From assembly GCA_030725715.1 (NCBI GenBank), contig JANRFG010000032.1, positions 90,906-154,905 on the forward strand: a stretch of 64,000 bases of DNA, given 5' to 3'. The stretch comes from Opitutales bacterium. GTDB lineage: Bacteria; Verrucomicrobiota; Verrucomicrobiia; Opitutales; UBA953. Each line of letters begins with the position of its first letter. The stretch's first letter is position 1. The notes beneath the pieces were generated by a model that worked only from the letters and a program-made list of their open reading frames with translations, did not search any database and had not been told where the DNA came from. The position numbers and the translations under genes were made by a program. This document shows positions 1 to 64,000 of the stretch, in pieces.

Positions 1-706
1 GGTATTGGCCGAGGAATTTGTCGATCTCGGCCTTGGGCGCCTGGAGCGGGAAGTGCGGGGCGTTATGGCAGAGGTGAAGGTAGAAAGGCTTCTTCGCGGC
101 CAGCGCATCATCGACGAATTTCAAGCCGAAGGTCGTCCAAAGGTCGGTGGAATACCAGCCTTGGGGCAGGCGGGGGTCGTCCTTGGCGAGTTTCTCGCCG
201 TCGAGGAAGAGTTCGGCTCGCGGGCTGTCGGCGAAGAAGAAACCGCCGGCAGCGGCGTTCAGGCTACGGTCGAAGCCGCGGGATTTCGGGGTGACACCGT
301 GGTTCTGGCCGACGTGCCACTTGCCGGTCATCGCAGTGAGGTAGCCGGCGGGGCGCAGGACTTCGGCCATGGTGACGCAACGGTCGTTGAGGCGTCCTTC
401 GTAACCGGGCAGCTTCTGGTCGTCGGTCATCCAGCCGACCCCGGTCTGGTGGGGGTAGAGTCCCGTCAGCAGCGCGGCGCGCGTCGGGCAGCACCGCGCG
501 GTGTTGTAGAACTGGGTGAACCGCAGCCCGTTCTTCGCGAGGGCGTCGAGGTTCGGGGTGGGGATTTCGCCGCCATAGCAGCCGAGATCCGAGAAGCCCA
601 TGTCATCGACGAGGATGACGATGATGTTAGGCTTGGGCGCCGCGACGGCCGACGCACACAGGGCGAGCAGGGCGAGGAGCGAACGGAAAGCGCGCACCGG
701 AGTCAT
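1..706 (-). CDS. S1 family sulfatase, N-terminal part (runs off left edge)
   Basis: Exported sulfatase, predicted to hydrolyse sulfate esters on a glycan. It is absent from the ORF track because its 3' end lies outside the window; I read it by reverse-complementing. The start ATG is at 706-704, followed by a signal peptide (MTPVRAFRSLLALLALCASAVAA). Metal-binding DD is near residues 34-35. The formylglycine motif CCPTR begins near residue 72 and is followed by AALLTG; GKWHVG, the second signature, follows. About 235 codons are visible, roughly half of the usual 450-500. Its start overlaps the stop of the upstream cytochrome gene (ATGA), suggesting translational coupling. Family is certain; substrate cannot be told. 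Confidence 0.93.
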   Translation of the reverse strand, partial: MTPVRAFRSLLALLALCASAVAAPKPNIIVILVDDMGFSDLGCYGGEIPTPNLDALAKNGLRFTQFYNTARCCPTRAALLTGLYPHQTGVGWMTDDQKLPGYEGRLNDRCVTMAEVLRPAGYLTAMTGKWHVGQNHGVTPKSRGFDRSLNAAAGGFFFADSPRAELFLDGEKLAKDDPRLPQGWYSTDLWTTFGLKFVDDALAAKKPFYLHLCHNAPHFPLQAPKAEIDKFLGQY

Positions 707-3258
707 TTGGCGGCTTTCGCCTGCGCCGTCTTCTTGGACGGCGGGCGGAGTTCGTCGGCGGTCCAGGAATTGGGATGGTCGGCGCTCTGCTTGCGTACGC
801 CGGCGACGAACTTGGCGTCGACGGGCGAGGCGTTATGCTCCCACTCGCGGCGGATGTAGGTGAGCACGCTGGCGACGTCTTCGTCGCTGAGCATGCCCAT
901 CGGCGGCATGGAAAGGTCCCAGGTGCGGTTGCCGACCTTGATCGGGCCGCCGAGTCCGTTGAGGACGATCTTGGCGGTGACGTCGGGCTTGCCGAGCACC
1001 CAGTCGCTGTCGACGAGGGGCGGGGCGAGGCCGTCGAGGCCGTAGCCGTGCGGCTGGTGGCAGGGGGCGCAGAGCGTGGTGAAGACGGCCTTGCCCTTTT
1101 CGAAGCGGGCGAGCTCGGCCTTGGTGAGGGCCGTGACCTTAGGCGCGGCCGGGGCGCCGGGCTTGCCCTTCCACGCAAGGCGGGAGGAGAGCGAAGTCAG
1201 GTTCGTGAGACCACCGGAGGACTTCACGGTGGCGCGCAGTTTGGCGAGCGACGCGGGTTCGGAGCCCAGCCAGATGGTCTTCAGAGGCGAGGTCTTCTTG
1301 GTCTTCGCGTCACGGATGGTCTGGTCGAGGCCGCGGAGCACCGCATCGCGGAGGTTGGTCCGGTCATCGAGCGTGACCGCGACGGCGAGCATTTGTTCGA
1401 ACGGGCCGCCTTTGCCGGCCTGCGAGACGAGCGCGGCCAAGGCTTCGAGCACCGGACCGGTCTCGGCCAGGTTGGCGCGCGTGGCCACCGTGGCGACGGC
1501 CTGCGCCAGGGCGACCTCACGGCCGCGTACGCCGGAGAGGGCGGCTTCGCGGATGAGTGGGTTCTTCCCGTGACGGGTGAGGAGTTCGGCGAGGGTGCGG
1601 TCCGCGGCCGGCTGGTTGACGGCCGAGAGGCGGATCGCGAGGTGGGCGAGCACGAGCGGGGCGGAGTCATCCTTCACCGCGAGCAGGTCGGGAAGGAGTT
1701 CCGCCGAGGCGAGGCGCACGGCCGCGGCGCGGACTTGCGCGTCGGCGTCCTTGAGGGCGGCGCGCGCGTCGGCCGGCGTGATGGCCCCGAGGCCGTCCAA
1801 GGTCCAGAGCGCATGCAGGCGCGTCACGGCGGGAGCGGCGGCGTCGGCCAGCAGGGCGCGCAAGGCGGGGGCTGCGGCGGCGTCGCCGCTTTCGACGAGC
1901 AGGCGCTGGGCGGTGTCGCGGACCCAGCCGTTGGGATGGGACAGACGAGCCACGCGTTCGGCAACGCCGGTAGGTAAGGTCGTCTTGGTCGGAGCGGCCT
2001 TATCGTCGCGTACGATGCGCCAGATGCGGCCTTGGTTGACAGGCGTCTCGAGCTTGCGCGCCTTGATGTTGGCCAACAGGTAATGCGTCAGGAAGCCCGG
2101 GTGCTGGAGCATGCCGCGATACATGTCCACGACGTAGAGGGCGCCGTCCGGTCCGTTGGCCATCATCACCGGGCGGAAGCGCTCGTCGGTGGACGTCAGG
2201 AACTCCGTGCCGGGATGGGCGTCCTCGGCGGTGATCACGCCGTCCTTCTCCGTGAGCTTGAGGCGCTTCACGAGATTGGAGGACGGTTCGGGGACGAACG
2301 CGTCGCCGCGGTACTCGGCCGGAAAGGCGTCGCCACGGTAGACCACGGCGCCACAGGTGGAGGTCGCGCGGGCCAAGGTGCCGTCTTCGCGCAGGGTCTT
2401 CGGGTCGTAGCCACGGTTGACGCCGGGCGTCGGGTGCGAGGGGAAGACCGCCTGGTCCTTCATCACCTGGAAGTTGACCGAGGAGGCCGTGCGCAGGAGC
2501 GGATTGCGCGAGAAGGCCGCGGCGGGCAGGAGGTCGGCGCGGAGGAGGTCGGAGTTGTAGTTGAAGAACAGTCGGCCGGCGTCGTCCTGGCAGAGGCCCC
2601 ACTGGCCGCGACCGAGACCGGGGCCGCGCTGCCACGCGTCGCCCTGCGCGCGGAAGCTCACGCCATAGCCCGCGGAATAGATGCGGTTGTCCATCGCCCA
2701 GGTCGGCGTGTTGGCCATGTGTTCGGGCTGGCCGCCGAAGGTGCCGTAGTCGGAGGCCACGATCGAGCGGGTCTCGGCCTTGCCGTCGCCGTCGAGGTCA
2801 CGGCAGAAGAAGAGGTTCGGCGGTTCGGCGATGAGCGCGCCGCCTTTGACCGGCATCACCCCGCGCGGCATGACCATATTATCAGCAAAGGCCGTCGCGC
2901 GGTCCATGCGGCCGTCGCCGTCCGTGTCGGTGAGCAGGGAGACCCGGCCGATCGGTTCTTTCTCCGTGGTGCCGTCGACGTCGCGCATGTAGCCCCGCAT
3001 TTCGACCACGAACATCCGGCCCTGGTCGTCGAAGCTGATCGCGACGGGCGTCTCGATCATCGGTTCGGCGGCGACGAGTTCGATGCGGAAACCGGGCGGC
3101 AGGCGGAAGGACTTCACGGCTTCCTCCGGTGAGAGGGGCGCCGGGGCGGGCAGGTTGAATTTGAGGGTGACGTCCTTCGGGCCGGCATTGCCCTTGTTGA
3201 GGGCGAAAGCGGACGTGGCTCCGACGAGCAGAGCCAGGACGGCAAGCGGGGTCTTCAT
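703..3258 (-). CDS. PVC-type putative membrane-bound dehydrogenase with HEAT-like region and C-terminal cytochrome c domain
   Basis: About 851 aa, exported. Start chosen at the ATG giving MKTPLAVLALLVGATSAFA, a clean signal peptide; the ORF track extends 13 codons further. The N-terminal half (residues ~50-400) is the beta-propeller-like 'putative membrane-bound dehydrogenase' domain (Piru_Ver_Nterm type), with LPPGFRIELVAAEP and repeated DxDGDG segments. The middle (~410-640) is alanine/leucine-rich and helical, consistent with HEAT repeats. The C-terminal domain has the heme c site CAPCH and a distal Met region (MPPMGML). It ends in a Lys/Ala-rich tail. Probably an extracytoplasmic quinoprotein or c-type redox enzyme; substrate unknown. 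It sits directly upstream of, and overlaps by 4 bp, the partial sulfatase. Confidence 0.9.
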   Translation of the reverse strand: MKTPLAVLALLVGATSAFALNKGNAGPKDVTLKFNLPAPAPLSPEEAVKSFRLPPGFRIELVAAEPMIETPVAISFDDQGRMFVVEMRGYMRDVDGTTEKEPIGRVSLLTDTDGDGRMDRATAFADNMVMPRGVMPVKGGALIAEPPNLFFCRDLDGDGKAETRSIVASDYGTFGGQPEHMANTPTWAMDNRIYSAGYGVSFRAQGDAWQRGPGLGRGQWGLCQDDAGRLFFNYNSDLLRADLLPAAAFSRNPLLRTASSVNFQVMKDQAVFPSHPTPGVNRGYDPKTLREDGTLARATSTCGAVVYRGDAFPAEYRGDAFVPEPSSNLVKRLKLTEKDGVITAEDAHPGTEFLTSTDERFRPVMMANGPDGALYVVDMYRGMLQHPGFLTHYLLANIKARKLETPVNQGRIWRIVRDDKAAPTKTTLPTGVAERVARLSHPNGWVRDTAQRLLVESGDAAAAPALRALLADAAAPAVTRLHALWTLDGLGAITPADARAALKDADAQVRAAAVRLASAELLPDLLAVKDDSAPLVLAHLAIRLSAVNQPAADRTLAELLTRHGKNPLIREAALSGVRGREVALAQAVATVATRANLAETGPVLEALAALVSQAGKGGPFEQMLAVAVTLDDRTNLRDAVLRGLDQTIRDAKTKKTSPLKTIWLGSEPASLAKLRATVKSSGGLTNLTSLSSRLAWKGKPGAPAAPKVTALTKAELARFEKGKAVFTTLCAPCHQPHGYGLDGLAPPLVDSDWVLGKPDVTAKIVLNGLGGPIKVGNRTWDLSMPPMGMLSDEDVASVLTYIRREWEHNASPVDAKFVAGVRKQSADHPNSWTADELRPPSKKTAQAKAAK

Positions 3259-3286
3259 GCTGGCTTTTAAGACAGGCCAAAAGGGT

Positions 3287-3308
3287 GGGGGTTGCAAGGC
3301 GAACCCCC
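3287..3308. terminator. Candidate hairpin after the sialate O-acetylesterase-like gene
   Basis: GGGGGTT and AACCCCC form a 7-bp stem with an 8-nt loop in the 83-bp gap. On the minus strand the stem is followed by ACCCTTTT, and on the plus strand by TCTTTT, so it could act in either direction. The short T runs are offset, so this is only a weak intrinsic-terminator candidate. Confidence 0.35.
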
Positions 3309-3341
3309 TCTTTTCCCCTAGGGAAAGCCGAGGCCGAGGGC

Positions 3342-4904
3342 TTACTTCTTGCCCTTAGGCGCGGCGGCCGTCACGGCCGGCCAGTCGTCGGTCCGGAAGG
3401 GGGAGGCGGGCAGGCCGGCGCCGTTGGCGAGGCTGTATTCCGGCCAATCCTTCCAGGCATAGCGGACGGCGGCAGGCTTGGCGACTTCCGCGCTGCGGAC
3501 GACGACGGTCTCGCCGACGATCTTCGCCTCAGCGGCCTTCCACTGCTTGTCTTCGCCGGCGATCTGGAAGCCCGTGAGGGCGCCGCCGTTCATGGACTTA
3601 AGTCCGCCGTTCGCATGCTTGAAGGAGACCGTGATCGCGTCGCCGCCGATCGTGGAGCCGGCCGGGAGCGGACCGCTGATCGCGGCGACGTCCTTGCCGT
3701 AGACCGTTCCGAGGGCCCAGAAGGAGAGGCGCTTGCCGACGTCCTGCTTGTTCTTCGGGTGGATGTCCTTGGCGTCGCCGATGTCGATCGTGATGGCCAT
3801 GCCGGTCTTCGGGAGTTCCAGCGTCTTCATCATCGATTCGCGGACACGGGGCCAGCCTTCGCCGCGCGAGGTGAAGTTCGGAAGCTGCACCCAGGCGAAG
3901 GGAACTTCATCGTTCCAGAGCGTGCGCCAGCTCGTGACGAGTTGGGAGAGCTGCTTGTGATAGAGGCCCGGGTTGCCGGCGTTGCCTTCGCCCTGATACC
4001 AGAGCATGCCGCGGAGCGTGTAGGGCACGAGGTTGACGACCTTGCCGTTGAAGAGACCGGCGGGTCCGCCCTTGAGCTTGCGCATGGCCAGCGGATTCCG
4101 CGGGGCCGGCGTCACGAAGGGGGTGCCGTTGGCCTTGGCTTTGGCGACGGCGGCTTTCCAAGTGGCCATCTGCCTGGCATGCAGTTCGCCGGACTTGCTT
4201 TCATCGAAGGCCAGGTAGTCCTTCATCTTGGCGTCGAAGTTAGCCTTCGTCTCGGGGTCGGAAGATTGGGCCTCGGCGGAGACCCAGGATTCGATGGGCG
4301 TACCGCCGACGGAGGTGTTGATCAGGCCGACCGGGACGCCGACTTCGCGGTGGATCTCGCGGCCGAAGAAGTAGAGCACCGCGGAGAAGCGGCCGACGGT
4401 ATCCGGCGTGCAGGCGCTCCACGCGCCTTTGCCTTCGGCGGCAGGGGAGGCTGAGTGGGTCGAGGATTCCTGATAATGACGGATGAGCGGGAAGTTCGCG
4501 GCGGCCTTCTCGGCTTCGAAGCGGTTCGAGGACTGGACGGTCATCGCCATGTTCGACTGGCCGGAGCCGAGCCAGACTTCGCCGACAAGCACGTCCTGTA
4601 CTTCGAGCTTATGGCCGTCCTTGCCCGTGACGGAAAGCGTGCGCGGTTCGGCGGAGGCCTTGAGGGCGTCGAGTTTCAGCATCCACTTGCCGTCGGCGTC
4701 CGCGGTGGCGGACTTGGACTGGCCGGCGAAGGCCACGGTCACCGTCTCGCCGGCGTCGGCCCAACCCCAGACGGCCACGGGCTTCTCGCGCTGGAGGACC
4801 ATGTGGTCCGCGATCGGCGCGGCCAGGCGGAAGCCGGCGGCGAAGAGGGAGGTGGCTCCGGCCAGGATGGCCAGGAGGGTGCAGAGCAGGCGAGGGGCGC
4901 GCAT
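3342..4904 (-). CDS. Sialate O-acetylesterase-like SGNH hydrolase (SASA family)
   Basis: 520 aa exported esterase, predicted to remove O-acetyl groups from sialic acids or other glycan sugars. Signal peptide MRAPRLLCTLLAILAGATSLFA. Residues ~25-100 form an Ig-like N-terminal region (DHMVLQREKPVAVWGWA) typical of this family. The nucleophile block GSGQSNM lies near residue 115, and GTPIESWVS and WYQGEGNA are further family landmarks. Length fits the family. It ends in AAPKGKK, one of many lysine tails in this window. It follows the DUF1501 gene but is separated from it by 202 bp holding an inverted hexad-repeat cassette. Function as an acetylesterase is a family-level inference; the acylated substrate is unknown. 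Confidence 0.9.
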   Translation of the reverse strand: MRAPRLLCTLLAILAGATSLFAAGFRLAAPIADHMVLQREKPVAVWGWADAGETVTVAFAGQSKSATADADGKWMLKLDALKASAEPRTLSVTGKDGHKLEVQDVLVGEVWLGSGQSNMAMTVQSSNRFEAEKAAANFPLIRHYQESSTHSASPAAEGKGAWSACTPDTVGRFSAVLYFFGREIHREVGVPVGLINTSVGGTPIESWVSAEAQSSDPETKANFDAKMKDYLAFDESKSGELHARQMATWKAAVAKAKANGTPFVTPAPRNPLAMRKLKGGPAGLFNGKVVNLVPYTLRGMLWYQGEGNAGNPGLYHKQLSQLVTSWRTLWNDEVPFAWVQLPNFTSRGEGWPRVRESMMKTLELPKTGMAITIDIGDAKDIHPKNKQDVGKRLSFWALGTVYGKDVAAISGPLPAGSTIGGDAITVSFKHANGGLKSMNGGALTGFQIAGEDKQWKAAEAKIVGETVVVRSAEVAKPAAVRYAWKDWPEYSLANGAGLPASPFRTDDWPAVTAAAPKGKK

Positions 4905-4956
4905 GCTTATCTAACATCTGAAATCCGCCTAGGTTCCGAGAATAGACCCGAGAACA

Positions 4957-5094
4957 AGGGGTAGGGGCAGGGGTAGGGGTAGGGGTAGTAATTACCCACC
5001 GCATAGCCTCAGCGATCTAGATAGGCGGGTCTGATATCCTGATGTGGACGTAATCTTTAGAACTACCCCAACCCCGACCCCTGCCCCTACCCCT
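4957..5094. repeat. Inverted-repeat cassette made of GGGGTA hexads
   Basis: Left arm 4957-4988 and right arm 5063-5094 are 32 bp each and reverse complements with only two mismatches by eye. Each arm is a run of about five GGGGTA-type hexads. The 74-bp spacer has no ORF I can support. It lies between the DUF1501 stop and the SASA-family start. The G-rich strand could form a G-quadruplex or the arms a long stem. The same hexad occurs at 18163-18190 and 50441-50474. Confidence 0.85.
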
Positions 5095-5106
5095 AAGTCG
5101 TGTCCA

Positions 5107-6528
5107 CTACGCCAACAACTTCTTCACGACATGACAGGGCTCGACGCCGGTGAGGCGGAAGTCCAGGCCGGCGTTGCGGAAGGTGAGGCGCTCGTGGTCG
5201 ACGCCCAAGCAGTGCAGGATGGTCGCCTGCAGGTCAGGCACGCGGACCTCGTCCTTGACGATATTGAAGCCCATCTCGTCGGTCTCGCCGATCGTCTGGC
5301 CGCCCTTGATGCCGCCGCCGGCCATCCACATGGAGAACGCCTGCGGGTGGTGGTCGCGGCCTTGGCTGCGGCCGAGCGAGACGCTGGATTCGACCATCGG
5401 GGTGCGGCCGAATTCGCCGCCCCAGACGACGAGCGTGCTGTCGAGCAGGCCGCGACGCTTGAGGTCCTTGACGAGCGCGGCGGAGGCCTTGTCGGTCTTG
5501 GCGCAGTTGTTGCGCACGTTGCCGGCGACGTCGCTGTGCGCGTCCCAGCCTTCGTTGTAGATGTTGATGAAGCGGACCCCGCGCTCGACCATGCGGCGGG
5601 CGAGCAGGCAGGCGCGCGCGAAGGACGGCACCTTCGGATCGCAGCCGTAGAGCTCGAGGGTCTCCTTGGTCTCGGAGGAGAGGTCCATCAGGTCCGGCGC
5701 CGAGGTCTGCAGGCGGTAGGCCATCTCGTAGTTGGCGATGCGCGTGGCGATCTCGCTGTCGCCGTCGAGGCGGAGACGGCGGTCGTTCATCGCGTTGATG
5801 AGTCCGATGGTGTCCTTCTGCGTCGCCGGGTCGATGCCCGCGGGCGTGGCGGTATTGAGGATCGCATCGCCGGTATTGCGGAAGCGGGTGCCGGCGTAGG
5901 AGCTCGGCAGGAAACCGCTGCTCCAGCAGGCCGCGCCGCCGCTGATGCCGGCGCCGGTGCTCATGACGACGAACGAAGGGAGGTCCTTGGCTTCCGAACC
6001 GAGGCCGTAAGTGATCCAGGAGCCCATGCTCGGCCGGCCCGGCTGAGAGAAGCCGGTGTTCATGTAGATCTGGGCCGGAGCGTGGTTGAACTGCGTCGTG
6101 CGGCAGGACTTCACGATGGCGATGTCGTCCGCGATCGAAGCGATGTGCGGGATCATCTCGGAGAGCTCGGCGCCGGACTGGCCGTGGCGGGCGAACTTGT
6201 AGCGCGGGCCGAGGACGGCGGCGTCGGGGCGGATGAACGCGTAGCGCTGGCCGTTGATGATCGAGGGCGGGAGCGGCTTGCCTTCCAGCTTGGCCAGCTC
6301 GGGCTTGTAGTCGAAGAGCTCGAGCTGCGACGGTGCGCCGGCCATGAAAAGGTGGATGACCGCCTTGGCTTTGGGCGGGTGGTGCGGCAGGCCGGACATC
6401 TGGCCCGAACCGGCGGCGGCGAGGCGGCCCATGGCGCCGTCGGCCACGAGGGAGGCGAGGGCGATCTTACCGACGCCGAGGGCGCATTCCTGGAAGAAGT
6501 ACCGGCGGGTGACGTTGGGGCGGGACAT
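5107..6528 (-). CDS. DUF1501 family exported protein (Tat-type signal)
   Basis: 473 aa. N-terminus MSRPNVTRRYFFQECALG is a twin-arginine-type signal followed by a hydrophobic stretch. The body carries DUF1501 landmarks: HLFMAGAPSQLELFDYKP near residue 60, GSWITYGLGSE near 165, and VVWGGEFGRTP followed by GRDHHP near 380-400. The family resembles the alkaline phosphatase/sulfatase fold and is nearly always encoded beside PSD1 (DUF1549/DUF1553) cytochromes in planctomycetes and verrucomicrobia. Biochemical role is unknown. Here the expected PSD1 partner (7036-10002) is upstream but separated by a repeat-bounded four-helix-bundle gene, unlike the second pair at 50615-55212. Confidence 0.92.
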   Translation of the reverse strand: MSRPNVTRRYFFQECALGVGKIALASLVADGAMGRLAAAGSGQMSGLPHHPPKAKAVIHLFMAGAPSQLELFDYKPELAKLEGKPLPPSIINGQRYAFIRPDAAVLGPRYKFARHGQSGAELSEMIPHIASIADDIAIVKSCRTTQFNHAPAQIYMNTGFSQPGRPSMGSWITYGLGSEAKDLPSFVVMSTGAGISGGAACWSSGFLPSSYAGTRFRNTGDAILNTATPAGIDPATQKDTIGLINAMNDRRLRLDGDSEIATRIANYEMAYRLQTSAPDLMDLSSETKETLELYGCDPKVPSFARACLLARRMVERGVRFINIYNEGWDAHSDVAGNVRNNCAKTDKASAALVKDLKRRGLLDSTLVVWGGEFGRTPMVESSVSLGRSQGRDHHPQAFSMWMAGGGIKGGQTIGETDEMGFNIVKDEVRVPDLQATILHCLGVDHERLTFRNAGLDFRLTGVEPCHVVKKLLA

Positions 6529-6538
6529 GGAAGGGGGA

Positions 6539-6573
6539 GATGAACGATGAAGGATGAACGATGGAGGATGAAA
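6539..6573. repeat. Heptad array, left arm of the four-helix-bundle cassette
   Basis: Five consecutive 7-mers read on the plus strand: GATGAAC, GATGAAG, GATGAAC, GATGGAG, GATGAAA. The array begins 11 bp upstream of the DUF1501 start codon and ends 8 bp from the stop of the four-helix-bundle gene. An inverted counterpart lies at 6985-7019. Confidence 0.85.
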
Positions 6574-6580
6574 CAGTGGC

Positions 6581-6976
6581 TCAGGATCTGTGGTGTAGTT
6601 CTACGCCGTGCATGAAGGTGCGTAGCTTGGCGATAAGTAGGCGAGTGTGATCCGCGAGTTCTGCGTGTCGTTGCTGTGAGACTAGGGACCCGGTCTCGCG
6701 AAGGGTGTCCAGATGATCCAGGGTTTCTTGGGCCGAGCCCAGCGCGTAGGTGAGATGGCGGAGGAACTCCATTTTGTAGCGGCGCTTACCGTATCCTTCG
6801 ACGATGTTGGCGCGAATGGACTTGGAGGAGCGTCTGACTTGAGAGCCGACTTCATGCATCTCAAATCGCGGAAGCTCTTCCAGGGTCATCCGATGCACCT
6901 CCACGGAGAGATCGCGAGCCAGCTGCCATACCTCCAATCGCTGATAGCCGGATGCGGTTTCCTGGGGCTCCTCCAT
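6581..6976 (-). CDS. Four-helix-bundle protein (S23 / 23S rRNA intervening-sequence protein family)
   Basis: About 131 aa from the chosen start (MEEPQETASGYQRL); the ORF extends to 7036 (151 aa), but those extra codons are heptad repeat DNA and encode low-complexity MNDEGWMMNDMG. Family landmarks: LEVWQLARDLSVEVHRMT near the start, VGSQVRRSSKSIRANIVEGYGK in the middle, and a long final helix. It is cytoplasmic, with no signal peptide. Homologs occur inside 23S rRNA intervening sequences and, as the Avd relative, in diversity-generating retroelements; neither is present here. Molecular function is unknown. It stands out as the only non-envelope gene in this block, and inverted heptad arrays surround it, so it is probably an inserted element. 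Confidence 0.9.
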   Translation of the reverse strand: MEEPQETASGYQRLEVWQLARDLSVEVHRMTLEELPRFEMHEVGSQVRRSSKSIRANIVEGYGKRRYKMEFLRHLTYALGSAQETLDHLDTLRETGSLVSQQRHAELADHTRLLIAKLRTFMHGVELHHRS

Positions 6977-6984
6977 TACTGCTC

Positions 6985-7019
6985 CCATATCATTCATCAT
7001 CCATCCCTCATCGTTCATC
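6985..7019. repeat. Heptad array, right (inverted) arm of the four-helix-bundle cassette
   Basis: Read on the minus strand, five 7-mers follow each other: GATGAAC, GATGAGG, GATGGAT, GATGAAT, GATATGG. This is the same unit as at 6539-6573 but in opposite orientation. It begins 17 bp after the PSD1 stop codon (TAA at 7038-7036) and overlaps the extended N-terminus of the four-helix-bundle ORF. Confidence 0.82.
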
Positions 7020-7035
7020 GTGTTTCTCATCTGCA

Positions 7036-10002
7036 TTACGGATGCACGATGCTTTCGTCGAGGTTGAGCACGGCGCGGGCGAGGGCGGTCCAGAGGTCCT
7101 TGTCGGCGACCTTGCGGGCGCGCTGCGCGTCGACGAAGGCCTGCATGGTCTTCGTCTCATCGGGCGCCGGCGGACGCGTGACGCAACGGCGGAGGATGAA
7201 GGCGATGCGGCCCGCGTCATCGGAGGCCGCCGTCATGGCCTTCGCGCCGAGGGCGCGGGCCGCTTCCATGAACATCTCGTCGTTGAGCAGGGTGAGGGCC
7301 TGGAGCGGGCTGTTCGAGACGTCGCGGCGGGCGATGCAGGCCTCGCCGGTGGGCGCGTCGAAGGTCGTGGCCATCGCGAACGGGGCGGTGCGCTTGATGA
7401 ACGTGTAGAGCGAACGGCGGTAGCGGTCTTCGCCTTCGCTGGGCTTCCACTCGATCCGGCCGTACGTGCCTTCGCTGGTCACGCTCGCGGGCTGGGGCGG
7501 GAAGACGCCTGGTCCGCCCATCTTGAACGAGATCAGGCCGGCGGCCTGCAGCGCGCCGTCGCGGATGACTTCGGCGTCGAGGCGGAAGCGGCTGCCACGG
7601 GCGAGCAGCAGGTTCTCGCGGTCCTTTTCGGCGAGCTCGGGCGTGACGCGCGAGGACTGGCGGTAAGTGGCGCTGGTCACGATCAGCCGGTGCAGCTTCT
7701 TCATCGACCAGCCGGTGCGCTGGAATTCGACGGCGAGCCAGTCAAGCAGCTCAGGGTGCGTCGGGGCTTCGCTCTGGTAGCCGAAGTCCTCGAGCGAGGC
7801 GACGAAGCCGCGACCGAAGAAGGCCTGCCACTGGCGGTTCACGGCCACGCGGGCGGTCAGGGGATTCTCGGGCGCGAAGAGCCAGCGGGCGAAGGTCAGG
7901 CGGTTGGCCGGGGCGTCCTTGGGCAGGCCGGGCAGGAAGGCGGGCACGCCGGGCTTCACTTCTTCGCGCGGGTTCAGGTATTCGCCGCGGTGGTAACGCA
8001 CGGTCGTCCGAGGATTGGAGGCGGGGCGCTCGCGCATGACGAGCGTGGGCTGGCCGCGCGGGATGCGCTTGCGCAGGGCGGCGAGGGCCTTGGCGTGCAC
8101 GGCGACTTCGGGCGCGGTCTCGAGGAAGCGCATGCGCAGGGCGTCGCGATCCTGCGGGGCGGCGCCGGCGAGCATGGCCTCGATCGCCGCGGGGTGACCG
8201 GTGGCGGTGGCCTGCTCGTCGGTGGTGACGGAGAGGCGGAAGTGGCCGAGCGAGCAGGAGAAGTGCTTTTCGAAGAGCATCTTCAGCGTCCAGCCGGCGG
8301 GGAGGTCGGTGGGCTTGGCGAAGCGGAAGACGGCCGTCTGACGCTGACCGTAGCCGCCCAGCACCTGCCAGCCGCTCGACATCTCGCCGTCGAGCGCGGC
8401 GGACGCGTTGTTCTTCTTCCGGGCGGCCTTGCCCTTGGCCTTGGCTTTGGCCTTCGGCGCGGCGGCGGCGTCACTGATACGGTCTTCCTCTTCGTCGTTG
8501 GTCGCGAAGGCTTCGCCGAATTCGAGACGCCGGCTGCCGTGCCAGGCTTGGAGTTCGCTGAGGAAGAAGCCGCCGAGCGGTCCTTCGTAGTTGGTCAGGC
8601 CGGGGCCGTCGTTGGGCAGGGAAGGGTGGTCGGCGACTTCGAGCCGGAGGGCGGTGACGCCTTTGTGGGCGCGATCGAAGGTGAGGTCATAGACGTCGCT
8701 CTTGCTGCTGTCGCCGCCGCCGAGGATGAAGCCGTCGGGCTGGACCTCGAGCTTCGGCATGGTGGTCTGGAGCTTGGCCGGGCGGAGCACTTCCCACTTG
8801 GAGGCCTTGGGGGCTTCGGCGGCGATCCAGGCGTCGACCTTGGGGTCGAGGGCGGCGACGCCGCCGGGGAACTTGCCGGGCAGGGACTCTTCAGCGGCGG
8901 CGATCTTGCGCGCGTGCTCGGCGACCTGCGCGGCGAGGTCGGCGGGCGGGATGTGGTAGGTCGGTTCGTCGGCGTTGTTCAGCAACGCCATGACGCCGAA
9001 GTAATCCGTGTGCAGGATCGGGTCATACTTGTGGGTGTGGCACTGCGCGCAGTTCATCGTCAGGCCCATCCAGGCCGCGCCGGTGGCGCCGACGCGGTCG
9101 ACCATCGCGTAGAAGCGGTATTCGTTAGGGTCGATGCCGCCTTCCTCGTTGAGCATCGTGTTGCGGTGGAAGCCGGTGGCGACATGGTCGTCGGGCGTGG
9201 CCCCGGGGAGGAGGTCGCCGGCGAGCTGCTTGATGCCGAACTGGTCGTAGGGCATGTCGGCGTTGAGCGCTTTCACGACCCAGTCGCGGTAAGCCCAGAT
9301 CGTGCGCGGGCGGTCCTTCTCGAAGCCGTTGGTGTCGGCGTAGCGGGCGAGGTCGAGCCACCGGCGGGCCCAGCGTTCGCCATAGCGCGGTGAGGCGAGC
9401 AGGCGGTCGACGAGTTTCTCGTAGGCGTCGGGCGACTTATCTTGGACGAAGGCGTCGGCCTCCTCGGGCGTGGGCGGCACGCCAGTGAGATCCAGCGTCA
9501 CGCGACGCACGAGGGCGTAGCGGTCGGCCTCGGGCGAAGGCTTCAGGCCGGCTTTCGCGAGGCGGTCGCGCACGAAGGCGTCGATCGGATGGACGCCGGC
9601 CTGCGGCACGGGCGCCTGCTTGGGGGCGGAGAAGGCCCAGTGAGGTTGATAGACGCCGCCTTCGGCGATCCAGGCGCGCAGGGTCGCCTTGTCTTTCGCG
9701 GACATCGGCTTCTTCGCCTCTGGCGGCGGCATGATGTCGTCCGGATCGTCGGAGAAGATGCGATGGATGACTTCGCTTTTGTCGGGCTGACCCGGGACGA
9801 TCGCGACTTCGCCGGACTTCCCTTTGCCGTAGGCGGATTCGACGAGGTCGAGGCGGAGTTTTCCTTTGCGTGAATGCTCGTCCATGCCGTGGCACGCGAA
9901 GCAGTGCTGGGCCAGGATCGGCCGGACCTCGCGGTTGAAGTCGACGGCGGACGCGGTGGCGGCGGACGCCAGAAGCAGGAATGCGGACGGAAAGCGCGGC
10001 AT
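7036..10002 (-). CDS. PSD1/DUF1549-DUF1553 cytochrome protein
   Basis: About 988 aa, exported. The ORF track gives 1510 aa, but the part above 10002 is antisense to a plus-strand hydrolase; the ATG at 10002 gives the signal peptide MPRFPSAFLLLASAATASA. Residues ~20-110 are the PSCyt1 domain with heme site CFACHG and MPPPEAKKP. DUF1549 follows (LDLTGVPPTPEEADAF, WLDLARYADTNGFE) with a second heme-type site CAQCHTHKYDP. A central linker carries AKAKAKGKAARKKN, and the C-terminal half is DUF1553 (LTARVAVNRQWQAFFGRGF, SATYRQSSR, SPLQALTLLNDE). These proteins are paired with DUF1501; enzymatic activity is unproven. First gene of the leftward block and divergent from the gene at 10135. Confidence 0.93.
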   Translation of the reverse strand: MPRFPSAFLLLASAATASAVDFNREVRPILAQHCFACHGMDEHSRKGKLRLDLVESAYGKGKSGEVAIVPGQPDKSEVIHRIFSDDPDDIMPPPEAKKPMSAKDKATLRAWIAEGGVYQPHWAFSAPKQAPVPQAGVHPIDAFVRDRLAKAGLKPSPEADRYALVRRVTLDLTGVPPTPEEADAFVQDKSPDAYEKLVDRLLASPRYGERWARRWLDLARYADTNGFEKDRPRTIWAYRDWVVKALNADMPYDQFGIKQLAGDLLPGATPDDHVATGFHRNTMLNEEGGIDPNEYRFYAMVDRVGATGAAWMGLTMNCAQCHTHKYDPILHTDYFGVMALLNNADEPTYHIPPADLAAQVAEHARKIAAAEESLPGKFPGGVAALDPKVDAWIAAEAPKASKWEVLRPAKLQTTMPKLEVQPDGFILGGGDSSKSDVYDLTFDRAHKGVTALRLEVADHPSLPNDGPGLTNYEGPLGGFFLSELQAWHGSRRLEFGEAFATNDEEEDRISDAAAAPKAKAKAKGKAARKKNNASAALDGEMSSGWQVLGGYGQRQTAVFRFAKPTDLPAGWTLKMLFEKHFSCSLGHFRLSVTTDEQATATGHPAAIEAMLAGAAPQDRDALRMRFLETAPEVAVHAKALAALRKRIPRGQPTLVMRERPASNPRTTVRYHRGEYLNPREEVKPGVPAFLPGLPKDAPANRLTFARWLFAPENPLTARVAVNRQWQAFFGRGFVASLEDFGYQSEAPTHPELLDWLAVEFQRTGWSMKKLHRLIVTSATYRQSSRVTPELAEKDRENLLLARGSRFRLDAEVIRDGALQAAGLISFKMGGPGVFPPQPASVTSEGTYGRIEWKPSEGEDRYRRSLYTFIKRTAPFAMATTFDAPTGEACIARRDVSNSPLQALTLLNDEMFMEAARALGAKAMTAASDDAGRIAFILRRCVTRPPAPDETKTMQAFVDAQRARKVADKDLWTALARAVLNLDESIVHP

Positions 10003-10134
10003 GGGGGCGGGGGTGAACGGCCGGGGGTGTGACCGACCAAGATAAGACACTCTAGACCGTCCGGGGTTGCGAGCAATTAGCAGGCGGGGTTTGGCGGTTG
10101 CGGGCCCATGACAGGCGGCTAATCTCGCGATTTC
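10003..10134. promoter_or_regulatory. Divergent intergenic region
   Basis: These 132 bp separate the only divergent gene pair in the window, so both promoters should lie here. I see an AT-richer patch around 10040-10053 but no convincing -35/-10 pair in either direction. The assignment rests on gene orientation alone. Confidence 0.4.
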
Positions 10135-11193
10135 GTGCCCCGCTTCTCCCTCATTTTCTGTCTTATCGCCATAGGGGTGTCCGGCGCCGACGGCCCGACG
10201 TCGGGCGATGGTTCGCAGCAGAAATGGCGGCTGGCGCTGGGCTCCCCGAGGTCGACTTTCGGTCAGGCTGGTCCGGCAGAGCGGGTCGAGTCCTTCGACA
10301 CTCCGGATTTCCGGGCGCAGCTGTTTCGCCAGCGTACCGGTCCGGAGACCTGGCAGCGGATTCTCATCCTGAAGCCTCTGCGGCTCGAGGGCCGGACCGC
10401 CGGAGTCGTCGTGCCGTTCTACGACCCCGATCGGATGTGCGGTTACGATCTGCGGACGAAGCAACGGCTCGGACCGGAGCGGAATACGGCTTTCTTCGGT
10501 CTGCATCTCGTGCGGCAGGGCTACGTCGTCGCCGCGGTCGAAGCTTATCCGTTCAACCTGCTGACGCCGGAGGAGCAGAAGGCGAGCAAGGGCGGGATGG
10601 GCGTCTGGCGTGACGCCGCGGCCAAACTCGCCCGACAGGAGCCCGGATGGACGGGCATGGGTAAGCTCACCCATGACACGCTCTTGGCGGCCGATCTCCT
10701 GGCGGCGGATGCGCAGGTCGACTCGGCTCGTCTCGCGGTGATGGGGCATTCGCTCGGCGGCAAGATGGCCTTCTACGCCGGCTGCCTGGATCCGCGCTTC
10801 AAGGCGATCATCGCGAGTGATTTCGGCCTGGCGTGGGATTCTTCCAATTGGGGCGACGCTTGGTATTTCGGTGACAAGCTGAAGGCCATGCGCGCGGACG
10901 GTCTTTCCCAGGAACAGCTGCTCGCCTTCTATGCTCCGCCGTTCTTCCTGATTGCCGGACAATACGACAGCGAGGCGACGTGCGGCCCTTTGTTGGACGC
11001 GGCCCGCAAGACACGGGAGCTCACGGGTCGGGCGGGCGGTATCGAGATCTTCGACCACCATTCCGGACACCAGCCGACGTGGCCCTCGTTGAAGGCCGCC
11101 TATGTCTGGCTGGCTCGGCGGATGGACATGCCTGCTCCCGACTTCGGGCACCTCGACGCGCTCGCCCGCGACCAAGCGAAGGCCGCCAAGTAG
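10135..11193 (+). CDS. Exported alpha/beta hydrolase (dienelactone hydrolase/acetylesterase-like)
   Basis: 352 aa, the only plus-strand gene. The start is GTG; an in-frame ATG at 10108 is followed at once by a stop. The N-terminus MPRFSLIFCLIAIGVSGADG is a short signal peptide. The nucleophile elbow GHSLGG lies near residue 204, a likely acid region near DSEATCG (~281), and the terminal histidine in DHHSGHQPTW (~315-325). It ends in DQAKAAK. Probable role is ester cleavage on a glycan, in line with the other esterases here, but substrate is unknown. Its stop is 4 bp from the convergent sulfatase stop, with no terminator between, so transcripts probably overlap. Confidence 0.87.
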   Translation: MPRFSLIFCLIAIGVSGADGPTSGDGSQQKWRLALGSPRSTFGQAGPAERVESFDTPDFRAQLFRQRTGPETWQRILILKPLRLEGRTAGVVVPFYDPDRMCGYDLRTKQRLGPERNTAFFGLHLVRQGYVVAAVEAYPFNLLTPEEQKASKGGMGVWRDAAAKLARQEPGWTGMGKLTHDTLLAADLLAADAQVDSARLAVMGHSLGGKMAFYAGCLDPRFKAIIASDFGLAWDSSNWGDAWYFGDKLKAMRADGLSQEQLLAFYAPPFFLIAGQYDSEATCGPLLDAARKTRELTGRAGGIEIFDHHSGHQPTWPSLKAAYVWLARRMDMPAPDFGHLDALARDQAKAAK

Positions 11194-11197
11194 GCGC

Positions 11198-12622
11198 TCA
11201 CTTCTTTTTCTTCTTCGCGCCGGCTTTGCCGGATGCCGCGCCGAGCGCGGGGCCGTTGTCGGCCGGCAGGGAGCGATGCCAGGCGAGCACCGCGGACGTG
11301 AGGCGCGCGACGACGGCCGGTTCGCGGGCCGCGAGGTCGGTCGTTTCGCCCTGATCCTTGGCCAGGTCGTACAGGAGCGGCTTCGAGCCATCGTACTCAC
11401 AGAGGAGTTTCCAATCGCCCTCGCGGATCGCGAGGTCGGGCTGAGGGGTCGCCAGCGCGGGCGCCCATGTCTTCCGGTCGGGTGGGCGCCGCCAGCAGAG
11501 CGACCTTGGGGGGACGGGGGAAGTGCCGCCCAGCAGGGTCGCCGATAGGTCGACGCCGTCGAGTCCATCGGGGGCAGGCAGCCCGGCCATTCGGGTCAGC
11601 GAGGGAGCCAGGTCCATGGCGGCGAAGACCGAGGCAGCGTCGGTGCCGCCGATCCGTTCCTTAGCCATGCGCCCAGGAGCCCAGACGATGAGCGAAGAAC
11701 GGAGGCCGCCTTCGAAGATCTGCGTCTTGCTGCCGCGGAATGGCCCGGCGCTGCCGGCGCCGGGTTCGGGTCCGTTATCAGAGCAAATGATGAAGACCGT
11801 GTTGGCACGGAGAGCGGGGTCGGCGCGGACGCGTTCGAAAAGTCGGCCGAGTTGGCGATCCATCTCCTCCAGCACGGCGAGGTAGATCCGGTGTTTTTCC
11901 GGCGACCATTTCTCCAGCGGAGGGAAGTAGGGGCTGTGGACGTCGTCGGGCCAGAGGTCGACGTAGAAGGGCTGACCTTTCGCCGCGGCGGCGTCGATGA
12001 ACTTCAGGGCGGCATCCGCGTAGCCGGTCGTGATCTCGGTGCGGTTCATCCAGGTCACCGGGCCGCCGAGGCGTTCGGCGTCGGCCCAGATCTTCTTCGG
12101 CTCCTGGTCGCCGGGCTTGCGCGTGAGCGGGAGGAGTTTCGGCCCCATCCCTTCGAAGTTGGTGAGCGATGTATCGTAACCGTAGGCCGTGATCGCGGGG
12201 GCGTCGTCGACGTCGCGCTGGCCGCCGAGATGCCATTTGCCGAAGTGTCCGGTGGCGTAGCCGCCGGCCTGCAGGGTACGCGCGAGCGAAGGCGCCCGGG
12301 GGTCGAGCCACTGGGCGTTGCCTTTGGCTTCGTTGGCCGCCCGGAACTCGAGATAGGAGTTGATCCGCCAGCGCTGCGGATATTGTCCGGTGACGAAGGC
12401 GCACCGCGAAGGGGAGCAGATCGGTGAGTTGACGTAGAACTGCTCGAAGCGCAGGCCCTCGGCGGCCAGCCGGTCGATGTTCGGGGTCTTCGCCTCCGTA
12501 TTCCCGAAGCAGGAGAAGTCGCCCCAGCCCATGTCGTCGATGAGCACGAAGACGAAGTTGGGCTTCTTCGGTTCCGCGGCGCCCAGGAGCAGGGCGGAGG
12601 CGAGCAGGCAGAGGAAGCGCAT
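11198..12622 (-). CDS. S1 family sulfatase (arylsulfatase A-like)
   Basis: 474 aa. Signal peptide MRFLCLLASALLLGAAEP. Metal-binding IDDMGWGD starts near residue 28; formylglycine motif CSPSR near residue 69; GKWHLGG near 135. SDNGPEPGAG and FRGSKTQIFEGGLR are the usual C-terminal metal and fold landmarks. The 'WLDPRAPSLARTL' segment matches the sulfatases at 28708 and 60062, so these three form one subgroup. It ends in AGAKKKKK, an extreme lysine tail. Four base pairs separate it from the upstream sulfatase (12626-13969), so the two are co-transcribed. A maturation enzyme must convert Cys-69 to formylglycine, and none is encoded here. Confidence 0.94.
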   Translation of the reverse strand: MRFLCLLASALLLGAAEPKKPNFVFVLIDDMGWGDFSCFGNTEAKTPNIDRLAAEGLRFEQFYVNSPICSPSRCAFVTGQYPQRWRINSYLEFRAANEAKGNAQWLDPRAPSLARTLQAGGYATGHFGKWHLGGQRDVDDAPAITAYGYDTSLTNFEGMGPKLLPLTRKPGDQEPKKIWADAERLGGPVTWMNRTEITTGYADAALKFIDAAAAKGQPFYVDLWPDDVHSPYFPPLEKWSPEKHRIYLAVLEEMDRQLGRLFERVRADPALRANTVFIICSDNGPEPGAGSAGPFRGSKTQIFEGGLRSSLIVWAPGRMAKERIGGTDAASVFAAMDLAPSLTRMAGLPAPDGLDGVDLSATLLGGTSPVPPRSLCWRRPPDRKTWAPALATPQPDLAIREGDWKLLCEYDGSKPLLYDLAKDQGETTDLAAREPAVVARLTSAVLAWHRSLPADNGPALGAASGKAGAKKKKK

Positions 12623-12625
12623 GGC

Positions 12626-13969
12626 TTAGCGCACGCCCGAGGGTGCGGCGTCCCGGAGCAGTTCGGCGAGCCGGGCGCGCATGGCTTTGACGCGTTCGGG
12701 CTGAGCGTCGGCGAGGTTCTTGGCTTCGCCGGGGTCGGCGGAGAGGTCGTACAAGGCCACAGGCTCGTATTTGCCGACTGTCTTCTTCCCTTTCTTCTTC
12801 CCTGGTGGCGCGCCGTCGGCGGCACCGCCGTCGACGATCAGTTTCCAGTCGCCCATCCGGACCGCGGCGCGGGAGGGGCCTTGGGTCGATACCGAGAGGA
12901 TGGCGTCGTGGGGCGAGGCGGCCTGCTTGGTCAGCATGGGCCAGACGTCGAGTCCGTCGACGGGCAGTTTCTGTTCGAGGGAGCCGCCGGCCTGCTTGAT
13001 CAGGGTCGGATACCAGTCGACCATGTGCATCGGCTGGCGGATGCGCTGTCCGGCCGGGATGCGGCCCGGCCACGTGGCGAAGGCCGCGGCGCGGACGCCG
13101 CCTTCGAAGATCGAGCCTTTGAAGTCACGGAGCGGGGTATTGTCGCCCGGGGGCGGCCCGCCGTTGTCGCTGGAGAAGACGATGAGCGTATTCTCCAGAC
13201 GGCCGGCCTGCTTGAGCGCCGCTTCGATCTGGCCGATGGCTTCATCGACCGCGGCGAGCATGCCCGCGAGCTTCTGGCGATTACCTTTCAGGTGGGCGTA
13301 GGGCTTGAGATAGCTATCCGGGACCTGGAAGGGGCTGTGGACGCCGTTGAAGGGCACGTAGAGAAAGAGGGGTTTGGCTTGGTCTCCTGCCGCGATGACC
13401 TTGCAGGCTTCCTTGGCGATCAGGTGCGTCGTGTAGCCCTCTTCCTTGAGCGGCTCGCCGTTGCGATACCAGTCGCGCTTGTTCATCCGTTCGTGGGTGA
13501 AGTAATCGAGCATCCCGAAGAAGTGGCCATACTGGTGATCGAACCCGCGGGCGTTGGGCTGGTAGGCTTTCTCGAATTCGCCGAGGTGCCACTTCCCCGT
13601 GAGCGCGGTGCGATACCCGGCCGAGCGCAGGGCATCGGCCAGCGTACGTTCGGCGAGAGGCAGGCCCCAGGGCGCTCCGGGTGAGACGATCGTATAGACG
13701 CCGGTATGCGTCGGGTAGCGACCGGTCAGCAGGGTGGAGCGAGTCGGCGAGCAGACCGGCTGGACGTAATGGTTCTCGATGATCGTGCCGCCCTGGGCGA
13801 GCCGGTCGATATTCGGCGTCTTGATCTCCTTGCCGCCGTTGAAGCCGCAATCGGCATAGCCGAGGTCATCGATCAGGAAGAAGACGATGTCCGGCTGCTT
13901 CGTCGTCTGAGCCGAAGCGAGGCCGGCGCAGAGGCAGGCGAGTCCGGTCAGGAGGGCAGGGAGGCTCAT
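12626..13969 (-). CDS. S1 family sulfatase (arylsulfatase B-like)
   Basis: 447 aa with signal peptide MSLPALLTGLACLCAGLASA. IDDLGYADCGFNGG contains the metal-binding acidic pair; CSPTR (formylglycine site) starts near residue 73 and is followed by STLLTGRYPTHTG; GKWHLGEFEKAYQPNARGFD is the second signature. YVPFNGVHSPF and SSDNGGPPPG are typical of arylsulfatase B/N-acetylgalactosamine-4-sulfatase-like members, though that does not fix the substrate. Near the C-terminus, a loop APPGKKKGKKTVGKYEP is an unusual lysine-rich insertion just before the VALYDLSADPGE motif. Immediately upstream of the 11198 sulfatase. Confidence 0.94.
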   Translation of the reverse strand: MSLPALLTGLACLCAGLASAQTTKQPDIVFFLIDDLGYADCGFNGGKEIKTPNIDRLAQGGTIIENHYVQPVCSPTRSTLLTGRYPTHTGVYTIVSPGAPWGLPLAERTLADALRSAGYRTALTGKWHLGEFEKAYQPNARGFDHQYGHFFGMLDYFTHERMNKRDWYRNGEPLKEEGYTTHLIAKEACKVIAAGDQAKPLFLYVPFNGVHSPFQVPDSYLKPYAHLKGNRQKLAGMLAAVDEAIGQIEAALKQAGRLENTLIVFSSDNGGPPPGDNTPLRDFKGSIFEGGVRAAAFATWPGRIPAGQRIRQPMHMVDWYPTLIKQAGGSLEQKLPVDGLDVWPMLTKQAASPHDAILSVSTQGPSRAAVRMGDWKLIVDGGAADGAPPGKKKGKKTVGKYEPVALYDLSADPGEAKNLADAQPERVKAMRARLAELLRDAAPSGVR

Positions 13970-14027
13970 GGGGTATCCCTAGTGAACACCCCTCATGCCC
14001 AAAGGTTGAGCCTAAAACGCCTTCAGC

Positions 14028-16097
14028 TCACTTCTTTGCCGGCAGCCACTGCACGGCGTCGACGATCACGTGGCCGTCGGTGCCGGCGTTGCCGATCTCG
14101 ACCCAGCCGGCCTGACCGGCGCTGAATTCGAAGGTGCCGACGACATGGAAGAGGCCGTCGATGGCGGGCTTGAGCTTCTGGTTGACGAGGACCTTGGCTT
14201 CGCCGTTGGCATGACGGATCGTCACGGGGACGTTCGTGGCGCGGTTGCCGTTGATGCTGTAGGAGATGGCGACGCGGTAGGAGCCGGCGGCGGGCAGGGC
14301 GGGGACGTAGCGGGCGGTCATCATGCCTTTCTCGGCGTTGCCGTCGTGACGATAGCCGTCGCCGACATAGCGAGGGCTGGTGTGTCCAGTGGCTTCGAAG
14401 CCCTTGAGCGCGGCGGCGGTGTCATCCACGACGACACCCGGAAGCTTTGCCTTGTCCACGCCATGGGCGCCGCCCGTCGCGGCGGCTGGAATGAAGTCGA
14501 GGACCTGGCCGGCGGCGAGGAGGCGTTCCTTGAGCGCACCGTAGTCAACGGCCTGGACGGTGGTGCCGCGTTCGATGGCGAGGCCGGCGGCGGTGGCGGC
14601 GGACTGGCCCATGACCATGAAGACCGGCTCCATGCGGATCGAGCCGTAGGCGATGTGGCTGGCGCTCAGGCAGACCGGCACGAGCAGGTTGGTGCATTCG
14701 GAGGCGCGCGGGCGGATGCTGCGGTAGCTGACGGGGTAGGGCTTGCTGCCGACCTGGACGTCGCCTTCGTTGCGCACGAAGCCTTCCTTGGTCACGAAGC
14801 GCTGGATGTGGTGCGAGTCCATCTGGTAGGCTCCCATGCCGACGGAATCCTCGATGGTCTCGACCCGGCGGCAGTTCTTCTCGGACATCACGTAATCGGA
14901 GACCATGCGGCGGGCTTCGCGGACATAAAGCTGGCGGGGCCAGTTGCCGTTGTCCTTGAACTCATCCTTCGCGAGGCCGAGCTTCTGGAAGGCCAGGCGT
15001 ATCTTCTCCGGCACGCGCGGGTGATGGGCGTAGGTCCACATCAGGCCTTTCTGCCAGTCTTCGTGGGCCTGCCAGATCTTGGCACGGGTGGCGTAGTCGG
15101 CCTCGGCGTAATCCCAGTTCTGGCCGATGAAGTCGGTGCTGATGGCGAAGTTGTTATTGGTGTCCGTCTTGCGGTTGGGCATCCCTACCGGATTCCAGGA
15201 GTTGCGGTCTTCGCCGGCCTCGACGTTGCGGAGCGCGAGCTCGTACCAGCGTTCATCGTAGTTGGCCGGCTTCTCCCAGTCGCGGCGGTTCTCCGGGACG
15301 TCCGTCGTGCACATGCGGAAGTTGTAGGCCTGCACCTTGCGGTCGCCGGAGCCGTCGGGGCCGGGGATTTCCTTCCCGATGCCGGGCAGCAGGCCGCTGG
15401 CGGGGTCGCCTTTCTTCACGTAAGGATCGACTTCGACCTTGAACTGATGGGAGCGCGCATGGCCGACCTGCACGCCGTTGAGCGTCTCGCCGTAGGTGAC
15501 GTTGGCTTCGCGGCCGACATGAAAGCTGACGCCCGCCTTGGCCATCAGGTCGCCTTCATAGGTCGCGTCGATGAACATCTTGCCCGAGAACTCGCGGCCG
15601 CTCTCCATGACGATCTTCACGATGCGCGCGCCGTCCTTGATCACGCCCTTCTTGAGGTCGAGACGTTCGCCGAAGACCACGGTCACCTTGTCGCCGGCGG
15701 CCTTGAGCATCCGGTCATAGACCGCGGAGGCCACGTGGGGCTCGAACGTCCACATCGTGCCTTCGTCGGCGATGTTGCCGTTAGGACGCTTGGAGAAGTA
15801 AGCCTCGCGCGTCTGATGGACCCACTTGGAGGGGTCGGCGTAATACGTGCCGATGCCCGTGTAGAATTCGCGGGAGATGCCGCCGATGGCCTTCTTGTTG
15901 CCGATATCAGTGGCGCCGAGGCCGCCGGTGGTCAGGCCGCCGAGGAACTGCGTCGGCTCGATGAGCACGGCCGTCCGGCCTTCGCGGGCCGCCTGGATGG
16001 CCGCGGTGATGCCGCCGGAGGTGCCGCCGTAGATGACGATGTCCTGGGCGGGGAGGGCGGCGGTCAGGCCAAGCAGGGCGAGCAGCAGGGAGCGCAT
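14028..16097 (-). CDS. Exported FAD-dependent oxidoreductase with C-terminal golvesin/xanthan-lyase-like domain
   Basis: About 689 aa. Start set at MRSLLLALLGLTAALPA (signal peptide) rather than the longer ORF. The Rossmann dinucleotide motif is IVIYGGTSGGITAAIQAAREG near residues 20-45, followed by GGLTTGGLGATD. MFIDATYEGDLMAKAGV and NLLVPVCLSASHIAYGSIRMEP are typical of the FAD_oxidored family often annotated as xanthan-lyase-like. The last ~130 residues (YVPALPAAGSYRVAISY ... VIVDAVQWLPAKK) form a beta-sandwich of the golvesin C-terminal type. A paralog with the same layout lies at 43375. Likely oxidises or binds a glycan in the periplasm; reaction unknown. Gap of 55 bp from the SGNH gene upstream. 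Confidence 0.9.
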   Translation of the reverse strand: MRSLLLALLGLTAALPAQDIVIYGGTSGGITAAIQAAREGRTAVLIEPTQFLGGLTTGGLGATDIGNKKAIGGISREFYTGIGTYYADPSKWVHQTREAYFSKRPNGNIADEGTMWTFEPHVASAVYDRMLKAAGDKVTVVFGERLDLKKGVIKDGARIVKIVMESGREFSGKMFIDATYEGDLMAKAGVSFHVGREANVTYGETLNGVQVGHARSHQFKVEVDPYVKKGDPASGLLPGIGKEIPGPDGSGDRKVQAYNFRMCTTDVPENRRDWEKPANYDERWYELALRNVEAGEDRNSWNPVGMPNRKTDTNNNFAISTDFIGQNWDYAEADYATRAKIWQAHEDWQKGLMWTYAHHPRVPEKIRLAFQKLGLAKDEFKDNGNWPRQLYVREARRMVSDYVMSEKNCRRVETIEDSVGMGAYQMDSHHIQRFVTKEGFVRNEGDVQVGSKPYPVSYRSIRPRASECTNLLVPVCLSASHIAYGSIRMEPVFMVMGQSAATAAGLAIERGTTVQAVDYGALKERLLAAGQVLDFIPAAATGGAHGVDKAKLPGVVVDDTAAALKGFEATGHTSPRYVGDGYRHDGNAEKGMMTARYVPALPAAGSYRVAISYSINGNRATNVPVTIRHANGEAKVLVNQKLKPAIDGLFHVVGTFEFSAGQAGWVEIGNAGTDGHVIVDAVQWLPAKK

Positions 16098-16152
16098 GGG
16101 GGTTGGGCTGATGTCAGCCGAATCCCTCGTGCCTGCAATCCCGTTCCGAGGC

Positions 16153-17010
16153 TTAGCGTGCGAGCGCAAGCTTGAGCAGGGGGGCTAGGCGCTGGGCATA
16201 GACATCGTAACCATCCAAGGACAGGTGAATCTTGTCCGGGGCATAGAGCGCGTTCTTGATCGTGCCGTCGGCGTTGAGGAAGTCCTTCGTCAGGTCGAGC
16301 ACCTTGACCTTCGGGTCGGCGCCGAGGTTCAGTTTGTCGATCTCGGCATTGGTCCGCAGGATGTCCTCGTAGAAGCGGTTCTTGGGCCCGTGGCAGGGCA
16401 GAATCTTCGCGACGATGAGTTCGGCGTCCGGGAATTTCTCACGCAGATTGAGGGCGCACGTCTCGACGCCTTTCGCCGCGGCGGCGACGCCGGTCTCGGG
16501 CGTGAAGAACATGTTATTGTTACCGATCATCAGCACGATGGTCTTCGGCTGGAGTCCCGCGACGCCGCCGTGGTCGAGGCGCCAGAGCACGTTCTGGGAT
16601 TTGTCGCCGCCGATGCCGATATTGATCGTCTTCGCCGTCGGGAAGGCCTTGAGCCAGGCGGCGTTCAGGACGCCCTTGTCGAGCGGGCTGCCCCATTGTT
16701 GCGTGATCGAATCACCGACGAGCAGCACGTCGCAGGGGCCAGCGTTTTTCTGCACATAGGTGACCAGCCTCGCATGGGTGTCGACCCAGCTAGTGCCGCC
16801 CCAGGAGCCGGCGGACGGCACGGCGGGCCAGAGATGCGGGAGGTGCTTATTGATCTCGCGGCCGGGCCGCCGTTCGAACTCAGGCTTCGCGATGAAGGCT
16901 TTCTCTTCGGCCGTGAGAGGCCAGCCCGTCGGCTGAGGGTCCGCCGGCTTGTGGGCGTATTCAAGGGCCAGTAAAGGAGCGGCCACCAGCAAGCAGAGGG
17001 CGCGGCGCAT
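16153..17010 (-). CDS. SGNH/GDSL hydrolase (PAF-acetylhydrolase-like)
   Basis: About 285 aa. The start at MRRALCLLVAAPLLALEYA gives a signal peptide; the ORF track adds 14 residues that would overlap the upstream stop region. SGNH blocks are visible: block I LLVGDSITQQWG (~100), block II glycine in IGIGGDKSQN (~135), block III asparagine in MIGNNNMF (~165), and block V DKIHLSLDGY (~260) with the Asp/His pair. The family removes acyl groups, often acetyl, from lipids or polysaccharides. It lies 11 bp downstream of the esterase at 17022, suggesting a two-esterase unit followed by the FAD oxidoreductase. Substrate unknown. Confidence 0.9.
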   Translation of the reverse strand: MRRALCLLVAAPLLALEYAHKPADPQPTGWPLTAEEKAFIAKPEFERRPGREINKHLPHLWPAVPSAGSWGGTSWVDTHARLVTYVQKNAGPCDVLLVGDSITQQWGSPLDKGVLNAAWLKAFPTAKTINIGIGGDKSQNVLWRLDHGGVAGLQPKTIVLMIGNNNMFFTPETGVAAAAKGVETCALNLREKFPDAELIVAKILPCHGPKNRFYEDILRTNAEIDKLNLGADPKVKVLDLTKDFLNADGTIKNALYAPDKIHLSLDGYDVYAQRLAPLLKLALAR

Positions 17011-17021
17011 GGCGAAAGGCC

Positions 17022-18152
17022 TCAGCGCGGCTGGTAGCCCTGCCAGAGCCACTCGAGGGCGGCGGGCAGGAGCTGGGCGCGGGCGTTGCCGATACCGTGG
17101 CCGGAATCCTGGCAGAAATAATACTGATAGGGGTAGCCCTTGGCCTTGAGGACCTTGGCCATGCGGTGGTTGGCCTCGACCCAGTCATGCATGCCGTCGC
17201 GCATGACGTTGGGGTTGTAGTTGTCGCGATCGCCGACGGCCATGTAGAGGCGGATGGGCTTACGCTCGCTCTGCGGGATGAGGGTTTCGTGGAAATCCCA
17301 GGCGCCGCCCGGGGTCTTGGGGTCGAAGGGCCACTGCTGATTCACGAAGGTTCCGGAGAGGGTGAGCACACGACGGAACCATTCCGGGTGATACCAGGCC
17401 ATGATCAGCGCGGCGGAACCGCCGGAGCTCGTACCCATCGTGGCGCGGCCTTCGGGGTCGGTGGTGAACTTCACGCCGTAGTTCTTCTCCACGAGCGGGA
17501 GGACTTCGTGCTGGATATACTCGGCGTAGAGGCCGGACATCGTGTCGTATTCCTTACCGCGTTCGTGGCCTTGGGCGTCGCCGCCGCCGTTGGCGATCTG
17601 CACCATGATGAGGGCGGGGATGCGCTTCTGGGCGATGAGGTTGTCGAGGATGCGCGCCGTGTTGAGGTCCGGTTTGCCGAGGCCGGGGCCGTCGTGCGTG
17701 ACGAGGAGCGGGGCGGCGGTGCCGGGGACGTATTGGGCGGGGATGTAGACCGTGATGGTGCGCTTGTAGTCGATGGTATGCGTCTTGACGATGAGGGTCT
17801 TGGGGTTGTTCGGATCCGGCACGCCGAACTCTTCGCGGGCGATGCCGGGGTTGAAGCGCTGCGTGGTCTTGGAATCGATCTGGAACTGCTGGATCTTGCC
17901 CTGCGGAACGCCTTCGACGGCCTTGGTCTCCGGGGCGGCGACGTAGGTCGGGCCGACGAGGTAGTTGCCGTCGGCGAGCGAGGTCTTGGTGCCGAGCTTC
18001 ACGAAGGCCGGCGCGCCCGGGGCGTCGAAGGCGCGCGTCGGCGGCGTGGGGCGAGCTTGTTTCTTCTGCGCCTGAGGGGCGGCCTTGGGCTTATCAGCCG
18101 CGGTGAGCGCCGCCAGCGGAGCTAGCAGCAGGAGGGCGAGGAGGGGGCGCAT
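17022..18152 (-). CDS. Exported esterase D/feruloyl-esterase-type alpha/beta hydrolase
   Basis: 376 aa with signal peptide MRPLLALLLLAPLAALTAA, then a lysine/alanine-rich segment (KPKAAPQAQKKQARP). The body is an Esterase_D-like fold: TITVYIPAQYVPG, LLVTHDGPG, nucleophile elbow GTSSGGSAA near residue 250, then an acid in AVGDRDNYNPN, and the histidine in QDSGHGIGNA near 355. Related enzymes hydrolyse feruloyl, acetyl or siderophore esters; here a glycan ester is the most reasonable guess. Its first residues are almost the same as those of several unrelated genes nearby. Upstream is the 93-bp gap with hexad and octad repeats. Confidence 0.87.
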   Translation of the reverse strand: MRPLLALLLLAPLAALTAADKPKAAPQAQKKQARPTPPTRAFDAPGAPAFVKLGTKTSLADGNYLVGPTYVAAPETKAVEGVPQGKIQQFQIDSKTTQRFNPGIAREEFGVPDPNNPKTLIVKTHTIDYKRTITVYIPAQYVPGTAAPLLVTHDGPGLGKPDLNTARILDNLIAQKRIPALIMVQIANGGGDAQGHERGKEYDTMSGLYAEYIQHEVLPLVEKNYGVKFTTDPEGRATMGTSSGGSAALIMAWYHPEWFRRVLTLSGTFVNQQWPFDPKTPGGAWDFHETLIPQSERKPIRLYMAVGDRDNYNPNVMRDGMHDWVEANHRMAKVLKAKGYPYQYYFCQDSGHGIGNARAQLLPAALEWLWQGYQPR

Positions 18153-18162
18153 GATTATGAAA

Positions 18163-18190
18163 TAGGGGTAGGGGTGGGGGTAGGGGTGGG
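18163..18190. repeat. GGGGTA-type hexad array
   Basis: Runs of TAGGGG/TGGGGG units in direct tandem, 11 bp upstream of the esterase start at 18152. It is the same unit as the arms at 4957-5094 and the array at 50441-50474. Here no inverted partner is present; an octad array follows at 18202. Confidence 0.8.
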
Positions 18191-18201
18191 ATTATTACAT
18201 C

Positions 18202-18233
18202 TGGCCAACCGTTCAACGGATCAACCGGTCAAC
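18202..18233. repeat. Octad array (YGGYCAAC type)
   Basis: Four 8-mers in tandem: TGGCCAAC, CGTTCAAC, GGATCAAC, CGGTCAAC. It ends 12 bp from the sulfatase stop at 18246. The same type occurs on the opposite strand at 58491-58522, inside another sulfatase gene. Confidence 0.8.
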
Positions 18234-18245
18234 TCCGTCTCGGAC

Positions 18246-19874
<1,629 letters not shown>

Positions 19875-19924
19875 GGGAGTGAGGGCAAATTACGGGCTAA
19901 GGGAGGAGGAGGGCAAAGACGGAA

Positions 19925-19960
19925 ATGGGGTCAGACCCCATTAATAGGGTCTGACCCCAT
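19925..19960. repeat. Palindromic repeat, copy 1 (GGGGTCAGACCC stem)
   Basis: ATGGGGTCAGACCC and its exact reverse complement form a 14-bp stem around the 8-nt loop CATTAATA. It sits in the 107-bp gap between the stop of the DUF1080-sulfatase fusion and the start of the next sulfatase. The core, including the loop, is identical to the copy at 40790-40831. It resembles a REP-type element; a terminator role is possible but no T-run follows on the minus strand. Confidence 0.85.
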
Positions 19961-19981
19961 TATGGCCGGAGAGTTCGACGC

Positions 19982-22159
19982 TTACTTCTTGGCCGGGTTG
20001 GGGGTCTTCTTCTTCCGGCCACCCTTGGCTTTGGCGTCTTCGGCGGCGAGTTGCTCCTTGCTCGGGGGCGTCCACTCCGCTGGAGCGGGGTTGGCCACGC
20101 TGAGCGGGAAGGCGTCGTCGTAGGCTTTCATTTCCGCGCCGAGCCGTGCCTGGAGGCGACGTAAGGTTTCGGCGTGCTCCGGAATTTCGGCTAGGTTGGT
20201 CAGTTCGCGCGGATCCTTCTCCAGGTCGAAGAGCTGGGTGCGGTCGACGAGCGGATAGCGGATGAGCTTCCAACGTCCGTCGCTGAAGGAGCGCATGCAG
20301 TCACGGTAGGCCAGATATGCCCCGTCGCGGACCGCCGGCTTTTCGCCGCGGAGCACCGGCGTGAGGTCGAGGCCATCGACGCCGTCGGGCGATTTGGCGC
20401 CGGCCAGCGAGACGAAGGTCGGGAAGAGGTCCATGAGGTAGGTGAACGCGGCGGTGCGTCCGTGAGGGATGCCGGGTCCGGCGATGACGAGCGGCACGTG
20501 CATGCCGCCGAACTCGTAGAGGTTCTGCTTGCCGAAGAGGCCATGCTCGCCGAGCGAGAGGCCATTGTCGCCGGAGAAGACGATGATGGTGTTCTCCCAT
20601 TGGCCGGTTTCCCTGAGGGCGGCGAAGATCCGGCCGACATGGTGGTCCAGTCCGGTCACGCAGGCGTAGTAATCCGCGGTCTGTTGCCGGGTGTCTTTTT
20701 CCGTGCGTGGCCACGGAGCGAGGCGTTCGTCGCGGACGGTCATCTCTCCGTTGTTCCAAGGGTGCTGGGGTAGGAAGGCCGGCGAGAGCGCGATGCGTGC
20801 GGGGTCATACATCGCGTGGAAGCGGGGTTCGGCCGAGCGCGGGTCGTGCGGGACGGGCGGGGCGAGGTAGGCGTAGAAAGGCGCGGCGTCCTTGCGGGCG
20901 GCATGCTCCTTCAGGAAGCCGATCGTGCGGTCCGCGAGGCGCGCGCTGGCGTGCGCGCGATCGGTGACTGGATCGCCATTTTTCCTGGCATCGTCAATGA
21001 TGCTGGTCTGGAAGGCGCGAAGTCCCTCGGTGAACGCGTTGCCCCCTTTGCCCATGTGCCAGGTGCGGTAGCCGGCCGCCGCCAGCACGCTGGGGAGGAA
21101 GGTGGCGGGGTTGTCGGCCTCAGGCCGGGCCGCCTTGGCGCCGGGGATGCGCTGCCAGGAACGTCCGGTCAGCATCATCGTGCGGCTCGGGGTGCAGACC
21201 GCGCCGATCATCGAGCCTTGCGTGTAGGCACGGGTGAACGTCAGGCCGCGGGCGACGAGGGCATCGAGATGCGGGGTGATCAGGCCCGGCGCGCCGAGCG
21301 CACCCAGGCCGTCGGCCCGGTGGTCGTCGGCGTGGATGTGCAGGATGTTCGGCCGGGCCGCCGAGAGCTGCGCGGCGAAGCAGGCCGGAGCCTTCTTCTT
21401 GGGCGGGTTCTTGCCCTGGGCGCTGACGACCTTGGGCTTGTCGATCTTCTTGGCGCCGGCGGGCAGGGCGGCCTGGTCGAAGGGCAGGATCGCACCGTCT
21501 TCGAGCACCTTAAGCAGGACCTGCTTCACGTAGGTCTTATGGGGATTGCCGGCGTGGAGCTGGATGGCGATGAGGCCTTCGAGGGCGCGGCCCTTCTCGT
21601 CGTGGTCGATGAAGACCGAGGTCGTCTGGCCGTTGACCTTGTGCTCGAGGCGGTTGCCGCGGGCGATGACCGTGAACTCGTTATACTGGGAGATGTCGGC
21701 CTGCACGCGCGGGCGTTCGCCGACCTGCCAGCGCTGGCCGGTCGGGTCCATGACTACGTCGACGCCGTTGTAACCGAAGATGCCGCGGCCGCGTTCTTCG
21801 TAGGTCATCGCCGTATGGACGTCGGTCGGATGGACGTCGCACTGGTAGCCAAGGATCGTCCAAGGCGTCACTTCAGGCAGCCGGCGGCTGCGATACTGCA
21901 AGCCGGAGTTGTTATCGCCGACGACCTTGACCGTGGCGCGGACCTCGAAGTCCTTCACCTTGCCGTTCCAGATCAGGAACGAATTCGTCTTCGGCTTACC
22001 GACTTCGCTCGTGCCGACGATCACGCCGTCCGCGACGGCCCAGAGGCCGGGTTCGCCGTCCCAGCCGGAGAGGTCCTTGCCGTTGAAGAGCGGCGTGAAG
22101 CCGTCCTGGGCGAAGACGGGCAGGGTCAGGGTGAGGAGGAGGAGTCTTAGGGTGTTCAT
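19982..22159 (-). CDS. DUF1080-sulfatase fusion protein
   Basis: About 725 aa; start at MNTLRLLLLTLTLPVFAQ (signal peptide). Residues ~20-225 are a DUF1080 (3-keto-disaccharide hydrolase-like) beta-sandwich: FTPLFNGKDLSGWDGEPGLW, NNSGLQYRSR, and AIQLHAGNPHKTYV. A linker with KNPPKKKAPA joins it to an S1 sulfatase (~265-700): ILHIHADDHRADG, CTPSR near residue 322, FSGDNGLSLGEHGLFGKQ. In the second signature the usual GKWH reads GKGGN, so the conserved His appears replaced. An alternative explanation is a subfamily variant. Tail RKKKTPNPAKK. Gap of 7 bp to the DUF1552 gene upstream, so it closes that operon. Confidence 0.92.
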   Translation of the reverse strand: MNTLRLLLLTLTLPVFAQDGFTPLFNGKDLSGWDGEPGLWAVADGVIVGTSEVGKPKTNSFLIWNGKVKDFEVRATVKVVGDNNSGLQYRSRRLPEVTPWTILGYQCDVHPTDVHTAMTYEERGRGIFGYNGVDVVMDPTGQRWQVGERPRVQADISQYNEFTVIARGNRLEHKVNGQTTSVFIDHDEKGRALEGLIAIQLHAGNPHKTYVKQVLLKVLEDGAILPFDQAALPAGAKKIDKPKVVSAQGKNPPKKKAPACFAAQLSAARPNILHIHADDHRADGLGALGAPGLITPHLDALVARGLTFTRAYTQGSMIGAVCTPSRTMMLTGRSWQRIPGAKAARPEADNPATFLPSVLAAAGYRTWHMGKGGNAFTEGLRAFQTSIIDDARKNGDPVTDRAHASARLADRTIGFLKEHAARKDAAPFYAYLAPPVPHDPRSAEPRFHAMYDPARIALSPAFLPQHPWNNGEMTVRDERLAPWPRTEKDTRQQTADYYACVTGLDHHVGRIFAALRETGQWENTIIVFSGDNGLSLGEHGLFGKQNLYEFGGMHVPLVIAGPGIPHGRTAAFTYLMDLFPTFVSLAGAKSPDGVDGLDLTPVLRGEKPAVRDGAYLAYRDCMRSFSDGRWKLIRYPLVDRTQLFDLEKDPRELTNLAEIPEHAETLRRLQARLGAEMKAYDDAFPLSVANPAPAEWTPPSKEQLAAEDAKAKGGRKKKTPNPAKK

Positions 22160-22166
22160 GAGAGGG

Positions 22167-23453
22167 TCAGGCGGTGAGTTCCTTGACGACGCCATTGCTG
22201 TCGCCGTGGCTGTCGACCTTCACGCCACTTCCTTGCAGCAGGGTGAGCCAGAGATTGCAGAGCGGGGTGCTCTTGCCTTGGAGGGCGATATGCTGGCCCA
22301 ATCGGATGCCGGCCCCGCCCCCGGCGATCAGCGTGGGGCAGTTGTCGAGGTAGTGGATCGTGCGGATGTTGCTGCCGTAAGCGATCGTGGTGTGGTCGAA
22401 AAGGCTGGAGCCGTCGGCTTCCTTCGTGGCCTTGAGCTTGGCGAAGAGGCCGGCCAGCAGCCTGCTTTGCTCGAGGTCGCGCTTCTGGGAGGCTTCCATG
22501 CGTTCGCCGGGGGCGTAATGGCTCATGTCGTGCGAAGCGACCTTCACGCTGAGGCTGGCGAGGAGCGAGCTGACCGGCTGACGGTAGGTGAGCACGCGGG
22601 TGCTGTCGGTCTGGAGCGCCGCGACGATGAGGTCGTACATCACCTTGATCTCGTCCTTGCCGGCGAGACCCGGCTTGGGCGGAGGGAAGGGCGCCTTGGC
22701 CTTCGGACGGTCCAGCCACTGTTCGTCCTTCGAGAGCCGCAGTTCGATGTCGCGGACGCTCTGGAAGTACTCGTCGAGCTTGTCGGTGTCGGCGCGCGAG
22801 AGGCCGCGACGGACGCGGGCGGCGTCTTCGAGCACGGCATCGAGCACGCTGCGTTGCTGGGCGAGCAGCGCCTGGCGCCGGGCGAGCGGCATGGTCTCGT
22901 CGGAGAAGAGACGATGGTAGGCGGCGACCGGGTTCTCGTGCCCGACCAGCGGCTTACCTCGCGCATCCCAGGCCATCGAGCCGGGGCCATGTCCGGAATC
23001 GCTGGCGTTGGCGCAGTCGAGCCGGATGGAGCCGTAACGCGTGTCCATGCCGAGCTTGGCGGCGGCGACCTGGTCGGCGGAGATGCCGTTGTGGAAGCTC
23101 TGCCCCGGCTGCGCGTAGCGGTTGGCCCCCGTGAGCCAGAAGGTGCTCCCCCAGTGGGCTTCATCGCTGAACTTGTTCGAGAGGCCTTGGACGAGCGTGA
23201 AGTCTTTCTTGTGTTCGGCGAGCGGGGCGAGTCCGGCCGGCAGCGCGTAGTCGGCTCCGGTGTCCTTGAGGGACGGGAACCAAGTCTCATTGGTCACCCC
23301 GTAGCCGAAGCCCAGGAAGACCATCCGCTTCGGCTGCGTGGCAGGTTTCTCGGCGGCGAAGGCCTTGAAGCCCAGCGAGCTCAGCGCGGGCAGGGCGATC
23401 AGCGTGCCGGCGGCGCGGAGGAAGTGACGGCGGCTGAGGTCGGTTCGGCTCAT
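22167..23453 (-). CDS. DUF1552 family exported protein (Tat-type signal)
   Basis: About 428 aa. The ORF track extends to 23762, but the ATG at 23453 gives MSRTDLSRRHFLRAAG, a textbook twin-arginine signal, and overlaps the upstream stop by 4 bp (ATGA). DUF1552 landmarks: RMVFLGFGYGVTNETWFP, HKKDFTLVQGLSNKF, SIRLDCANAS, LAYRQPVSS-like TYRQPVSSLLA, and DHTTIAYGSNIRTIHYLDNCPTLIAGGG near the C-terminus. The family is encoded with DUF1592-type cytochromes, as here. Biochemical function is unknown; the fold is predicted to resemble DUF1501. The overlap with 23450-26734 suggests the two proteins are made in fixed ratio and act together. Confidence 0.92.
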   Translation of the reverse strand: MSRTDLSRRHFLRAAGTLIALPALSSLGFKAFAAEKPATQPKRMVFLGFGYGVTNETWFPSLKDTGADYALPAGLAPLAEHKKDFTLVQGLSNKFSDEAHWGSTFWLTGANRYAQPGQSFHNGISADQVAAAKLGMDTRYGSIRLDCANASDSGHGPGSMAWDARGKPLVGHENPVAAYHRLFSDETMPLARRQALLAQQRSVLDAVLEDAARVRRGLSRADTDKLDEYFQSVRDIELRLSKDEQWLDRPKAKAPFPPPKPGLAGKDEIKVMYDLIVAALQTDSTRVLTYRQPVSSLLASLSVKVASHDMSHYAPGERMEASQKRDLEQSRLLAGLFAKLKATKEADGSSLFDHTTIAYGSNIRTIHYLDNCPTLIAGGGAGIRLGQHIALQGKSTPLCNLWLTLLQGSGVKVDSHGDSNGVVKELTA

Positions 23454-26400
23454 TTGGTTTGGAAAGTCTCGGAGCGGACGAGCGCGCGGAGGAAGGCGGC
23501 CATCTGATAGTCCTTGGCCTGCGCCTCCGTGAGGATGGCCGTGGCGAGCGGTTCGTCGAGGAAACCGAACGGACGTCCCAGGCCATACTCCACGAGGGCC
23601 TCGGTGAAGCCGCGGCCGAACTTCTCCGGATGGGCGGCGATCTGGTCGCGGAGTTCGAAGTAGTCCTTGAAACTCGACCCCTTGTGGAAGGCGCCGGCCG
23701 GGCTGATCGGCCAGGTCTTCCGACCGACCCCCCTCTTCTCGTAGGTCTCGGTCGTCCGCCATTTGCCGGTGGCGTCGAAGTTCTCCAGTCCGAAGCCGAT
23801 GGGGTCGATCTTACGGTGGCACTGGGCGCACTGAGGTTGCTCCTGGTGGGCGGCGAGGCGTTCGCGGGTGGAGAGGAGCTTGTCTTCGAGGCGATTCAGC
23901 TGCGGTACGTTCGGCGGGGCAGGGGGCGGTGGTTCGTGCAGCAGCTTGCGCAGGATCCAAGCACCTCGTTCGACCGGGCTGGTGTCGCGGCCGTTGCTGC
24001 CCATCGCCAGGATGGCGGCCATGCCGAGCAGGCCGCCGCGAGGCGAATCCTGGGGGAGCGTCACCTTGCGGAAGGCATCCCCGCTCACCTGGCTCAACCC
24101 GTAGTAATCGGCGAGCAGGCCGTTGATCACCACGTAGTCGCTCTTGAGCAGGCGGTTGAGGCTGTCGCCATGGCGCAGGATGTGGTCGATGGTCTGATAG
24201 ACCTCGTTGCGGGCGGCGGCTTTGGTGCTGTAGTCGAAATCCTTGTGCTGCTTGGTGTCGAACTGGAAGAAATCGAGGCGATGCAGGCCGAGCCACTGAT
24301 GGGTGAATCCGGTCACGAAGGCGGACGACTTCGGGTCGGCGATGAGGCGGTCGACTTGCGCGCTCAGGATGGCGGGCTCGTGCAGGGTGTTTTTTTCGGC
24401 AAGGCGCAGGAGCTCGGCGTCGGGCGGGGCGCTCCAAAGGAAGTAGGATAGCCGGGAGGCGAGTTCGAGGTCGTCGAGCCGGCGCGATGCTTTCCCGGGA
24501 TTGGGTTCGGAGAGATAGAGGAAGCCGGGGGAGGCGAGGACCACGCTGAGCGGTTCGCGCAGGGCGCGCTCGTGGTCGAGCCCGCTCTGACGGCCGGCGC
24601 GGTAGATGCCCATGAGCCGGTCGAGGAAAGGCTGCTCGGCGGAACGTCCGCGGAAGGCGCGTTGGGCGAAGTCGGCCAGGCAGGCGCGAGCCTGAGCTTC
24701 GTCGGTCGGGCCTTCGCCGCGGGTCAGGATCGGCTTGGTCATGGCGGCCTTCCCTTCGGGCGGCAAGGGGCCTTCCCACTCGACCCAGTCGATCCAGAGC
24801 GCCGGAGGCGGACCCATGCCGGTCTGCTTGCGAGCGGACTCATAGCGTTCCAAGTCCAATTTGACCTCACGCTTCTCGCGGAGGATGAATGTCCGCGGGC
24901 TGTCCGCCGTGACGTTCACGCGCAATTCCATCACCTGAGGGTCCGTGATGCTACCGGTCACCTCACGGGTCTCGAGGAGCGTGAAGTCCTCCTCGCCGGA
25001 AAGGCGCGTACCGACGGCCAGGTAGCGTCGTTCCTTCGGGGCGTCCGGGGTCGCGCCGATGCGGAGCCGTAGGAGGTATTCTCCTGGCGGGACCGCCGGG
25101 GTCACATGCTTGGTCTTGAGCCAGCCCGAAGGCTGATCAGGCGGGAGCGTGATGGCTTCCTCCTTGTGGACGTTGTGGATGGTCAGGTAGGCGCCCGTCT
25201 TCGTGAGCGGATCTTCCAGGTAGCGCCGGAAGCTCGGGCCGTTCTGCTCGAAGGCCTTGACCCGGAATTTCGCTTCCTGCGCGTCGGGGATGCCTTTCTG
25301 CGGTTTGCCCGTGGCGAGAAACGCCTGCGCCGCTTCGTGGCCTCCCTTGAAATAACCGTTGTAGGTCCCGCCGACCATCGCGTTGGCGTGGAGTTCGACT
25401 TCGCGCCTTTGCTGGTGGGTGACCCTCTGGCCGTCGACGTTGGTGATCTCAATCCAGTCGATCCAGAGGGCGAATTCCGGTCCGACGCCGTTACGACGGA
25501 GGGCCTCGCCGAAGATCTGCAGGGCGCGCTCGTTCGAGTCGAAGGAGCCTCGTTCGCGCAGGAAGAAACCGCGGCTGCCCTTGCTCGTGATTTCCAGCGG
25601 GATATCCAGGAGCTGCGGCCGCTCCATCGTGCCCGTCACCTCATGCGTGCTCGCGACCGCGCCCTGCAACGGTCCGAACTCGACGAAATGCCGTGACTTG
25701 GGGGTGTCGGCGGTGGCGGCTATCCGGACGCGGACGTTATAGCGGCCGGCGGGCCAGTTCCCGGGGACGTTGAAAGGCTGGTAGGGGTTGGCGAAGACGT
25801 CCGCGTAAGTGAGAAAGGAGCCCGTCTTCGTCGCGGGGTTGGCCAGGTAGGCTCGCTGCTGGGGGGCGGAGTGGACCCAATTGCGTCGGCCTTGCTCGTC
25901 CGCGTGGATCGCGTCGAGGTAGCCGAATTTCTCCGGGCTGGGTGCGCCCGGGATGCGCTGCCATTGGTAATAGCGGTAGGTAGCGTCACCTTTCTTTTCG
26001 GCCGTAAGGGTCGCGATGATGGTACTGTTTTCAGGGCGGGCCGCGGCCTCATCGACCGCCTTGGTCCAGGCGACATAGCGTTCATGGCAGTCGACGCGCT
26101 TGGCGTAGGACTTGGTGATGCGCGGATTCGCGTAGGCCTCGGCTTCGGTCCGGATCTTCAGGGCCTTCGTCGGGGCGAAGCGGATGAAATGTTCGTCGAT
26201 CGCCTGACGTCCGAGCGCCAGATAGCGTTCGAACTGGTCTGACGACATGAAGAGCGAGGCTCCCACGGTGTCGAAGGCCCCGGCGCCGCCGTCGGCGGGC
26301 AGTTCATTGACGGGCAGATCGATGCCGAGCAGGTCGCGGAGGGTGTTCTTGTATTCGCGTCGGTTGAGGCGACGCATCGTGATCTGACCGTGGGCGTCGC

Positions 26401-26734
26401 CGATGGTCTTCCGCGCGGTGACGAGCGTGCCGGAGAGCATCTCGAGGAAATCGGCCTTCGCGACCGGAGCCGGCTGCTTGGAGTCGTCGGGCGGCATCTC
26501 CCCCGAGTTGACTTGATTCAGGATCTTCTGCCAACGGTCCGCGAGCTGCACCGTATCAAGCTTCAAGGCGATATCGTCGAGACGGAGCTTTCCTTTCTGC
26601 TTATCCGCGTTGTGGCACTCGACGCAGTATTCCTTGAGGAAGGCGCGATGTTTCTCGTCGATGCGCGCCTCCGGAGGCGCGCCGAAAGCCAGCGCGACGA
26701 GGAAGGGGAGAAGGGTGAGGCAACGCAGGGGCAT
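23450..26734 (-). CDS. DUF1587/1592/1588/1585 cytochrome protein with internal duplication
   Basis: 1094 aa, signal peptide MPLRCLTLLPFLVALAFG. Residues ~25-110: cytochrome-type domain with CVECHN and MPPDDSK. DUF1587 follows (MRRLNRREYKNTLRDLLGID). The middle carries two copies of a ~200-residue beta-rich module: PAGRYNVRVRIAATADTPKSRH and PPGEYLLRLRIGATPDAPKERR, each ending in ALWIDWIE/ALWIDWVE. Then DUF1592 (ASRLSYFLWSAPPDAELL), DUF1588 (RGGLLGMAAILAMGSNGRDTSPVERGAW, heme-type CAQCHRKIDPIGFGLENFD) and DUF1585 at the end. Likely a periplasmic c-type redox or binding protein; substrate unknown. It heads the operon with DUF1552 and the DUF1080-sulfatase fusion. Confidence 0.93.
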   Translation of the reverse strand: MPLRCLTLLPFLVALAFGAPPEARIDEKHRAFLKEYCVECHNADKQKGKLRLDDIALKLDTVQLADRWQKILNQVNSGEMPPDDSKQPAPVAKADFLEMLSGTLVTARKTIGDAHGQITMRRLNRREYKNTLRDLLGIDLPVNELPADGGAGAFDTVGASLFMSSDQFERYLALGRQAIDEHFIRFAPTKALKIRTEAEAYANPRITKSYAKRVDCHERYVAWTKAVDEAAARPENSTIIATLTAEKKGDATYRYYQWQRIPGAPSPEKFGYLDAIHADEQGRRNWVHSAPQQRAYLANPATKTGSFLTYADVFANPYQPFNVPGNWPAGRYNVRVRIAATADTPKSRHFVEFGPLQGAVASTHEVTGTMERPQLLDIPLEITSKGSRGFFLRERGSFDSNERALQIFGEALRRNGVGPEFALWIDWIEITNVDGQRVTHQQRREVELHANAMVGGTYNGYFKGGHEAAQAFLATGKPQKGIPDAQEAKFRVKAFEQNGPSFRRYLEDPLTKTGAYLTIHNVHKEEAITLPPDQPSGWLKTKHVTPAVPPGEYLLRLRIGATPDAPKERRYLAVGTRLSGEEDFTLLETREVTGSITDPQVMELRVNVTADSPRTFILREKREVKLDLERYESARKQTGMGPPPALWIDWVEWEGPLPPEGKAAMTKPILTRGEGPTDEAQARACLADFAQRAFRGRSAEQPFLDRLMGIYRAGRQSGLDHERALREPLSVVLASPGFLYLSEPNPGKASRRLDDLELASRLSYFLWSAPPDAELLRLAEKNTLHEPAILSAQVDRLIADPKSSAFVTGFTHQWLGLHRLDFFQFDTKQHKDFDYSTKAAARNEVYQTIDHILRHGDSLNRLLKSDYVVINGLLADYYGLSQVSGDAFRKVTLPQDSPRGGLLGMAAILAMGSNGRDTSPVERGAWILRKLLHEPPPPAPPNVPQLNRLEDKLLSTRERLAAHQEQPQCAQCHRKIDPIGFGLENFDATGKWRTTETYEKRGVGRKTWPISPAGAFHKGSSFKDYFELRDQIAAHPEKFGRGFTEALVEYGLGRPFGFLDEPLATAILTEAQAKDYQMAAFLRALVRSETFQTK

Positions 26735-26745
26735 CGCTGAGACGC

Positions 26746-26761
26746 CCGATACTTATCGGGT
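26746..26761. other. Small perfect hairpin upstream of the DUF1592 gene
   Basis: CCCGATA and TATCGGG form a 7-bp stem with a 2-nt loop, 12 bp upstream of the start codon at 26734. It could be an operator or a 5'-leader hairpin. Only one copy is seen, so function is a guess. Confidence 0.35.
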
Positions 26762-26838
26762 TGCGGGATAACTCCAGCCCGCTGTACGTCGGGGAGCCCT
26801 TTATTTTCTGTCGATTAACCGCGCTGAGCAGGCTTCGC

Positions 26839-26863
26839 CAGGGCCAGTTGCTGACCCTGGCCC
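26839..26863 (-). terminator. Candidate hairpin after the lipoprotein beta-propeller gene
   Basis: GGGCCAG (26841-26847) pairs with CTGGCCC (26857-26863) around a 9-nt loop, 15 bp beyond the stop codon at 26879. No T-run follows on the minus strand, so intrinsic termination is uncertain. Confidence 0.35.
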
Positions 26864-26878
26864 CAGCCCTGTCCTGCC

Positions 26879-27835
26879 TTAAAGCGCCAGGAAGACCAGC
26901 TCGCCCGCTTTGCTGTCCGGGACGATCAGCACGCCGGCCTTCTCGTCGAGGAAGTGGTCGGCGGCGGCCTTGAGGCCCTGGCCGAGTTCCTTGGGAGCGG
27001 AGCCGTCGGCTTCGTAGCGGGTGACGCGACCGGTGAAGACTTCGGAGACGTAGAAACGGCCCTTGGAGTCGTGGACGATGCCGTCGCCGGAGCGGTGGCC
27101 CTTGGCGAGGGTCTTCCACTTGCCCTTGTTGTATTCGAGGACGTCGCCGGTGAAGAACTCGGCGATGCGGATGCGGCCGTTGGCCATGACGTCGATGCCG
27201 TTCGGGTTGAGCATCTTCGGGGTCGGGGCGATGACTTCGGTGACCTTGCCTTCGAGCGTGACCTGGAAGACGCGGGCGATGACCGGAATGGCCTTGTGCT
27301 CAGGGCTGCCGATGGCGAAGAGCTTGCCGTCGGCGCCGCGCATCTTGGCGACCGCGCCCATGTCGGTGATGAGGACGCTCTTCTTGTCGGGCGAGACGAC
27401 GACGTCGTTGAGGAAGGCGGGGGCCGTCGGGAAGGCGGCCGGTCCGGCGAGCAGGGTCTTCTTGCCCTTGGCGTCGATGGACCAGACCTTGTCGAAGTCG
27501 GCGGTGATGAGACGTTTCGCGACGAAGACGATGCCCTTCGGGTCGTCGAGTCCTTCCGTGAGGACGGTGACCTTGTCGCCGTCGACCTTGACGATCTTGC
27601 CGTCGCCGTCACCGGCCTTGCGGGACGTGCCCATGAGGGTGACGAAATACTTGCCGCCGAAGCCCTTGGTCACGCTCTCGGGCGTGGCGCCCACGGCGAG
27701 GTTACGCTGGACGGGCACGTCCTTGGCCGGCGGGGCGACAGGCGCGCTCTTGGCCGGGATGGCAGGGGCGGTTTCCGGGGTCTGGCAGCCGACGAGGGCG
27801 AAGCCGGCGAGGAGGGCGAGCAGCGGGGTCTTCAT
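26879..27835 (-). CDS. Lipoprotein with SMP-30/gluconolactonase-like beta-propeller
   Basis: 318 aa. The N-terminus MKTPLLALLAGFALVGC has a lipobox (LVGC), so the mature protein is probably lipid-anchored. An Ala/Pro/Lys-rich spacer follows (~20-42). The remainder is a six-bladed propeller-type sequence: DDPKGIVFVAKRLITADFDKVWSID, FLNDVVVSPDKKSVLITDMG, LNPNGIDVMANGRIRIAEF, SGDGIVHDSKGRFYVSEVFTGRV. The family includes lactonases and strictosidine-synthase-like hydrolases, but many members only bind sugars. It is bounded by a 42-bp gap on one side and 144 bp with hairpins on the other. Confidence 0.87.
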   Translation of the reverse strand: MKTPLLALLAGFALVGCQTPETAPAIPAKSAPVAPPAKDVPVQRNLAVGATPESVTKGFGGKYFVTLMGTSRKAGDGDGKIVKVDGDKVTVLTEGLDDPKGIVFVAKRLITADFDKVWSIDAKGKKTLLAGPAAFPTAPAFLNDVVVSPDKKSVLITDMGAVAKMRGADGKLFAIGSPEHKAIPVIARVFQVTLEGKVTEVIAPTPKMLNPNGIDVMANGRIRIAEFFTGDVLEYNKGKWKTLAKGHRSGDGIVHDSKGRFYVSEVFTGRVTRYEADGSAPKELGQGLKAAADHFLDEKAGVLIVPDSKAGELVFLAL

Positions 27836-27877
27836 GAGACCCTTATTTCCGCTTTCCCGCCGGGCGGAGTCAAGCGG

Positions 27878-28648
27878 TCAGCCCACGATCAGCCAGACGG
27901 CGGCGAAGGCGGTCAGCCAGGCCAGCACGGACTCAAAGGCGTCCTGCTTGATACGCTTCAGGATCTGCCAGCCGAGCACGATACCCGCGATCACCCCGGG
28001 CAGGAGCACCAGATTGGTCATGAGTGACGGTCCGGTGACGAGTCCGAGGTTCCCGCTGAACGGGAGTTTGAAGAGGTTGATGAAAAGGAAGAAGCGGCAG
28101 AACACGCCGAGGTGCTCCTTTTTCTCCAGGCGCTGGGCGAGCAGGTAGACCGTCATCACCGGACCGGCGGCGTTGGCGAGCATCGTGGCGACGCCGGCGA
28201 TGCCGCCCATGCCCCAGGTGAACGTACGGTGGCGGGTGAGGGCCAGGAGCTGCTCGCGGCGATGGTGCAGGACGACGTTGAAGGCGAGCAGGGCGAGGAT
28301 GAGGACGCCGATGACGATGCGAGCGGAGCCGTTGTCGACCCGGTCGAGTAGGAACCAGCCGGCGAAGACGCCGACGACCGCCGCGGGAATCATCGGTACG
28401 ATCTGCCGCCAGCTGCCGCCCTGGCGGTTGATCAGGTAGCCCATCAGGTCGGCGACGATGAGCATGGGCAGGACGATGCCCACGGAAGGCTTGGCGTCGA
28501 AGATCTTGGCCATGATGACGACGTTGAGCGTCGCGGTACCGGCCAAGCCCGACTTCGAGAGCCCGATGCAGAGGGCCCCGAAGAGCGCGAGCAGCAGGAT
28601 CCACCCGTCGGCGGGCAGCAGGGTATGGCCTTGGATCCAGTCGAGCAT
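27878..28648 (-). CDS. TauE/SafE family membrane transporter
   Basis: 256 aa integral membrane protein, the only obvious transporter in the window. Hydrophobic segments: WILLLALFGALCIGL, VGIVLPMLIVADLMGYL, IPAAVVGVFAGWFLL, IVIGVLILALLAFNVVL, TWGMGGIAGVATMLAN, and TNLVLLPGVIAGIVLGW, with about seven to eight spans in all. SKSGLAGTATLNV and ANAAGPVMTVYLLAQRLEKKEHLG match the two family repeats. Family members export sulfite, sulfonates or related anions. Among many sulfatases it could help dispose of a sulfur oxyanion, but that is inference from context. Confidence 0.9.
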   Translation of the reverse strand: MLDWIQGHTLLPADGWILLLALFGALCIGLSKSGLAGTATLNVVIMAKIFDAKPSVGIVLPMLIVADLMGYLINRQGGSWRQIVPMIPAAVVGVFAGWFLLDRVDNGSARIVIGVLILALLAFNVVLHHRREQLLALTRHRTFTWGMGGIAGVATMLANAAGPVMTVYLLAQRLEKKEHLGVFCRFFLFINLFKLPFSGNLGLVTGPSLMTNLVLLPGVIAGIVLGWQILKRIKQDAFESVLAWLTAFAAVWLIVG

Positions 28649-28707
28649 CGGCCGCAGTCAATCAGCGGACGACACGTCGCTCCAGCCTGGTTTTCCTTCC
28701 GCCTGGC

Positions 28708-30048
28708 TTATCGCGGTGTCGCCGAACAGGCGGGGTCCGCCTTGGTGGGCAGCGTCGCGTTCCATTCCAACGCGAGCTGGGTCAGGCGGGCGACGACCTC
28801 GGGGTGTTCCTTCGCCTGATTTTTGGCCACATCTTCAGCGCGGTTTGCTGGTAGGTTGTAGAGTTCGGAACGCTTTCCGTCGAAGGTGGTGACCAGTTTC
28901 CAGTCTCCCTCGCGCACCGCCAGGTCAGGCCAGTAGTCCGCTTCTCTCTTGTTGCCGCTGATGCGCCAGAAGATGGGCCGCGTGCGCCGAGCCGCTTCGC
29001 CCTTCAGGGCCGGCAGCAGGTTATCGCCGTCGATTGCTTCGGGCGGGTTGATTCCGGCGATGGCGCAGAAGGTCGGGAGCAGGTCCACCGCCGTCAGCAC
29101 GGTGGCGTCGTTTTTCAGACCGGCCGGCGCTCGGCCGGGCCACCGCACGATGAAGGGCACGCGGACGCCGCCTTCGAAGAGGCTGGTTTTCTGGCCACGC
29201 AATCCGCCGGTTTCGCCGACGTTATAGTGACCGCGATATTTCCCGGGGACGCCTTGGTCGCCCGCTTTGGGTTTCGCCGGGCCGTTATCGCTGGAAAAGA
29301 CCACCAAGGTATCCTGGGCGATGCCGCACCGCTCCAGCGCATCGAGGATCAGGCCGACCTTATCGTCGCCATCGGTGATGACCGCGGCGTAGACCTGTTG
29401 CCGGGGTTCGAGGTGTTTCCATTGCGCCATGGCGTTGGCCGAAGGGCTGTGGGCCAGGTGGCTTTCGTGCAGCCACACGTTGACATAGAACGGGCGGTCT
29501 TTGTTCGCCTCGATGAACTTGATCGCCTGGTTCGGGATGTCATTTCCGTAGGGCCTGACTTTCGGCCCCGGCCCGTGATAGACGGCGGAGTCATCGAAAC
29601 CATAGTCCGCCATGGTCGGGGTGCCTTCGCCCAGATGCCACTTGCCGAAGTGTCCGGTGCGATAACCCGCAGTCTTGAGCATGCGGGCAATCGTGGGCGC
29701 CCGGGGGTCCAGCCAGTCGGGCATCTCCGGCGGCTTGGTGACGCCGAAGACCGTGTTGATGCCGAAGCGACCAGGGAAACGCCCCGTCATGGCCGCCGCT
29801 CGGCTGGGGGAGCAGACCGGGCTCAGGACGTTGAACTGCTGGAAGTCGATGCCTTCGCTGGCCAGCTTGTCGAGGTGCGGGGTCTTCAGCCATGAGTTGC
29901 CATGACATGACAGGTCTCCCCAGCCCCAATCATCGGCGTAGATGAAGATGATGTTGGGTTTCGTGCGCTTCGTCGACGCGTCGGCCGCCGGCCAGGCGAC
30001 CAGCGGGGCGAGCAGCAGGGCCGCGAGGAGGGTTAGGATAGGTCTCAT
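28708..30048 (-). CDS. S1 family sulfatase (arylsulfatase A-like)
   Basis: About 446 aa; the start at MRPILTLLAALLLAPLVAWPA gives a signal peptide, and the longer ORF would overlap the upstream gene. YADDWGWGDLSCHG provides the metal site; formylglycine motif CSPSR near residue 79; FGKWHLGEGTPTMADYGFDD is the second signature; SSDNGPAKPKAGD and LFEGGVRVPFIVRWPG are typical. It shares the DWLDPRAPTIARML segment with 11198 and 60062 and is closest to 60062 by eye (DDWGWGDLSCHG in both). No lysine tail: it ends in PACSATPR. Sixteen base pairs downstream of the 30065 sulfatase, so co-transcribed. Confidence 0.94.
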   Translation of the reverse strand: MRPILTLLAALLLAPLVAWPAADASTKRTKPNIIFIYADDWGWGDLSCHGNSWLKTPHLDKLASEGIDFQQFNVLSPVCSPSRAAAMTGRFPGRFGINTVFGVTKPPEMPDWLDPRAPTIARMLKTAGYRTGHFGKWHLGEGTPTMADYGFDDSAVYHGPGPKVRPYGNDIPNQAIKFIEANKDRPFYVNVWLHESHLAHSPSANAMAQWKHLEPRQQVYAAVITDGDDKVGLILDALERCGIAQDTLVVFSSDNGPAKPKAGDQGVPGKYRGHYNVGETGGLRGQKTSLFEGGVRVPFIVRWPGRAPAGLKNDATVLTAVDLLPTFCAIAGINPPEAIDGDNLLPALKGEAARRTRPIFWRISGNKREADYWPDLAVREGDWKLVTTFDGKRSELYNLPANRAEDVAKNQAKEHPEVVARLTQLALEWNATLPTKADPACSATPR

Positions 30049-30064
30049 GGTCTGGTCCGAGGAT

Positions 30065-31564
30065 TTACTTCTGTTTTTTGGCTCGGCCTTTTCTGAGCGG
30101 TTCGGGCTCACCCTGGTCGCCGCCGAGTCGGATCATCGTGGGGTAGAGGGTGTCCCACCATTGGTCGTAAGACGCGGCGAGCTTGGCGGTCAGCTCCGGC
30201 CGTTCGGCCGCCAGGTCGTTCCGGCAGACCGGGTCTTTCTTCAGGTCGAACAGCGACCAGCGTCCGGGCGGCGTGACGCCCCAGTGGAACTGCGCGTCGG
30301 CTTTGGTGTAAGTCGCCGCGGTGGCGCCCGCTTCGACGGAACGCAGGGTGGTGCACTGGCTGGAGTATTGCTTGCAGGCTGGATCGTCGCACGGACGGCT
30401 GCGCACGAGGAGGAGGTCGCCCGTCTGCACGGAGGCCATCGCATATTTATGCGCGGCCGCCAAGCCGCTGGGCCAGCGGCCGACATGATGGAACAGCAGG
30501 CGGTCGTCGTGCCAACTGACCGGCGACGCGGACTCAAGCAGCGGCCGGAGGGTGAAGCCTTCGAGTTTCGCGCCAAGTGCGGGCGGGAGGGCCGCGCCGG
30601 CGAGGTCGCAGAGCGTCGGGAGGACGTCCAGGTGGGCCGTCAGGTTCGACGACGTGTGTGGCTTCCATTTCCCGGCCCATTTCCAGAGGGAGATGGCGCG
30701 GGAGCCACCCTGCCAGATGGTGCATTTGCTGCCCCTCATGCCGGCGTTGAAGACATCCAGTCCGTGGGTCTGACCGTTGTCGTTCATGAAGACGACGATC
30801 GTGTTGTCCTCCAGTTTACGCTCCCGGAGATGCTGCATCAGCCGTCCGAGGTTGTAGTCGAGGTTGGCGACCATGCCGAGATAGGCAGCCTCTTCATCGT
30901 CCACCTTGCCGCGGAACGGCGCCGTGAATTCCTCGGGGGCGGCCAGGGGCGCATGGGGCGAATAGGTGGCGAGGTAGCAGAAGAAGGGGGCGTCCTTGCG
31001 CTCATCGATGAAGGCCATGGCCTCGTCGAAAAAGATGTCCTCCCGGTAGCCTTTCCGCGGCTCGCGCTTGCGGTTGCGGATCATGACCGGATCGAAGTGC
31101 ACGTTCGGACCGCCGACATTGGTGGAGGACCATTCGAACCCGCGCTTCTCGGGAGCATAGTCGCCATCGCCGCCCAGATGCCACTTGCCGACGAAGCCCG
31201 TACGATAGCCTGCGGACCGCAGGAGCTGCGGCAGGAGGACGGCGTCCTTGTTCAGGTGTTCCCTCGGCAGGGTGGTGTGCGTGACGCCGTTGCGGAACTC
31301 GTGCATGCCCGTCAGGAGCGCCGCGCGCGTCGGCGAGCAGGACGGGCTCACGTAAAATTGATCGAAGCGCACGCTCTGGTCATGCAGCGCATCGAGGTGC
31401 GGGGTCTTGAGCAAGGGGTGCCCGTGGCGCCCCAGGTCGCCGTAGCCCTGATCGTCCGTCAGGATGAAGATGATATTGGGTTTCGGCGCGGTGCCTTCGG
31501 CGGCCCGGAGCACGGCCGACGGCGCGAGCAGCAGGGTGGAGAGGAAGAGGAAAATTAGCTTCAT
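30065..31564 (-). CDS. S1 family sulfatase (arylsulfatase)
   Basis: 499 aa with signal peptide MKLIFLFLSTLLLAPSAVLRA. TDDQGYGDLGRHG metal site; CSPTR near residue 76; VGKWHLGGDGDYAPEKRGFEW second signature; FMNDNGQTHGLDVFNAGMRGSKCTIWQGGSRA near the middle. The C-terminal region is longer than usual, with an extra segment (KQYSSQCTTLRSVEAG) before SLFDLKKDPVCRNDLAAERPE. Tail LRKGRAKKQK. First sulfatase after a 112-bp gap downstream of the SGNH-DUF1080 gene, so it could start a transcript. Substrate unknown. Confidence 0.94.
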   Translation of the reverse strand: MKLIFLFLSTLLLAPSAVLRAAEGTAPKPNIIFILTDDQGYGDLGRHGHPLLKTPHLDALHDQSVRFDQFYVSPSCSPTRAALLTGMHEFRNGVTHTTLPREHLNKDAVLLPQLLRSAGYRTGFVGKWHLGGDGDYAPEKRGFEWSSTNVGGPNVHFDPVMIRNRKREPRKGYREDIFFDEAMAFIDERKDAPFFCYLATYSPHAPLAAPEEFTAPFRGKVDDEEAAYLGMVANLDYNLGRLMQHLRERKLEDNTIVVFMNDNGQTHGLDVFNAGMRGSKCTIWQGGSRAISLWKWAGKWKPHTSSNLTAHLDVLPTLCDLAGAALPPALGAKLEGFTLRPLLESASPVSWHDDRLLFHHVGRWPSGLAAAHKYAMASVQTGDLLLVRSRPCDDPACKQYSSQCTTLRSVEAGATAATYTKADAQFHWGVTPPGRWSLFDLKKDPVCRNDLAAERPELTAKLAASYDQWWDTLYPTMIRLGGDQGEPEPLRKGRAKKQK

Positions 31565-31662
31565 GAGGAGAGGGTCGGGAAGATGGCGTGCTGGCTTGGG
31601 GGCGATGCGTATGCGCGGATCGCGGGTGCGGGGGTGGAGGCGGCCGGGGGACGTCCGCAGTC

Positions 31663-31677
31663 AGTCGGAAACCGACT
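31663..31677 (-). other. Short hairpin at the stop of the SGNH-DUF1080 gene
   Basis: AGTCGG and CCGACT form a 6-bp stem with a 3-nt AAA loop directly after the stop codon at 31679-31677. It may be a weak terminator; no T-run follows on the minus strand. Confidence 0.25.
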
Positions 31678-32990
31678 CAGCGGGCGAGCGTCTTCACGCG
31701 CAGGCGGCGGTATTCCATCTGGCCGCGGTCGCCTTCGAGGCCGATCGGGCCCGTGGCGGGCAGCTTGAGGGCGGCTTCCAGGACTTCGCCGTTGCAGGTG
31801 GCGTGCGCGACGCCGCCCTTCACGACGACGACCAGTTCGTTCCAGTCCTGGGCCTTATACTGCTTCAGGTCCTTGTAAGGTCCGGCGACGAGGAAGTCGC
31901 GGCACTGGAGCTGCGGCTTGCGCAGGTAGACGCCGCTGTCGGCGTTAGGCGTGGCGCGGAATTCGAGACGCAGCTCGAAGTCCTCGGGGAATTCGCGGGT
32001 GGTCCAGAGCGCCTGGATGCGGCGTCCTTCGGCGGGCGTGGTGATCACGAGGCGTCCGTTGATGGCGCGGTAACGTCCGTCGGCGCTCTCGGTCCGGCCG
32101 TCGAAACATTGGTCGGCCTTCACTTCCACGAACAGCGGGGCGCCGGGCTTGGGCGCGCCCTTGCGGGGAGGCGTGGCGCGGTAGCCCCAACCGGTGAGGT
32201 CCTTGCCGTTGAAGAGGCTCACGAAGCCTTCCTCCGGCTTGAAGTCGTCGGCCTGGGTATCGAGGTGGCCGAGCGTGGCGAACACCGGACGGAGCGCCGA
32301 GGCCCACTTCGCATACCCGGCAGGGTTGAGGTGAAGCAGGTCGGGGAAGAGGGAGGGCAGGGCATCGCCTTCGGCGTTGGCGAAGAGGGCGTAGGTATCG
32401 AGCACCGTGAATTGCGGATCGCCCTTCACCGCGCCGGCGAAGTGTTCGTTGACGGCGAGGATGGTCTCCTTCGGGCGCTTCTTCGTGGCCGAGCTCGGGA
32501 AGATGCGGCAGACGATGACGGGCATCTTCGGGTCGTGGGCCTTGAGCGCGGCGACGATCTTCTGGAAATTCCGGCCGATGGCGTCGACCGGCACTTCGAC
32601 CTCGATGTCATTGGTGCCCATCAGGAGCACGACGGCCTTCGGGTTGAGCGCGAGCACGTCCTCCTTGAGCCGGAGGAGCATGCCGCGGGTCGTGTCGCCG
32701 CCGATGCCGCGGTTGGCCAGTTTCATGCCTTCGAAGGCTTTCCGGAAATCCGTGCCCCAGCCTTGGGTGATCGAATCACCGAAGAAGACCACCGCGCCTT
32801 GGTCCTTGGGGACCTCCGTCGCCCATTGCGGGCGGATCATGTTCCACCGCTTCACATAGCCGTCATAGCGGCGCAGCGCGCCTTCGCCGGGCAGCGTGGC
32901 CTCGGCCGAGGGCGCGGGCAGGGCGAACGACGCGGGGTCGGCGGCGGTCAGCGAGAGGACCGAGAGCAGCAGGGCGAGGAGCGGGCGCAT
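31677..32990 (-). CDS. SGNH hydrolase-DUF1080 fusion
   Basis: 437 aa. Signal peptide MRPLLALLLSVLSLTAA. Residues ~40-235 are an SGNH/GDSL esterase: block I VVFFGDSITQGWG near 72, block II NRGIGGDTTRGML near 95, block III MGTNDIEV near 127, block V DLLHLNPAGY near 220. Residues ~250-435 are a DUF1080 module: FVSLFNGKDLTGWGYRATPP, NADSGVYLRKPQLQC, PIGLEGDRGQMEYRRLRVK. The pairing suggests a glycan-binding or keto-sugar domain steering an acyl esterase. It lacks the lysine tail. Gap of 18 bp to the upstream sulfatase, so it ends a run starting at least at 40778. Confidence 0.92.
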   Translation of the reverse strand: MRPLLALLLSVLSLTAADPASFALPAPSAEATLPGEGALRRYDGYVKRWNMIRPQWATEVPKDQGAVVFFGDSITQGWGTDFRKAFEGMKLANRGIGGDTTRGMLLRLKEDVLALNPKAVVLLMGTNDIEVEVPVDAIGRNFQKIVAALKAHDPKMPVIVCRIFPSSATKKRPKETILAVNEHFAGAVKGDPQFTVLDTYALFANAEGDALPSLFPDLLHLNPAGYAKWASALRPVFATLGHLDTQADDFKPEEGFVSLFNGKDLTGWGYRATPPRKGAPKPGAPLFVEVKADQCFDGRTESADGRYRAINGRLVITTPAEGRRIQALWTTREFPEDFELRLEFRATPNADSGVYLRKPQLQCRDFLVAGPYKDLKQYKAQDWNELVVVVKGGVAHATCNGEVLEAALKLPATGPIGLEGDRGQMEYRRLRVKTLAR

Positions 32991-33008
32991 GGGGAAGAGT
33001 TGGGCGGA

Positions 33009-34433
33009 TTATTTGGCGGCGGGTTTCCTGGCGGCGGGACTCAGGGGCTTAGGAAACTTGGGTTCGAGGCCGAGCCGACGGCAGTCGGCGTCCATTTCAT
33101 CGCTCCAAGCCGCATAGAGCTTCTTCAGCTCGGCCAGCTTGGCGGGCTCTTCGGTGGCGAGGTCGCGCTGTTCGCTGAGGTCGGTGGCGAGGTTGAAGAG
33201 CCGGTCTTGCGCGGGCTTTTGTCTGGGGCCGGGAGCGGCATCCCCTTCGGTGCTGTGGACGTATTTCCAGTCACCCTGACGCGCGGCGTAGTTGTTGCTC
33301 ATCGTGCGGCTGCGCCAGAACAGGACGTCGTGCGGTGCGCCCGAGCGGACGCCTTTGATGAAGGGGAGCAGGTCCACGCCGTCGATGGCAGAGGCGTCGG
33401 CGCCGGCGGCCGCGAGCGCCGTGGCGCTGATGTCGAAGCTGATCGCAGGCTTCGCGTAGGTCGTGCCGGGCGCGATGACGCCGGGCCACTGCATGAGCAT
33501 GGGCACGCGGATACCGCCTTCGAAAGTCTCGCACTTCGAGCCGCGCAGGGGCGTGTTGCGTGAGCCGTTGACGGCATTGCGCGTCGTCGGGCCGCCATTG
33601 TCATTGGTGAAGACGATGAGCGTGCGGTCGAACTCGCCCGTCTGCTCCAGTTTGGCGATCACCAGGCCCACGGCGTCATCCATCGCGCTGAGCATGGCCG
33701 CATAGGTCTGGCGTTTGGGTTCGGTGATGCCGGGGAAGCGGGCCTTGTATTTCTCGGTCGCTTGCAAGGGCGTATGCACGGCGTTGAAGGCGAGGTAGAG
33801 GAAGAAGGGCTTTGCGTCCTTGGTTCGTGGTTCTTCGTTCTTGGTCGGGGAGCATCGCTCGACGAAGGCCGCCGCCTCTTCGCCGAAGGCGTCGGTCAGG
33901 TAGCGCTGTTCTTTCACTGGATCGCGATTGCGCAGGATGGGGGCGTTGTACTCGCCTTTTCCGTTCGGTTGGATGATGTATTGATGCCCGCCTCCGACGA
34001 AGCCGAAGAACTCATCGAAACCACGGTCCACCGGCGTGAAGCCCTGGGTCGAGCCGAGGTGCCACTTGCCGACCATGCCCGTCACGTAGCCCGCCGCTTT
34101 GAGCCGCTGCGGCAACGTATTGGCCTGCGCCGGCAGCGGCCCGCCGAGGTCTTCGATGCCGTAGCGATGCTGATACCGGCAGCTCAACAAAGCGGCGCGC
34201 GTCGGGGTGCAGAACGAACCGTTCGCATACGCATCGGTGAAGCGCACCCCTCGTGACGCCAGACGATCGATGTGCGGCGTCGGAATGTCTTTGCCGCCGT
34301 GGGCGCCGATGTCGGCATAGCCCATGTCGTCGGCGAGAATGACGATGATGTTGGGTTTCCGTAGGTCAGCGGCATGGAGCGCGGCCAGAGGCGCGAGGAG
34401 GAGAGTGGTGAGGACGACCAGGGGATTTTTCAT
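33009..34433 (-). CDS. S1 family sulfatase with in-frame heptad-repeat insertion
   Basis: 474 aa, signal peptide MKNPLVVLTTLLLAPLAALHA. LADDMGYADIGAHGG metal site; CTPTR near residue 75, followed by AALLSCRYQ where LTGRYQ is usual; VGKWHLGSTQGF second signature; FTNDNGGPTTRNAVNG. Between AAFVER and KPFFLYLAFNAVHTPL, where homologs usually have a few residues, it has CSPTKNEEPRTKDA. The DNA there is four 7-mers in tandem (33817-33844), so a repeat array has been absorbed as a surface loop without breaking the frame. Tail SPAARKPAAK. Eight base pairs after the 34442 sulfatase. Confidence 0.93.
   Translation of the reverse strand: MKNPLVVLTTLLLAPLAALHAADLRKPNIIVILADDMGYADIGAHGGKDIPTPHIDRLASRGVRFTDAYANGSFCTPTRAALLSCRYQHRYGIEDLGGPLPAQANTLPQRLKAAGYVTGMVGKWHLGSTQGFTPVDRGFDEFFGFVGGGHQYIIQPNGKGEYNAPILRNRDPVKEQRYLTDAFGEEAAAFVERCSPTKNEEPRTKDAKPFFLYLAFNAVHTPLQATEKYKARFPGITEPKRQTYAAMLSAMDDAVGLVIAKLEQTGEFDRTLIVFTNDNGGPTTRNAVNGSRNTPLRGSKCETFEGGIRVPMLMQWPGVIAPGTTYAKPAISFDISATALAAAGADASAIDGVDLLPFIKGVRSGAPHDVLFWRSRTMSNNYAARQGDWKYVHSTEGDAAPGPRQKPAQDRLFNLATDLSEQRDLATEEPAKLAELKKLYAAWSDEMDADCRRLGLEPKFPKPLSPAARKPAAK
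33817..33844. repeat. Heptad array inside a sulfatase gene
   Basis: Plus-strand units TCCTTGG, TTCGTGG, TTCTTCG, TTCTTGG; on the coding strand CCAAGAA, CGAAGAA, CCACGAA, CCAAGGA. Unit length is the same as in the four-helix-bundle cassette but the sequence family differs. It encodes part of the loop PTKNEEPRTKD. Confidence 0.8.
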
Positions 34434-34441
34434 GGGGTGGC

Positions 34442-36015
<1,574 letters not shown>

Positions 36016-36019
<4 letters not shown>

Positions 36020-37215
36020 TTGATTTCCTGGTAGTCAGAGGTGAGCGTCAGCTGGTCAGCGTAGGCGTTGATATACCAGGCGGTCGTGCCGGGGGGCAGA
36101 GGGGCGGAGGTCGTCGTGCCGCCGCCGCCGCTGGCGGCCATGGCCGGCGTCTCGACCCACTTGCGCGTGCCGGTGAAGCCCTTGTCGGTCGTCGTCACGA
36201 GGACGGCGCGCGTGATGGGCTTGGTGGAATGGAAGACGGCGATGGCCGTGCCGGACTCGGTCTTGGCCGAAGGCGAGCTGCCCCAGGGCTTGCCGGTTTC
36301 GACCACGCTCTTCGCGAAGGCGTAGCTATCGGGCGGATTCCAGCCGGCGGGGTGGCTGTGGCCCATCTTCGTGATGAGCGAGACCACGCGCGGGCCGGGC
36401 GTCTTGCGGTAGTGCTCGGCCTGACAGCCTAGCGGGAAATGGGCGTCCTGCGGCCAGGAGAGCCAGAGCACGGGCATCTTCACGCGGTCGGCGTAATTCA
36501 TGCCGTCCCAGATCTGCTGGTAGCCTTCGTTGTCATGCAATGCCCGGCCCCAATGGTTCTCGGCGTCAAAGAGATGGCCGCAGCCGTAAGTCGGGATCCC
36601 GAAGGCGAAACGCGCGTCGAGCCCGATGACCGTGCTCGTGATCACGCCGCCCCAGGAGACGCCCATCACGCCGATCTTCGTGGGGTCGACTTCGGGCAGG
36701 GAGCGCAGGAGCGAGTTGGCCAGCATCGTGTCAGCGAGGGCGTGGTACATCCATTGCTCCTTCAGCGGGAGCTTCGTGTCGGCGAAGGTGCCGTCGCGGG
36801 CTGGGCCGGCGAAGGCGTGACGCGCCCACGCGGGTCGTCCTTTCACTTTGTTCTCGTTCACGTCCGTCTGGCCTTCGACCGCGATGCTGATGGCCGCGAA
36901 ACCTTGGGCGTTCCATTTCTGGACCCACTCCTTGTAGGCCGTGCCGCCGCCGCCGTGGACGAGCACCATGCCGGGAACCTTGCCCTCATGCTTGGCGGGA
37001 ACGCCGATCCAGGCGAACACGCGGGTGGGTTTGCCGCCGTAGGGCAGGGCATCGTAGAAGATCGGGCGGACTTGTCCGTCGGCGTTGAAGCCTGTGGCCT
37101 CATAGGTCTTGGGGGCTTGGGCGCAGGTGTCGACGAGGCCGAGGACGATCTTGCGGTCGGCGACGGTCTCGGCGTTGAGCGAGACTGCGAGGAGCAGGCT
37201 GGTGAGGAGACGCAT
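36016..37215 (-). CDS. Exported alpha/beta hydrolase (acetyl xylan esterase/prolyl oligopeptidase-like)
   Basis: 399 aa with a short signal peptide (MRLLTSLLLAVSLNA). Oxyanion loop VLVHGGGGTAYKEWVQKWN near residue 88; nucleophile elbow GVSWGGVITS near 187; a likely acid in LWLSWPQDAHFPLG; histidine in MGHSHPAGW near 295. A C-terminal beta-rich segment (~315-399) follows, with a GGGG run. Family members include acetyl xylan esterase-like and dienelactone-type enzymes. Downstream it overlaps the 34442 sulfatase by 4 bp; upstream it is 4 bp from the 37220 sulfatase. Glycan deacylation is the best guess. Confidence 0.88.
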
Positions 37216-37219
37216 AGGA

Positions 37220-39277
37220 TTATCGGGCGACGCGGACCTGGCGGAAGCCGGCGGTGGCCCCGAAGACGAGCAGGTCGAGCGAGGTCTTTTCCTTGCCGAG
37301 GCTGGGATGCTTGCCCTTGAAGGTCTGGTCGTTGACCTGGACGGTCACCTCGTCGCCTTTGAAGGTCAGCCGGACCGGAATCCATGCGCCGGCCGCGAGT
37401 TTCAGGTTCTTCTTGGCGATGTCTTCGGTGGCGGTAGCGGGTTCGCCCTTGGACGGATTCTTGGTCAGGACCGAGGAGGTGCGCGAGATGACGAGACGGA
37501 AGCCGGCGTCGCCGGCTCCGAAGCGGAGTGAGACACGGTTCGCGCCCTGCAGGTTCACTTCGCAGTCGAGGACGCCGTCGCCGAAGGCCAGCGGTGCGCG
37601 GAGTGACGCCGGTTTGTCCAGACCACCCTTGGGCTGCGCGAAGAGGCCGCCGTCGCGGGCGGTCCATTCGCCGGCGGAGGACAGCGGTGCGAGGGGCGTG
37701 GCCGTTCCCGTCAGCGAAGGCAGGGTGACGATTCGCGCATGCGTGGGCTTCACGTCCGCCGGAGGCAGTTCGCGGCTGTAGCCGCCATCGCGATAGCGGC
37801 GGAGGAGGTCCTTCATTTCAGCCACGACCTCAGGGTGCTCCCCTGAGACATCCTTGGTCTCGGCCGGGTCGGTCTCGAGATCGTACAGTTGGGAGCGGAA
37901 CTGGTCTTTACGTGACCTGCGCGCGCCTTCGGCGATCTCATCGACGGGCACGCCCTCGATCCATTTCCAGCGGCCCTTGCGGACCGCGAACGTCCCGTCG
38001 GCGCTGTGGACGATCATGTCCTCGCGGCCTTTGGCGTCGGCGGAGCCTAGGAGCACGGGGAGGAAGCTGCGGCTGTCCTCGGCGCCGGTCTCTTTGGCGG
38101 GGAGCGGCGTGCCGACGATCTCCGCGGTCGTCGCCAGGATGTCGACCACGCTGACCGTTTGCTTGGCGGTGGAGCCGGCGGCCACCTTGCCGGGCCAGCG
38201 CGCGATGAAGGGGACCTTGAAGCCGCCTTCCCAGACGTCGTGCTTGCTGCCGCGGAGCGCGCCGTTGATCTTCAGTCCTGCCTTGGAGGCAGTCGTCTGC
38301 AGGAGGCGCTCGTTCTCCGGCCTGCACACGCCGCCGTTGTCGCTGGTGAAGATGACGAGCGTGTCCTGGGTCGCTCCCATCTTGTCGAGCGTGGCAAGGA
38401 TGCGGGCGACGCTCAGGTCGAGTTCATGGATCCAGTCGCCGTAGGGGCCGGCTGCGCTTTTCCCGGCGAGGTCTTTGTCGGGAGTGATCGGGTTGTGGAC
38501 GGCGACGGGCGCGAAGTAGAGGAAGAAGGGCTGGTCCTTGGGCTGGGCTTCGAGCCAGCCCGTAGCCTTGTCGGTGAGCACCTTCATGACCCGCTCTTTT
38601 TTCCGGCGTGGCGCATCCAGTTCGAGGATCTTCGCCCGCCCGTTCTCCGTATCCTCGGGCCCGTAGGTCGCCTGGTAGTCATCGCTGTCGGCCGCCGGGC
38701 CGGCTAGCTTCATGCCGGCGGGGAACGTTCCGGAGCGGAGGCCGTAGACGAAGCGGTCCTCGACATAGACGCCCGTGAGGTCGCCATGGTTGCTGGGCAC
38801 GCCGAAGTGATAGTCGAAGCCGATGTCAAGCGGACCCGGGGACAGTTCGGCCTGGTAATCCGTGCGCCACTTCGGGTCTTCGTTCTCCCGGCCGTAACCG
38901 AGGTGCCATTTGCCCACGGCGGCGGTGCGGTAACCTTTCGCCTTCAGCAGGGAGGCCAGGTTGACGCGGGTCGGCTCGATGTGCAGGGGCGAGAAAGTGC
39001 CGAGCACTTCATGCGTCAGCGAGGTCCGCCAGCAGTAGCGGCCGGTGAGCAGCGAGTAGCGGGTGGGGGAGCAGACGGAGGACGTCGTGTTGCCGTCGGT
39101 GAAGCGGCGGCCTTCGGCGGCGAGCCGGTCGATCGCGGGGGTGCGGACCAGCTTCGGATCCGCGCCGTAACAGCCGGCGCTCCCGTAGCCGTAGTCGTCG
39201 GCGAGGATGACGACGATGTTGGGGCGGTCGGCGGCGACGGCGGTCAGCGCGAGGAGGAGGGCGAGGAGAGGACGCAT
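37220..39277 (-). CDS. S1 family sulfatase with C-terminal DUF1080/LamG-like domain
   Basis: 685 aa, signal peptide MRPLLALLLALTAVAA. Residues ~17-490 are the sulfatase: LADDYGYGSAGCYGAD, CSPTR near residue 69, VGKWHLGYGRENEDPKWR, TSDNGGVCRPENERLL, LYDLETDPAETKDVSGEHPEV. Residues ~520-685 form a beta-sandwich (LPSLTGTATPLAPLSSAGEW ... LDLLVFGATAGFRQVRVAR) like DUF1080/LamG modules, probably glycan binding. The first 20 residues and the DNA encoding them are very close to those of the next gene upstream (39282). Spacing of 4 bp on both sides places it in a run of tightly packed genes from 40778 to 31677. Confidence 0.93.
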   Translation of the reverse strand: MRPLLALLLALTAVAADRPNIVVILADDYGYGSAGCYGADPKLVRTPAIDRLAAEGRRFTDGNTTSSVCSPTRYSLLTGRYCWRTSLTHEVLGTFSPLHIEPTRVNLASLLKAKGYRTAAVGKWHLGYGRENEDPKWRTDYQAELSPGPLDIGFDYHFGVPSNHGDLTGVYVEDRFVYGLRSGTFPAGMKLAGPAADSDDYQATYGPEDTENGRAKILELDAPRRKKERVMKVLTDKATGWLEAQPKDQPFFLYFAPVAVHNPITPDKDLAGKSAAGPYGDWIHELDLSVARILATLDKMGATQDTLVIFTSDNGGVCRPENERLLQTTASKAGLKINGALRGSKHDVWEGGFKVPFIARWPGKVAAGSTAKQTVSVVDILATTAEIVGTPLPAKETGAEDSRSFLPVLLGSADAKGREDMIVHSADGTFAVRKGRWKWIEGVPVDEIAEGARRSRKDQFRSQLYDLETDPAETKDVSGEHPEVVAEMKDLLRRYRDGGYSRELPPADVKPTHARIVTLPSLTGTATPLAPLSSAGEWTARDGGLFAQPKGGLDKPASLRAPLAFGDGVLDCEVNLQGANRVSLRFGAGDAGFRLVISRTSSVLTKNPSKGEPATATEDIAKKNLKLAAGAWIPVRLTFKGDEVTVQVNDQTFKGKHPSLGKEKTSLDLLVFGATAGFRQVRVAR

Positions 39278-39281
39278 GAGA

Positions 39282-40778
39282 TTATTTTCCTTCGGCGGCC
39301 CAGCGCTTCATCTGCGCGATGTTGCGTTCGACCTCAGGGTTGCCCTTGCCGAGGTACGGCTTCATGTCGCTGTCATACATGGCCATGGATTCCGGGGCGG
39401 GGTCCCGGGTCGCGACGAGCTTGGCGTCGAGGCGCTGGCGGTGCTCGGCCAGCACGGCGGCGTAGGCCGGATCGTCCGCCAAGTTGCGGACCTGCCAGCG
39501 ATCGGCCGAGAGCTCGTAAAGTTCCTCACGAGGGCGGGTGGGGCTGAAGAGGAGTTTCTCGGAGAGTTCCGAGAGCTTGCCGGCGGCGTGCAGGGCGCGG
39601 AGCTGTTGCACGATCTGCTTGCCGTCCTTGTAGGCGCAGGGTTGCAGGTGAGGGCGCTGCGGGTGATAGTTGCGGATATAGATGAACTTGTCCGTGCGGA
39701 GGCTGCGGAGCTTCTCGGTGGTCTCGTCGCAGCGGTCCCGGGCGGAGAAGGCCTCGTCACGCTGGGCGTAGTTCGGTGCCAGGATGTCCTTGCCCTGCAT
39801 CCAGGAAGGGACGCCGAGCCCGGCGGCGGCGAGCGAGAGGGCGGCGAGGTCGATGTGTTCGACGAGATCGGGGCGGACCAGGCCGGCGGGGACGCCGGGG
39901 CCGCGGATGATGAGCGGGACGTGCGCGCCTTCTTCGTAGAGGAACTGCTTGCCGCGGGCGTGGCTGATGCCGTGGTCGGTCATGAAGACGATCAGCGTGT
40001 TCGCCAGCTGGCCTTCCTTCTCGAGGCGGGCGAGCACCCGGCCGACATGCAGGTCAGTCAGGCGGACCGAGTCCAGGTAGTCGGCCCAATCCTGCAGCAG
40101 CACCGGGTCGCGGGGGTAGTAGGGAGGCAGGGCGACCTTCGAGGGGTCCGTGCCCGCTCCGAGTTCGCGGACGACCCGCTGGCGGAACTGTTCGCGGGCG
40201 GCCTCGGCGCCTTCGCGCAGTTTGCCTCCGTGCAGTTGGACCTGCATGAAGAACGGCTGACCCGGCTTGCGGCCGGCCCAGTCATGCGAGTCGTAGATGG
40301 CCTTGTCCCACTCGAAGTTATAGTCCGTCTTGCCGAGGCGATTGCCTGCGCCGGCCTTGGCCTTCTTGCCTTTGCCGGCACCGAAGGGCAGGCCACGGAA
40401 GTCCAGGTCAGGCAGACCGCTACCGATGCAGGTGTAGTAGCCGCCCTGCTGGAAGAGCTTCGGCGTGGGCGTGACCTCCTTGGGCAGGTTGATCTTCAGT
40501 TCGCCTCGCCCGCTGCGGTGGTGGTGGGCGCCGATGGTCGTCTGATACATCCCCGTCACCAGCGCGGAGCGGCAGGGCGAGCAGACCGGCGCCGTCACGT
40601 AGGCCCGGCTGAAGCGGATGCCCTCCTTGGTGAGCCGGTCGACGTGCGGGGTGGCGATGGTGGTCTCGCCGTAGCTGCCGAAGTTCGCGGACATATCATC
40701 CACGATGAACCAGAGGATGTTAGGCCGGTCGGCGGCGATGGCCGTCAGGGCGAAGAGCAGGCAGAGGAGAGGGCGCAT
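39282..40778 (-). CDS. S1 family sulfatase, sulfamidase-like subgroup, with lysine-rich insertion
   Basis: 498 aa, signal peptide [31 protein letters not shown] metal site; formylglycine motif CSPCR near residue 66, with a second Cys in the motif; GHIS-type histidine in [25 protein letters not shown], as in heparan N-sulfatase-like proteins. The usual GKWH signature is absent: after GYYTCIGSG there is an insertion rich in Gly and Lys ([15 protein letters not shown]) and then [12 protein letters not shown], whose Lys may replace the canonical one. Probably an active sulfatase of a divergent subgroup; substrate unknown. Head of the packed run, after a 70-bp gap with the palindromic repeat. Confidence 0.91.
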
Positions 40779-40789
40779 GGAGGGTTAAG

Positions 40790-40831
40790 ATAAAGGGGTC
40801 AGACCCCATTAATAGGGTCTGACCCCTTTAT
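40790..40831. repeat. Palindromic repeat, copy 2 (GGGGTCAGACCC stem)
   Basis: ATAAAGGGGTCAGACCC and its exact reverse complement form a 17-bp stem around the loop CATTAATA. Core and loop equal those of copy 1 at 19925-19960; the outer stem differs but still pairs, meaning the flanks covary. It fills most of the gap between the FG-GAP lipoprotein stop and the sulfatase start at 40778. Confidence 0.87.
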
Positions 40832-40848
40832 GGGTAATGTGTAGGGGC

Positions 40849-42099
40849 TTACTTCTGGGTGAAGACGAAGACGCCGTGCTTGTTCGCAATGACGATGTCG
40901 GGCTTGGCGTCCTGGTTCACCTTGCCGGCGAAGAACTGGGTGCCGACGCCGCTGTCGGAGTCGATGCGGCGGGGGACGAATGTGGCGGCGCCAGCGGCGT
41001 CGCGGCTCAGTTCGAACCAGTAGAGCACCGGGTCGGCGTTGGGCTCGTCGTCGCCCTTGATGCCGTGGGCCCAGCGGCGCTTGCCGCAGATGATGTCGGG
41101 CAGGCCGTCGCCGTTCATGTCCATGAGCTCGACCGCGTGGATCTGGCTGAAGCCCTTGCCGTCGGCGTTGTCTTCCTTGGTCTTGCCGAGGATCACGTGC
41201 TCCTTGAAGGAGCCGTCGGCGTTCTGTTCGAACCACGAGAGGCCGTAGCTGTGGGCCTTGATGCTGGTGATGACGTCGTTCCGCCCGTCCTTGTTCACGT
41301 CGTAGACGTGCATCTGGGCTCCGCCGACGCCGAAGTTGGCGGGGTGGAACTTCCAGTCGGAGTCCTTGGACATGTCGGCGGGCTGTTCATACCAGCCGTT
41401 GGCTTCCAAGATGTCCATCCGGCCGTCGCCGTTGACGTCGCCGGCGCCGTAGCCGTGCGTATACTTGAAGATCTTCTGGTCGTTGGCCTTGTTCTTCGGC
41501 GTGATCGGACGGAAGCGGGCCTTGCCGAACGGATTCTTCCAGTCGATCTCGGCGAAGCCGAACTGGCCGCCATGACGGCCCTTGTTGTTCTTCGGATCCT
41601 TCACGCGATCGCTCGTGTGGCAGAGGAGCTCCGGCTTGCCGTCGCCGTTCATGTCGACGAGCTGGGGGGACTCGCCATCGGCGACATCGAAGATGTTATG
41701 GACGGTCCACGGGCCTGCCTTGCCCTTGGGGTTCTCGTAGACGAGGGCGGGGTCGCCGGGGAAACCGAAGACCAGGATGTCCTGCCAGCCGTCGGCGTTG
41801 AAGTCGTAGGCGTAGGAGATGAAATAGTCGGAATAGCCCGTCGCGCCGTTGAAGGGCGTCTTGTTCGGTCCCTTGTCATGCGAGGGCTCGACGGCGTAAG
41901 CGACCCGCTGCTTGAAGTCGGGGCCTTTCCAGATGAACCAGCCGGCGGCGACATCGACGTGGCCGTCATGGTCGAAGTCGGCGACCGCGCAGCCTTCGGC
42001 GACGAAGTCCTTGGTCAGGGTCTGCTTGTCGAAGGACAGTTCACCGGCGACGCAGCCGCTGAACAACGCGGCCAGAAGAAGGGGGGCGAGGGATCGCAT
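40849..42099 (-). CDS. FG-GAP/VCBS-repeat lipoprotein
   Basis: About 416 aa. The ORF track reaches 42393, but the ATG at 42099 gives MRSLAPLLLAALFSGC, a lipoprotein signal (lipobox FSGC); the extension would be antisense read-through of the neighbouring gene. The body is a beta-propeller of FG-GAP/VCBS type with Ca-binding-like D-x-D-x-D-G loops: VADFDHDGHVDVAAG, YDFNADGWQDILVF, DMNGDGKPELL, DVNGDGRMDILEANG, DVNKDGRNDVITS, DMNGDGLPDIICG. Such proteins bind ligands or other proteins at the cell surface; no catalytic role is known. It neighbours a second lipoprotein, so the two may form a surface binding pair. Confidence 0.9.
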   Translation of the reverse strand: MRSLAPLLLAALFSGCVAGELSFDKQTLTKDFVAEGCAVADFDHDGHVDVAAGWFIWKGPDFKQRVAYAVEPSHDKGPNKTPFNGATGYSDYFISYAYDFNADGWQDILVFGFPGDPALVYENPKGKAGPWTVHNIFDVADGESPQLVDMNGDGKPELLCHTSDRVKDPKNNKGRHGGQFGFAEIDWKNPFGKARFRPITPKNKANDQKIFKYTHGYGAGDVNGDGRMDILEANGWYEQPADMSKDSDWKFHPANFGVGGAQMHVYDVNKDGRNDVITSIKAHSYGLSWFEQNADGSFKEHVILGKTKEDNADGKGFSQIHAVELMDMNGDGLPDIICGKRRWAHGIKGDDEPNADPVLYWFELSRDAAGAATFVPRRIDSDSGVGTQFFAGKVNQDAKPDIVIANKHGVFVFTQK

Positions 42100-42170
42100 G
42101 GGGGTAGGAGTAATACACCTCCCGTCCGGATTGGTTGCGAGGAGTTTTTGCCCGAACAGACCTTCCGGAC

Positions 42171-43370
42171 TTACTCCAGCCTTCCGAACATGATCCGTTC
42201 CTTCCGGCTGGGGTCGGAGTCCCCCTGGGTCACTGCCAGCCAGACGGACCCCTTGCTTTCGACGAAGCTGGGGTATTGGAAGGATTTGACGGTCTCGAAG
42301 CGGTATTTGCGCTCCCAGTTGAGGCCGTCCTTGGAGACGTCGACATTGAAGACGCTCCGGTTGACTCCGTCGATCCGGGTGCGCTCCTGCCACCCTAGGT
42401 AGTAGGTGCCGTTGAACTTATCGAACGTCGGCTTGGAGCCGGCGCCTTGCTTGACGAAGGCCTTCTCGCCCCCGGCCGTCCAGGTCCGCCCGTCTTGGCT
42501 CTCGCAGAACCAGTAGTTGTGGTCGCCGTTCTCTTGGCGGCAGATGGCCAGCCAGGTGCCGTCGGGCAGACGATTGACCGCGGGTTCGGTCAGGGCCGGG
42601 CCGCCGGGTCCGTTGAAATGACCGACGACTTCGAGGGTATCGGCGGCGGCGTTCAACGTGCAGAGCGCCTGCTGGGCGCCGAGGTAGTTGTTGATCGCGA
42701 CGTAGGTGCGGCCGTCGAATTCCTTGAAGTTGTCGAACAGGTAAAGTCCCGCGTCGACGGGCTTACGCTTGAAGCCCTGCTTGGCGGCGGCGGCATGCAG
42801 ATATCGCGGTTGGAGATCGAAGACGCCTTCGCTCGTGCGCAGCTTCATGCGATGGATCTCGCGCTCGAAGGTCAGCGTGCCGAGGTCGAAGTCGCGATAG
42901 TAAGTCTGCGACTGGCGCTTGCCGGGCTGTTCGCTGGCGAACCAGCAGCGGAGGGTCTTCGGGGCGATCTGCTTGATGCGGGGCACGAAGCAGGCGCCGA
43001 CGGGCAGCGTCTCATTGGCGAAGGCCTGTTCGGAGCGGGCGAGGGTCATCACGTCGAGCAGGCGCTCGTTGCGCAGGTCGACGATGGAGAGCGTCGCATA
43101 GACGAAGGGCCACTGGGCGGCCTCGCCGGCCTGACGGTCGTTGACCTCGGCCACGACGTACGCGCGGTCGCCGACGATCGTGAAATGGGCGTCGTGCGCG
43201 CCTTTGACCTCCGGGCCGGTGGCCTTGAAGAGGCTGGCCATGACCTTGTCGCCCGCGGCCTTGGCGTCCCAGCCTGCCGGTAGCAGCGAGGCGGACGGCT
43301 TAGGCTCTTCCTTGGGCGTGGAGCAGCCGGCGAGCAGGGCGGCGAGGCAGAGGAGCAGGCGGGTCTTCAT
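42171..43370 (-). CDS. Lipoprotein with sialidase/GH43-like beta-propeller
   Basis: 399 aa. MKTRLLLCLAALLAGC ends in a lipobox (LAGC), so it is membrane-anchored. The remainder looks like a propeller of repeated blades: HDAHFTIVGDRAYVVAEVND, TYVAINNYLGAQQ, LTEPAVNRLPDGTWLAICRQ, DHNYWFCESQDGRTW, FNGTYYLGWQERT, YPSFVESKGSVWLAVTQGDSD. One Asp-box-like element is visible (SQDGRTW). The pattern fits exo-sialidase-like or GH43-like folds but I cannot identify the catalytic set, so activity is uncertain. It lies 4 bp downstream of the FAD oxidoreductase at 43375. Confidence 0.75.
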   Translation of the reverse strand: MKTRLLLCLAALLAGCSTPKEEPKPSASLLPAGWDAKAAGDKVMASLFKATGPEVKGAHDAHFTIVGDRAYVVAEVNDRQAGEAAQWPFVYATLSIVDLRNERLLDVMTLARSEQAFANETLPVGACFVPRIKQIAPKTLRCWFASEQPGKRQSQTYYRDFDLGTLTFEREIHRMKLRTSEGVFDLQPRYLHAAAAKQGFKRKPVDAGLYLFDNFKEFDGRTYVAINNYLGAQQALCTLNAAADTLEVVGHFNGPGGPALTEPAVNRLPDGTWLAICRQENGDHNYWFCESQDGRTWTAGGEKAFVKQGAGSKPTFDKFNGTYYLGWQERTRIDGVNRSVFNVDVSKDGLNWERKYRFETVKSFQYPSFVESKGSVWLAVTQGDSDPSRKERIMFGRLE

Positions 43371-43374
43371 AGGC

Positions 43375-45438
43375 TTACTTTGCCGGAGCGGCGACCGGGA
43401 GCAACTGGACGGCGTCGAGGATCACGAAGCCTTTGGTGTCCTCGTTGGATACGGTGAGCGTATAGTCCATGCCCTGACGAAGGCGGAGGAGGCCGACTTG
43501 ACGGAAGGCCTCACCGGCGGGGAGAGGCTGGGTCTGATCCACGGTGAAGCGATGATCGGCGCCGTCGCCGACGATCGTGACCGGCAGGCGCGTCGTCCGC
43601 GTCTCGTGGGCGGAGTAGGCCATGCGCAGCGCGAATTCGCCGTCGGCCGGTCCCTTGAAGCGGAACACCGCGCGCGACTTACCATCGGAGCGCTGTTCGT
43701 CGTGCAGGTAGCCCGTGCCGACGTGCGGCTTGAAGTTCGTGGAGCGTTCCCAGTCGCCCGAGAGTTCGGCCTGCGCGTCGTCGAGGATCAGTCCCGGCAG
43801 GGACTTCGGATCGATCGACATCGGGCCGGAGGAGCGGGCGGGCTTGGCGGGCAGCGGCGGAAGCACGGGCAGCTCAAGCACGACGTTCTGGGCGATCAAG
43901 CGCTTGCGGAGCGCGGGGTAGTCGAGGGCTTGGACGGTGACGTCGGCCTTGGCGGCGAGGGCGGCGGCGACACCGGCGCCTTGACCGATGGCCATCCAAG
44001 TCGGCTCGACGCGGACGGATGAATACGCGACGTGCGTGGCCGACAGGGCGACGGGGACGAGCAGGTTGGAGCACTCGGCCGCCGAGGGCGTGATGGCACG
44101 ATACGGAATATGATAGGCGTAGCCGTGGCGACGTCCCGGCATGCGCACCGGATAGATGGTGCCTTCGTTGATGACGCCGTCGGGCAGGGCCAGTCGGCGG
44201 CAGTCGTGCGAATCGATGGGGAAGGAAGAGATCGCGATCGGGTCGTCCTTCTGGGTGTCTTTGAGCACGTCGCTCTGCGTCAGGGTGAAACGGCCATCCA
44301 TGCGGCGTCCTTCGCGGACGTAGAGCTGCGGCGACCAATGTTGCGTCTCCGGGAATTCGTCACGGCAGAGGCCGAGTTCGGCCATCGTCGCGCGGATCTT
44401 CGCCGGGACGGCCGGATCGGTCGTCAGGAACTTGTAGAACTCGAGGGTATACTGCTTATGCTTTTCCCAGAGCTTCGCGCGGCCGACGGGGTCGGAGGCG
44501 CACCAGCCGTTGGCTTCGCCGACGAGTCCCATCGAGAACATCTTCCCGATGCCGTTATTGGCGTCGAACTTGTCGCCCGGCAGGGGGTAAAGATCCCAGG
44601 GCAGCGGCGCGTTCGGGTATTTCTGGAAATAACGGCGAATGAGCTCGAAGCGGGCCGGGTCGTAGGCCTTCGGCTCCGGGAAGGGCACGCGGTTCGTGGG
44701 GTTCTTCGTCAGGCAGAGGCGGAAGCTGTAGACCATGACGGTCTCTTCGCCGGCCTGGTCATCGCCCGGGCGGACGGACGTGATGAAAGGCAGCGGCAGA
44801 CCGTTGGCGTCGAAGCCGTTGATGGCCATCTTCTCCTTCGGGTATTGGCGGCCGGCGAACGATTCGCCGTATTCGTCGCGGCTCTCTCGACCGATGTGCC
44901 AGACCACGCCGGCGCGGGCCATCAGGTCGCCCTCATACGTGGCATCGATGAAGACTTTCGCGGTGTGCATGCCGCCGGACGTCCGCAGGCCGACGATCCG
45001 GGCGCCAGCTTTCTCGACGCCTTCTAAAGTCTGTTTCGTCAGCACGCTCACACCGGCTTCCTTGAGCATCGCGTCCGTCACGCGGGCGGCGACGTGCGGT
45101 TCGTAGGTCCAGACGGAGTTGTCCTTCACCGCGACGTCGTAAGGGAGCTTCACCCCGCGGCCGGCGTAATCGGCGGCGACGCGCTGGTGCCATTCCTCGA
45201 ACAGACCCAGCAGGGTTGAGCGGACGGTCTGGTTGGAATCGCTGAAGCTCAGGCCGCCGGTGTTGACGCCGCCGACGTGGGCGGTGGGTTCGAGGAGCAC
45301 GACTTTGGCGCCTTCGCGGGCGGCGGCGATCGCCGCGCAGAAGCCTCCCGGCGTGGCCCCGTAGACGATGACGTCGGCCTCCGCGGCCTGGGCGGGGCGG
45401 GTGAGCAGCAGGAGCCAGAGGGCGAGGAGGAGGCGCAT
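43375..45438 (-). CDS. Exported FAD-dependent oxidoreductase with C-terminal golvesin/xanthan-lyase-like domain (paralog)
   Basis: About 687 aa; start at MRLLLALWLLLLTRPAQA (signal peptide). Rossmann motif VIVYGATPGGFCAAIAAAREG near residues 22-45, then HVGGVNTGGLSFSD, VFIDATYEGDLMARAGVVWHIG, and NLLVPVALSATHVAYSSVRVEPTWM. C-terminal ~130 residues: VGTGYLHDEQRSDGKSRAVF ... GFVILDAVQLLPVAAPAK, a golvesin-type sandwich. It matches the 14028 protein in every landmark, so the two are paralogs, but they diverge in between. It clusters with sialidase-like genes rather than sulfatases. Reaction unknown; redox modification of a glycan is a guess. Confidence 0.9.
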   Translation of the reverse strand: MRLLLALWLLLLTRPAQAAEADVIVYGATPGGFCAAIAAAREGAKVVLLEPTAHVGGVNTGGLSFSDSNQTVRSTLLGLFEEWHQRVAADYAGRGVKLPYDVAVKDNSVWTYEPHVAARVTDAMLKEAGVSVLTKQTLEGVEKAGARIVGLRTSGGMHTAKVFIDATYEGDLMARAGVVWHIGRESRDEYGESFAGRQYPKEKMAINGFDANGLPLPFITSVRPGDDQAGEETVMVYSFRLCLTKNPTNRVPFPEPKAYDPARFELIRRYFQKYPNAPLPWDLYPLPGDKFDANNGIGKMFSMGLVGEANGWCASDPVGRAKLWEKHKQYTLEFYKFLTTDPAVPAKIRATMAELGLCRDEFPETQHWSPQLYVREGRRMDGRFTLTQSDVLKDTQKDDPIAISSFPIDSHDCRRLALPDGVINEGTIYPVRMPGRRHGYAYHIPYRAITPSAAECSNLLVPVALSATHVAYSSVRVEPTWMAIGQGAGVAAALAAKADVTVQALDYPALRKRLIAQNVVLELPVLPPLPAKPARSSGPMSIDPKSLPGLILDDAQAELSGDWERSTNFKPHVGTGYLHDEQRSDGKSRAVFRFKGPADGEFALRMAYSAHETRTTRLPVTIVGDGADHRFTVDQTQPLPAGEAFRQVGLLRLRQGMDYTLTVSNEDTKGFVILDAVQLLPVAAPAK

Positions 45439-45506
45439 GGGCGGGGAAGAGGCCAACTTAGCCCTCGGCCCTGTTTTGCCAACTTAATCTGCCTTTTGCC
45501 CTCTGC

Positions 45507-47840
45507 TTACTTGGCGGGCAGCGGCGGAAGCTTGGCGCTGTAATGCACGGCCCGGTGGCGGGCGTCATCGTAGGCGAAGTGCAGCCACTGCTTGTCGGCG
45601 CTGACGAAGCCGTCCGGATAGTTCAGCGAGCCTTTCATCAGCTTGCCGGGATACTTCGGGTCGGGTCCGGCCTCGGCCACGAGCACGCGCTGGTAGGGCC
45701 AGGTCTTGCCGTCGTCGAAGCTGATCCAGAGGGACAGAGGAGCGCGTCGTTTGGAGTTATTGTTATGCAGTAAGGCGACCGCCTTGCCGCCGAGCGGGAA
45801 AAGGGTGGCTTTGCTGCCGGGGTTGGGGATGTCGGTGACCGAAGCGAATGCCGGCCAGGTGCGACCACCGTCCCGGGAGATCGCCTGATAGAGCACGCCA
45901 CCGAGGCCATCGGCGCGGATATACATCAGGATCGAACCGTCGGCGCGTTCATGGATGGTCGGTTCGGCCCAGCCGAAGTATTTGTCATTAGGCGTGAGGC
46001 GTACGTTGCCGTGCTCGCTCCAGGTCTTGCCACCGTCCGCGCTCATCAGCACGCCATTGCGCGGGTTGGTGAAGGCGCGTTCGAGCGGGGCCTTGGCTTT
46101 TTCGGAATCCGGACCGACGTAGTGTTGGAAGGGCATCAGGATGCGGCCGTCCTTGGTGACGATGGAAGGACGGATGAAGGTACGTTCCTTGAGGCGGCCG
46201 GGCAGGGCGGTGGGCTTGCTCCAGGTCTTGAAGGAGTCGTCGCTCGTCAGATACCAAGAACGGAAGTCATTGGCCCAGTGTTTCGAGTGGGTCGAGAAGA
46301 AGAGCGTCGCGCGGCCATCGCGGACGAGGACTTCGGTCGGGCCTTGGCCGATGGTCTGGCCTTCGCGCGGGAAACCGACGTCGAACGTCGCCAGCGGCGA
46401 CCAGGTCCGGCCTTCGTCGATGCTGCGGGTGATGGCGGTATAGTTCAGCGGGGAGGGCTCGGTGTCGCCCCCGGCCAGCATGAAGTAGACCCAGGATCCG
46501 TCGGGCATGAGGCGCAGGGTCGTGTCGCAGACCATCCGGTTGGGGGTATAGCCTTCGTAAGGGATGCTGGTGCGGTCCTGCTTGGCGTCGATGAGGCCTT
46601 GGGCCGTCCACTTGGCGTCAGCACGCACGCCATGGCCGCCGAGTTCCGGATGCGGGGTCTTGGTCGCCTTGTTCACGAGCGAGCGCGTGACCTTGGTCTG
46701 CTTGGCGATGTCCTCTTCGGTGAACTTCGTGAGCAGGATCTCGGCATCGGTGTGGCGGTTCCAGTCGTAGAGGATGTGGATCGTGCCGTCCGGAGCCTGG
46801 AAGCCGTCGGGGTAGGAGACCGAGGCGCGGTCGTCGAGGAGGAGGCCTGCGCCCCAGGTCTTACCGTCATCCGTCGAGACGAAAGCCATGAGGCTGGAGC
46901 GACGGGGCAGCTGGACGTCGATCGGGCCGTTCTTCACCAGCAGCAGGTTGCCGGAGTTGAGTCGGCGGAGGAAGAAGCGGGCCTTGGGGTTCTTGATCGA
47001 TGAATCCGTGGGCGTGCTCCAGGTGCGGCCGCCGTCGGTCGAGGTGGCTTCGCTGATGCCTTTGCCGGCGCGGGCCAGCATCCAGAGCGAGCCGTCCTTA
47101 CGTTCGACGATCATGTGTTCGTCGAAATCGGTACCCGGGAAGGTCACGCCGCCGCGGCGGGTCCAAGTCTTGCCTTGGTCGGAGGACGCGTAGACATTGG
47201 CCATGCGGATCGCGTCGAGGTCGCGGTGGTGGTCGCGGAAGGTCGCCACGTCCGGGAAGTCCTTGTTCCAGGGGCCGATGCGATCACGTGTCCAGAGGGA
47301 GACCGGCAGGAGCCAATCGCCGTTGGCGAGGACCGTCGGCTTGTTGAGCGTGCAGCCGTCGGCGATGCGCACCGGAGCGGACCACGTCGGGTTCGCGTCA
47401 TCCGGGTTATCGCAGCGCGTGACCCAGTCGCCGGCGCGTCCGTCGAAGTAGCCCAGGCTCTGATCGAAGAAGCACCAGAGGCGACCCAGCGGGTCGGTCC
47501 AGAGATTGCCGACGAGCGTGCGGCGGTTCGGTTTGCCCGGCAGGTCGGTCGGGTCGATGACCAGTCGCGGCTTGGACCAGCTCTTCCCTCCGTTGTCGGA
47601 GGACGCCAGCATCAGGAAGCCGTTGGCGCTGTCGCCGTTGCCGATCCAAGCGGCCCAGAGGCGGCCCTTCGGCGTCCGGTCGAGGCCGATGATCATGTTG
47701 CCGGGACGATTGGCGTCGGCGTATTCCGGTCCTGGGTTCGTGTTGAGCACCGGCGGCTCGAGGGCGAGGTCGAGCGTCGCCTGATCCAGCGCGGCCATGC
47801 TTACGCAAGAAGCCAGCATTAGGAGGAAGGTGCGGTACAT
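45507..47840 (-). CDS. Exported double sialidase-family protein
   Basis: About 777 aa; the start at MYRTFLLMLASCVSMAA gives a signal peptide. Two sialidase (BNR_2) propellers lie in tandem, each ~350 residues, and at least eight Asp boxes are visible (SSDNGGKSW, SSDQGKTW, STDGGRTW, STDDGKTW, SIDEGRTW, SADGGKTW, SRDGGRTW, SFDDGKTW). Twice the usual length. Catalytic residues: the first domain has NRPGNMIIGLDRTPKGRLW with Asp and Arg, but I cannot place the full Arg triad and Tyr/Glu pair. It could be an exo-sialidase or a related glycan-binding propeller. It lies 7 bp downstream of the MurQ fusion and ends in LPPLPAK. Confidence 0.88.
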   Translation of the reverse strand: MYRTFLLMLASCVSMAALDQATLDLALEPPVLNTNPGPEYADANRPGNMIIGLDRTPKGRLWAAWIGNGDSANGFLMLASSDNGGKSWSKPRLVIDPTDLPGKPNRRTLVGNLWTDPLGRLWCFFDQSLGYFDGRAGDWVTRCDNPDDANPTWSAPVRIADGCTLNKPTVLANGDWLLPVSLWTRDRIGPWNKDFPDVATFRDHHRDLDAIRMANVYASSDQGKTWTRRGGVTFPGTDFDEHMIVERKDGSLWMLARAGKGISEATSTDGGRTWSTPTDSSIKNPKARFFLRRLNSGNLLLVKNGPIDVQLPRRSSLMAFVSTDDGKTWGAGLLLDDRASVSYPDGFQAPDGTIHILYDWNRHTDAEILLTKFTEEDIAKQTKVTRSLVNKATKTPHPELGGHGVRADAKWTAQGLIDAKQDRTSIPYEGYTPNRMVCDTTLRLMPDGSWVYFMLAGGDTEPSPLNYTAITRSIDEGRTWSPLATFDVGFPREGQTIGQGPTEVLVRDGRATLFFSTHSKHWANDFRSWYLTSDDSFKTWSKPTALPGRLKERTFIRPSIVTKDGRILMPFQHYVGPDSEKAKAPLERAFTNPRNGVLMSADGGKTWSEHGNVRLTPNDKYFGWAEPTIHERADGSILMYIRADGLGGVLYQAISRDGGRTWPAFASVTDIPNPGSKATLFPLGGKAVALLHNNNSKRRAPLSLWISFDDGKTWPYQRVLVAEAGPDPKYPGKLMKGSLNYPDGFVSADKQWLHFAYDDARHRAVHYSAKLPPLPAK

Positions 47841-47847
47841 AATTTGA

Positions 47848-49635
47848 TTAGGCCTTGCCCGTGAGGGCGGATACGGCCTGGCGGATGACCCAGCCATTCG
47901 TCTCCAAAGCCGAGCAGGCGGCAGTTTCGTCGGCGCCGGTCAGGTCGCGCACGATGCGGACCGCGCGACCGCGGAGCTTCGAGTTCGACGGGTGGAGGTC
48001 GATCATCAGGTTGCTCATCACCTTGCCCGAACGGGCGAGGGCGAGGGTCGTGATCAGGTTGAGGACGAGCTTCGTCGCCGTGCCGGCCTTGAGGCGGGTC
48101 GAGCCGGTAAGCACTTCGGGTCCGGTGTCAGGCAGGATGGAGCAATCGAGCAGGGGGTGGTCGCGGTAGGCCGGATTACAGGCGACGAGGACGGTCTTGG
48201 CGCCGCGTCGGCGGGCCTCGGCGAGGCAGCCCCAGATGAACGGCGCATGGCCGCTGGCGGAGATGCCGATCACGACGTCCTGGGCCGTCACCGACCGGGC
48301 GACGATGGCCTGGACGCCGGCGGCCTCATCGTCTTCGGCGCCTTCGACGGCGCTCCAGAGCGCCTGGCGGCCGCCGGCGATGATGCCTTGGACGAGCGAG
48401 GCCGGGGTGCGGAAGGTCGGCGGGCATTCGCTCGCGTCGAGCACGCCAAGGCGGCCGGACGTGCCGGCGCCGCAATAGATCAGGCGGCCACCGGAGGCGA
48501 AGGCCTTCGCGACGGCTTCGACCGCCCAAGCGACGTGGGCGCTTTCGACGAGGATCTTGCCGGGCAGCGTCGCATCTTCGGCGAGCATGAGTTGGATCGC
48601 TTCGGCGAGCGGCATCTCCGCGAAGCCGGCGGACTTCGGGTTGCGTCCTTCGGTCGGAGCTTGGGCGACGGGACGCCAGGAGGTGATCGGGGAGGATGTG
48701 GACGCAGGTAAGGCTGGCGAGATCGTCGGAGCAGGGCCTTCGAGCCGCCTGGCCATGGCGATCGCGCCCCAGACGCCGGGCCGCGCGAGGCGGACGACCT
48801 CGCTGCCGGGCCGGGCGGCGAGGATCTTCGCGGCGACCTCGTCGGCGAACCAAGGATTCTTGAGCAACGTCGAACCATTGAGCACGAAGCGGACTTTCTC
48901 GCCCGGACGGGCGACCCGCGCGGCGCAGTGGACCGGGTCCTTGCTGAGCCGCTCGGAGGCGCGGCGCAGGATGGCCACGGCGATCGGGTCCTGACGCGAG
49001 GTCGCGGCGGCGAAGACCACCTGCGCCAGCGAGGCGATCTCGGTCTTGTTCGCCGTCATCGACCATTCGATGAGCGACTCGGGGTCGTTCATCTGGAGGA
49101 ACGCCAGCATGTCGGCGCCGAGGCGCGGCCAGTCGGCGTCGATGTCGGAGATCGTGACCGTAGACTTGAGCGCATGCATCGCGATATCACATGCGCTGCC
49201 GCGGTCGCCGATGATGTGTCCGCGGCCGCCGATCTTGACCGTGCGTGCGTCGCGATGGCGACCGAGGCAGCAGGAGCCGGTGCCGCTGAGCTGCAGCACC
49301 TGGGCCGCGCAGTCGGCCGGCCAGGGGTCCGCCTCGAGGGCGAGGAGCAGGTCGTCGCCGACCACGACCGGCACGCCGGGCCAGGTCGATCCGACGGCGC
49401 GGCGCAGGCGTTCGCGGTCGGCGTCGGTGCGGACGCCGGCCATGCCGACGCCGATGCGGTCCGGCGGGGCGGGCAGCCGTTCGCGGATGGCTGCAAGCAG
49501 GGCGGCGAGGTCTTCGGCGCTGAGGAGGCGGAGGTTGCCGGGGCCGACGGCGAAGGAGGCCAGTTCGGCGTCGTTCCCGTCGGCCAGGAGGGCCGTGGTG
49601 CGGGTGCCGCCGCCTTCGATGCCGAGGACGCGCAT
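47848..49635 (-). CDS. murQ: Amino-sugar kinase-MurQ etherase fusion (MurNAc kinase + MurNAc-6-phosphate etherase)
   Basis: 595 aa, cytoplasmic. Residues ~1-300: BadF/BadG-type kinase with IEGGGTRTTALLAD near the start, LSGTGSCCLG near 120, and GDRGSACDIA near 145, like GlcNAc kinase and MurK. Residues ~335-595: MurQ, an SIS-domain lyase cleaving the lactyl ether of MurNAc-6-phosphate, with LIYCGAGTSGRLGVLDASECPPTF and WSAVEGAEDDEA; these hold the two glutamates known from E. coli MurQ (Glu83 and Glu114). KAGTATKLVLNLITTLALARSGKVMSNLM is the usual C-terminal signature. The fusion would phosphorylate MurNAc and convert it to GlcNAc-6-phosphate in one protein. It is among secreted genes and upstream of the double sialidase, which suggests intracellular amino-sugar use. 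Confidence 0.9.
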   Translation of the reverse strand: MRVLGIEGGGTRTTALLADGNDAELASFAVGPGNLRLLSAEDLAALLAAIRERLPAPPDRIGVGMAGVRTDADRERLRRAVGSTWPGVPVVVGDDLLLALEADPWPADCAAQVLQLSGTGSCCLGRHRDARTVKIGGRGHIIGDRGSACDIAMHALKSTVTISDIDADWPRLGADMLAFLQMNDPESLIEWSMTANKTEIASLAQVVFAAATSRQDPIAVAILRRASERLSKDPVHCAARVARPGEKVRFVLNGSTLLKNPWFADEVAAKILAARPGSEVVRLARPGVWGAIAMARRLEGPAPTISPALPASTSSPITSWRPVAQAPTEGRNPKSAGFAEMPLAEAIQLMLAEDATLPGKILVESAHVAWAVEAVAKAFASGGRLIYCGAGTSGRLGVLDASECPPTFRTPASLVQGIIAGGRQALWSAVEGAEDDEAAGVQAIVARSVTAQDVVIGISASGHAPFIWGCLAEARRRGAKTVLVACNPAYRDHPLLDCSILPDTGPEVLTGSTRLKAGTATKLVLNLITTLALARSGKVMSNLMIDLHPSNSKLRGRAVRIVRDLTGADETAACSALETNGWVIRQAVSALTGKA

Positions 49636-49639
49636 GGGG

Positions 49640-50383
49640 TCAGCGGACCTTGTAGATCTTCACGTCGTCGATCCAGACCGTGGAGCCCACGAGGAAGCTG
49701 AACCAGCGCTTCGGGTCATGGGCGTAGCCTTCGGAGCGGTGTTTCGCGATCAGCTTGCCGTCCAGGGAGAAGCGGAGTTCATCGCCTTCGGTGACGAGGG
49801 TGAGCACGTGCCAGGCCATGTCGGTCTTGAAGGGCGTGCTGAGGCTCTTCTTCTTGAGGAGGGCCTCGACTTCGGCCGGGAGTTTCTGCTTGGCCGCCGC
49901 GGCGTCGGCACGCTGCTTCCGAAGCGCGAGGTTCATCTCGCCCGTCATGCTGTCCTTGAGGGTCAGCGTCGTGGGCGAGAGGATGGCGTAGCACATGTGG
50001 CCGGCGTGGACGCCCTTGAGTTCGCGGTCGACGAAGCCCAGCTGCAGGCCTTCGGCCTTGTTCAGTCCGGGGAACTTGAAGCGGACGATGACGCCGCCGT
50101 CGGCGAAGCCGGCCTCGTGATGGATGTGGGCGGCATGGCCGGCCTCCTTCGTCGCGCTGGCTATCTTCATGATCCCGGCGTCCAGGTCGGCCTGCTTGAT
50201 CTGGGGAACGCGGTCGGCCGTGGCGCTGTTCCAGCCGTTGCCGATGTCCTTGGCCCGGTTGCCCGTCTCTTCGCGCTCGAAGGCGTCATGGAAGATCAGC
50301 GTGCCCTTCGTCTGCAACCAGGCGATGTCGTCGGCGGCGGAGAGGGGCAGGGAGAGGAAGCAGGCGAGAAGGGCGAGTCGCAT
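49640..50383 (-). CDS. Exported DUF1080/LamG-like single-domain protein
   Basis: About 247 aa; start at MRLALLACFLSLPLSAA (signal peptide). The mature part looks like one concanavalin-like sandwich: LIFHDAFEREETGNRAKDIGNGWNSATAD near the start, HHEAGFADGGVIVRFKFPG, WHVLTLVTEGDELRFSLDGKLIAKHRSEGY, and FSFLVGSTVWIDDVKIYKVR at the end. An internal helical stretch (LALRKQRADAAAAKQKLPAEVEALLKKK) is an unusual insertion. Probably glycan binding or a stand-alone version of the DUF1080 domains fused elsewhere here. It lies 4 bp upstream-to-downstream next to the MurQ fusion, being the first gene after cassette 50405-50582. Confidence 0.82.
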   Translation of the reverse strand: MRLALLACFLSLPLSAADDIAWLQTKGTLIFHDAFEREETGNRAKDIGNGWNSATADRVPQIKQADLDAGIMKIASATKEAGHAAHIHHEAGFADGGVIVRFKFPGLNKAEGLQLGFVDRELKGVHAGHMCYAILSPTTLTLKDSMTGEMNLALRKQRADAAAAKQKLPAEVEALLKKKSLSTPFKTDMAWHVLTLVTEGDELRFSLDGKLIAKHRSEGYAHDPKRWFSFLVGSTVWIDDVKIYKVR

Positions 50384-50440
50384 GGGGTGGGGTGGTGAAG
50401 ATACAGTGCAAAGGTGCAAAAGTGCAAAGGTGGAAGCAAG

Positions 50441-50474
50441 TAGGGGTTGGGGTAGGGATAGGGGTAGGGGTAGG
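50441..50474. repeat. GGGGTA-type hexad array
   Basis: TAGGGG, TTGGGG, TAGGGA, TAGGGG, TAGGGG, TAGG in direct tandem, in the centre of the composite cassette. Same unit as 4957-5094 and 18163-18190. G-quadruplex formation is possible on the plus strand. Confidence 0.8.
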
Positions 50475-50488
50475 AATGCTGAGAAATG

Positions 50489-50516
50489 AAAAGGGCTAGG
50501 GGGTTAGCCTAGCCCT
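50489..50516 (-). terminator. Intrinsic-terminator-like hairpin after the DUF1501/PSD1 operon
   Basis: On the minus strand AGGGCTAGG pairs with CCTAGCCCT around a 7-nt loop, and TTT follows directly. Placed about 100 bp beyond the DUF1501 stop codon, it is the best intrinsic terminator candidate in the window. Confidence 0.55.
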
Positions 50517-50584
50517 GTCTCTGTATTAACTGTCACTTTTGCACCTTTGCACAGGCCGCAGGCCGATTTGCACTTTTGCACATA

Positions 50585-50605
50585 GGACAGCACGTGGTGC
50601 TGTCC
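50585..50605. repeat. Hairpin GGACAGCAC/GTGCTGTCC after the DUF1501 gene
   Basis: A perfect 9-bp stem with a 3-nt loop, nearly extended by ATA/TAT flanks with one bulge, 9 bp beyond the DUF1501 stop. It could be a terminator stem or another palindromic repeat class; only one copy is seen in the window. Confidence 0.6.
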
Positions 50606-50614
50606 CTATCCCTG

Positions 50615-52060
50615 CTAAGCGACCAACGCCTTGACGACCTTGGTCGGGAGCACCCCGGTGAGCTTCTGGTCCAGTCCCTGGTATTTATAAGTGAAGCGTT
50701 CGTGGTCGTAACCGAGCAGGTGGAGGACCGTGGCGTGGAAGTCGTTGATCGGAAGCGGGTCTTTGACGATATTGTAGCTGAATTCGTCGGTCTCGCCGTA
50801 GATCTGGCCGCCCTTGGCGCCGCCGCCGGCCATCCACATGGAGAAGCAGCGCGGGTGGTGGTCGCGGCCGTAGTTCTCCTTGGTGAGTCCGCCCTGGCTG
50901 TATATCGTGCGTCCGAACTCGCCGCCCCAGACGATGAGCGTGTCGTCGAACATCCCGCGCTGCTTGAGGTCCTCGATGAGGGCGTGGCAGGGTTGGTCGA
51001 TGTCCTTGCACTGGCTGGGCATGCGGCCGTTGACGTTCGAGTGGTGGTCCCAGTTGTTGTGGTAGATCTGGACGAAGCGGACGCCGCGTTCCACGAGGCG
51101 GCGGGCCATCAGCACGCTGTTGGCGAAGCTGCCGCGCTTACGGGCTTCTTCGCCGTAGAGCTTGAAGATATGCTCCGGTTCCTTGGTGAGGTCGGTCAGT
51201 TCGGGCACCGAGGCCTGCATGCGGAAGGCCATCTCATACTGCTTGATGCGGGTATGGGTCTCCGGGTCGCCCACGGTCTCGTAATTGAGGCGGTTGAGCT
51301 GGTTGATGCCGTCGATGGTCTGCTTACGCAGGTCGTCGGGCACGCCGGGCGGGTTGTTGATGAACAGAATCGGGTCGCCCTTGCTGCGGAACGAGACGCC
51401 GGCGTGTTCGCCCGGCAGGTAGCCGCTGGACCACAGGCGGCTGGAGATCGCCTGTTCCTGTTCGCGTTTGGACGGGGTCGCGATGAGCACCACGAAGTTC
51501 GGCAGGTTGTCGTTCTCGGAGCCGAGGCCGTAGGAGGCCCAGGAACCCAGGCAAGGACGACCGGTGATCTGGTTGCCCGTCTGCATGGCGCAGATCGCCG
51601 GCTCGTGATTGATTGCCTCGGTGTTGAGGGAGCGCATCCAGCAGATCTCGTCGGCGTGCTTGCCGAGGTTCGGCAGCAGGTCGGAGTTGAGCCACATGCC
51701 GCACTGGCCGAACTGGGAGAAGTTATACTTCGACGGCGCGATGGGGAAGCGGGCCTGGCCGCTGGTCATCGTCGTCAGGCGCTGGCCGTTGCGGATGCTC
51801 GCGGGCAGGTCCTTGTCATACATTTCCTTCATCTTCGGCTTGTAGTCGAAGAGATCCATCTGGGCGGGCCCGCCGACCATGTGGAGGTAGATGACGCGCT
51901 TGGCCTTGGGCAGGTGCTGCGTGCTGATCGCGCCCGGCGCGGCGTGGGCCATCGTGCGGCCGAGGAGGCTGGTGAGCGCGGCGGCGCCGAGGGCGTTGGC
52001 GCCCGTACCGAGGAAGCGGCGACGGGTCTGGAGGGTGTTCCACTCGTGGAGGATGGACAT
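50615..52060 (-). CDS. DUF1501 family exported protein (Tat-type signal), second copy
   Basis: 481 aa. MSILHEWNTLQTRRRFLGTGANALG carries a twin-arginine signal. DUF1501 landmarks: KRVIYLHMVGGPAQMDLFDYKP near residue 55, GSWASYGLGSENDNLPNFVVL near 175, VRFVQIYHNNWDHH, and IVWGGEFGRTIYSQGGLTKENYGRDHHPRCFSMWMAGGG near 385-420. The PSD1 partner ends 5 bp upstream, the arrangement normally seen for this family and the reference against which the disrupted pair at 5107-10002 can be judged. Function unknown. Downstream of it lies the composite repeat cassette. Confidence 0.92.
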   Translation of the reverse strand: MSILHEWNTLQTRRRFLGTGANALGAAALTSLLGRTMAHAAPGAISTQHLPKAKRVIYLHMVGGPAQMDLFDYKPKMKEMYDKDLPASIRNGQRLTTMTSGQARFPIAPSKYNFSQFGQCGMWLNSDLLPNLGKHADEICWMRSLNTEAINHEPAICAMQTGNQITGRPCLGSWASYGLGSENDNLPNFVVLIATPSKREQEQAISSRLWSSGYLPGEHAGVSFRSKGDPILFINNPPGVPDDLRKQTIDGINQLNRLNYETVGDPETHTRIKQYEMAFRMQASVPELTDLTKEPEHIFKLYGEEARKRGSFANSVLMARRLVERGVRFVQIYHNNWDHHSNVNGRMPSQCKDIDQPCHALIEDLKQRGMFDDTLIVWGGEFGRTIYSQGGLTKENYGRDHHPRCFSMWMAGGGAKGGQIYGETDEFSYNIVKDPLPINDFHATVLHLLGYDHERFTYKYQGLDQKLTGVLPTKVVKALVA

Positions 52061-52065
52061 GGCGA

Positions 52066-55000
52066 TTATTTGTTAAGGACTTCGTCGAGGTTGAGGAGCT
52101 GGCTGCAGACCATCGTCCAGGCGGCCAGTTCGGGGCGGGGGAGTTTTTCGTCGGCCTTGGCGTCGCCGACTCCGAGCAGGGCGGCGGCGTCGTCGGGCTT
52201 GGCGACGTAGTGGGCGCGCAGTTTGCCGAGGCTGTCGGTCAGGACCGCCGTCTCGGCCGGCTTGAGCGGACGGCAGAGCGTGCGCCGGGCGGCCGCGTTG
52301 AGGCGGACGACGTCATCGCCGGCGTCCTGCAGGGTGTGCTGCGCGAGGATGCGCGCGGCTTCGACGTACTGCGGGTCATTGAGCATCACGAGCGCCTGCA
52401 ACGGGGTGTTGGTGCGATCGCGACGAACGCAGGTGACTTCGCGGGACGGAGCGTTGAAGAGGTCGAGGCTCGCGGGCGGGGCCATGCGGCGCCAGTAGTT
52501 GTAGAGCGAACGGCGGTAGAGGTTCTCGCCCTGGTCGGGCTTGTAGACCTGGATGCCCACGCCGACGACTTCCCAGATGTTCTCCGGTTGGTAGGGCTTG
52601 GTGCCCGGGCCGCCCATGCGGGGTGAGAGCGTGCCGCTGACCGCGAGGGCCTGGTCACGGAGCATCTCGGCGTCCATGCGGAAGCGGGGGCCGCGGCTGA
52701 GGAGGGCGTTGTCGCGGTCCTTCTCGACCTTCTCCTTGGTGGTGAGAGCGGCCTGACGGTAGGTCGCACTGGTGAGGAGCTGCTTGTAGAAACGCTTCAC
52801 ATCCCAGCCATGCGTGCGGAAGTCGATCGCCAGCCAGTCGAGGAGCTCAGGGTGGGAGGGTAGGCTGCCCATGATGCCGAAGTCTTCGGAGGTCTTGACG
52901 AGTCCGGTGCCGAAGAGCTCCTGCCACATGCGGTTGACCGTCACGCGGGTGGTCAGCGGATTGGCGGCGCTGACGATCCACTTCGCCAGGCCGAGGCGAT
53001 TGCGGGGGGCGTCGGCGGGGAGCTTGCCGAGGGCGGCGGGAATCTCCGCGGGGACGGCGTCGCCTTTCTTGTCGTAGGCGCCGCGGATCAGGATGTTGGC
53101 CATCGCGGGGCTATCCATCTTCTCTTCCTGGACGTGGGTGAGCGGGCTGCGGCCACGGATGGCCATCTGCTCGGCGGTCAGCTTCGTGACGTTGTTCGCG
53201 GCGAGCTTGAACGGCTCGTGGCGGTTGAGGAGGAAGTGTTCGCGCAGCGCGTCTTTCTGCTGGGCGTTGGGCTTGCCGGCCAGCGACTGGCGGAGCGTGG
53301 CCAGCTTCGAGAGCGTCGTGACTTCGCTCGGGGCGAGGGCTCGGGAGTAAAGGAAGACGTCCTGGATCGAGCCATGGAACGGTTCGCCCTGGCTGCGCTG
53401 ACCGATGCGCGTCGGCGTGGCGGCCTGGGTGTCCGTCTTGAGTTTGTCGATCTCCGCGCGGGTCTCGGCGAGGACGCCGTTGACGTAGATCTTCACGCCG
53501 GCGGCCTTGCCGCTGCCGTCATACGTCATGAACACATGCTGGTAGGCGGTGTTGATGGCATTGCGTCTGGTCGTGACCTTGATGGCGTCATCGGGCCACT
53601 TGCTGATGATGTAGACGCCGAGGTTGCGGCCAGCTTGGAAGAAGTTCCAGCCTTGCGCGCCCTTGGGGTCATCCATGCGCGCGATGATCGCTCCCGTGCC
53701 TTCGAGCTTGTCGGCCTTGATCCAGGCGCCGGCCGAGAAGGCCTGCTTGGTGCGGAAGTTGCCCGCCTCGCCGATCACGAGGTGGGAACCCTTCTTGAAG
53801 ACGGGAGCCGGACCGGTCTTGCCGTTCTTCATCCAGGCGATCGGCTCGCCGGCGGCGGTCGTGCCGGCGGGCAGTCCCTTGCCGTCGTTGAGGGCGAGGC
53901 GGGCGACGAGGTCCTTGGCCGGGATGTCGGCGTCGAGGTCGGCGGGCTTGGCCTTGGCGAACCACTGTTCGAAGAGCGGCGTGCCGAGCTTACGGGCCGC
54001 GGCGACCTGCTCGTTGCCCTTGGCGATTTCGCCAGGGAGGGCGTTCCAGCGGGGGCGGTCGGCATCGGCAGGCAGGTAGATGACCGGGCCGCGGCCGTCC
54101 TTCACGTTGCCGTCGAGTCCGCCCTGGGTCGTGTTCCGGAAGAAGGCGGACATCGCGTAGAAGTCCTTCTGCGAGAACGGGTCGAACTTATGGTCGTGGC
54201 ACTGGGCGCAGTTGGTGGTCAGGCCGAGGTAGACCCAGCCCATGGTCTGCACGCGGTCGGCGGCGTAGTTGGCGAGGTTCTCTTCGACGATCGTGCCGCC
54301 TTCGTTGGTCGTCGGGTTGCAGCGCTGCAGGCCGGTGGCGATGCGCTGTTCCTCGGTCGGGTTGGGGAGCAGGTCGCCGGCGAGCTGTTCGACGGTGAAC
54401 TGGTCGAAGGGCTGGTTGCGATTGAAGGACTTCACGACCCAGTCGCGGTAAGGCCACATCTCGCGATAGGCGTCGAAGTGCAGGCCGTGCGAGTCGGCGT
54501 AGCGGGCGGCGTCGAGCCAGTAGCGGGCGCGGTGTTCGCCGTAGGCCGGCAGGGCCATCAGTTCGTCGATGAGCGCGGAGAGCTGCGCGTCGCTGAGGCG
54601 GCTGCCGTCCTTGGGCAGGTGCTTCGTCAGCAGGGCGGGCGAGGGCGGCAGGCCGGTGACGTCGAGGCTGACGCGGCGGATGAGCGTGGCGGCGTCGGCT
54701 TCAGGCGCGGGCTTAAGGCCGGCGGCGTCGAGCTTGGCCCGGACGAATTGGTCGATCGGGTTCTTGGCCCAGTTGTCATCGGAAGTCTTCGGTAGCGGCG
54801 CCTTCTGCGGGGCGACGAGCGACCAGTGCGGCTGCCACGGCGCGCCCTGTTCGATCCAGCGACGCACCAGCGCGATCTCAGCGGGCTTGAGCTTCTTGTG
54901 GGTTTCGGGCGGAGGCATGATCTCATCCTCGTCCGTGGAGAGCATGCGCTGGTAGAGGGTGCTTTGGTCAGCCTTGCCCTTGATGATAGTCGGCGGCTCT

Positions 55001-55212
55001 TCTTTTCCTTTCTTGTCGACGCGCGCGGCGAAGAAGCCGGCTTCGGTGTCGAGACGCAGGCCGGCCTTGCGGGTGCCGGGATCAGGACCGTGGCAGTGGA
55101 AACAGTTTTCGGCGACGATCGGGCGGATGTCGCGGTTGAATTGCACGGTTTCTTCGGCCGCGTGGGCGGCGGACAGGAAGAAGGGCATGAGCGCCAAGAG
55201 GGGCTTACGCAT
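52066..55212 (-). CDS. PSD1/DUF1549-LamG-DUF1553 cytochrome protein
   Basis: About 1048 aa; start at MRKPLLALMPFFLSAAHA (signal peptide). Order: PSCyt1 (~25-110) with heme site CFHCHG and MPPPETHKK; DUF1549 (~150-360) with RVSLDVTGLPPSP, YWLDAARYADSHGLHFD and a second heme-type site CAQCHDHKFDPFSQ; a LamG-like concanavalin domain (~470-640; FSAGAWIKADKLEGTGAIIAR, GVKIYVNGVLAE, GSIQDVFLYSRAL); and DUF1553 (LTTRVTVNRMWQELFGTGL, SATYRQAAL, TPLQALVMLNDPQ). The LamG insert is absent from the 7036 paralog and may bind glycan. It ends LLNLDEVLNK. Forms an operon with DUF1501. Confidence 0.93.
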   Translation of the reverse strand: MRKPLLALMPFFLSAAHAAEETVQFNRDIRPIVAENCFHCHGPDPGTRKAGLRLDTEAGFFAARVDKKGKEEPPTIIKGKADQSTLYQRMLSTDEDEIMPPPETHKKLKPAEIALVRRWIEQGAPWQPHWSLVAPQKAPLPKTSDDNWAKNPIDQFVRAKLDAAGLKPAPEADAATLIRRVSLDVTGLPPSPALLTKHLPKDGSRLSDAQLSALIDELMALPAYGEHRARYWLDAARYADSHGLHFDAYREMWPYRDWVVKSFNRNQPFDQFTVEQLAGDLLPNPTEEQRIATGLQRCNPTTNEGGTIVEENLANYAADRVQTMGWVYLGLTTNCAQCHDHKFDPFSQKDFYAMSAFFRNTTQGGLDGNVKDGRGPVIYLPADADRPRWNALPGEIAKGNEQVAAARKLGTPLFEQWFAKAKPADLDADIPAKDLVARLALNDGKGLPAGTTAAGEPIAWMKNGKTGPAPVFKKGSHLVIGEAGNFRTKQAFSAGAWIKADKLEGTGAIIARMDDPKGAQGWNFFQAGRNLGVYIISKWPDDAIKVTTRRNAINTAYQHVFMTYDGSGKAAGVKIYVNGVLAETRAEIDKLKTDTQAATPTRIGQRSQGEPFHGSIQDVFLYSRALAPSEVTTLSKLATLRQSLAGKPNAQQKDALREHFLLNRHEPFKLAANNVTKLTAEQMAIRGRSPLTHVQEEKMDSPAMANILIRGAYDKKGDAVPAEIPAALGKLPADAPRNRLGLAKWIVSAANPLTTRVTVNRMWQELFGTGLVKTSEDFGIMGSLPSHPELLDWLAIDFRTHGWDVKRFYKQLLTSATYRQAALTTKEKVEKDRDNALLSRGPRFRMDAEMLRDQALAVSGTLSPRMGGPGTKPYQPENIWEVVGVGIQVYKPDQGENLYRRSLYNYWRRMAPPASLDLFNAPSREVTCVRRDRTNTPLQALVMLNDPQYVEAARILAQHTLQDAGDDVVRLNAAARRTLCRPLKPAETAVLTDSLGKLRAHYVAKPDDAAALLGVGDAKADEKLPRPELAAWTMVCSQLLNLDEVLNK

Positions 55213-55353
55213 GGGAAGGGGTCTGCTAGAATTAAAGAGAGAACCAGCCGGGGGGAAGCCGGATTGGGTGGTAAACGACATAAGACAGGTCGAAGCGGGC
55301 GGATGTTCCCCGCCTAGGTATCATTCCTGCCGATCGTCGGCCCCGCAGAGGCC

Positions 55354-56511
55354 TTAGCGGCTCTTGCCGGCGGCCCCGAGCGACCAGACCCGGACGGCAG
55401 GCGCTACGGGCAAAGGCTTCGGTCCGGGGGCGAACTCGATGCGGACTCGGTGAGGACCTGGACTCAGTCCCTCCGCCAGCGGTAGCCGGTTGGGATTACG
55501 CTCCAAGGGTTGAGGGCTGCCGCCGTCGATCCGGTAGGTGGCCAGCGGTTCGGCGGCCGCATCGATCTCGTACCCCAGGAAGAGCAGCTCGCCTTCGAAG
55601 CCGAACTCAATCGTCCCACCGGTGGCCGGGCTTTCCCACTTGGACTTATCGGCGTTCGTGGTCCACCCGCTGTTCGCGGTCGGCTGCAGGTCCGCGTATT
55701 GAGCGTAGCGGCAGTCGACGAAAAGATCGGAGATCATCGGGGTGGGCAGCGTCGTCCGGATGGCGGCGGGGGCCGGCTGGTCTTTGACCCGTTGGAGGAG
55801 GGCGATCAGCAGTTCCGAGGCGAGGATATGTCCGGTGTCGTTCGGATGCACCACGTCGGCGTACATCGTCTCCCACTGGACACGACCGGCGTAGACTTCC
55901 GGCCACCAAGCGTCGCGGAAGCTGACCATCGGCAGGTCATAATGGCGGCCGAGCATGTGCTGGGTCTCCTGGGCGTTCTCGCCTTTGCGCTGCATGAAGA
56001 ACAGCTGCACGACGGCGGGTTGCTGCGGCTCCCGGAGGATCTGACGCAGGACGCCTTCGTAAGTGCTCCAGAACATCGGCACGGGATGGTTGTCGTTCAC
56101 CGCATACTCCACGATGACCAGGTCCGGTTGCTTGCTGAGGACGTCGCGCCGGACGCGCATGGCGCCGTAGAGGGAATTCGTCCCGCCGATGCCGGCGTTG
56201 ACGAACCGTACCTTGGCTTGGGGGAAGGTCTGGGTGAACCAAGCCGCGACGCGCGCGACGTAGCGGTTCTTCGGGTCCTTGGTCTGCAGGCCGCCGGCGG
56301 TGATCGAGCCGCCGATGGCGGCGACGCAGATCTCTTCGCCCCGGCGGGCCTTCGCCATGACCGCCGCCAGCCGGGCGGTGTCGCCGGGCGAGACCAGCCC
56401 GCGTTCGCGGATCGCCGGCGTGGTCACCGGTTCCGCGGCCGGCAGGTCGGCGAACGAATACGACACGACGCACAGGAGGGCGGCGAGCCACGCGGAGCAG
56501 AATCTTCCCAT
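55354..56511 (-). CDS. SGNH/GDSL hydrolase with C-terminal beta domain
   Basis: 385 aa, signal peptide MGRFCSAWLAALLCVVSYSFA. SGNH blocks: CVAAIGGSITAGG near residue 65 (GGS instead of GDS), NAGIGGTNSLYG near 107, EYAVNDNHPVP near 137, and DVVHPNDTGHILASEL near 225 with the Asp/His pair. Residues ~260-385 form a beta-rich accessory domain (TIEFGFEGELLFLGYEIDA ... PHRVRIEFAPGPKP). Members of this group deacylate polysaccharides. Neighbours: a hairpin gap upstream and 141 bp before the PSD1 gene downstream, so it is likely transcribed with the sulfatases upstream. Confidence 0.87.
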   Translation of the reverse strand: MGRFCSAWLAALLCVVSYSFADLPAAEPVTTPAIRERGLVSPGDTARLAAVMAKARRGEEICVAAIGGSITAGGLQTKDPKNRYVARVAAWFTQTFPQAKVRFVNAGIGGTNSLYGAMRVRRDVLSKQPDLVIVEYAVNDNHPVPMFWSTYEGVLRQILREPQQPAVVQLFFMQRKGENAQETQHMLGRHYDLPMVSFRDAWWPEVYAGRVQWETMYADVVHPNDTGHILASELLIALLQRVKDQPAPAAIRTTLPTPMISDLFVDCRYAQYADLQPTANSGWTTNADKSKWESPATGGTIEFGFEGELLFLGYEIDAAAEPLATYRIDGGSPQPLERNPNRLPLAEGLSPGPHRVRIEFAPGPKPLPVAPAVRVWSLGAAGKSR

Positions 56512-56539
56512 GAGTCAGAGCCTAAGAGGTAACAGGCAC

Positions 56540-56576
56540 CCGTAGACGAGCCTTGATTACAGAGGCTCGTCTACGG
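56540..56576. repeat. Perfect 14-bp stem hairpin between sulfatase and SGNH gene
   Basis: CCGTAGACGAGCCT pairs exactly with AGGCTCGTCTACGG around a 9-nt loop. No T-run follows on the minus strand, so it looks like a palindromic repeat (REP-like) more than an intrinsic terminator. One copy in the window. Confidence 0.7.
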
Positions 56577-56593
56577 CGGGTCGAGGGGCTGCG

Positions 56594-58546
56594 TCAGAAT
56601 TCCCAGCGGCGGGCGGGTCCGAGGTGGGGGGTGAGGACGATGTCGTCGAGGTCGACCGCGGCGGAGCCGGCGGGCAAGTAGAGGCGGAGGATGCCCGTGG
56701 TCGACTTGGGGTTCAGTTCGACGTTGATCGTCTGCCAGACGGCTTCACCTGAGGTCCGGTAGGGCACGGAGAGGATCTCGGCTCCACCCGCGGCACCGAG
56801 GAGCACGATGCGCCCTTCGCCGGCCTGAGGGGCGCGGATGCGGAAGGACAGCGAAGCCTTGCCGGCGTAGGTGCCGGCGCCGACGCCGATGAAGGAGTCA
56901 GCTCCCTTGGACTCGATGTGCAGGGCGCCTTCGATGATCGAAGCCTTGCCGGCGCGGTTCTTCCAGCCGCCGGGGAGATCGTCGGGCGCCAGGGCTTTCT
57001 TCTTGGCCGGCGCCTTGGGCGCGGCCTTGCCGAAATTCGGATTCTCCTTCGGAATCACCGCCTCGGTGTCCTTGAGGAAGCCGTCGATGAGTCCGTTGAG
57101 TTCCTGCGCGACCGCCGGCTGCTCCTTGGCGAGGTTGCGACGTTCGCCGAGGTCGTTCTTCAGGTCGTACAGTTCGAGCTCGTCGGAGCCGTCCTCGTTG
57201 CGTCCGTAGAAGCGGAGGAGTTTCCAGTCGCCTTTGCGCACATAGGTGCCGGCGTAGAAGCCGTCCATGACGGAGTCACGCGTGGCGTTGCCGTGCGGGA
57301 AGTGGCAGAAGACGCGGTCGCGGGGCGAAGCGCCGCCGAGGAGGGCGTCCGTCTGGTCGAGGCCATCGACTTTCTGGTCAGGCTTGCTCGCGGCGCCGCC
57401 GGCGCGGAGCAGCGTCGGGTAGAGGTCGACCGACTGCATCAGGAAGTCGGCGGTCGCGCCGGCCTTCACCTTGCCGGGCCAGACGACGATGCCCGGCTCG
57501 CGGGTGCCGCCTTCGTAGAGTGAGGCCTTGCCGCTGCGGTAGGGCAGGTTGCTCGTCGCCGGGATTTCGGCGTAGCCGTCGGGATCGGTCTTCTTGGGCG
57601 GGTAGGCGTAGCCGCCGTTGTCGGACCAGAAGACGATGATCGTGTTGTCGGCCTCGCCGGAATCGTCGAGGTGCTTCAGCAGGCGGCCCACGGAGTCGTC
57701 GAGGCTCTTCACCATCGCGGCGTAGAGCGGGTTCTTCTGCGGGTTCGCGGGATCGGTCTTCTGCTTGAAGTGCTCGATGTAGTCCTTGCGCGCGTTCCAC
57801 GGGGAGTGCACGGAGAAGAGCCAGAAGTTGACGAAGAACGGACGGCCCTTGCTGGCACGGATGAACTTCCCGGCCTCGTCGGCCATGCGCTCGTCGACAT
57901 GACGACCGGCGTCGTCCTTGATCGCAGGGTCGGTGATGAACTGCCAGGGCGCGAGGTAGCCGCCGCCGGGGCCGGGCACTCTGGGAGTGTGCGGCCAGTC
58001 GAGGTCGAAGCCTTGGTCGCGCGGTTCGTAGGTGTCGCCTGCTTTCAGGTTATGGCCAAGGTGCCACTTGCCGAAGTGCGCCGTCGCATAGCCGGAAGCC
58101 TTGAGTGCTTCGGCGAGCGTGTGGTAGTCGGGTTTGAGGCGGGTGACGCTATCGGCGACGAGTAGGCGGACTTTGCCGTTCTCGTTCTTGCCGAGGCTTT
58201 TCTCGAGTTGGACCATCGGGAGATGGCAGACGGGCGCGGTGATACCGGTACGGGCCGGGTATTGGCCGGTCAGGATGCTGGAGCGCGTCGGCGAACAGAG
58301 CGGGCTGGCGGCGTAGGCCTGCGTCAGGCGGACGCCGCGGGCGGCCAACCGGTCCAGGTTGGGCGTCTCGTGATACTTGCTGCCGAAGCAGGCGAGGTCG
58401 CGCCCGCCGAGGTCGTCGGCGAGGATCAGGATGATATTCGGTTTATCCGCGGCGACGAGCGCGAGCGGGGCGAGGAGGCAGGACAGGAAAGTTGACCAGT
58501 TGGCCGGTTGGCCGGTGGGCCAGAAGGAACGTCTTAGGGGCAGCAT
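56594..58546 (-). CDS. S1 family sulfatase with C-terminal beta-sandwich; octad array in the signal-peptide region
   Basis: 650 aa. LADDLGGRDLACFGSKYHETPN metal site; CSPTR near residue 84; FGKWHLGHNLKAGDTYEPRDQGFD second signature; WSDNGGYAYPPKKTDPDGY; LYDLKNDLGERRNLAKEQP. Residues ~500-650, after a KAAPKAPAKKKALAP linker, form a carbohydrate-binding-like sandwich (KASIIEGALHIESKG ... GILRLYLPAGSAAVDLDDIVL). The N-terminus is odd: MLPLRRSFWPTGQPANWSTFLSCLLAPLALVAA, where TGQPANWST is encoded by an octad repeat array (58491-58522). The array seems to have entered the 5' end, leaving an upstream ATG in use. The signal peptide is probably still functional. Confidence 0.9.
   Translation of the reverse strand: MLPLRRSFWPTGQPANWSTFLSCLLAPLALVAADKPNIILILADDLGGRDLACFGSKYHETPNLDRLAARGVRLTQAYAASPLCSPTRSSILTGQYPARTGITAPVCHLPMVQLEKSLGKNENGKVRLLVADSVTRLKPDYHTLAEALKASGYATAHFGKWHLGHNLKAGDTYEPRDQGFDLDWPHTPRVPGPGGGYLAPWQFITDPAIKDDAGRHVDERMADEAGKFIRASKGRPFFVNFWLFSVHSPWNARKDYIEHFKQKTDPANPQKNPLYAAMVKSLDDSVGRLLKHLDDSGEADNTIIVFWSDNGGYAYPPKKTDPDGYAEIPATSNLPYRSGKASLYEGGTREPGIVVWPGKVKAGATADFLMQSVDLYPTLLRAGGAASKPDQKVDGLDQTDALLGGASPRDRVFCHFPHGNATRDSVMDGFYAGTYVRKGDWKLLRFYGRNEDGSDELELYDLKNDLGERRNLAKEQPAVAQELNGLIDGFLKDTEAVIPKENPNFGKAAPKAPAKKKALAPDDLPGGWKNRAGKASIIEGALHIESKGADSFIGVGAGTYAGKASLSFRIRAPQAGEGRIVLLGAAGGAEILSVPYRTSGEAVWQTINVELNPKSTTGILRLYLPAGSAAVDLDDIVLTPHLGPARRWEF
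58491..58522. repeat. Octad array inside the 5' end of a sulfatase gene
   Basis: Plus-strand units GTTGACCA, GTTGGCCG, GTTGGCCG, GTGGGCCA. On the coding strand TGGCCCAC, CGGCCAAC, CGGCCAAC, TGGTCAAC, the same type as 18202-18233 but in opposite orientation on the chromosome. It lies within codons ~9-19 of the ORF. Confidence 0.8.
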
Positions 58547-58565
58547 GGAAGTAAGGGTTTGAGGA

Positions 58566-59927
58566 TCAGTGGGGGAGGCCTTTGAGGTCGGCGGGCATCA
58601 CTTTGTCGTCCTTGGCGAGTTGAGCCTCGAGCAGGCTGAGCATCTCCTTGAGCTTGTCGGCTCGGTCGGCCGCCAGGTCGGTCTTCTCGTAGGGGTCTTG
58701 GCCGAGGTCGAAGAGCTGCGGGGCGCCTTTCTTCAGGCGGATGACCTTCCAGTCTCCGTGGAGCAGAGCCTGGCCCTGGGAGTGGGCGATGTAGACCGTG
58801 CGGGCGGCCGGGGCGGCTTCATCGCCGGAGATGACCTTCCAGCGGTCGAGGCCGTCCCACTGCGGGTCTTTCTCCGGGCGGAAGCCGGCGAGTCCGGCGA
58901 GCGTCGGCAGCCAGTCGCCGACATAAAGCGGGGCGGAGACCTTGCCGGGCTTCAGCGTGCCGGGCTGGTTGGCGAAGGCGCACACGCGGATGCCGCCCTC
59001 GAAGAGCGTGTTCTTCTGGCCGCGGAGCGGGTCGTTCTCGCTGTTGAAGGGCGAGTCGGGCACCGTGCCGACGTAGGCGTTCTTCAGGCCTTCGATACCG
59101 CCGTTGTCGGACGTGAAGACGATGAGGGTCTTCTCGCGCTGGCCGGTGCGCTCCAGCGCGTCGACGAACGCGCCGACCTTGGCGTCGAGCTGCGAGACCA
59201 TCGCGGCCATGCGGAGGCGCGACTCATGCTTCACGGGGTCATCGTGGAACTTCACGCCGTCGTAGGTCTTCTTGTATTCGGCCGGCGCGTCGACGGGCGT
59301 GTGGACGGCGTGGAAGGGGACGTAGACGAACCAGGGCTTATCGCCGCCTTGGGTGATGTGCTTCAAGGCTTCGGCGGCGATGAGCTCGGTGGCGTTGCCT
59401 TCTTCGCGGAAGAGTTTCCCGTCGCGGTGCCAGGTGTCCTCGTAGGGATTACCTTTGCGATATTTATGCGTCCACGGATCCGCCGCGCCGGTGAGCGTGC
59501 CGTAGCTGGTGTCGAAGCCGTAGGCGTTGGGGATCCATTCCGGTCGCGCACCGAGGTGCCACTTGCCACTCAGATGGGTGCGATAGCCGGCGGCCTTGAG
59601 GGCCGAGGCGAGGGTCGGCGTGCCGAGGGGCAGCGCACGGAGGTTGCTCGGGCTGAGCGCCTGCGGGCCGAAGCGACCGGGGCAACGCCCGCTCATGAGC
59701 GCGGCGCGCGTCGGGGTGCAGACGGGCTGGACGTAATGGCGGTCGAGTTCGCGTCCTTCGCGCACGAGCTTGTCCATGTGCGGGGTCTTGCCGAAGCCGC
59801 CGTGCCAGCCGACGTCGGACCAACCGAGGTCGTCGGCGACGATGAGCAGGATGTTCGGACGGTCCGCGGCGGCTAGGGGCGACAGCGCGAGGAGGGCGCA
59901 AAGTGTCGCAAGGTGCCTGAATTTCAT
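58566..59927 (-). CDS. S1 family sulfatase (arylsulfatase)
   Basis: About 453 aa; the start at MKFRHLATLCALLALSPLAAA gives a signal peptide, seven codons inside the ORF. VADDLGWSDVGWHGG metal site; CTPTR near residue 70; SGKWHLGARPEWIPNAYGFD second signature; YVPFHAVHTPVDAP; TSDNGGIEGLKNAYVGTVPDSPF; LFEGGIRVCAFANQPG. The layout resembles the 12626 sulfatase (YVPFxxVHxP and DxYP-type halves), so both may be arylsulfatase B-like. It ends PADLKGLPH, with no lysine tail. Nineteen base pairs upstream of the 56594 sulfatase, so co-transcribed; a 134-bp gap upstream may hold a promoter. Confidence 0.94.
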   Translation of the reverse strand: MKFRHLATLCALLALSPLAAADRPNILLIVADDLGWSDVGWHGGFGKTPHMDKLVREGRELDRHYVQPVCTPTRAALMSGRCPGRFGPQALSPSNLRALPLGTPTLASALKAAGYRTHLSGKWHLGARPEWIPNAYGFDTSYGTLTGAADPWTHKYRKGNPYEDTWHRDGKLFREEGNATELIAAEALKHITQGGDKPWFVYVPFHAVHTPVDAPAEYKKTYDGVKFHDDPVKHESRLRMAAMVSQLDAKVGAFVDALERTGQREKTLIVFTSDNGGIEGLKNAYVGTVPDSPFNSENDPLRGQKNTLFEGGIRVCAFANQPGTLKPGKVSAPLYVGDWLPTLAGLAGFRPEKDPQWDGLDRWKVISGDEAAPAARTVYIAHSQGQALLHGDWKVIRLKKGAPQLFDLGQDPYEKTDLAADRADKLKEMLSLLEAQLAKDDKVMPADLKGLPH

Positions 59928-60061
59928 GGGGTGACCAGACGATGGCACCTGCGTTCAGGGGGACAAGCCCGGAGCGGTCTATATCGCCGTCATTTCCGGT
60001 CACTTCACCGAGCTGCTCTCCGTTCGCCGTCCCTCTGGGTAGGGCGGCCGACGCAGGCTGC

Positions 60062-61447
60062 TTAACGTCCGGCCCCTCTTAACTCTGAGAAAACCGCTCC
60101 GGTCGGCTTGTCCGGCAGCGTAGCCTGCCAGGCTTTGAGTCTGGTGAGCAGCTCCGCCGCGACCTCGGGGTGGGCGGACTTCAGGTCGGTGTCTTCCCCG
60201 AGGTCCTTGGCGATGTCATAAAGCCGGACGTGGGAAAGGTCGTGATTAGCGGCAAGTTTCCAATGGCCGGAGACGACCGCCCAGGCCACCCAGTGGTCCG
60301 GTTTGCCTTTTTGCGCCGGCCACGCGGCGTCAATCTTCCAGAAGAGGGGTTTTTCGCGGACCGGAAGAGTCCGGCCTTTCAATACCTCGACGATGCTGAT
60401 GCCGTCGGGCGCGTAATCGGCGGGCAGGTCAGCGCCGGCGAGTGCACAGAAAGTGGGCAGCAGATCGACGGCGGAGACGAGGGAGGTGGCGTCGATTTTT
60501 CCGGGCGCGATCCGACCCGGCCAGCGGGCAAGGAAGGGCACGCCGATACCGCCTTCGAAGAGCGAAGCCTTGTGGCCGCGGCGACCGCCGGTGACACCTT
60601 TGGAAGCGGCGATGTCCCAGCCCGCCCCCGTGGCGGTGTCGTAGGAGAGCGCCAGCGGCTCTTTGCCTGACCCCCGGGCGGGACCATTGTCGGAACTGAA
60701 GATCACGAGGGTGTCCTCGGCGATTTTCAGACGGTCCAGGGCGTCGAGGATCCGGCCGATCCGGTCGTCGGCGTGGGAAAGCACGGAGGCGTAGATCTGG
60801 TCGCCGCGCTCGGGGAGGTGTTGGAAGCGCCGCTCATACTTCGGCACGGTGTGGAATGGCGTGTGGGGCTCATGCAGCCAGACGTTGATGAAGAACGGTT
60901 TCGCCTGACGCAGGCTCTCCTCGATGAAGGCGACGGCCCGCGAAGCGTCCTCGTGCCAAGGCATCTGCTCGCCGGAGCAATTGAAGGCGCCGTAGTCGTC
61001 GTAGCCGTAGGCGGAAGGCGTGGGCGAGTCCGGTATCATGTCGTTGGAGAGGTGCCACTTGCCATAATGCGCGGTCCGGTACCCGGCTTGCCGGAGGAAG
61101 CGCGGTAGCGAAGGCGCGTCGACGGCGAGCCAGTCAGGCATGCCGCGCTTCACGTTCTGCGGCACCCAGGCGAAGTGGCCGTCGATGTTGTGCCGCGCGG
61201 GAAACTGCCCGGTCATCACCGCTGCGCGGCTCGGTGAGCACACCCCGCTGGCGACCGTGAAGCGCTGAAAATCTGTGCCCTCCTTCGCCAGGCGGTCGAT
61301 ATGAGGTGTCCGGACATACGGGTGACCATGGCACGAAAGGTCGCCCCATCCCCAGTCGTCCGCGAAAAGGAAGATGATGTTCGGCCGTTCGGCTGCCGCG
61401 AGCGACATCAACGAGAGCTGGCAGGCGAGAAGGATACGAGCGATCAT
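60062..61447 (-). CDS. S1 family sulfatase (arylsulfatase A-like)
   Basis: 461 aa, signal peptide MIARILLACQLSLMSLAAA. ADDWGWGDLSCHGHPYVRTP metal site; CSPSR near residue 70; YGKWHLSNDMIPDSPTPSAYGYDD second signature; FINVWLHEPHTPFH; SSDNGPARGSGKEPL; LFEGGIGVPFLARWPG; LYDIAKDLGEDTDLKSAHPEV. Closest in this window to the 28708 sulfatase (shared DDWGWGDLSCHG, DWLxxxAPxxxRxL and DNGPA), so these are likely paralogs acting on related linkages. It has 66 bp upstream, with an AT-rich patch, and 134 bp downstream, and may be its own transcription unit. Confidence 0.94.
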   Translation of the reverse strand: MIARILLACQLSLMSLAAAERPNIIFLFADDWGWGDLSCHGHPYVRTPHIDRLAKEGTDFQRFTVASGVCSPSRAAVMTGQFPARHNIDGHFAWVPQNVKRGMPDWLAVDAPSLPRFLRQAGYRTAHYGKWHLSNDMIPDSPTPSAYGYDDYGAFNCSGEQMPWHEDASRAVAFIEESLRQAKPFFINVWLHEPHTPFHTVPKYERRFQHLPERGDQIYASVLSHADDRIGRILDALDRLKIAEDTLVIFSSDNGPARGSGKEPLALSYDTATGAGWDIAASKGVTGGRRGHKASLFEGGIGVPFLARWPGRIAPGKIDATSLVSAVDLLPTFCALAGADLPADYAPDGISIVEVLKGRTLPVREKPLFWKIDAAWPAQKGKPDHWVAWAVVSGHWKLAANHDLSHVRLYDIAKDLGEDTDLKSAHPEVAAELLTRLKAWQATLPDKPTGAVFSELRGAGR

Positions 61448-61513
61448 AGCGGCAGTTCGAACCCTATGGCTCGCCCCATCGCTGGACAGATAATTTATAT
61501 GACCGCCTTTGGC

Positions 61514-63319
61514 TTACTTGCCGAAAGCCGTGACATCGGCCGCCCCTTTGGCGGGACGAAGCTCGATCGAGCGGAGGCGCAGGCCCTCGGTCTGGTCGCC
61601 GAGATTGAAGCGAACGTGAATGGCCTGGCCGTCGACGGGCAGGGCGATGGTCTGCTCGGAGGAGCCGGCAGGAATCTCGAACCGGACGAGGTTCGCGGGG
61701 AGGAAGTCGGGCTGGTCCTTGGTGCGCCAACTGAGCGAGCCTTGGGTCGCGAGCTTGGCGTCGGCCTTGATGACCGCCGTCACGGGGCCTTTCAGCGCGA
61801 GGCCGGTCTTGGCGAGGAAGGGTCTGGCGTTCTTGGCGGCCTTGGGGTCGGCTGCGACGAGCAGGCCGCCGTCTTGGGTCGCGATGGTTCCGTTGCGGGC
61901 GAACCAGCCTTGGATCGCGCCGGCGGGTTCGTTCTTACGCGGTGCGGCGGAGGAGATCGGGATGACGCCGTGTTCCGCGAACATGCCTTCGTGATGCGGG
62001 TCCAGGCTGGTGGGCAGGCCGGGGGGCGCGAGCGTATCACTCCAGGCCTTGAGAGCCGTGCGCAGGCGGGCGACGATCTCCGGGCGGGCCTTGGCCTGGT
62101 TCTTGGCGAGGTTCTCGCCGTCGGGCTGCGTCACGTCGAAAAGCATCTCCTCGCGGTCGCCGAGGCGGACGAGTTTCCAGGGGTGCTCCAACACCGCGGC
62201 CTGCGAGCCCCAGCGCCAGAAGAGACGTTCATGCGGCGCACCGGTGTTCTGTCCGGCGGCGAAGGGCGCGAGATCCGTACCGTCGAGTGCCGGGGCTTTC
62301 GGCAGGCCCGCGGCGGCCACCGCGGTGGCCGCGACATCGAGGCTGCTGACGGGCTGATCGTAGACCTTGCCGGCGGGAAGGCGGGCGGGCCAGGCGGCCA
62401 CGAAGGGCGTGCGGATGCCGCCTTCGCTCAGCATGCCTTTCTGTCCGATGAGAGGCGTGTTGAGCGAGCCATCCCAGGCTTTGCCGAGGGGCGCGCCGTT
62501 GTCGCCGATGAAGAAGATGAGCGTGTTCTGATCCTGACCCGTCGCCTTGAGCTTCGCGCGCAGCTGGCCGATGCCTTCGTCCATGGCCGCCATCATCGCC
62601 AAGGCCTGACGACGTTCCTTGGGCAGGTGGGCGGGCGTCTTCGAGAACCACGGCTCCGGGGATTCGAGCGGGACGTGCGGGGCGTAATAGGCGAGGTAGA
62701 GGAAGAACGGCTGGGCGGGCTGGGCGGCGCGGCGGTCCAGGAAGGACAGGGCGGCCTCGGTCTGCACGACCACGCGGAAACGATTGTCCGCCACGAGGTG
62801 CGGGGCGTCGGCGTAAGGTTTTCCCTGCAGGTCATGCGAGGCGTAGAACTGCCGGAGCTCGCCGCGGAAGTATTCGTCGAAGCCCTGCGCGTGGGGCATA
62901 TGCTCCTTGGACATGCGCAGGCCTTTCTCGCCCTTCTTGCCGCCGACGAGGTCGAGGTGCCACTTGCCGACCTGGCCGGTGACGTAGCCGGCCGCCTTGA
63001 GGCGTTCGGCGATGGTCAGTTCGGCGAGCGGTAACGGACCCTTGTTATTGTCCTCAACGCCGAAACGCTGCTGATAGCGGCCGGTGAGGACGCCGGCCCG
63101 CGAGGGGACGCACTGGGGCGCGGAGACATAGCCGCGGGTGAAGCGGACGCCGTCGCGGGCCATCGCGTCGAGGTGCGGCGTGCGGATGTCCTGGTCCGAA
63201 CCTTGGATGCCGAGGTCGGCCCAGCCGTGGTCATCCGAGTAGATCAGGATGATGTTCGGCTTATCCGCCGCGTGCGCCGCGAGCGAAGCCAGTAATAAGG
63301 CAAGAAGACGGCGAAGCAT
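61514..63319 (-). CDS. S1 family sulfatase with C-terminal extension
   Basis: About 601 aa; start at MLRRLLALLLASLAAHAA (signal peptide), 71 codons inside the ORF. YSDDHGWADLGIQGSDQDIRTP metal site; CVPSR near residue 70; VGKWHLDLVGGKKGEKGLRMSKEHMPHAQGFDEYF second signature; FIGDNGAPLGKAWDGSLNTPLIGQKGMLSEGGIRTPF. From about residue 460 a beta-rich extension follows (GWFARNGTIATQDGGLLVAAD ... LRSIELRPAKGAADVTAFGK), probably glycan binding. The combination matches the SDDHGWADLG subgroup common in marine planctomycetes and verrucomicrobia. Fourteen base pairs downstream of the DUF1080-like gene, so co-transcribed. Confidence 0.93.
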   Translation of the reverse strand: MLRRLLALLLASLAAHAADKPNIILIYSDDHGWADLGIQGSDQDIRTPHLDAMARDGVRFTRGYVSAPQCVPSRAGVLTGRYQQRFGVEDNNKGPLPLAELTIAERLKAAGYVTGQVGKWHLDLVGGKKGEKGLRMSKEHMPHAQGFDEYFRGELRQFYASHDLQGKPYADAPHLVADNRFRVVVQTEAALSFLDRRAAQPAQPFFLYLAYYAPHVPLESPEPWFSKTPAHLPKERRQALAMMAAMDEGIGQLRAKLKATGQDQNTLIFFIGDNGAPLGKAWDGSLNTPLIGQKGMLSEGGIRTPFVAAWPARLPAGKVYDQPVSSLDVAATAVAAAGLPKAPALDGTDLAPFAAGQNTGAPHERLFWRWGSQAAVLEHPWKLVRLGDREEMLFDVTQPDGENLAKNQAKARPEIVARLRTALKAWSDTLAPPGLPTSLDPHHEGMFAEHGVIPISSAAPRKNEPAGAIQGWFARNGTIATQDGGLLVAADPKAAKNARPFLAKTGLALKGPVTAVIKADAKLATQGSLSWRTKDQPDFLPANLVRFEIPAGSSEQTIALPVDGQAIHVRFNLGDQTEGLRLRSIELRPAKGAADVTAFGK

Positions 63320-63333
63320 GGTGTGAATGTAGG

Positions 63334-63936
63334 TCAAGGAGTCGTCGAGGTGACGCGCAGTCGACGGAATTCGAGGGCGCCGGCCTGCTCTCCGGTCGGC
63401 CCGCCGGATTCGCCGCCGAGTCCGAAAGTGAGTTTCTCTTCGGCGATGCAGGGAGCCGCGGCGCGGATGACATGATCGTCGACCGAGGCTTCCAGTTTGT
63501 CGCCGCTGAAGACGATACGCACGTGATGCCAAGTCTCCGGGAGCAGCGAGGCGGTCACCTTGGCGAGTTCCATGTTCTCGCCCTTCTTAGGGTGGGCGAG
63601 GATGCGCAGCTCCTTGGTGGTCATCACGAGATGGCAGATATGGCCTCTTTCTTGGCTGCCGTTGAAGATGATCCCGGCGAAGCTGGCCTTACCGATGAGG
63701 CGAAAGTCGGCTTCGACGATCCCGTCTTTCAGGGGCAGCCTGTGCACCTTGACCGGACCATGGCGGCGGGCGCCCGATTCGAAGCCGCGCAGCACGCCGT
63801 CTTTGGCGTTCCAGGTGCCCAGCCCCCAGAACCAATCCTTGGAGAGTTCCTGGTCGAACTTCTCTTCGAGGATGACCTTGGGCTCGGCGGCAAGGGCCGC
63901 GAGCGGAGCGAGCAGGAGGGCGAGCAGGGTTCTCAC
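63334..63936 (-). CDS. Exported DUF1080-like protein
   Basis: 200 aa. The start codon is GTG and overlaps the upstream stop (GTGA). Signal peptide MRTLLALLLAPLAALAA. The mature part is a single concanavalin-like sandwich: VILEEKFDQELSKDWFWGLGTWNAKDGVLRG, DGIVEADFRLIGKASFAGIIFNGSQERGHICHLVM, LPETWHHVRIVFSGDKLEASVDDHVI, and AGALEFRRLRVTSTTP. Resembles the DUF1080 domains fused to sulfatases and SGNH hydrolase here; as a stand-alone unit it could bind or cleave a disaccharide. Translationally coupled to the truncated gene upstream and co-transcribed with the sulfatase downstream. Confidence 0.85.
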   Translation of the reverse strand: MRTLLALLLAPLAALAAEPKVILEEKFDQELSKDWFWGLGTWNAKDGVLRGFESGARRHGPVKVHRLPLKDGIVEADFRLIGKASFAGIIFNGSQERGHICHLVMTTKELRILAHPKKGENMELAKVTASLLPETWHHVRIVFSGDKLEASVDDHVIRAAAPCIAEEKLTFGLGGESGGPTGEQAGALEFRRLRVTSTTP

Positions 63937-64000
63937 TGCGGTACGCCTTTGATGACGAGATTGCGCACCTCGGCGGACTTGCCTCCGGCGATCCAGCTGC
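63933..64000 (-). CDS. C-terminal fragment of an unidentified gene (runs off right edge)
   Basis: Only the last ~21 codons are visible, reading SWIAGGKSAEVRNLVIKGVPQ and stop. It is open to the window edge and overlaps the next start by 4 bp (GTGA), so it is a real coding end by context. The sequence is too short to assign a family; a beta-rich end like those of DUF1080/LamG proteins is possible. Confidence 0.6.
   Translation of the reverse strand, partial: SWIAGGKSAEVRNLVIKGVPQ

Follow-up and report, generated by a model that had tools for sequence, protein, structure and literature searches.

The S23 cassette and its host flanks

A gene of the S23 family was found between a DUF1501 gene and a PSD1 gene, enclosed by two inverted tandem arrays. 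Coordinates refer to the window, i.e. the whole stretch of 64 kb that was analysed. The source genome comprises 1.93 Mb and is 95% complete; its own locus is called the target in the following. These features were assigned to it:

5107..6528, minus strand: DUF1501 gene, host flank (PF07394, E 1.8e-152)
6537..6572, minus strand: 3' (downstream) arm, C-rich on the coding strand, about five heptads, inverted with respect to the 5' arm (repeat detection)
6581..6988, minus strand: S23 (23S_rRNA_IVP) four-helix-bundle gene (PF05635, E 4.9e-24; dN/dS 0.07-0.10 against the orthologs L097 and L104)
6989..7028, minus strand: 5' (upstream) arm, G-rich on the coding strand, about five GATGNNN heptads (repeat detection; paired with the 3' arm in the MFE fold of the RNA)
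7036..10076, start approximate, minus strand: PSCyt1-PSCyt2-PSD1 gene, host flank (PF07587, PF07583, PF07635)

Tandem arrays of the GATGAAC type (6539-6572, period 7, 4.9 copies) and of the ATCATTC type (6989-7019, period 7, 4.4 copies) were detected. The arms 6537-6572 and 6993-7028 are inverted to each other over 36 nt with 81% complementarity, alternatively over 31 nt with 84%. The S23 gene reached 85 bits with Pfam PF05635 (cut-off 33.8) and 84.9 with TIGR02436 (cut-off 24). The initial annotation had described inverted heptad arrays around an S23-family gene, and repeat detection, complementarity and the PF05635 match bear this out. The term heptad is correct at the target, but units of 6, 8 or 10 nt are found in other lineages.

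An exact fit of the cassette between its flanks had also been described. The PSD1 stop indeed overlaps the first ATG of S23 at 7036, and DUF1501 starts at 6528. The mechanical S23 ORF covers 6581-7036(-) with 151 codons. A start at 7036 would put the upstream arm into translation, and the in-frame ATG at 6988 touches the inner edge of this arm. Hence, 6988 or 6976 is the likelier start, and the upstream arm probably lies outside the translated region. For PSD1 the mechanical ORF (7036-11568) is an over-extended frame. The equivalent PSD1/DUF1501 pair of the window (50615-55281) has an intergenic gap of 5 bp (52061-52065), as had been reported.

No transposase was found between the target arms, where S23 is the sole gene. 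The reported absence of reverse transcriptase and rRNA was confirmed: no rRNA was detected at 4500-8000 of the window or in eight other S23 loci, and the genome gave no reverse transcriptase match. Neither was a known RNA family detected at the cassette. Its classification as a 23S rRNA IVS was rejected, because it is positioned between two protein genes and not inside a 23S rRNA gene. Its termini are complementary with a stem around the ORF, as is demanded of an IVS. In the MFE fold of the single strand the two arms form a long stem enclosing the ORF (z -2.9).

This long stem of the whole cassette RNA would also suit a non-autonomous retroelement that is copied via stem-loop RNA, with S23 taking the part of Avd beside a reverse transcriptase in trans. 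Avd of diversity-generating retroelements (PDB 4DWL) has a related four-helix-bundle fold, and PF05635 resembles it in sequence and structure comparison (PMC10053308). However, no RVT_1 is present in the source genome at 95% completeness (no PF00078 match), and template and variable repeats, which belong to diversity-generating retroelements, are absent here. We regard such an origin as very improbable. Since no reverse transcriptase was found, the unit, if it moves, borrows host enzymes or has an unknown chemistry.

The source genome contains four S23 genes, each inside inverted heptad arrays with a unit of its own (GAGTATC, GCGGTTA/G, GATGAAC and GATGACA). A survey of all S23 genes of the genome had been suggested earlier; with arrays at four of four, none is array-less. 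Because all four genes show the pattern and a triplet-shuffled control of 445 kb contained zero inverted array pairs, the pattern goes beyond chance. One of the four genes is broken by an assembly gap. In the fourth gene (L004:1740-1840) a run of N is followed by a duplicated C-terminal piece, probably an assembly artefact.

Arms and S23 proteins across genomes

S23 was present in 62 of 95 relatives and in 145 of the 189 sampled genomes of the phylum. A pattern scan yielded 80 loci in Bacteroidota, Nitrospirota, Planctomycetota, Acidobacteriota, Cyanobacteriota, Clostridia, Proteobacteria, candidate phyla and Methanophagales archaea. Inverted arms were identified at 161 of 192 S23 loci (genus, phylum and distant phyla including archaea); about one sixth of the S23 loci lack clear arms. 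No S23 was found in 50,697 phage records. Pairs or triplets of S23 genes about 2 kb apart are common in other genomes (G081:C65, G056:C8, G143:C59, G158:C10, G182:C2).

For the arm score, the upstream 450 bp of each locus were matched against the reverse-complemented downstream 450 bp, and swapped loci served as controls. At order level, real pairs had a median of 21.75, compared with 9.5 after swapping loci and 10.5 in direct orientation; 19 of 22 S23 sequence clusters of the order exceeded the 95th percentile of the swaps. In a set of 100 loci belonging to other families and phyla, the median was 17 versus 9, with 83 loci above the 95th and 67 above the 99th percentile of the swaps. A score of at least 14 was reached by S23 genes in 75 of 100 cases and by other ORFs of the same loci in 3 of 56 (5%; Fisher p 2e-18).

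Arms selected solely by inverted matching, not by periodicity, have sharp periods of 7 and 8 nt: self-identity reached 0.59 at lag 7, 0.58 at lag 14 and 0.41 at lag 8, whereas most other lags gave about 0.25. The median number of units is 4.9 in the upstream and 4.6 in the downstream arm, alike for 7-mers and 8-mers, the lower tail of copy numbers being cut by the minimum length that detection requires. The copy numbers of the two arms of a locus are uncorrelated. Polarity is convergent, with the G-rich strand pointing inward from both ends, at 154 of 161 loci (89 of 96 representatives); the opposite polarity occurs in 7 of the 96.

The more alike two S23 proteins are, the more alike are the arms of their loci (Mantel, 0 of 999 permutations), an effect that is clear above about 55% identity. 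The period as a property of the S23 clade was not significant (Mantel, 171 of 999). S23 is under strong purifying selection: seven ortholog groups, that of the target among them, gave dN/dS of 0.04-0.10. The charge of the domain is mildly basic (median +1.5; target -2). According to PMC10053308, which cites Lin 2006 for it, Xcc0516 consists of "five four-helix bundles". The nearest solved structures, 2gsc and 2rld, contain five chains each.

Variation of the unit is concentrated in certain columns (0 of 500 permutations reached the observed value). The same columns vary in both arms (index 1.92 versus 1.0), to which common descent of the arms could contribute. In a hand count of the target against L097 and L104, 2 of 40 positions of the core GATG were changed, compared with 9 of 29 in the spacer (p 0.006). 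Silent sites of S23 are near saturation between the target and L104 (dS 1.4). At the sequence level, the array unit is composed of a conserved core and a variable spacer. This contrast speaks for recognition of the repeated core over exact pairing of the arms. For concerted evolution of the arms within orthologous sites, self pairing was no better than cross pairing between close orthologs and is thus uninformative.

Replication slippage could also generate arrays, which template switching at hairpins would then invert; S23 would merely sit by accident in unstable junctions. The uncorrelated copy numbers of the two arms agree with this, as do the orthologous arrays at the target junction, which vary in length and spacer letters. 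Slippage does not explain, however, why arrays flank S23 but only 5% of other ORFs, why they follow the S23 sequence across loci and keep their core, and why they are rare in relatives without S23. Moreover, slippage alone cannot fix one polarity in 89 of 96 representatives, and we consider this explanation improbable.

The protein has five subunits and each array about five units; together with the core and spacer pattern and the covariation of arm and protein, this suggests one unit per subunit. Each S23 pentamer would recognise one array such that roughly every subunit is matched by one unit, much as the TRAP ring does with its repeated triplets. TRAP, whose ring binds consecutive copies of a short motif separated by variable spacers, serves as a working analogy only; its fold is unrelated to S23, it is an 11-mer and its motif is a triplet.

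Gene junctions and elements without S23

The target junction was compared in 14 orthologous loci with DUF1501 sequences 92-100% identical. S23 with GATGAAC arms is found in the target, L097 and L104 only (3 of 14). Conservation at this site in all relatives, which would have spoken against a cassette, is thus not given. The other 11 junctions are occupied either by arrays of different families or by short remnants (47-162 bp). S23-less inverted arrays consist of GATGACA in L100, L105 and L107 and of GTTCTTG in L101-L103, and remnants were detected in L106 and L109. Hybrid mini-elements with one arm of the GATGACA type and the other of the GAGTATC type occur in L098, L099 and L108, as if two families had recombined or inserted side by side. 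The junction states are out of step with the DUF1501 tree. The arrays and remnants at the 11 junctions indicate a turnover hotspot and not a single insertion into a virgin pair. Hence, of the proposed insertion into a contiguous pair one part stands, the unit being missing at most orthologous junctions, but no relative has a clean contiguous pair here.

At the aminotransferase/FabV junction nine genomes carry S23 with GCGGTTA arms in an intergenic region of 763-788 bp. Elsewhere in the genus this junction is a clean empty site of 110-134 bp without arrays, or contains mini-elements or solo arrays. As an independent case, S23 with GGGAGTA arms lies between nrdB and nrdA on plasmid pNe_5 of Nostoc edaphicum, and the same gene pair on a Calothrix plasmid (85% identity) is a clean empty site with 40 bp of intergenic DNA. 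Filled and empty sites differ by small replacements at both junctions. No target-site duplication is visible at the FabV and nrdB-nrdA sites, the empty site of the latter being only about 85% identical.

Arrays without S23 were also found in the source genome. A strict scan for inverted array pairs covered 445 kb of it:

4957..5095, no strand: S23-less mini-element with inverted AGGGGT arrays, arms of 33 nt, 94% complementary, 72 nt between them (strict scan, RNA fold z -7.3)
18163..18233, no strand: solo intergenic arrays, TAGGGG (period 6) beside CAACCGTT (period 8) (repeat detection)
50406..50552, no strand: S23-less mini-element with inverted 8-nt GTGCAAAG arrays and a GTAGGG/AGGGGT array inside (looser scan)
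C31:4295-4385: S23-less inverted array pair, GATGACA (strict scan)
C31:34915-34998: S23-less inverted array pair, AGGGGT (strict scan)
C31:62246-62370: S23-less inverted array pair, GTTGGCCA (strict scan)

The RNA of the mini-element at 4957-5095 forms a very stable hairpin. Matches to microRNA families of Rfam at 4957-5094 were dismissed; they are below the gathering score and merely reflect the hairpin. The AGGGGT unit is that of an S23 locus group in sister species (L071, L074, L081, L087, L094).

Two S23-bearing genomes contained 34 intergenic 7/8-nt arrays in 845 kb, whereas 700 kb from six S23-less genomes with a completeness of at least 80% contained 1; the lower GC content of several S23-less genomes is a possible confounder. 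One nearly complete S23-less relative is almost array-free. The S23-less assembly G052 (63% complete) gave seven array matches, including one homopolymer run; the missing part of this assembly may contain its S23.

Two arrays of the window are located in sulfatase genes. One of the GTTCTTG type (33819-33845) lies inside the coding sequence 33009-34433 and is translated as NEEPRTKD; its unit also flanks S23 in L092 and makes up the mini-elements of L101-L103. The other, an 8-nt GTTGGCC array (58490-58521) at the 5' end of the gene, is apparently translated N-terminally (TGQPANWST), and the start codon of this gene is probably mis-set.

These distributions bear on the possibility that nothing moves, with S23 as a TRAP-like regulator and the arrays as its RNA or DNA binding sites, both for autoregulation and in regulon hairpins elsewhere. 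About five units for a pentamer, the core and spacer pattern and the location of arrays between genes agree with it. In addition, the arms adjoin the likely start codon, and a stem formed by them can sequester this codon. But, unlike regulatory sites, the array family at one junction switches or is lost among close species although the genes persist, and mini-elements carry units whose S23 family is missing from the same genome, as with AGGGGT in the window. Autoregulation also needs no convergent arms on both sides of the gene. A purely regulatory role is considered unlikely.

Mobility and relation to known systems

The co-occurrence of S23 and arms, the match of arm and S23 families, presence and absence at junctions, S23-less mini-elements and solo arrays could all be demonstrated by comparing sequences. 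With a probability of roughly 0.57, 6537-7028 is a copy of a widespread unit with S23 between convergent arrays, which behaves like a mobile element over evolutionary time and whose protein is proposed to be an array-reading pentamer. For the mobile repeat-bounded unit of the initial annotation, this means that S23 plus inverted arrays is the unit, but its autonomous mobility is something we infer.

In this proposal, recognition of both ends, or of their single-stranded RNA or DNA stem, would protect or synapse them. S23 would act in trans on S23-less copies. New copies would enter gene junctions via replication, repair or recombination enzymes of the host, the weakest step. Host enzymes are proposed for the copying because neither a transposase nor a reverse transcriptase nor a target-site duplication could be detected.

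Among the loci compared, recent duplication of an S23-only cassette to a second site was not detected. In the genus, every S23 lineage is confined to one site, and S23 proteins of different sites are at most about 74% identical. Calothrix PCC 7103 is the sole case of near-identical multicopy S23, with five ISL3-family elements of 2.58 kb (L351:65-2661; L348, L349, L350, L352). They have terminal repeats of about 94 bp and heptad arms of the GGCAGAG type directly inside the IS ends. These copies were rejected as S23-only hops, because they ride the IS; the S23 unit seems to have been captured by it. Likewise rejected as an S23-only duplication were two plasmid copies of Calothrix NIES-22, whose common segment is longer and includes an integrase. 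One-site lineages, the missing S23-only duplicate and the IS-borne Calothrix copies imply that movement, if real, is slow or uncaught.

The Calothrix PCC 7103 element, with S23 and heptad arms inside its ends, is also what would be expected if the cassettes were relics or passengers of ordinary IS, the arms being decayed terminal repeats and the transposase lost. Against this, the arms in many phyla leave no space for a transposase (median spacing 441 nt), and the S23 protein is under purifying selection. The chance of an IS origin is therefore judged as very slight.

The nearest known systems to the proposed S23 unit are the rRNA IVSs with an S23 ORF of Coxiella and Leptospira. They likewise consist of one S23-family ORF and inverted repeats forming a long stem, are patchy in distribution and suspected to be selfish or mobile (PMC4990558). 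Mobility with a factor encoded by the ORF was proposed for them long ago (PMC4990558). In contrast, the target unit lies outside rRNA, its arms are tandem arrays of 6-10 nt with unit families that follow the protein, and its group includes S23-less mini-elements and solo arrays in trans. Furthermore, the ORF is strongly purified by selection here, whereas the Coxiella protein is seemingly not made. The rRNA IVSs could be the rRNA-located members of this larger group, the common design being a long stem whose loop carries the S23 ORF.

Tandem intergenic heptamers are also known as cyanobacterial STRRs, GGGAATC repeats of Xanthomonas and TAACTGA repeats of Beggiatoaceae. In Xanthomonas, GGGAATC forms 70-75 convergent inverted pairs (PMC4692102), which is the anatomy of the mini-elements. 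These heptamers are at relatively conserved positions and were judged unlinked to mobile elements (PMC4692102), which counts against mobility. The same paper is silent on XCC0516 (PMC4692102). The reports on Xanthomonas, Nostoc and Beggiatoaceae name no protein partner and do not mention S23.

No description of S23 joined with flanking arrays was found in the open-access papers searched. We rate S23 with arrays as a new kind of object with the rRNA IVS as nearest relative; the mechanism is still a proposal. A more far-reaching reading, put forward tentatively and at clearly less than even odds, would be an undescribed class of mobile elements in Bacteria and some Archaea. Its pentamer would read both ends and mobilise mini-elements in trans without a classical transposase, many heptamer repeats would be non-autonomous copies, and the rRNA IVSs would be its rRNA branch. 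With S23, two old puzzles gain a concrete partner: the heptamer repeats between genes, and the question of what rRNA IVSs do and where they come from. PF05635 has a structure and no known function, and the arrays offer each S23 protein a ligand that can be tested, its length and sequence being defined. Real mobility would make this a class of DNA or RNA elements that lacks a recognised transposase.

REP/BIME sequences with RAYT (TnpA_REP) are similar insofar as short intergenic inverted repeats are possibly served in trans by one protein-coding relative. They differ from the S23 units in that the S23 gene lies within the arms and has no HUH/Y1 domain, S23 being no known nuclease. In addition, the arms here are tandem arrays, whereas REPs are single palindromes with GTAG/CGTC tags. 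In the window, intergenic REP-like palindromes of the AAAGGGGTCAGACCCC type were observed at 40790-40831 and 19924-19962, the sequence of which is unrelated to the heptad arrays.
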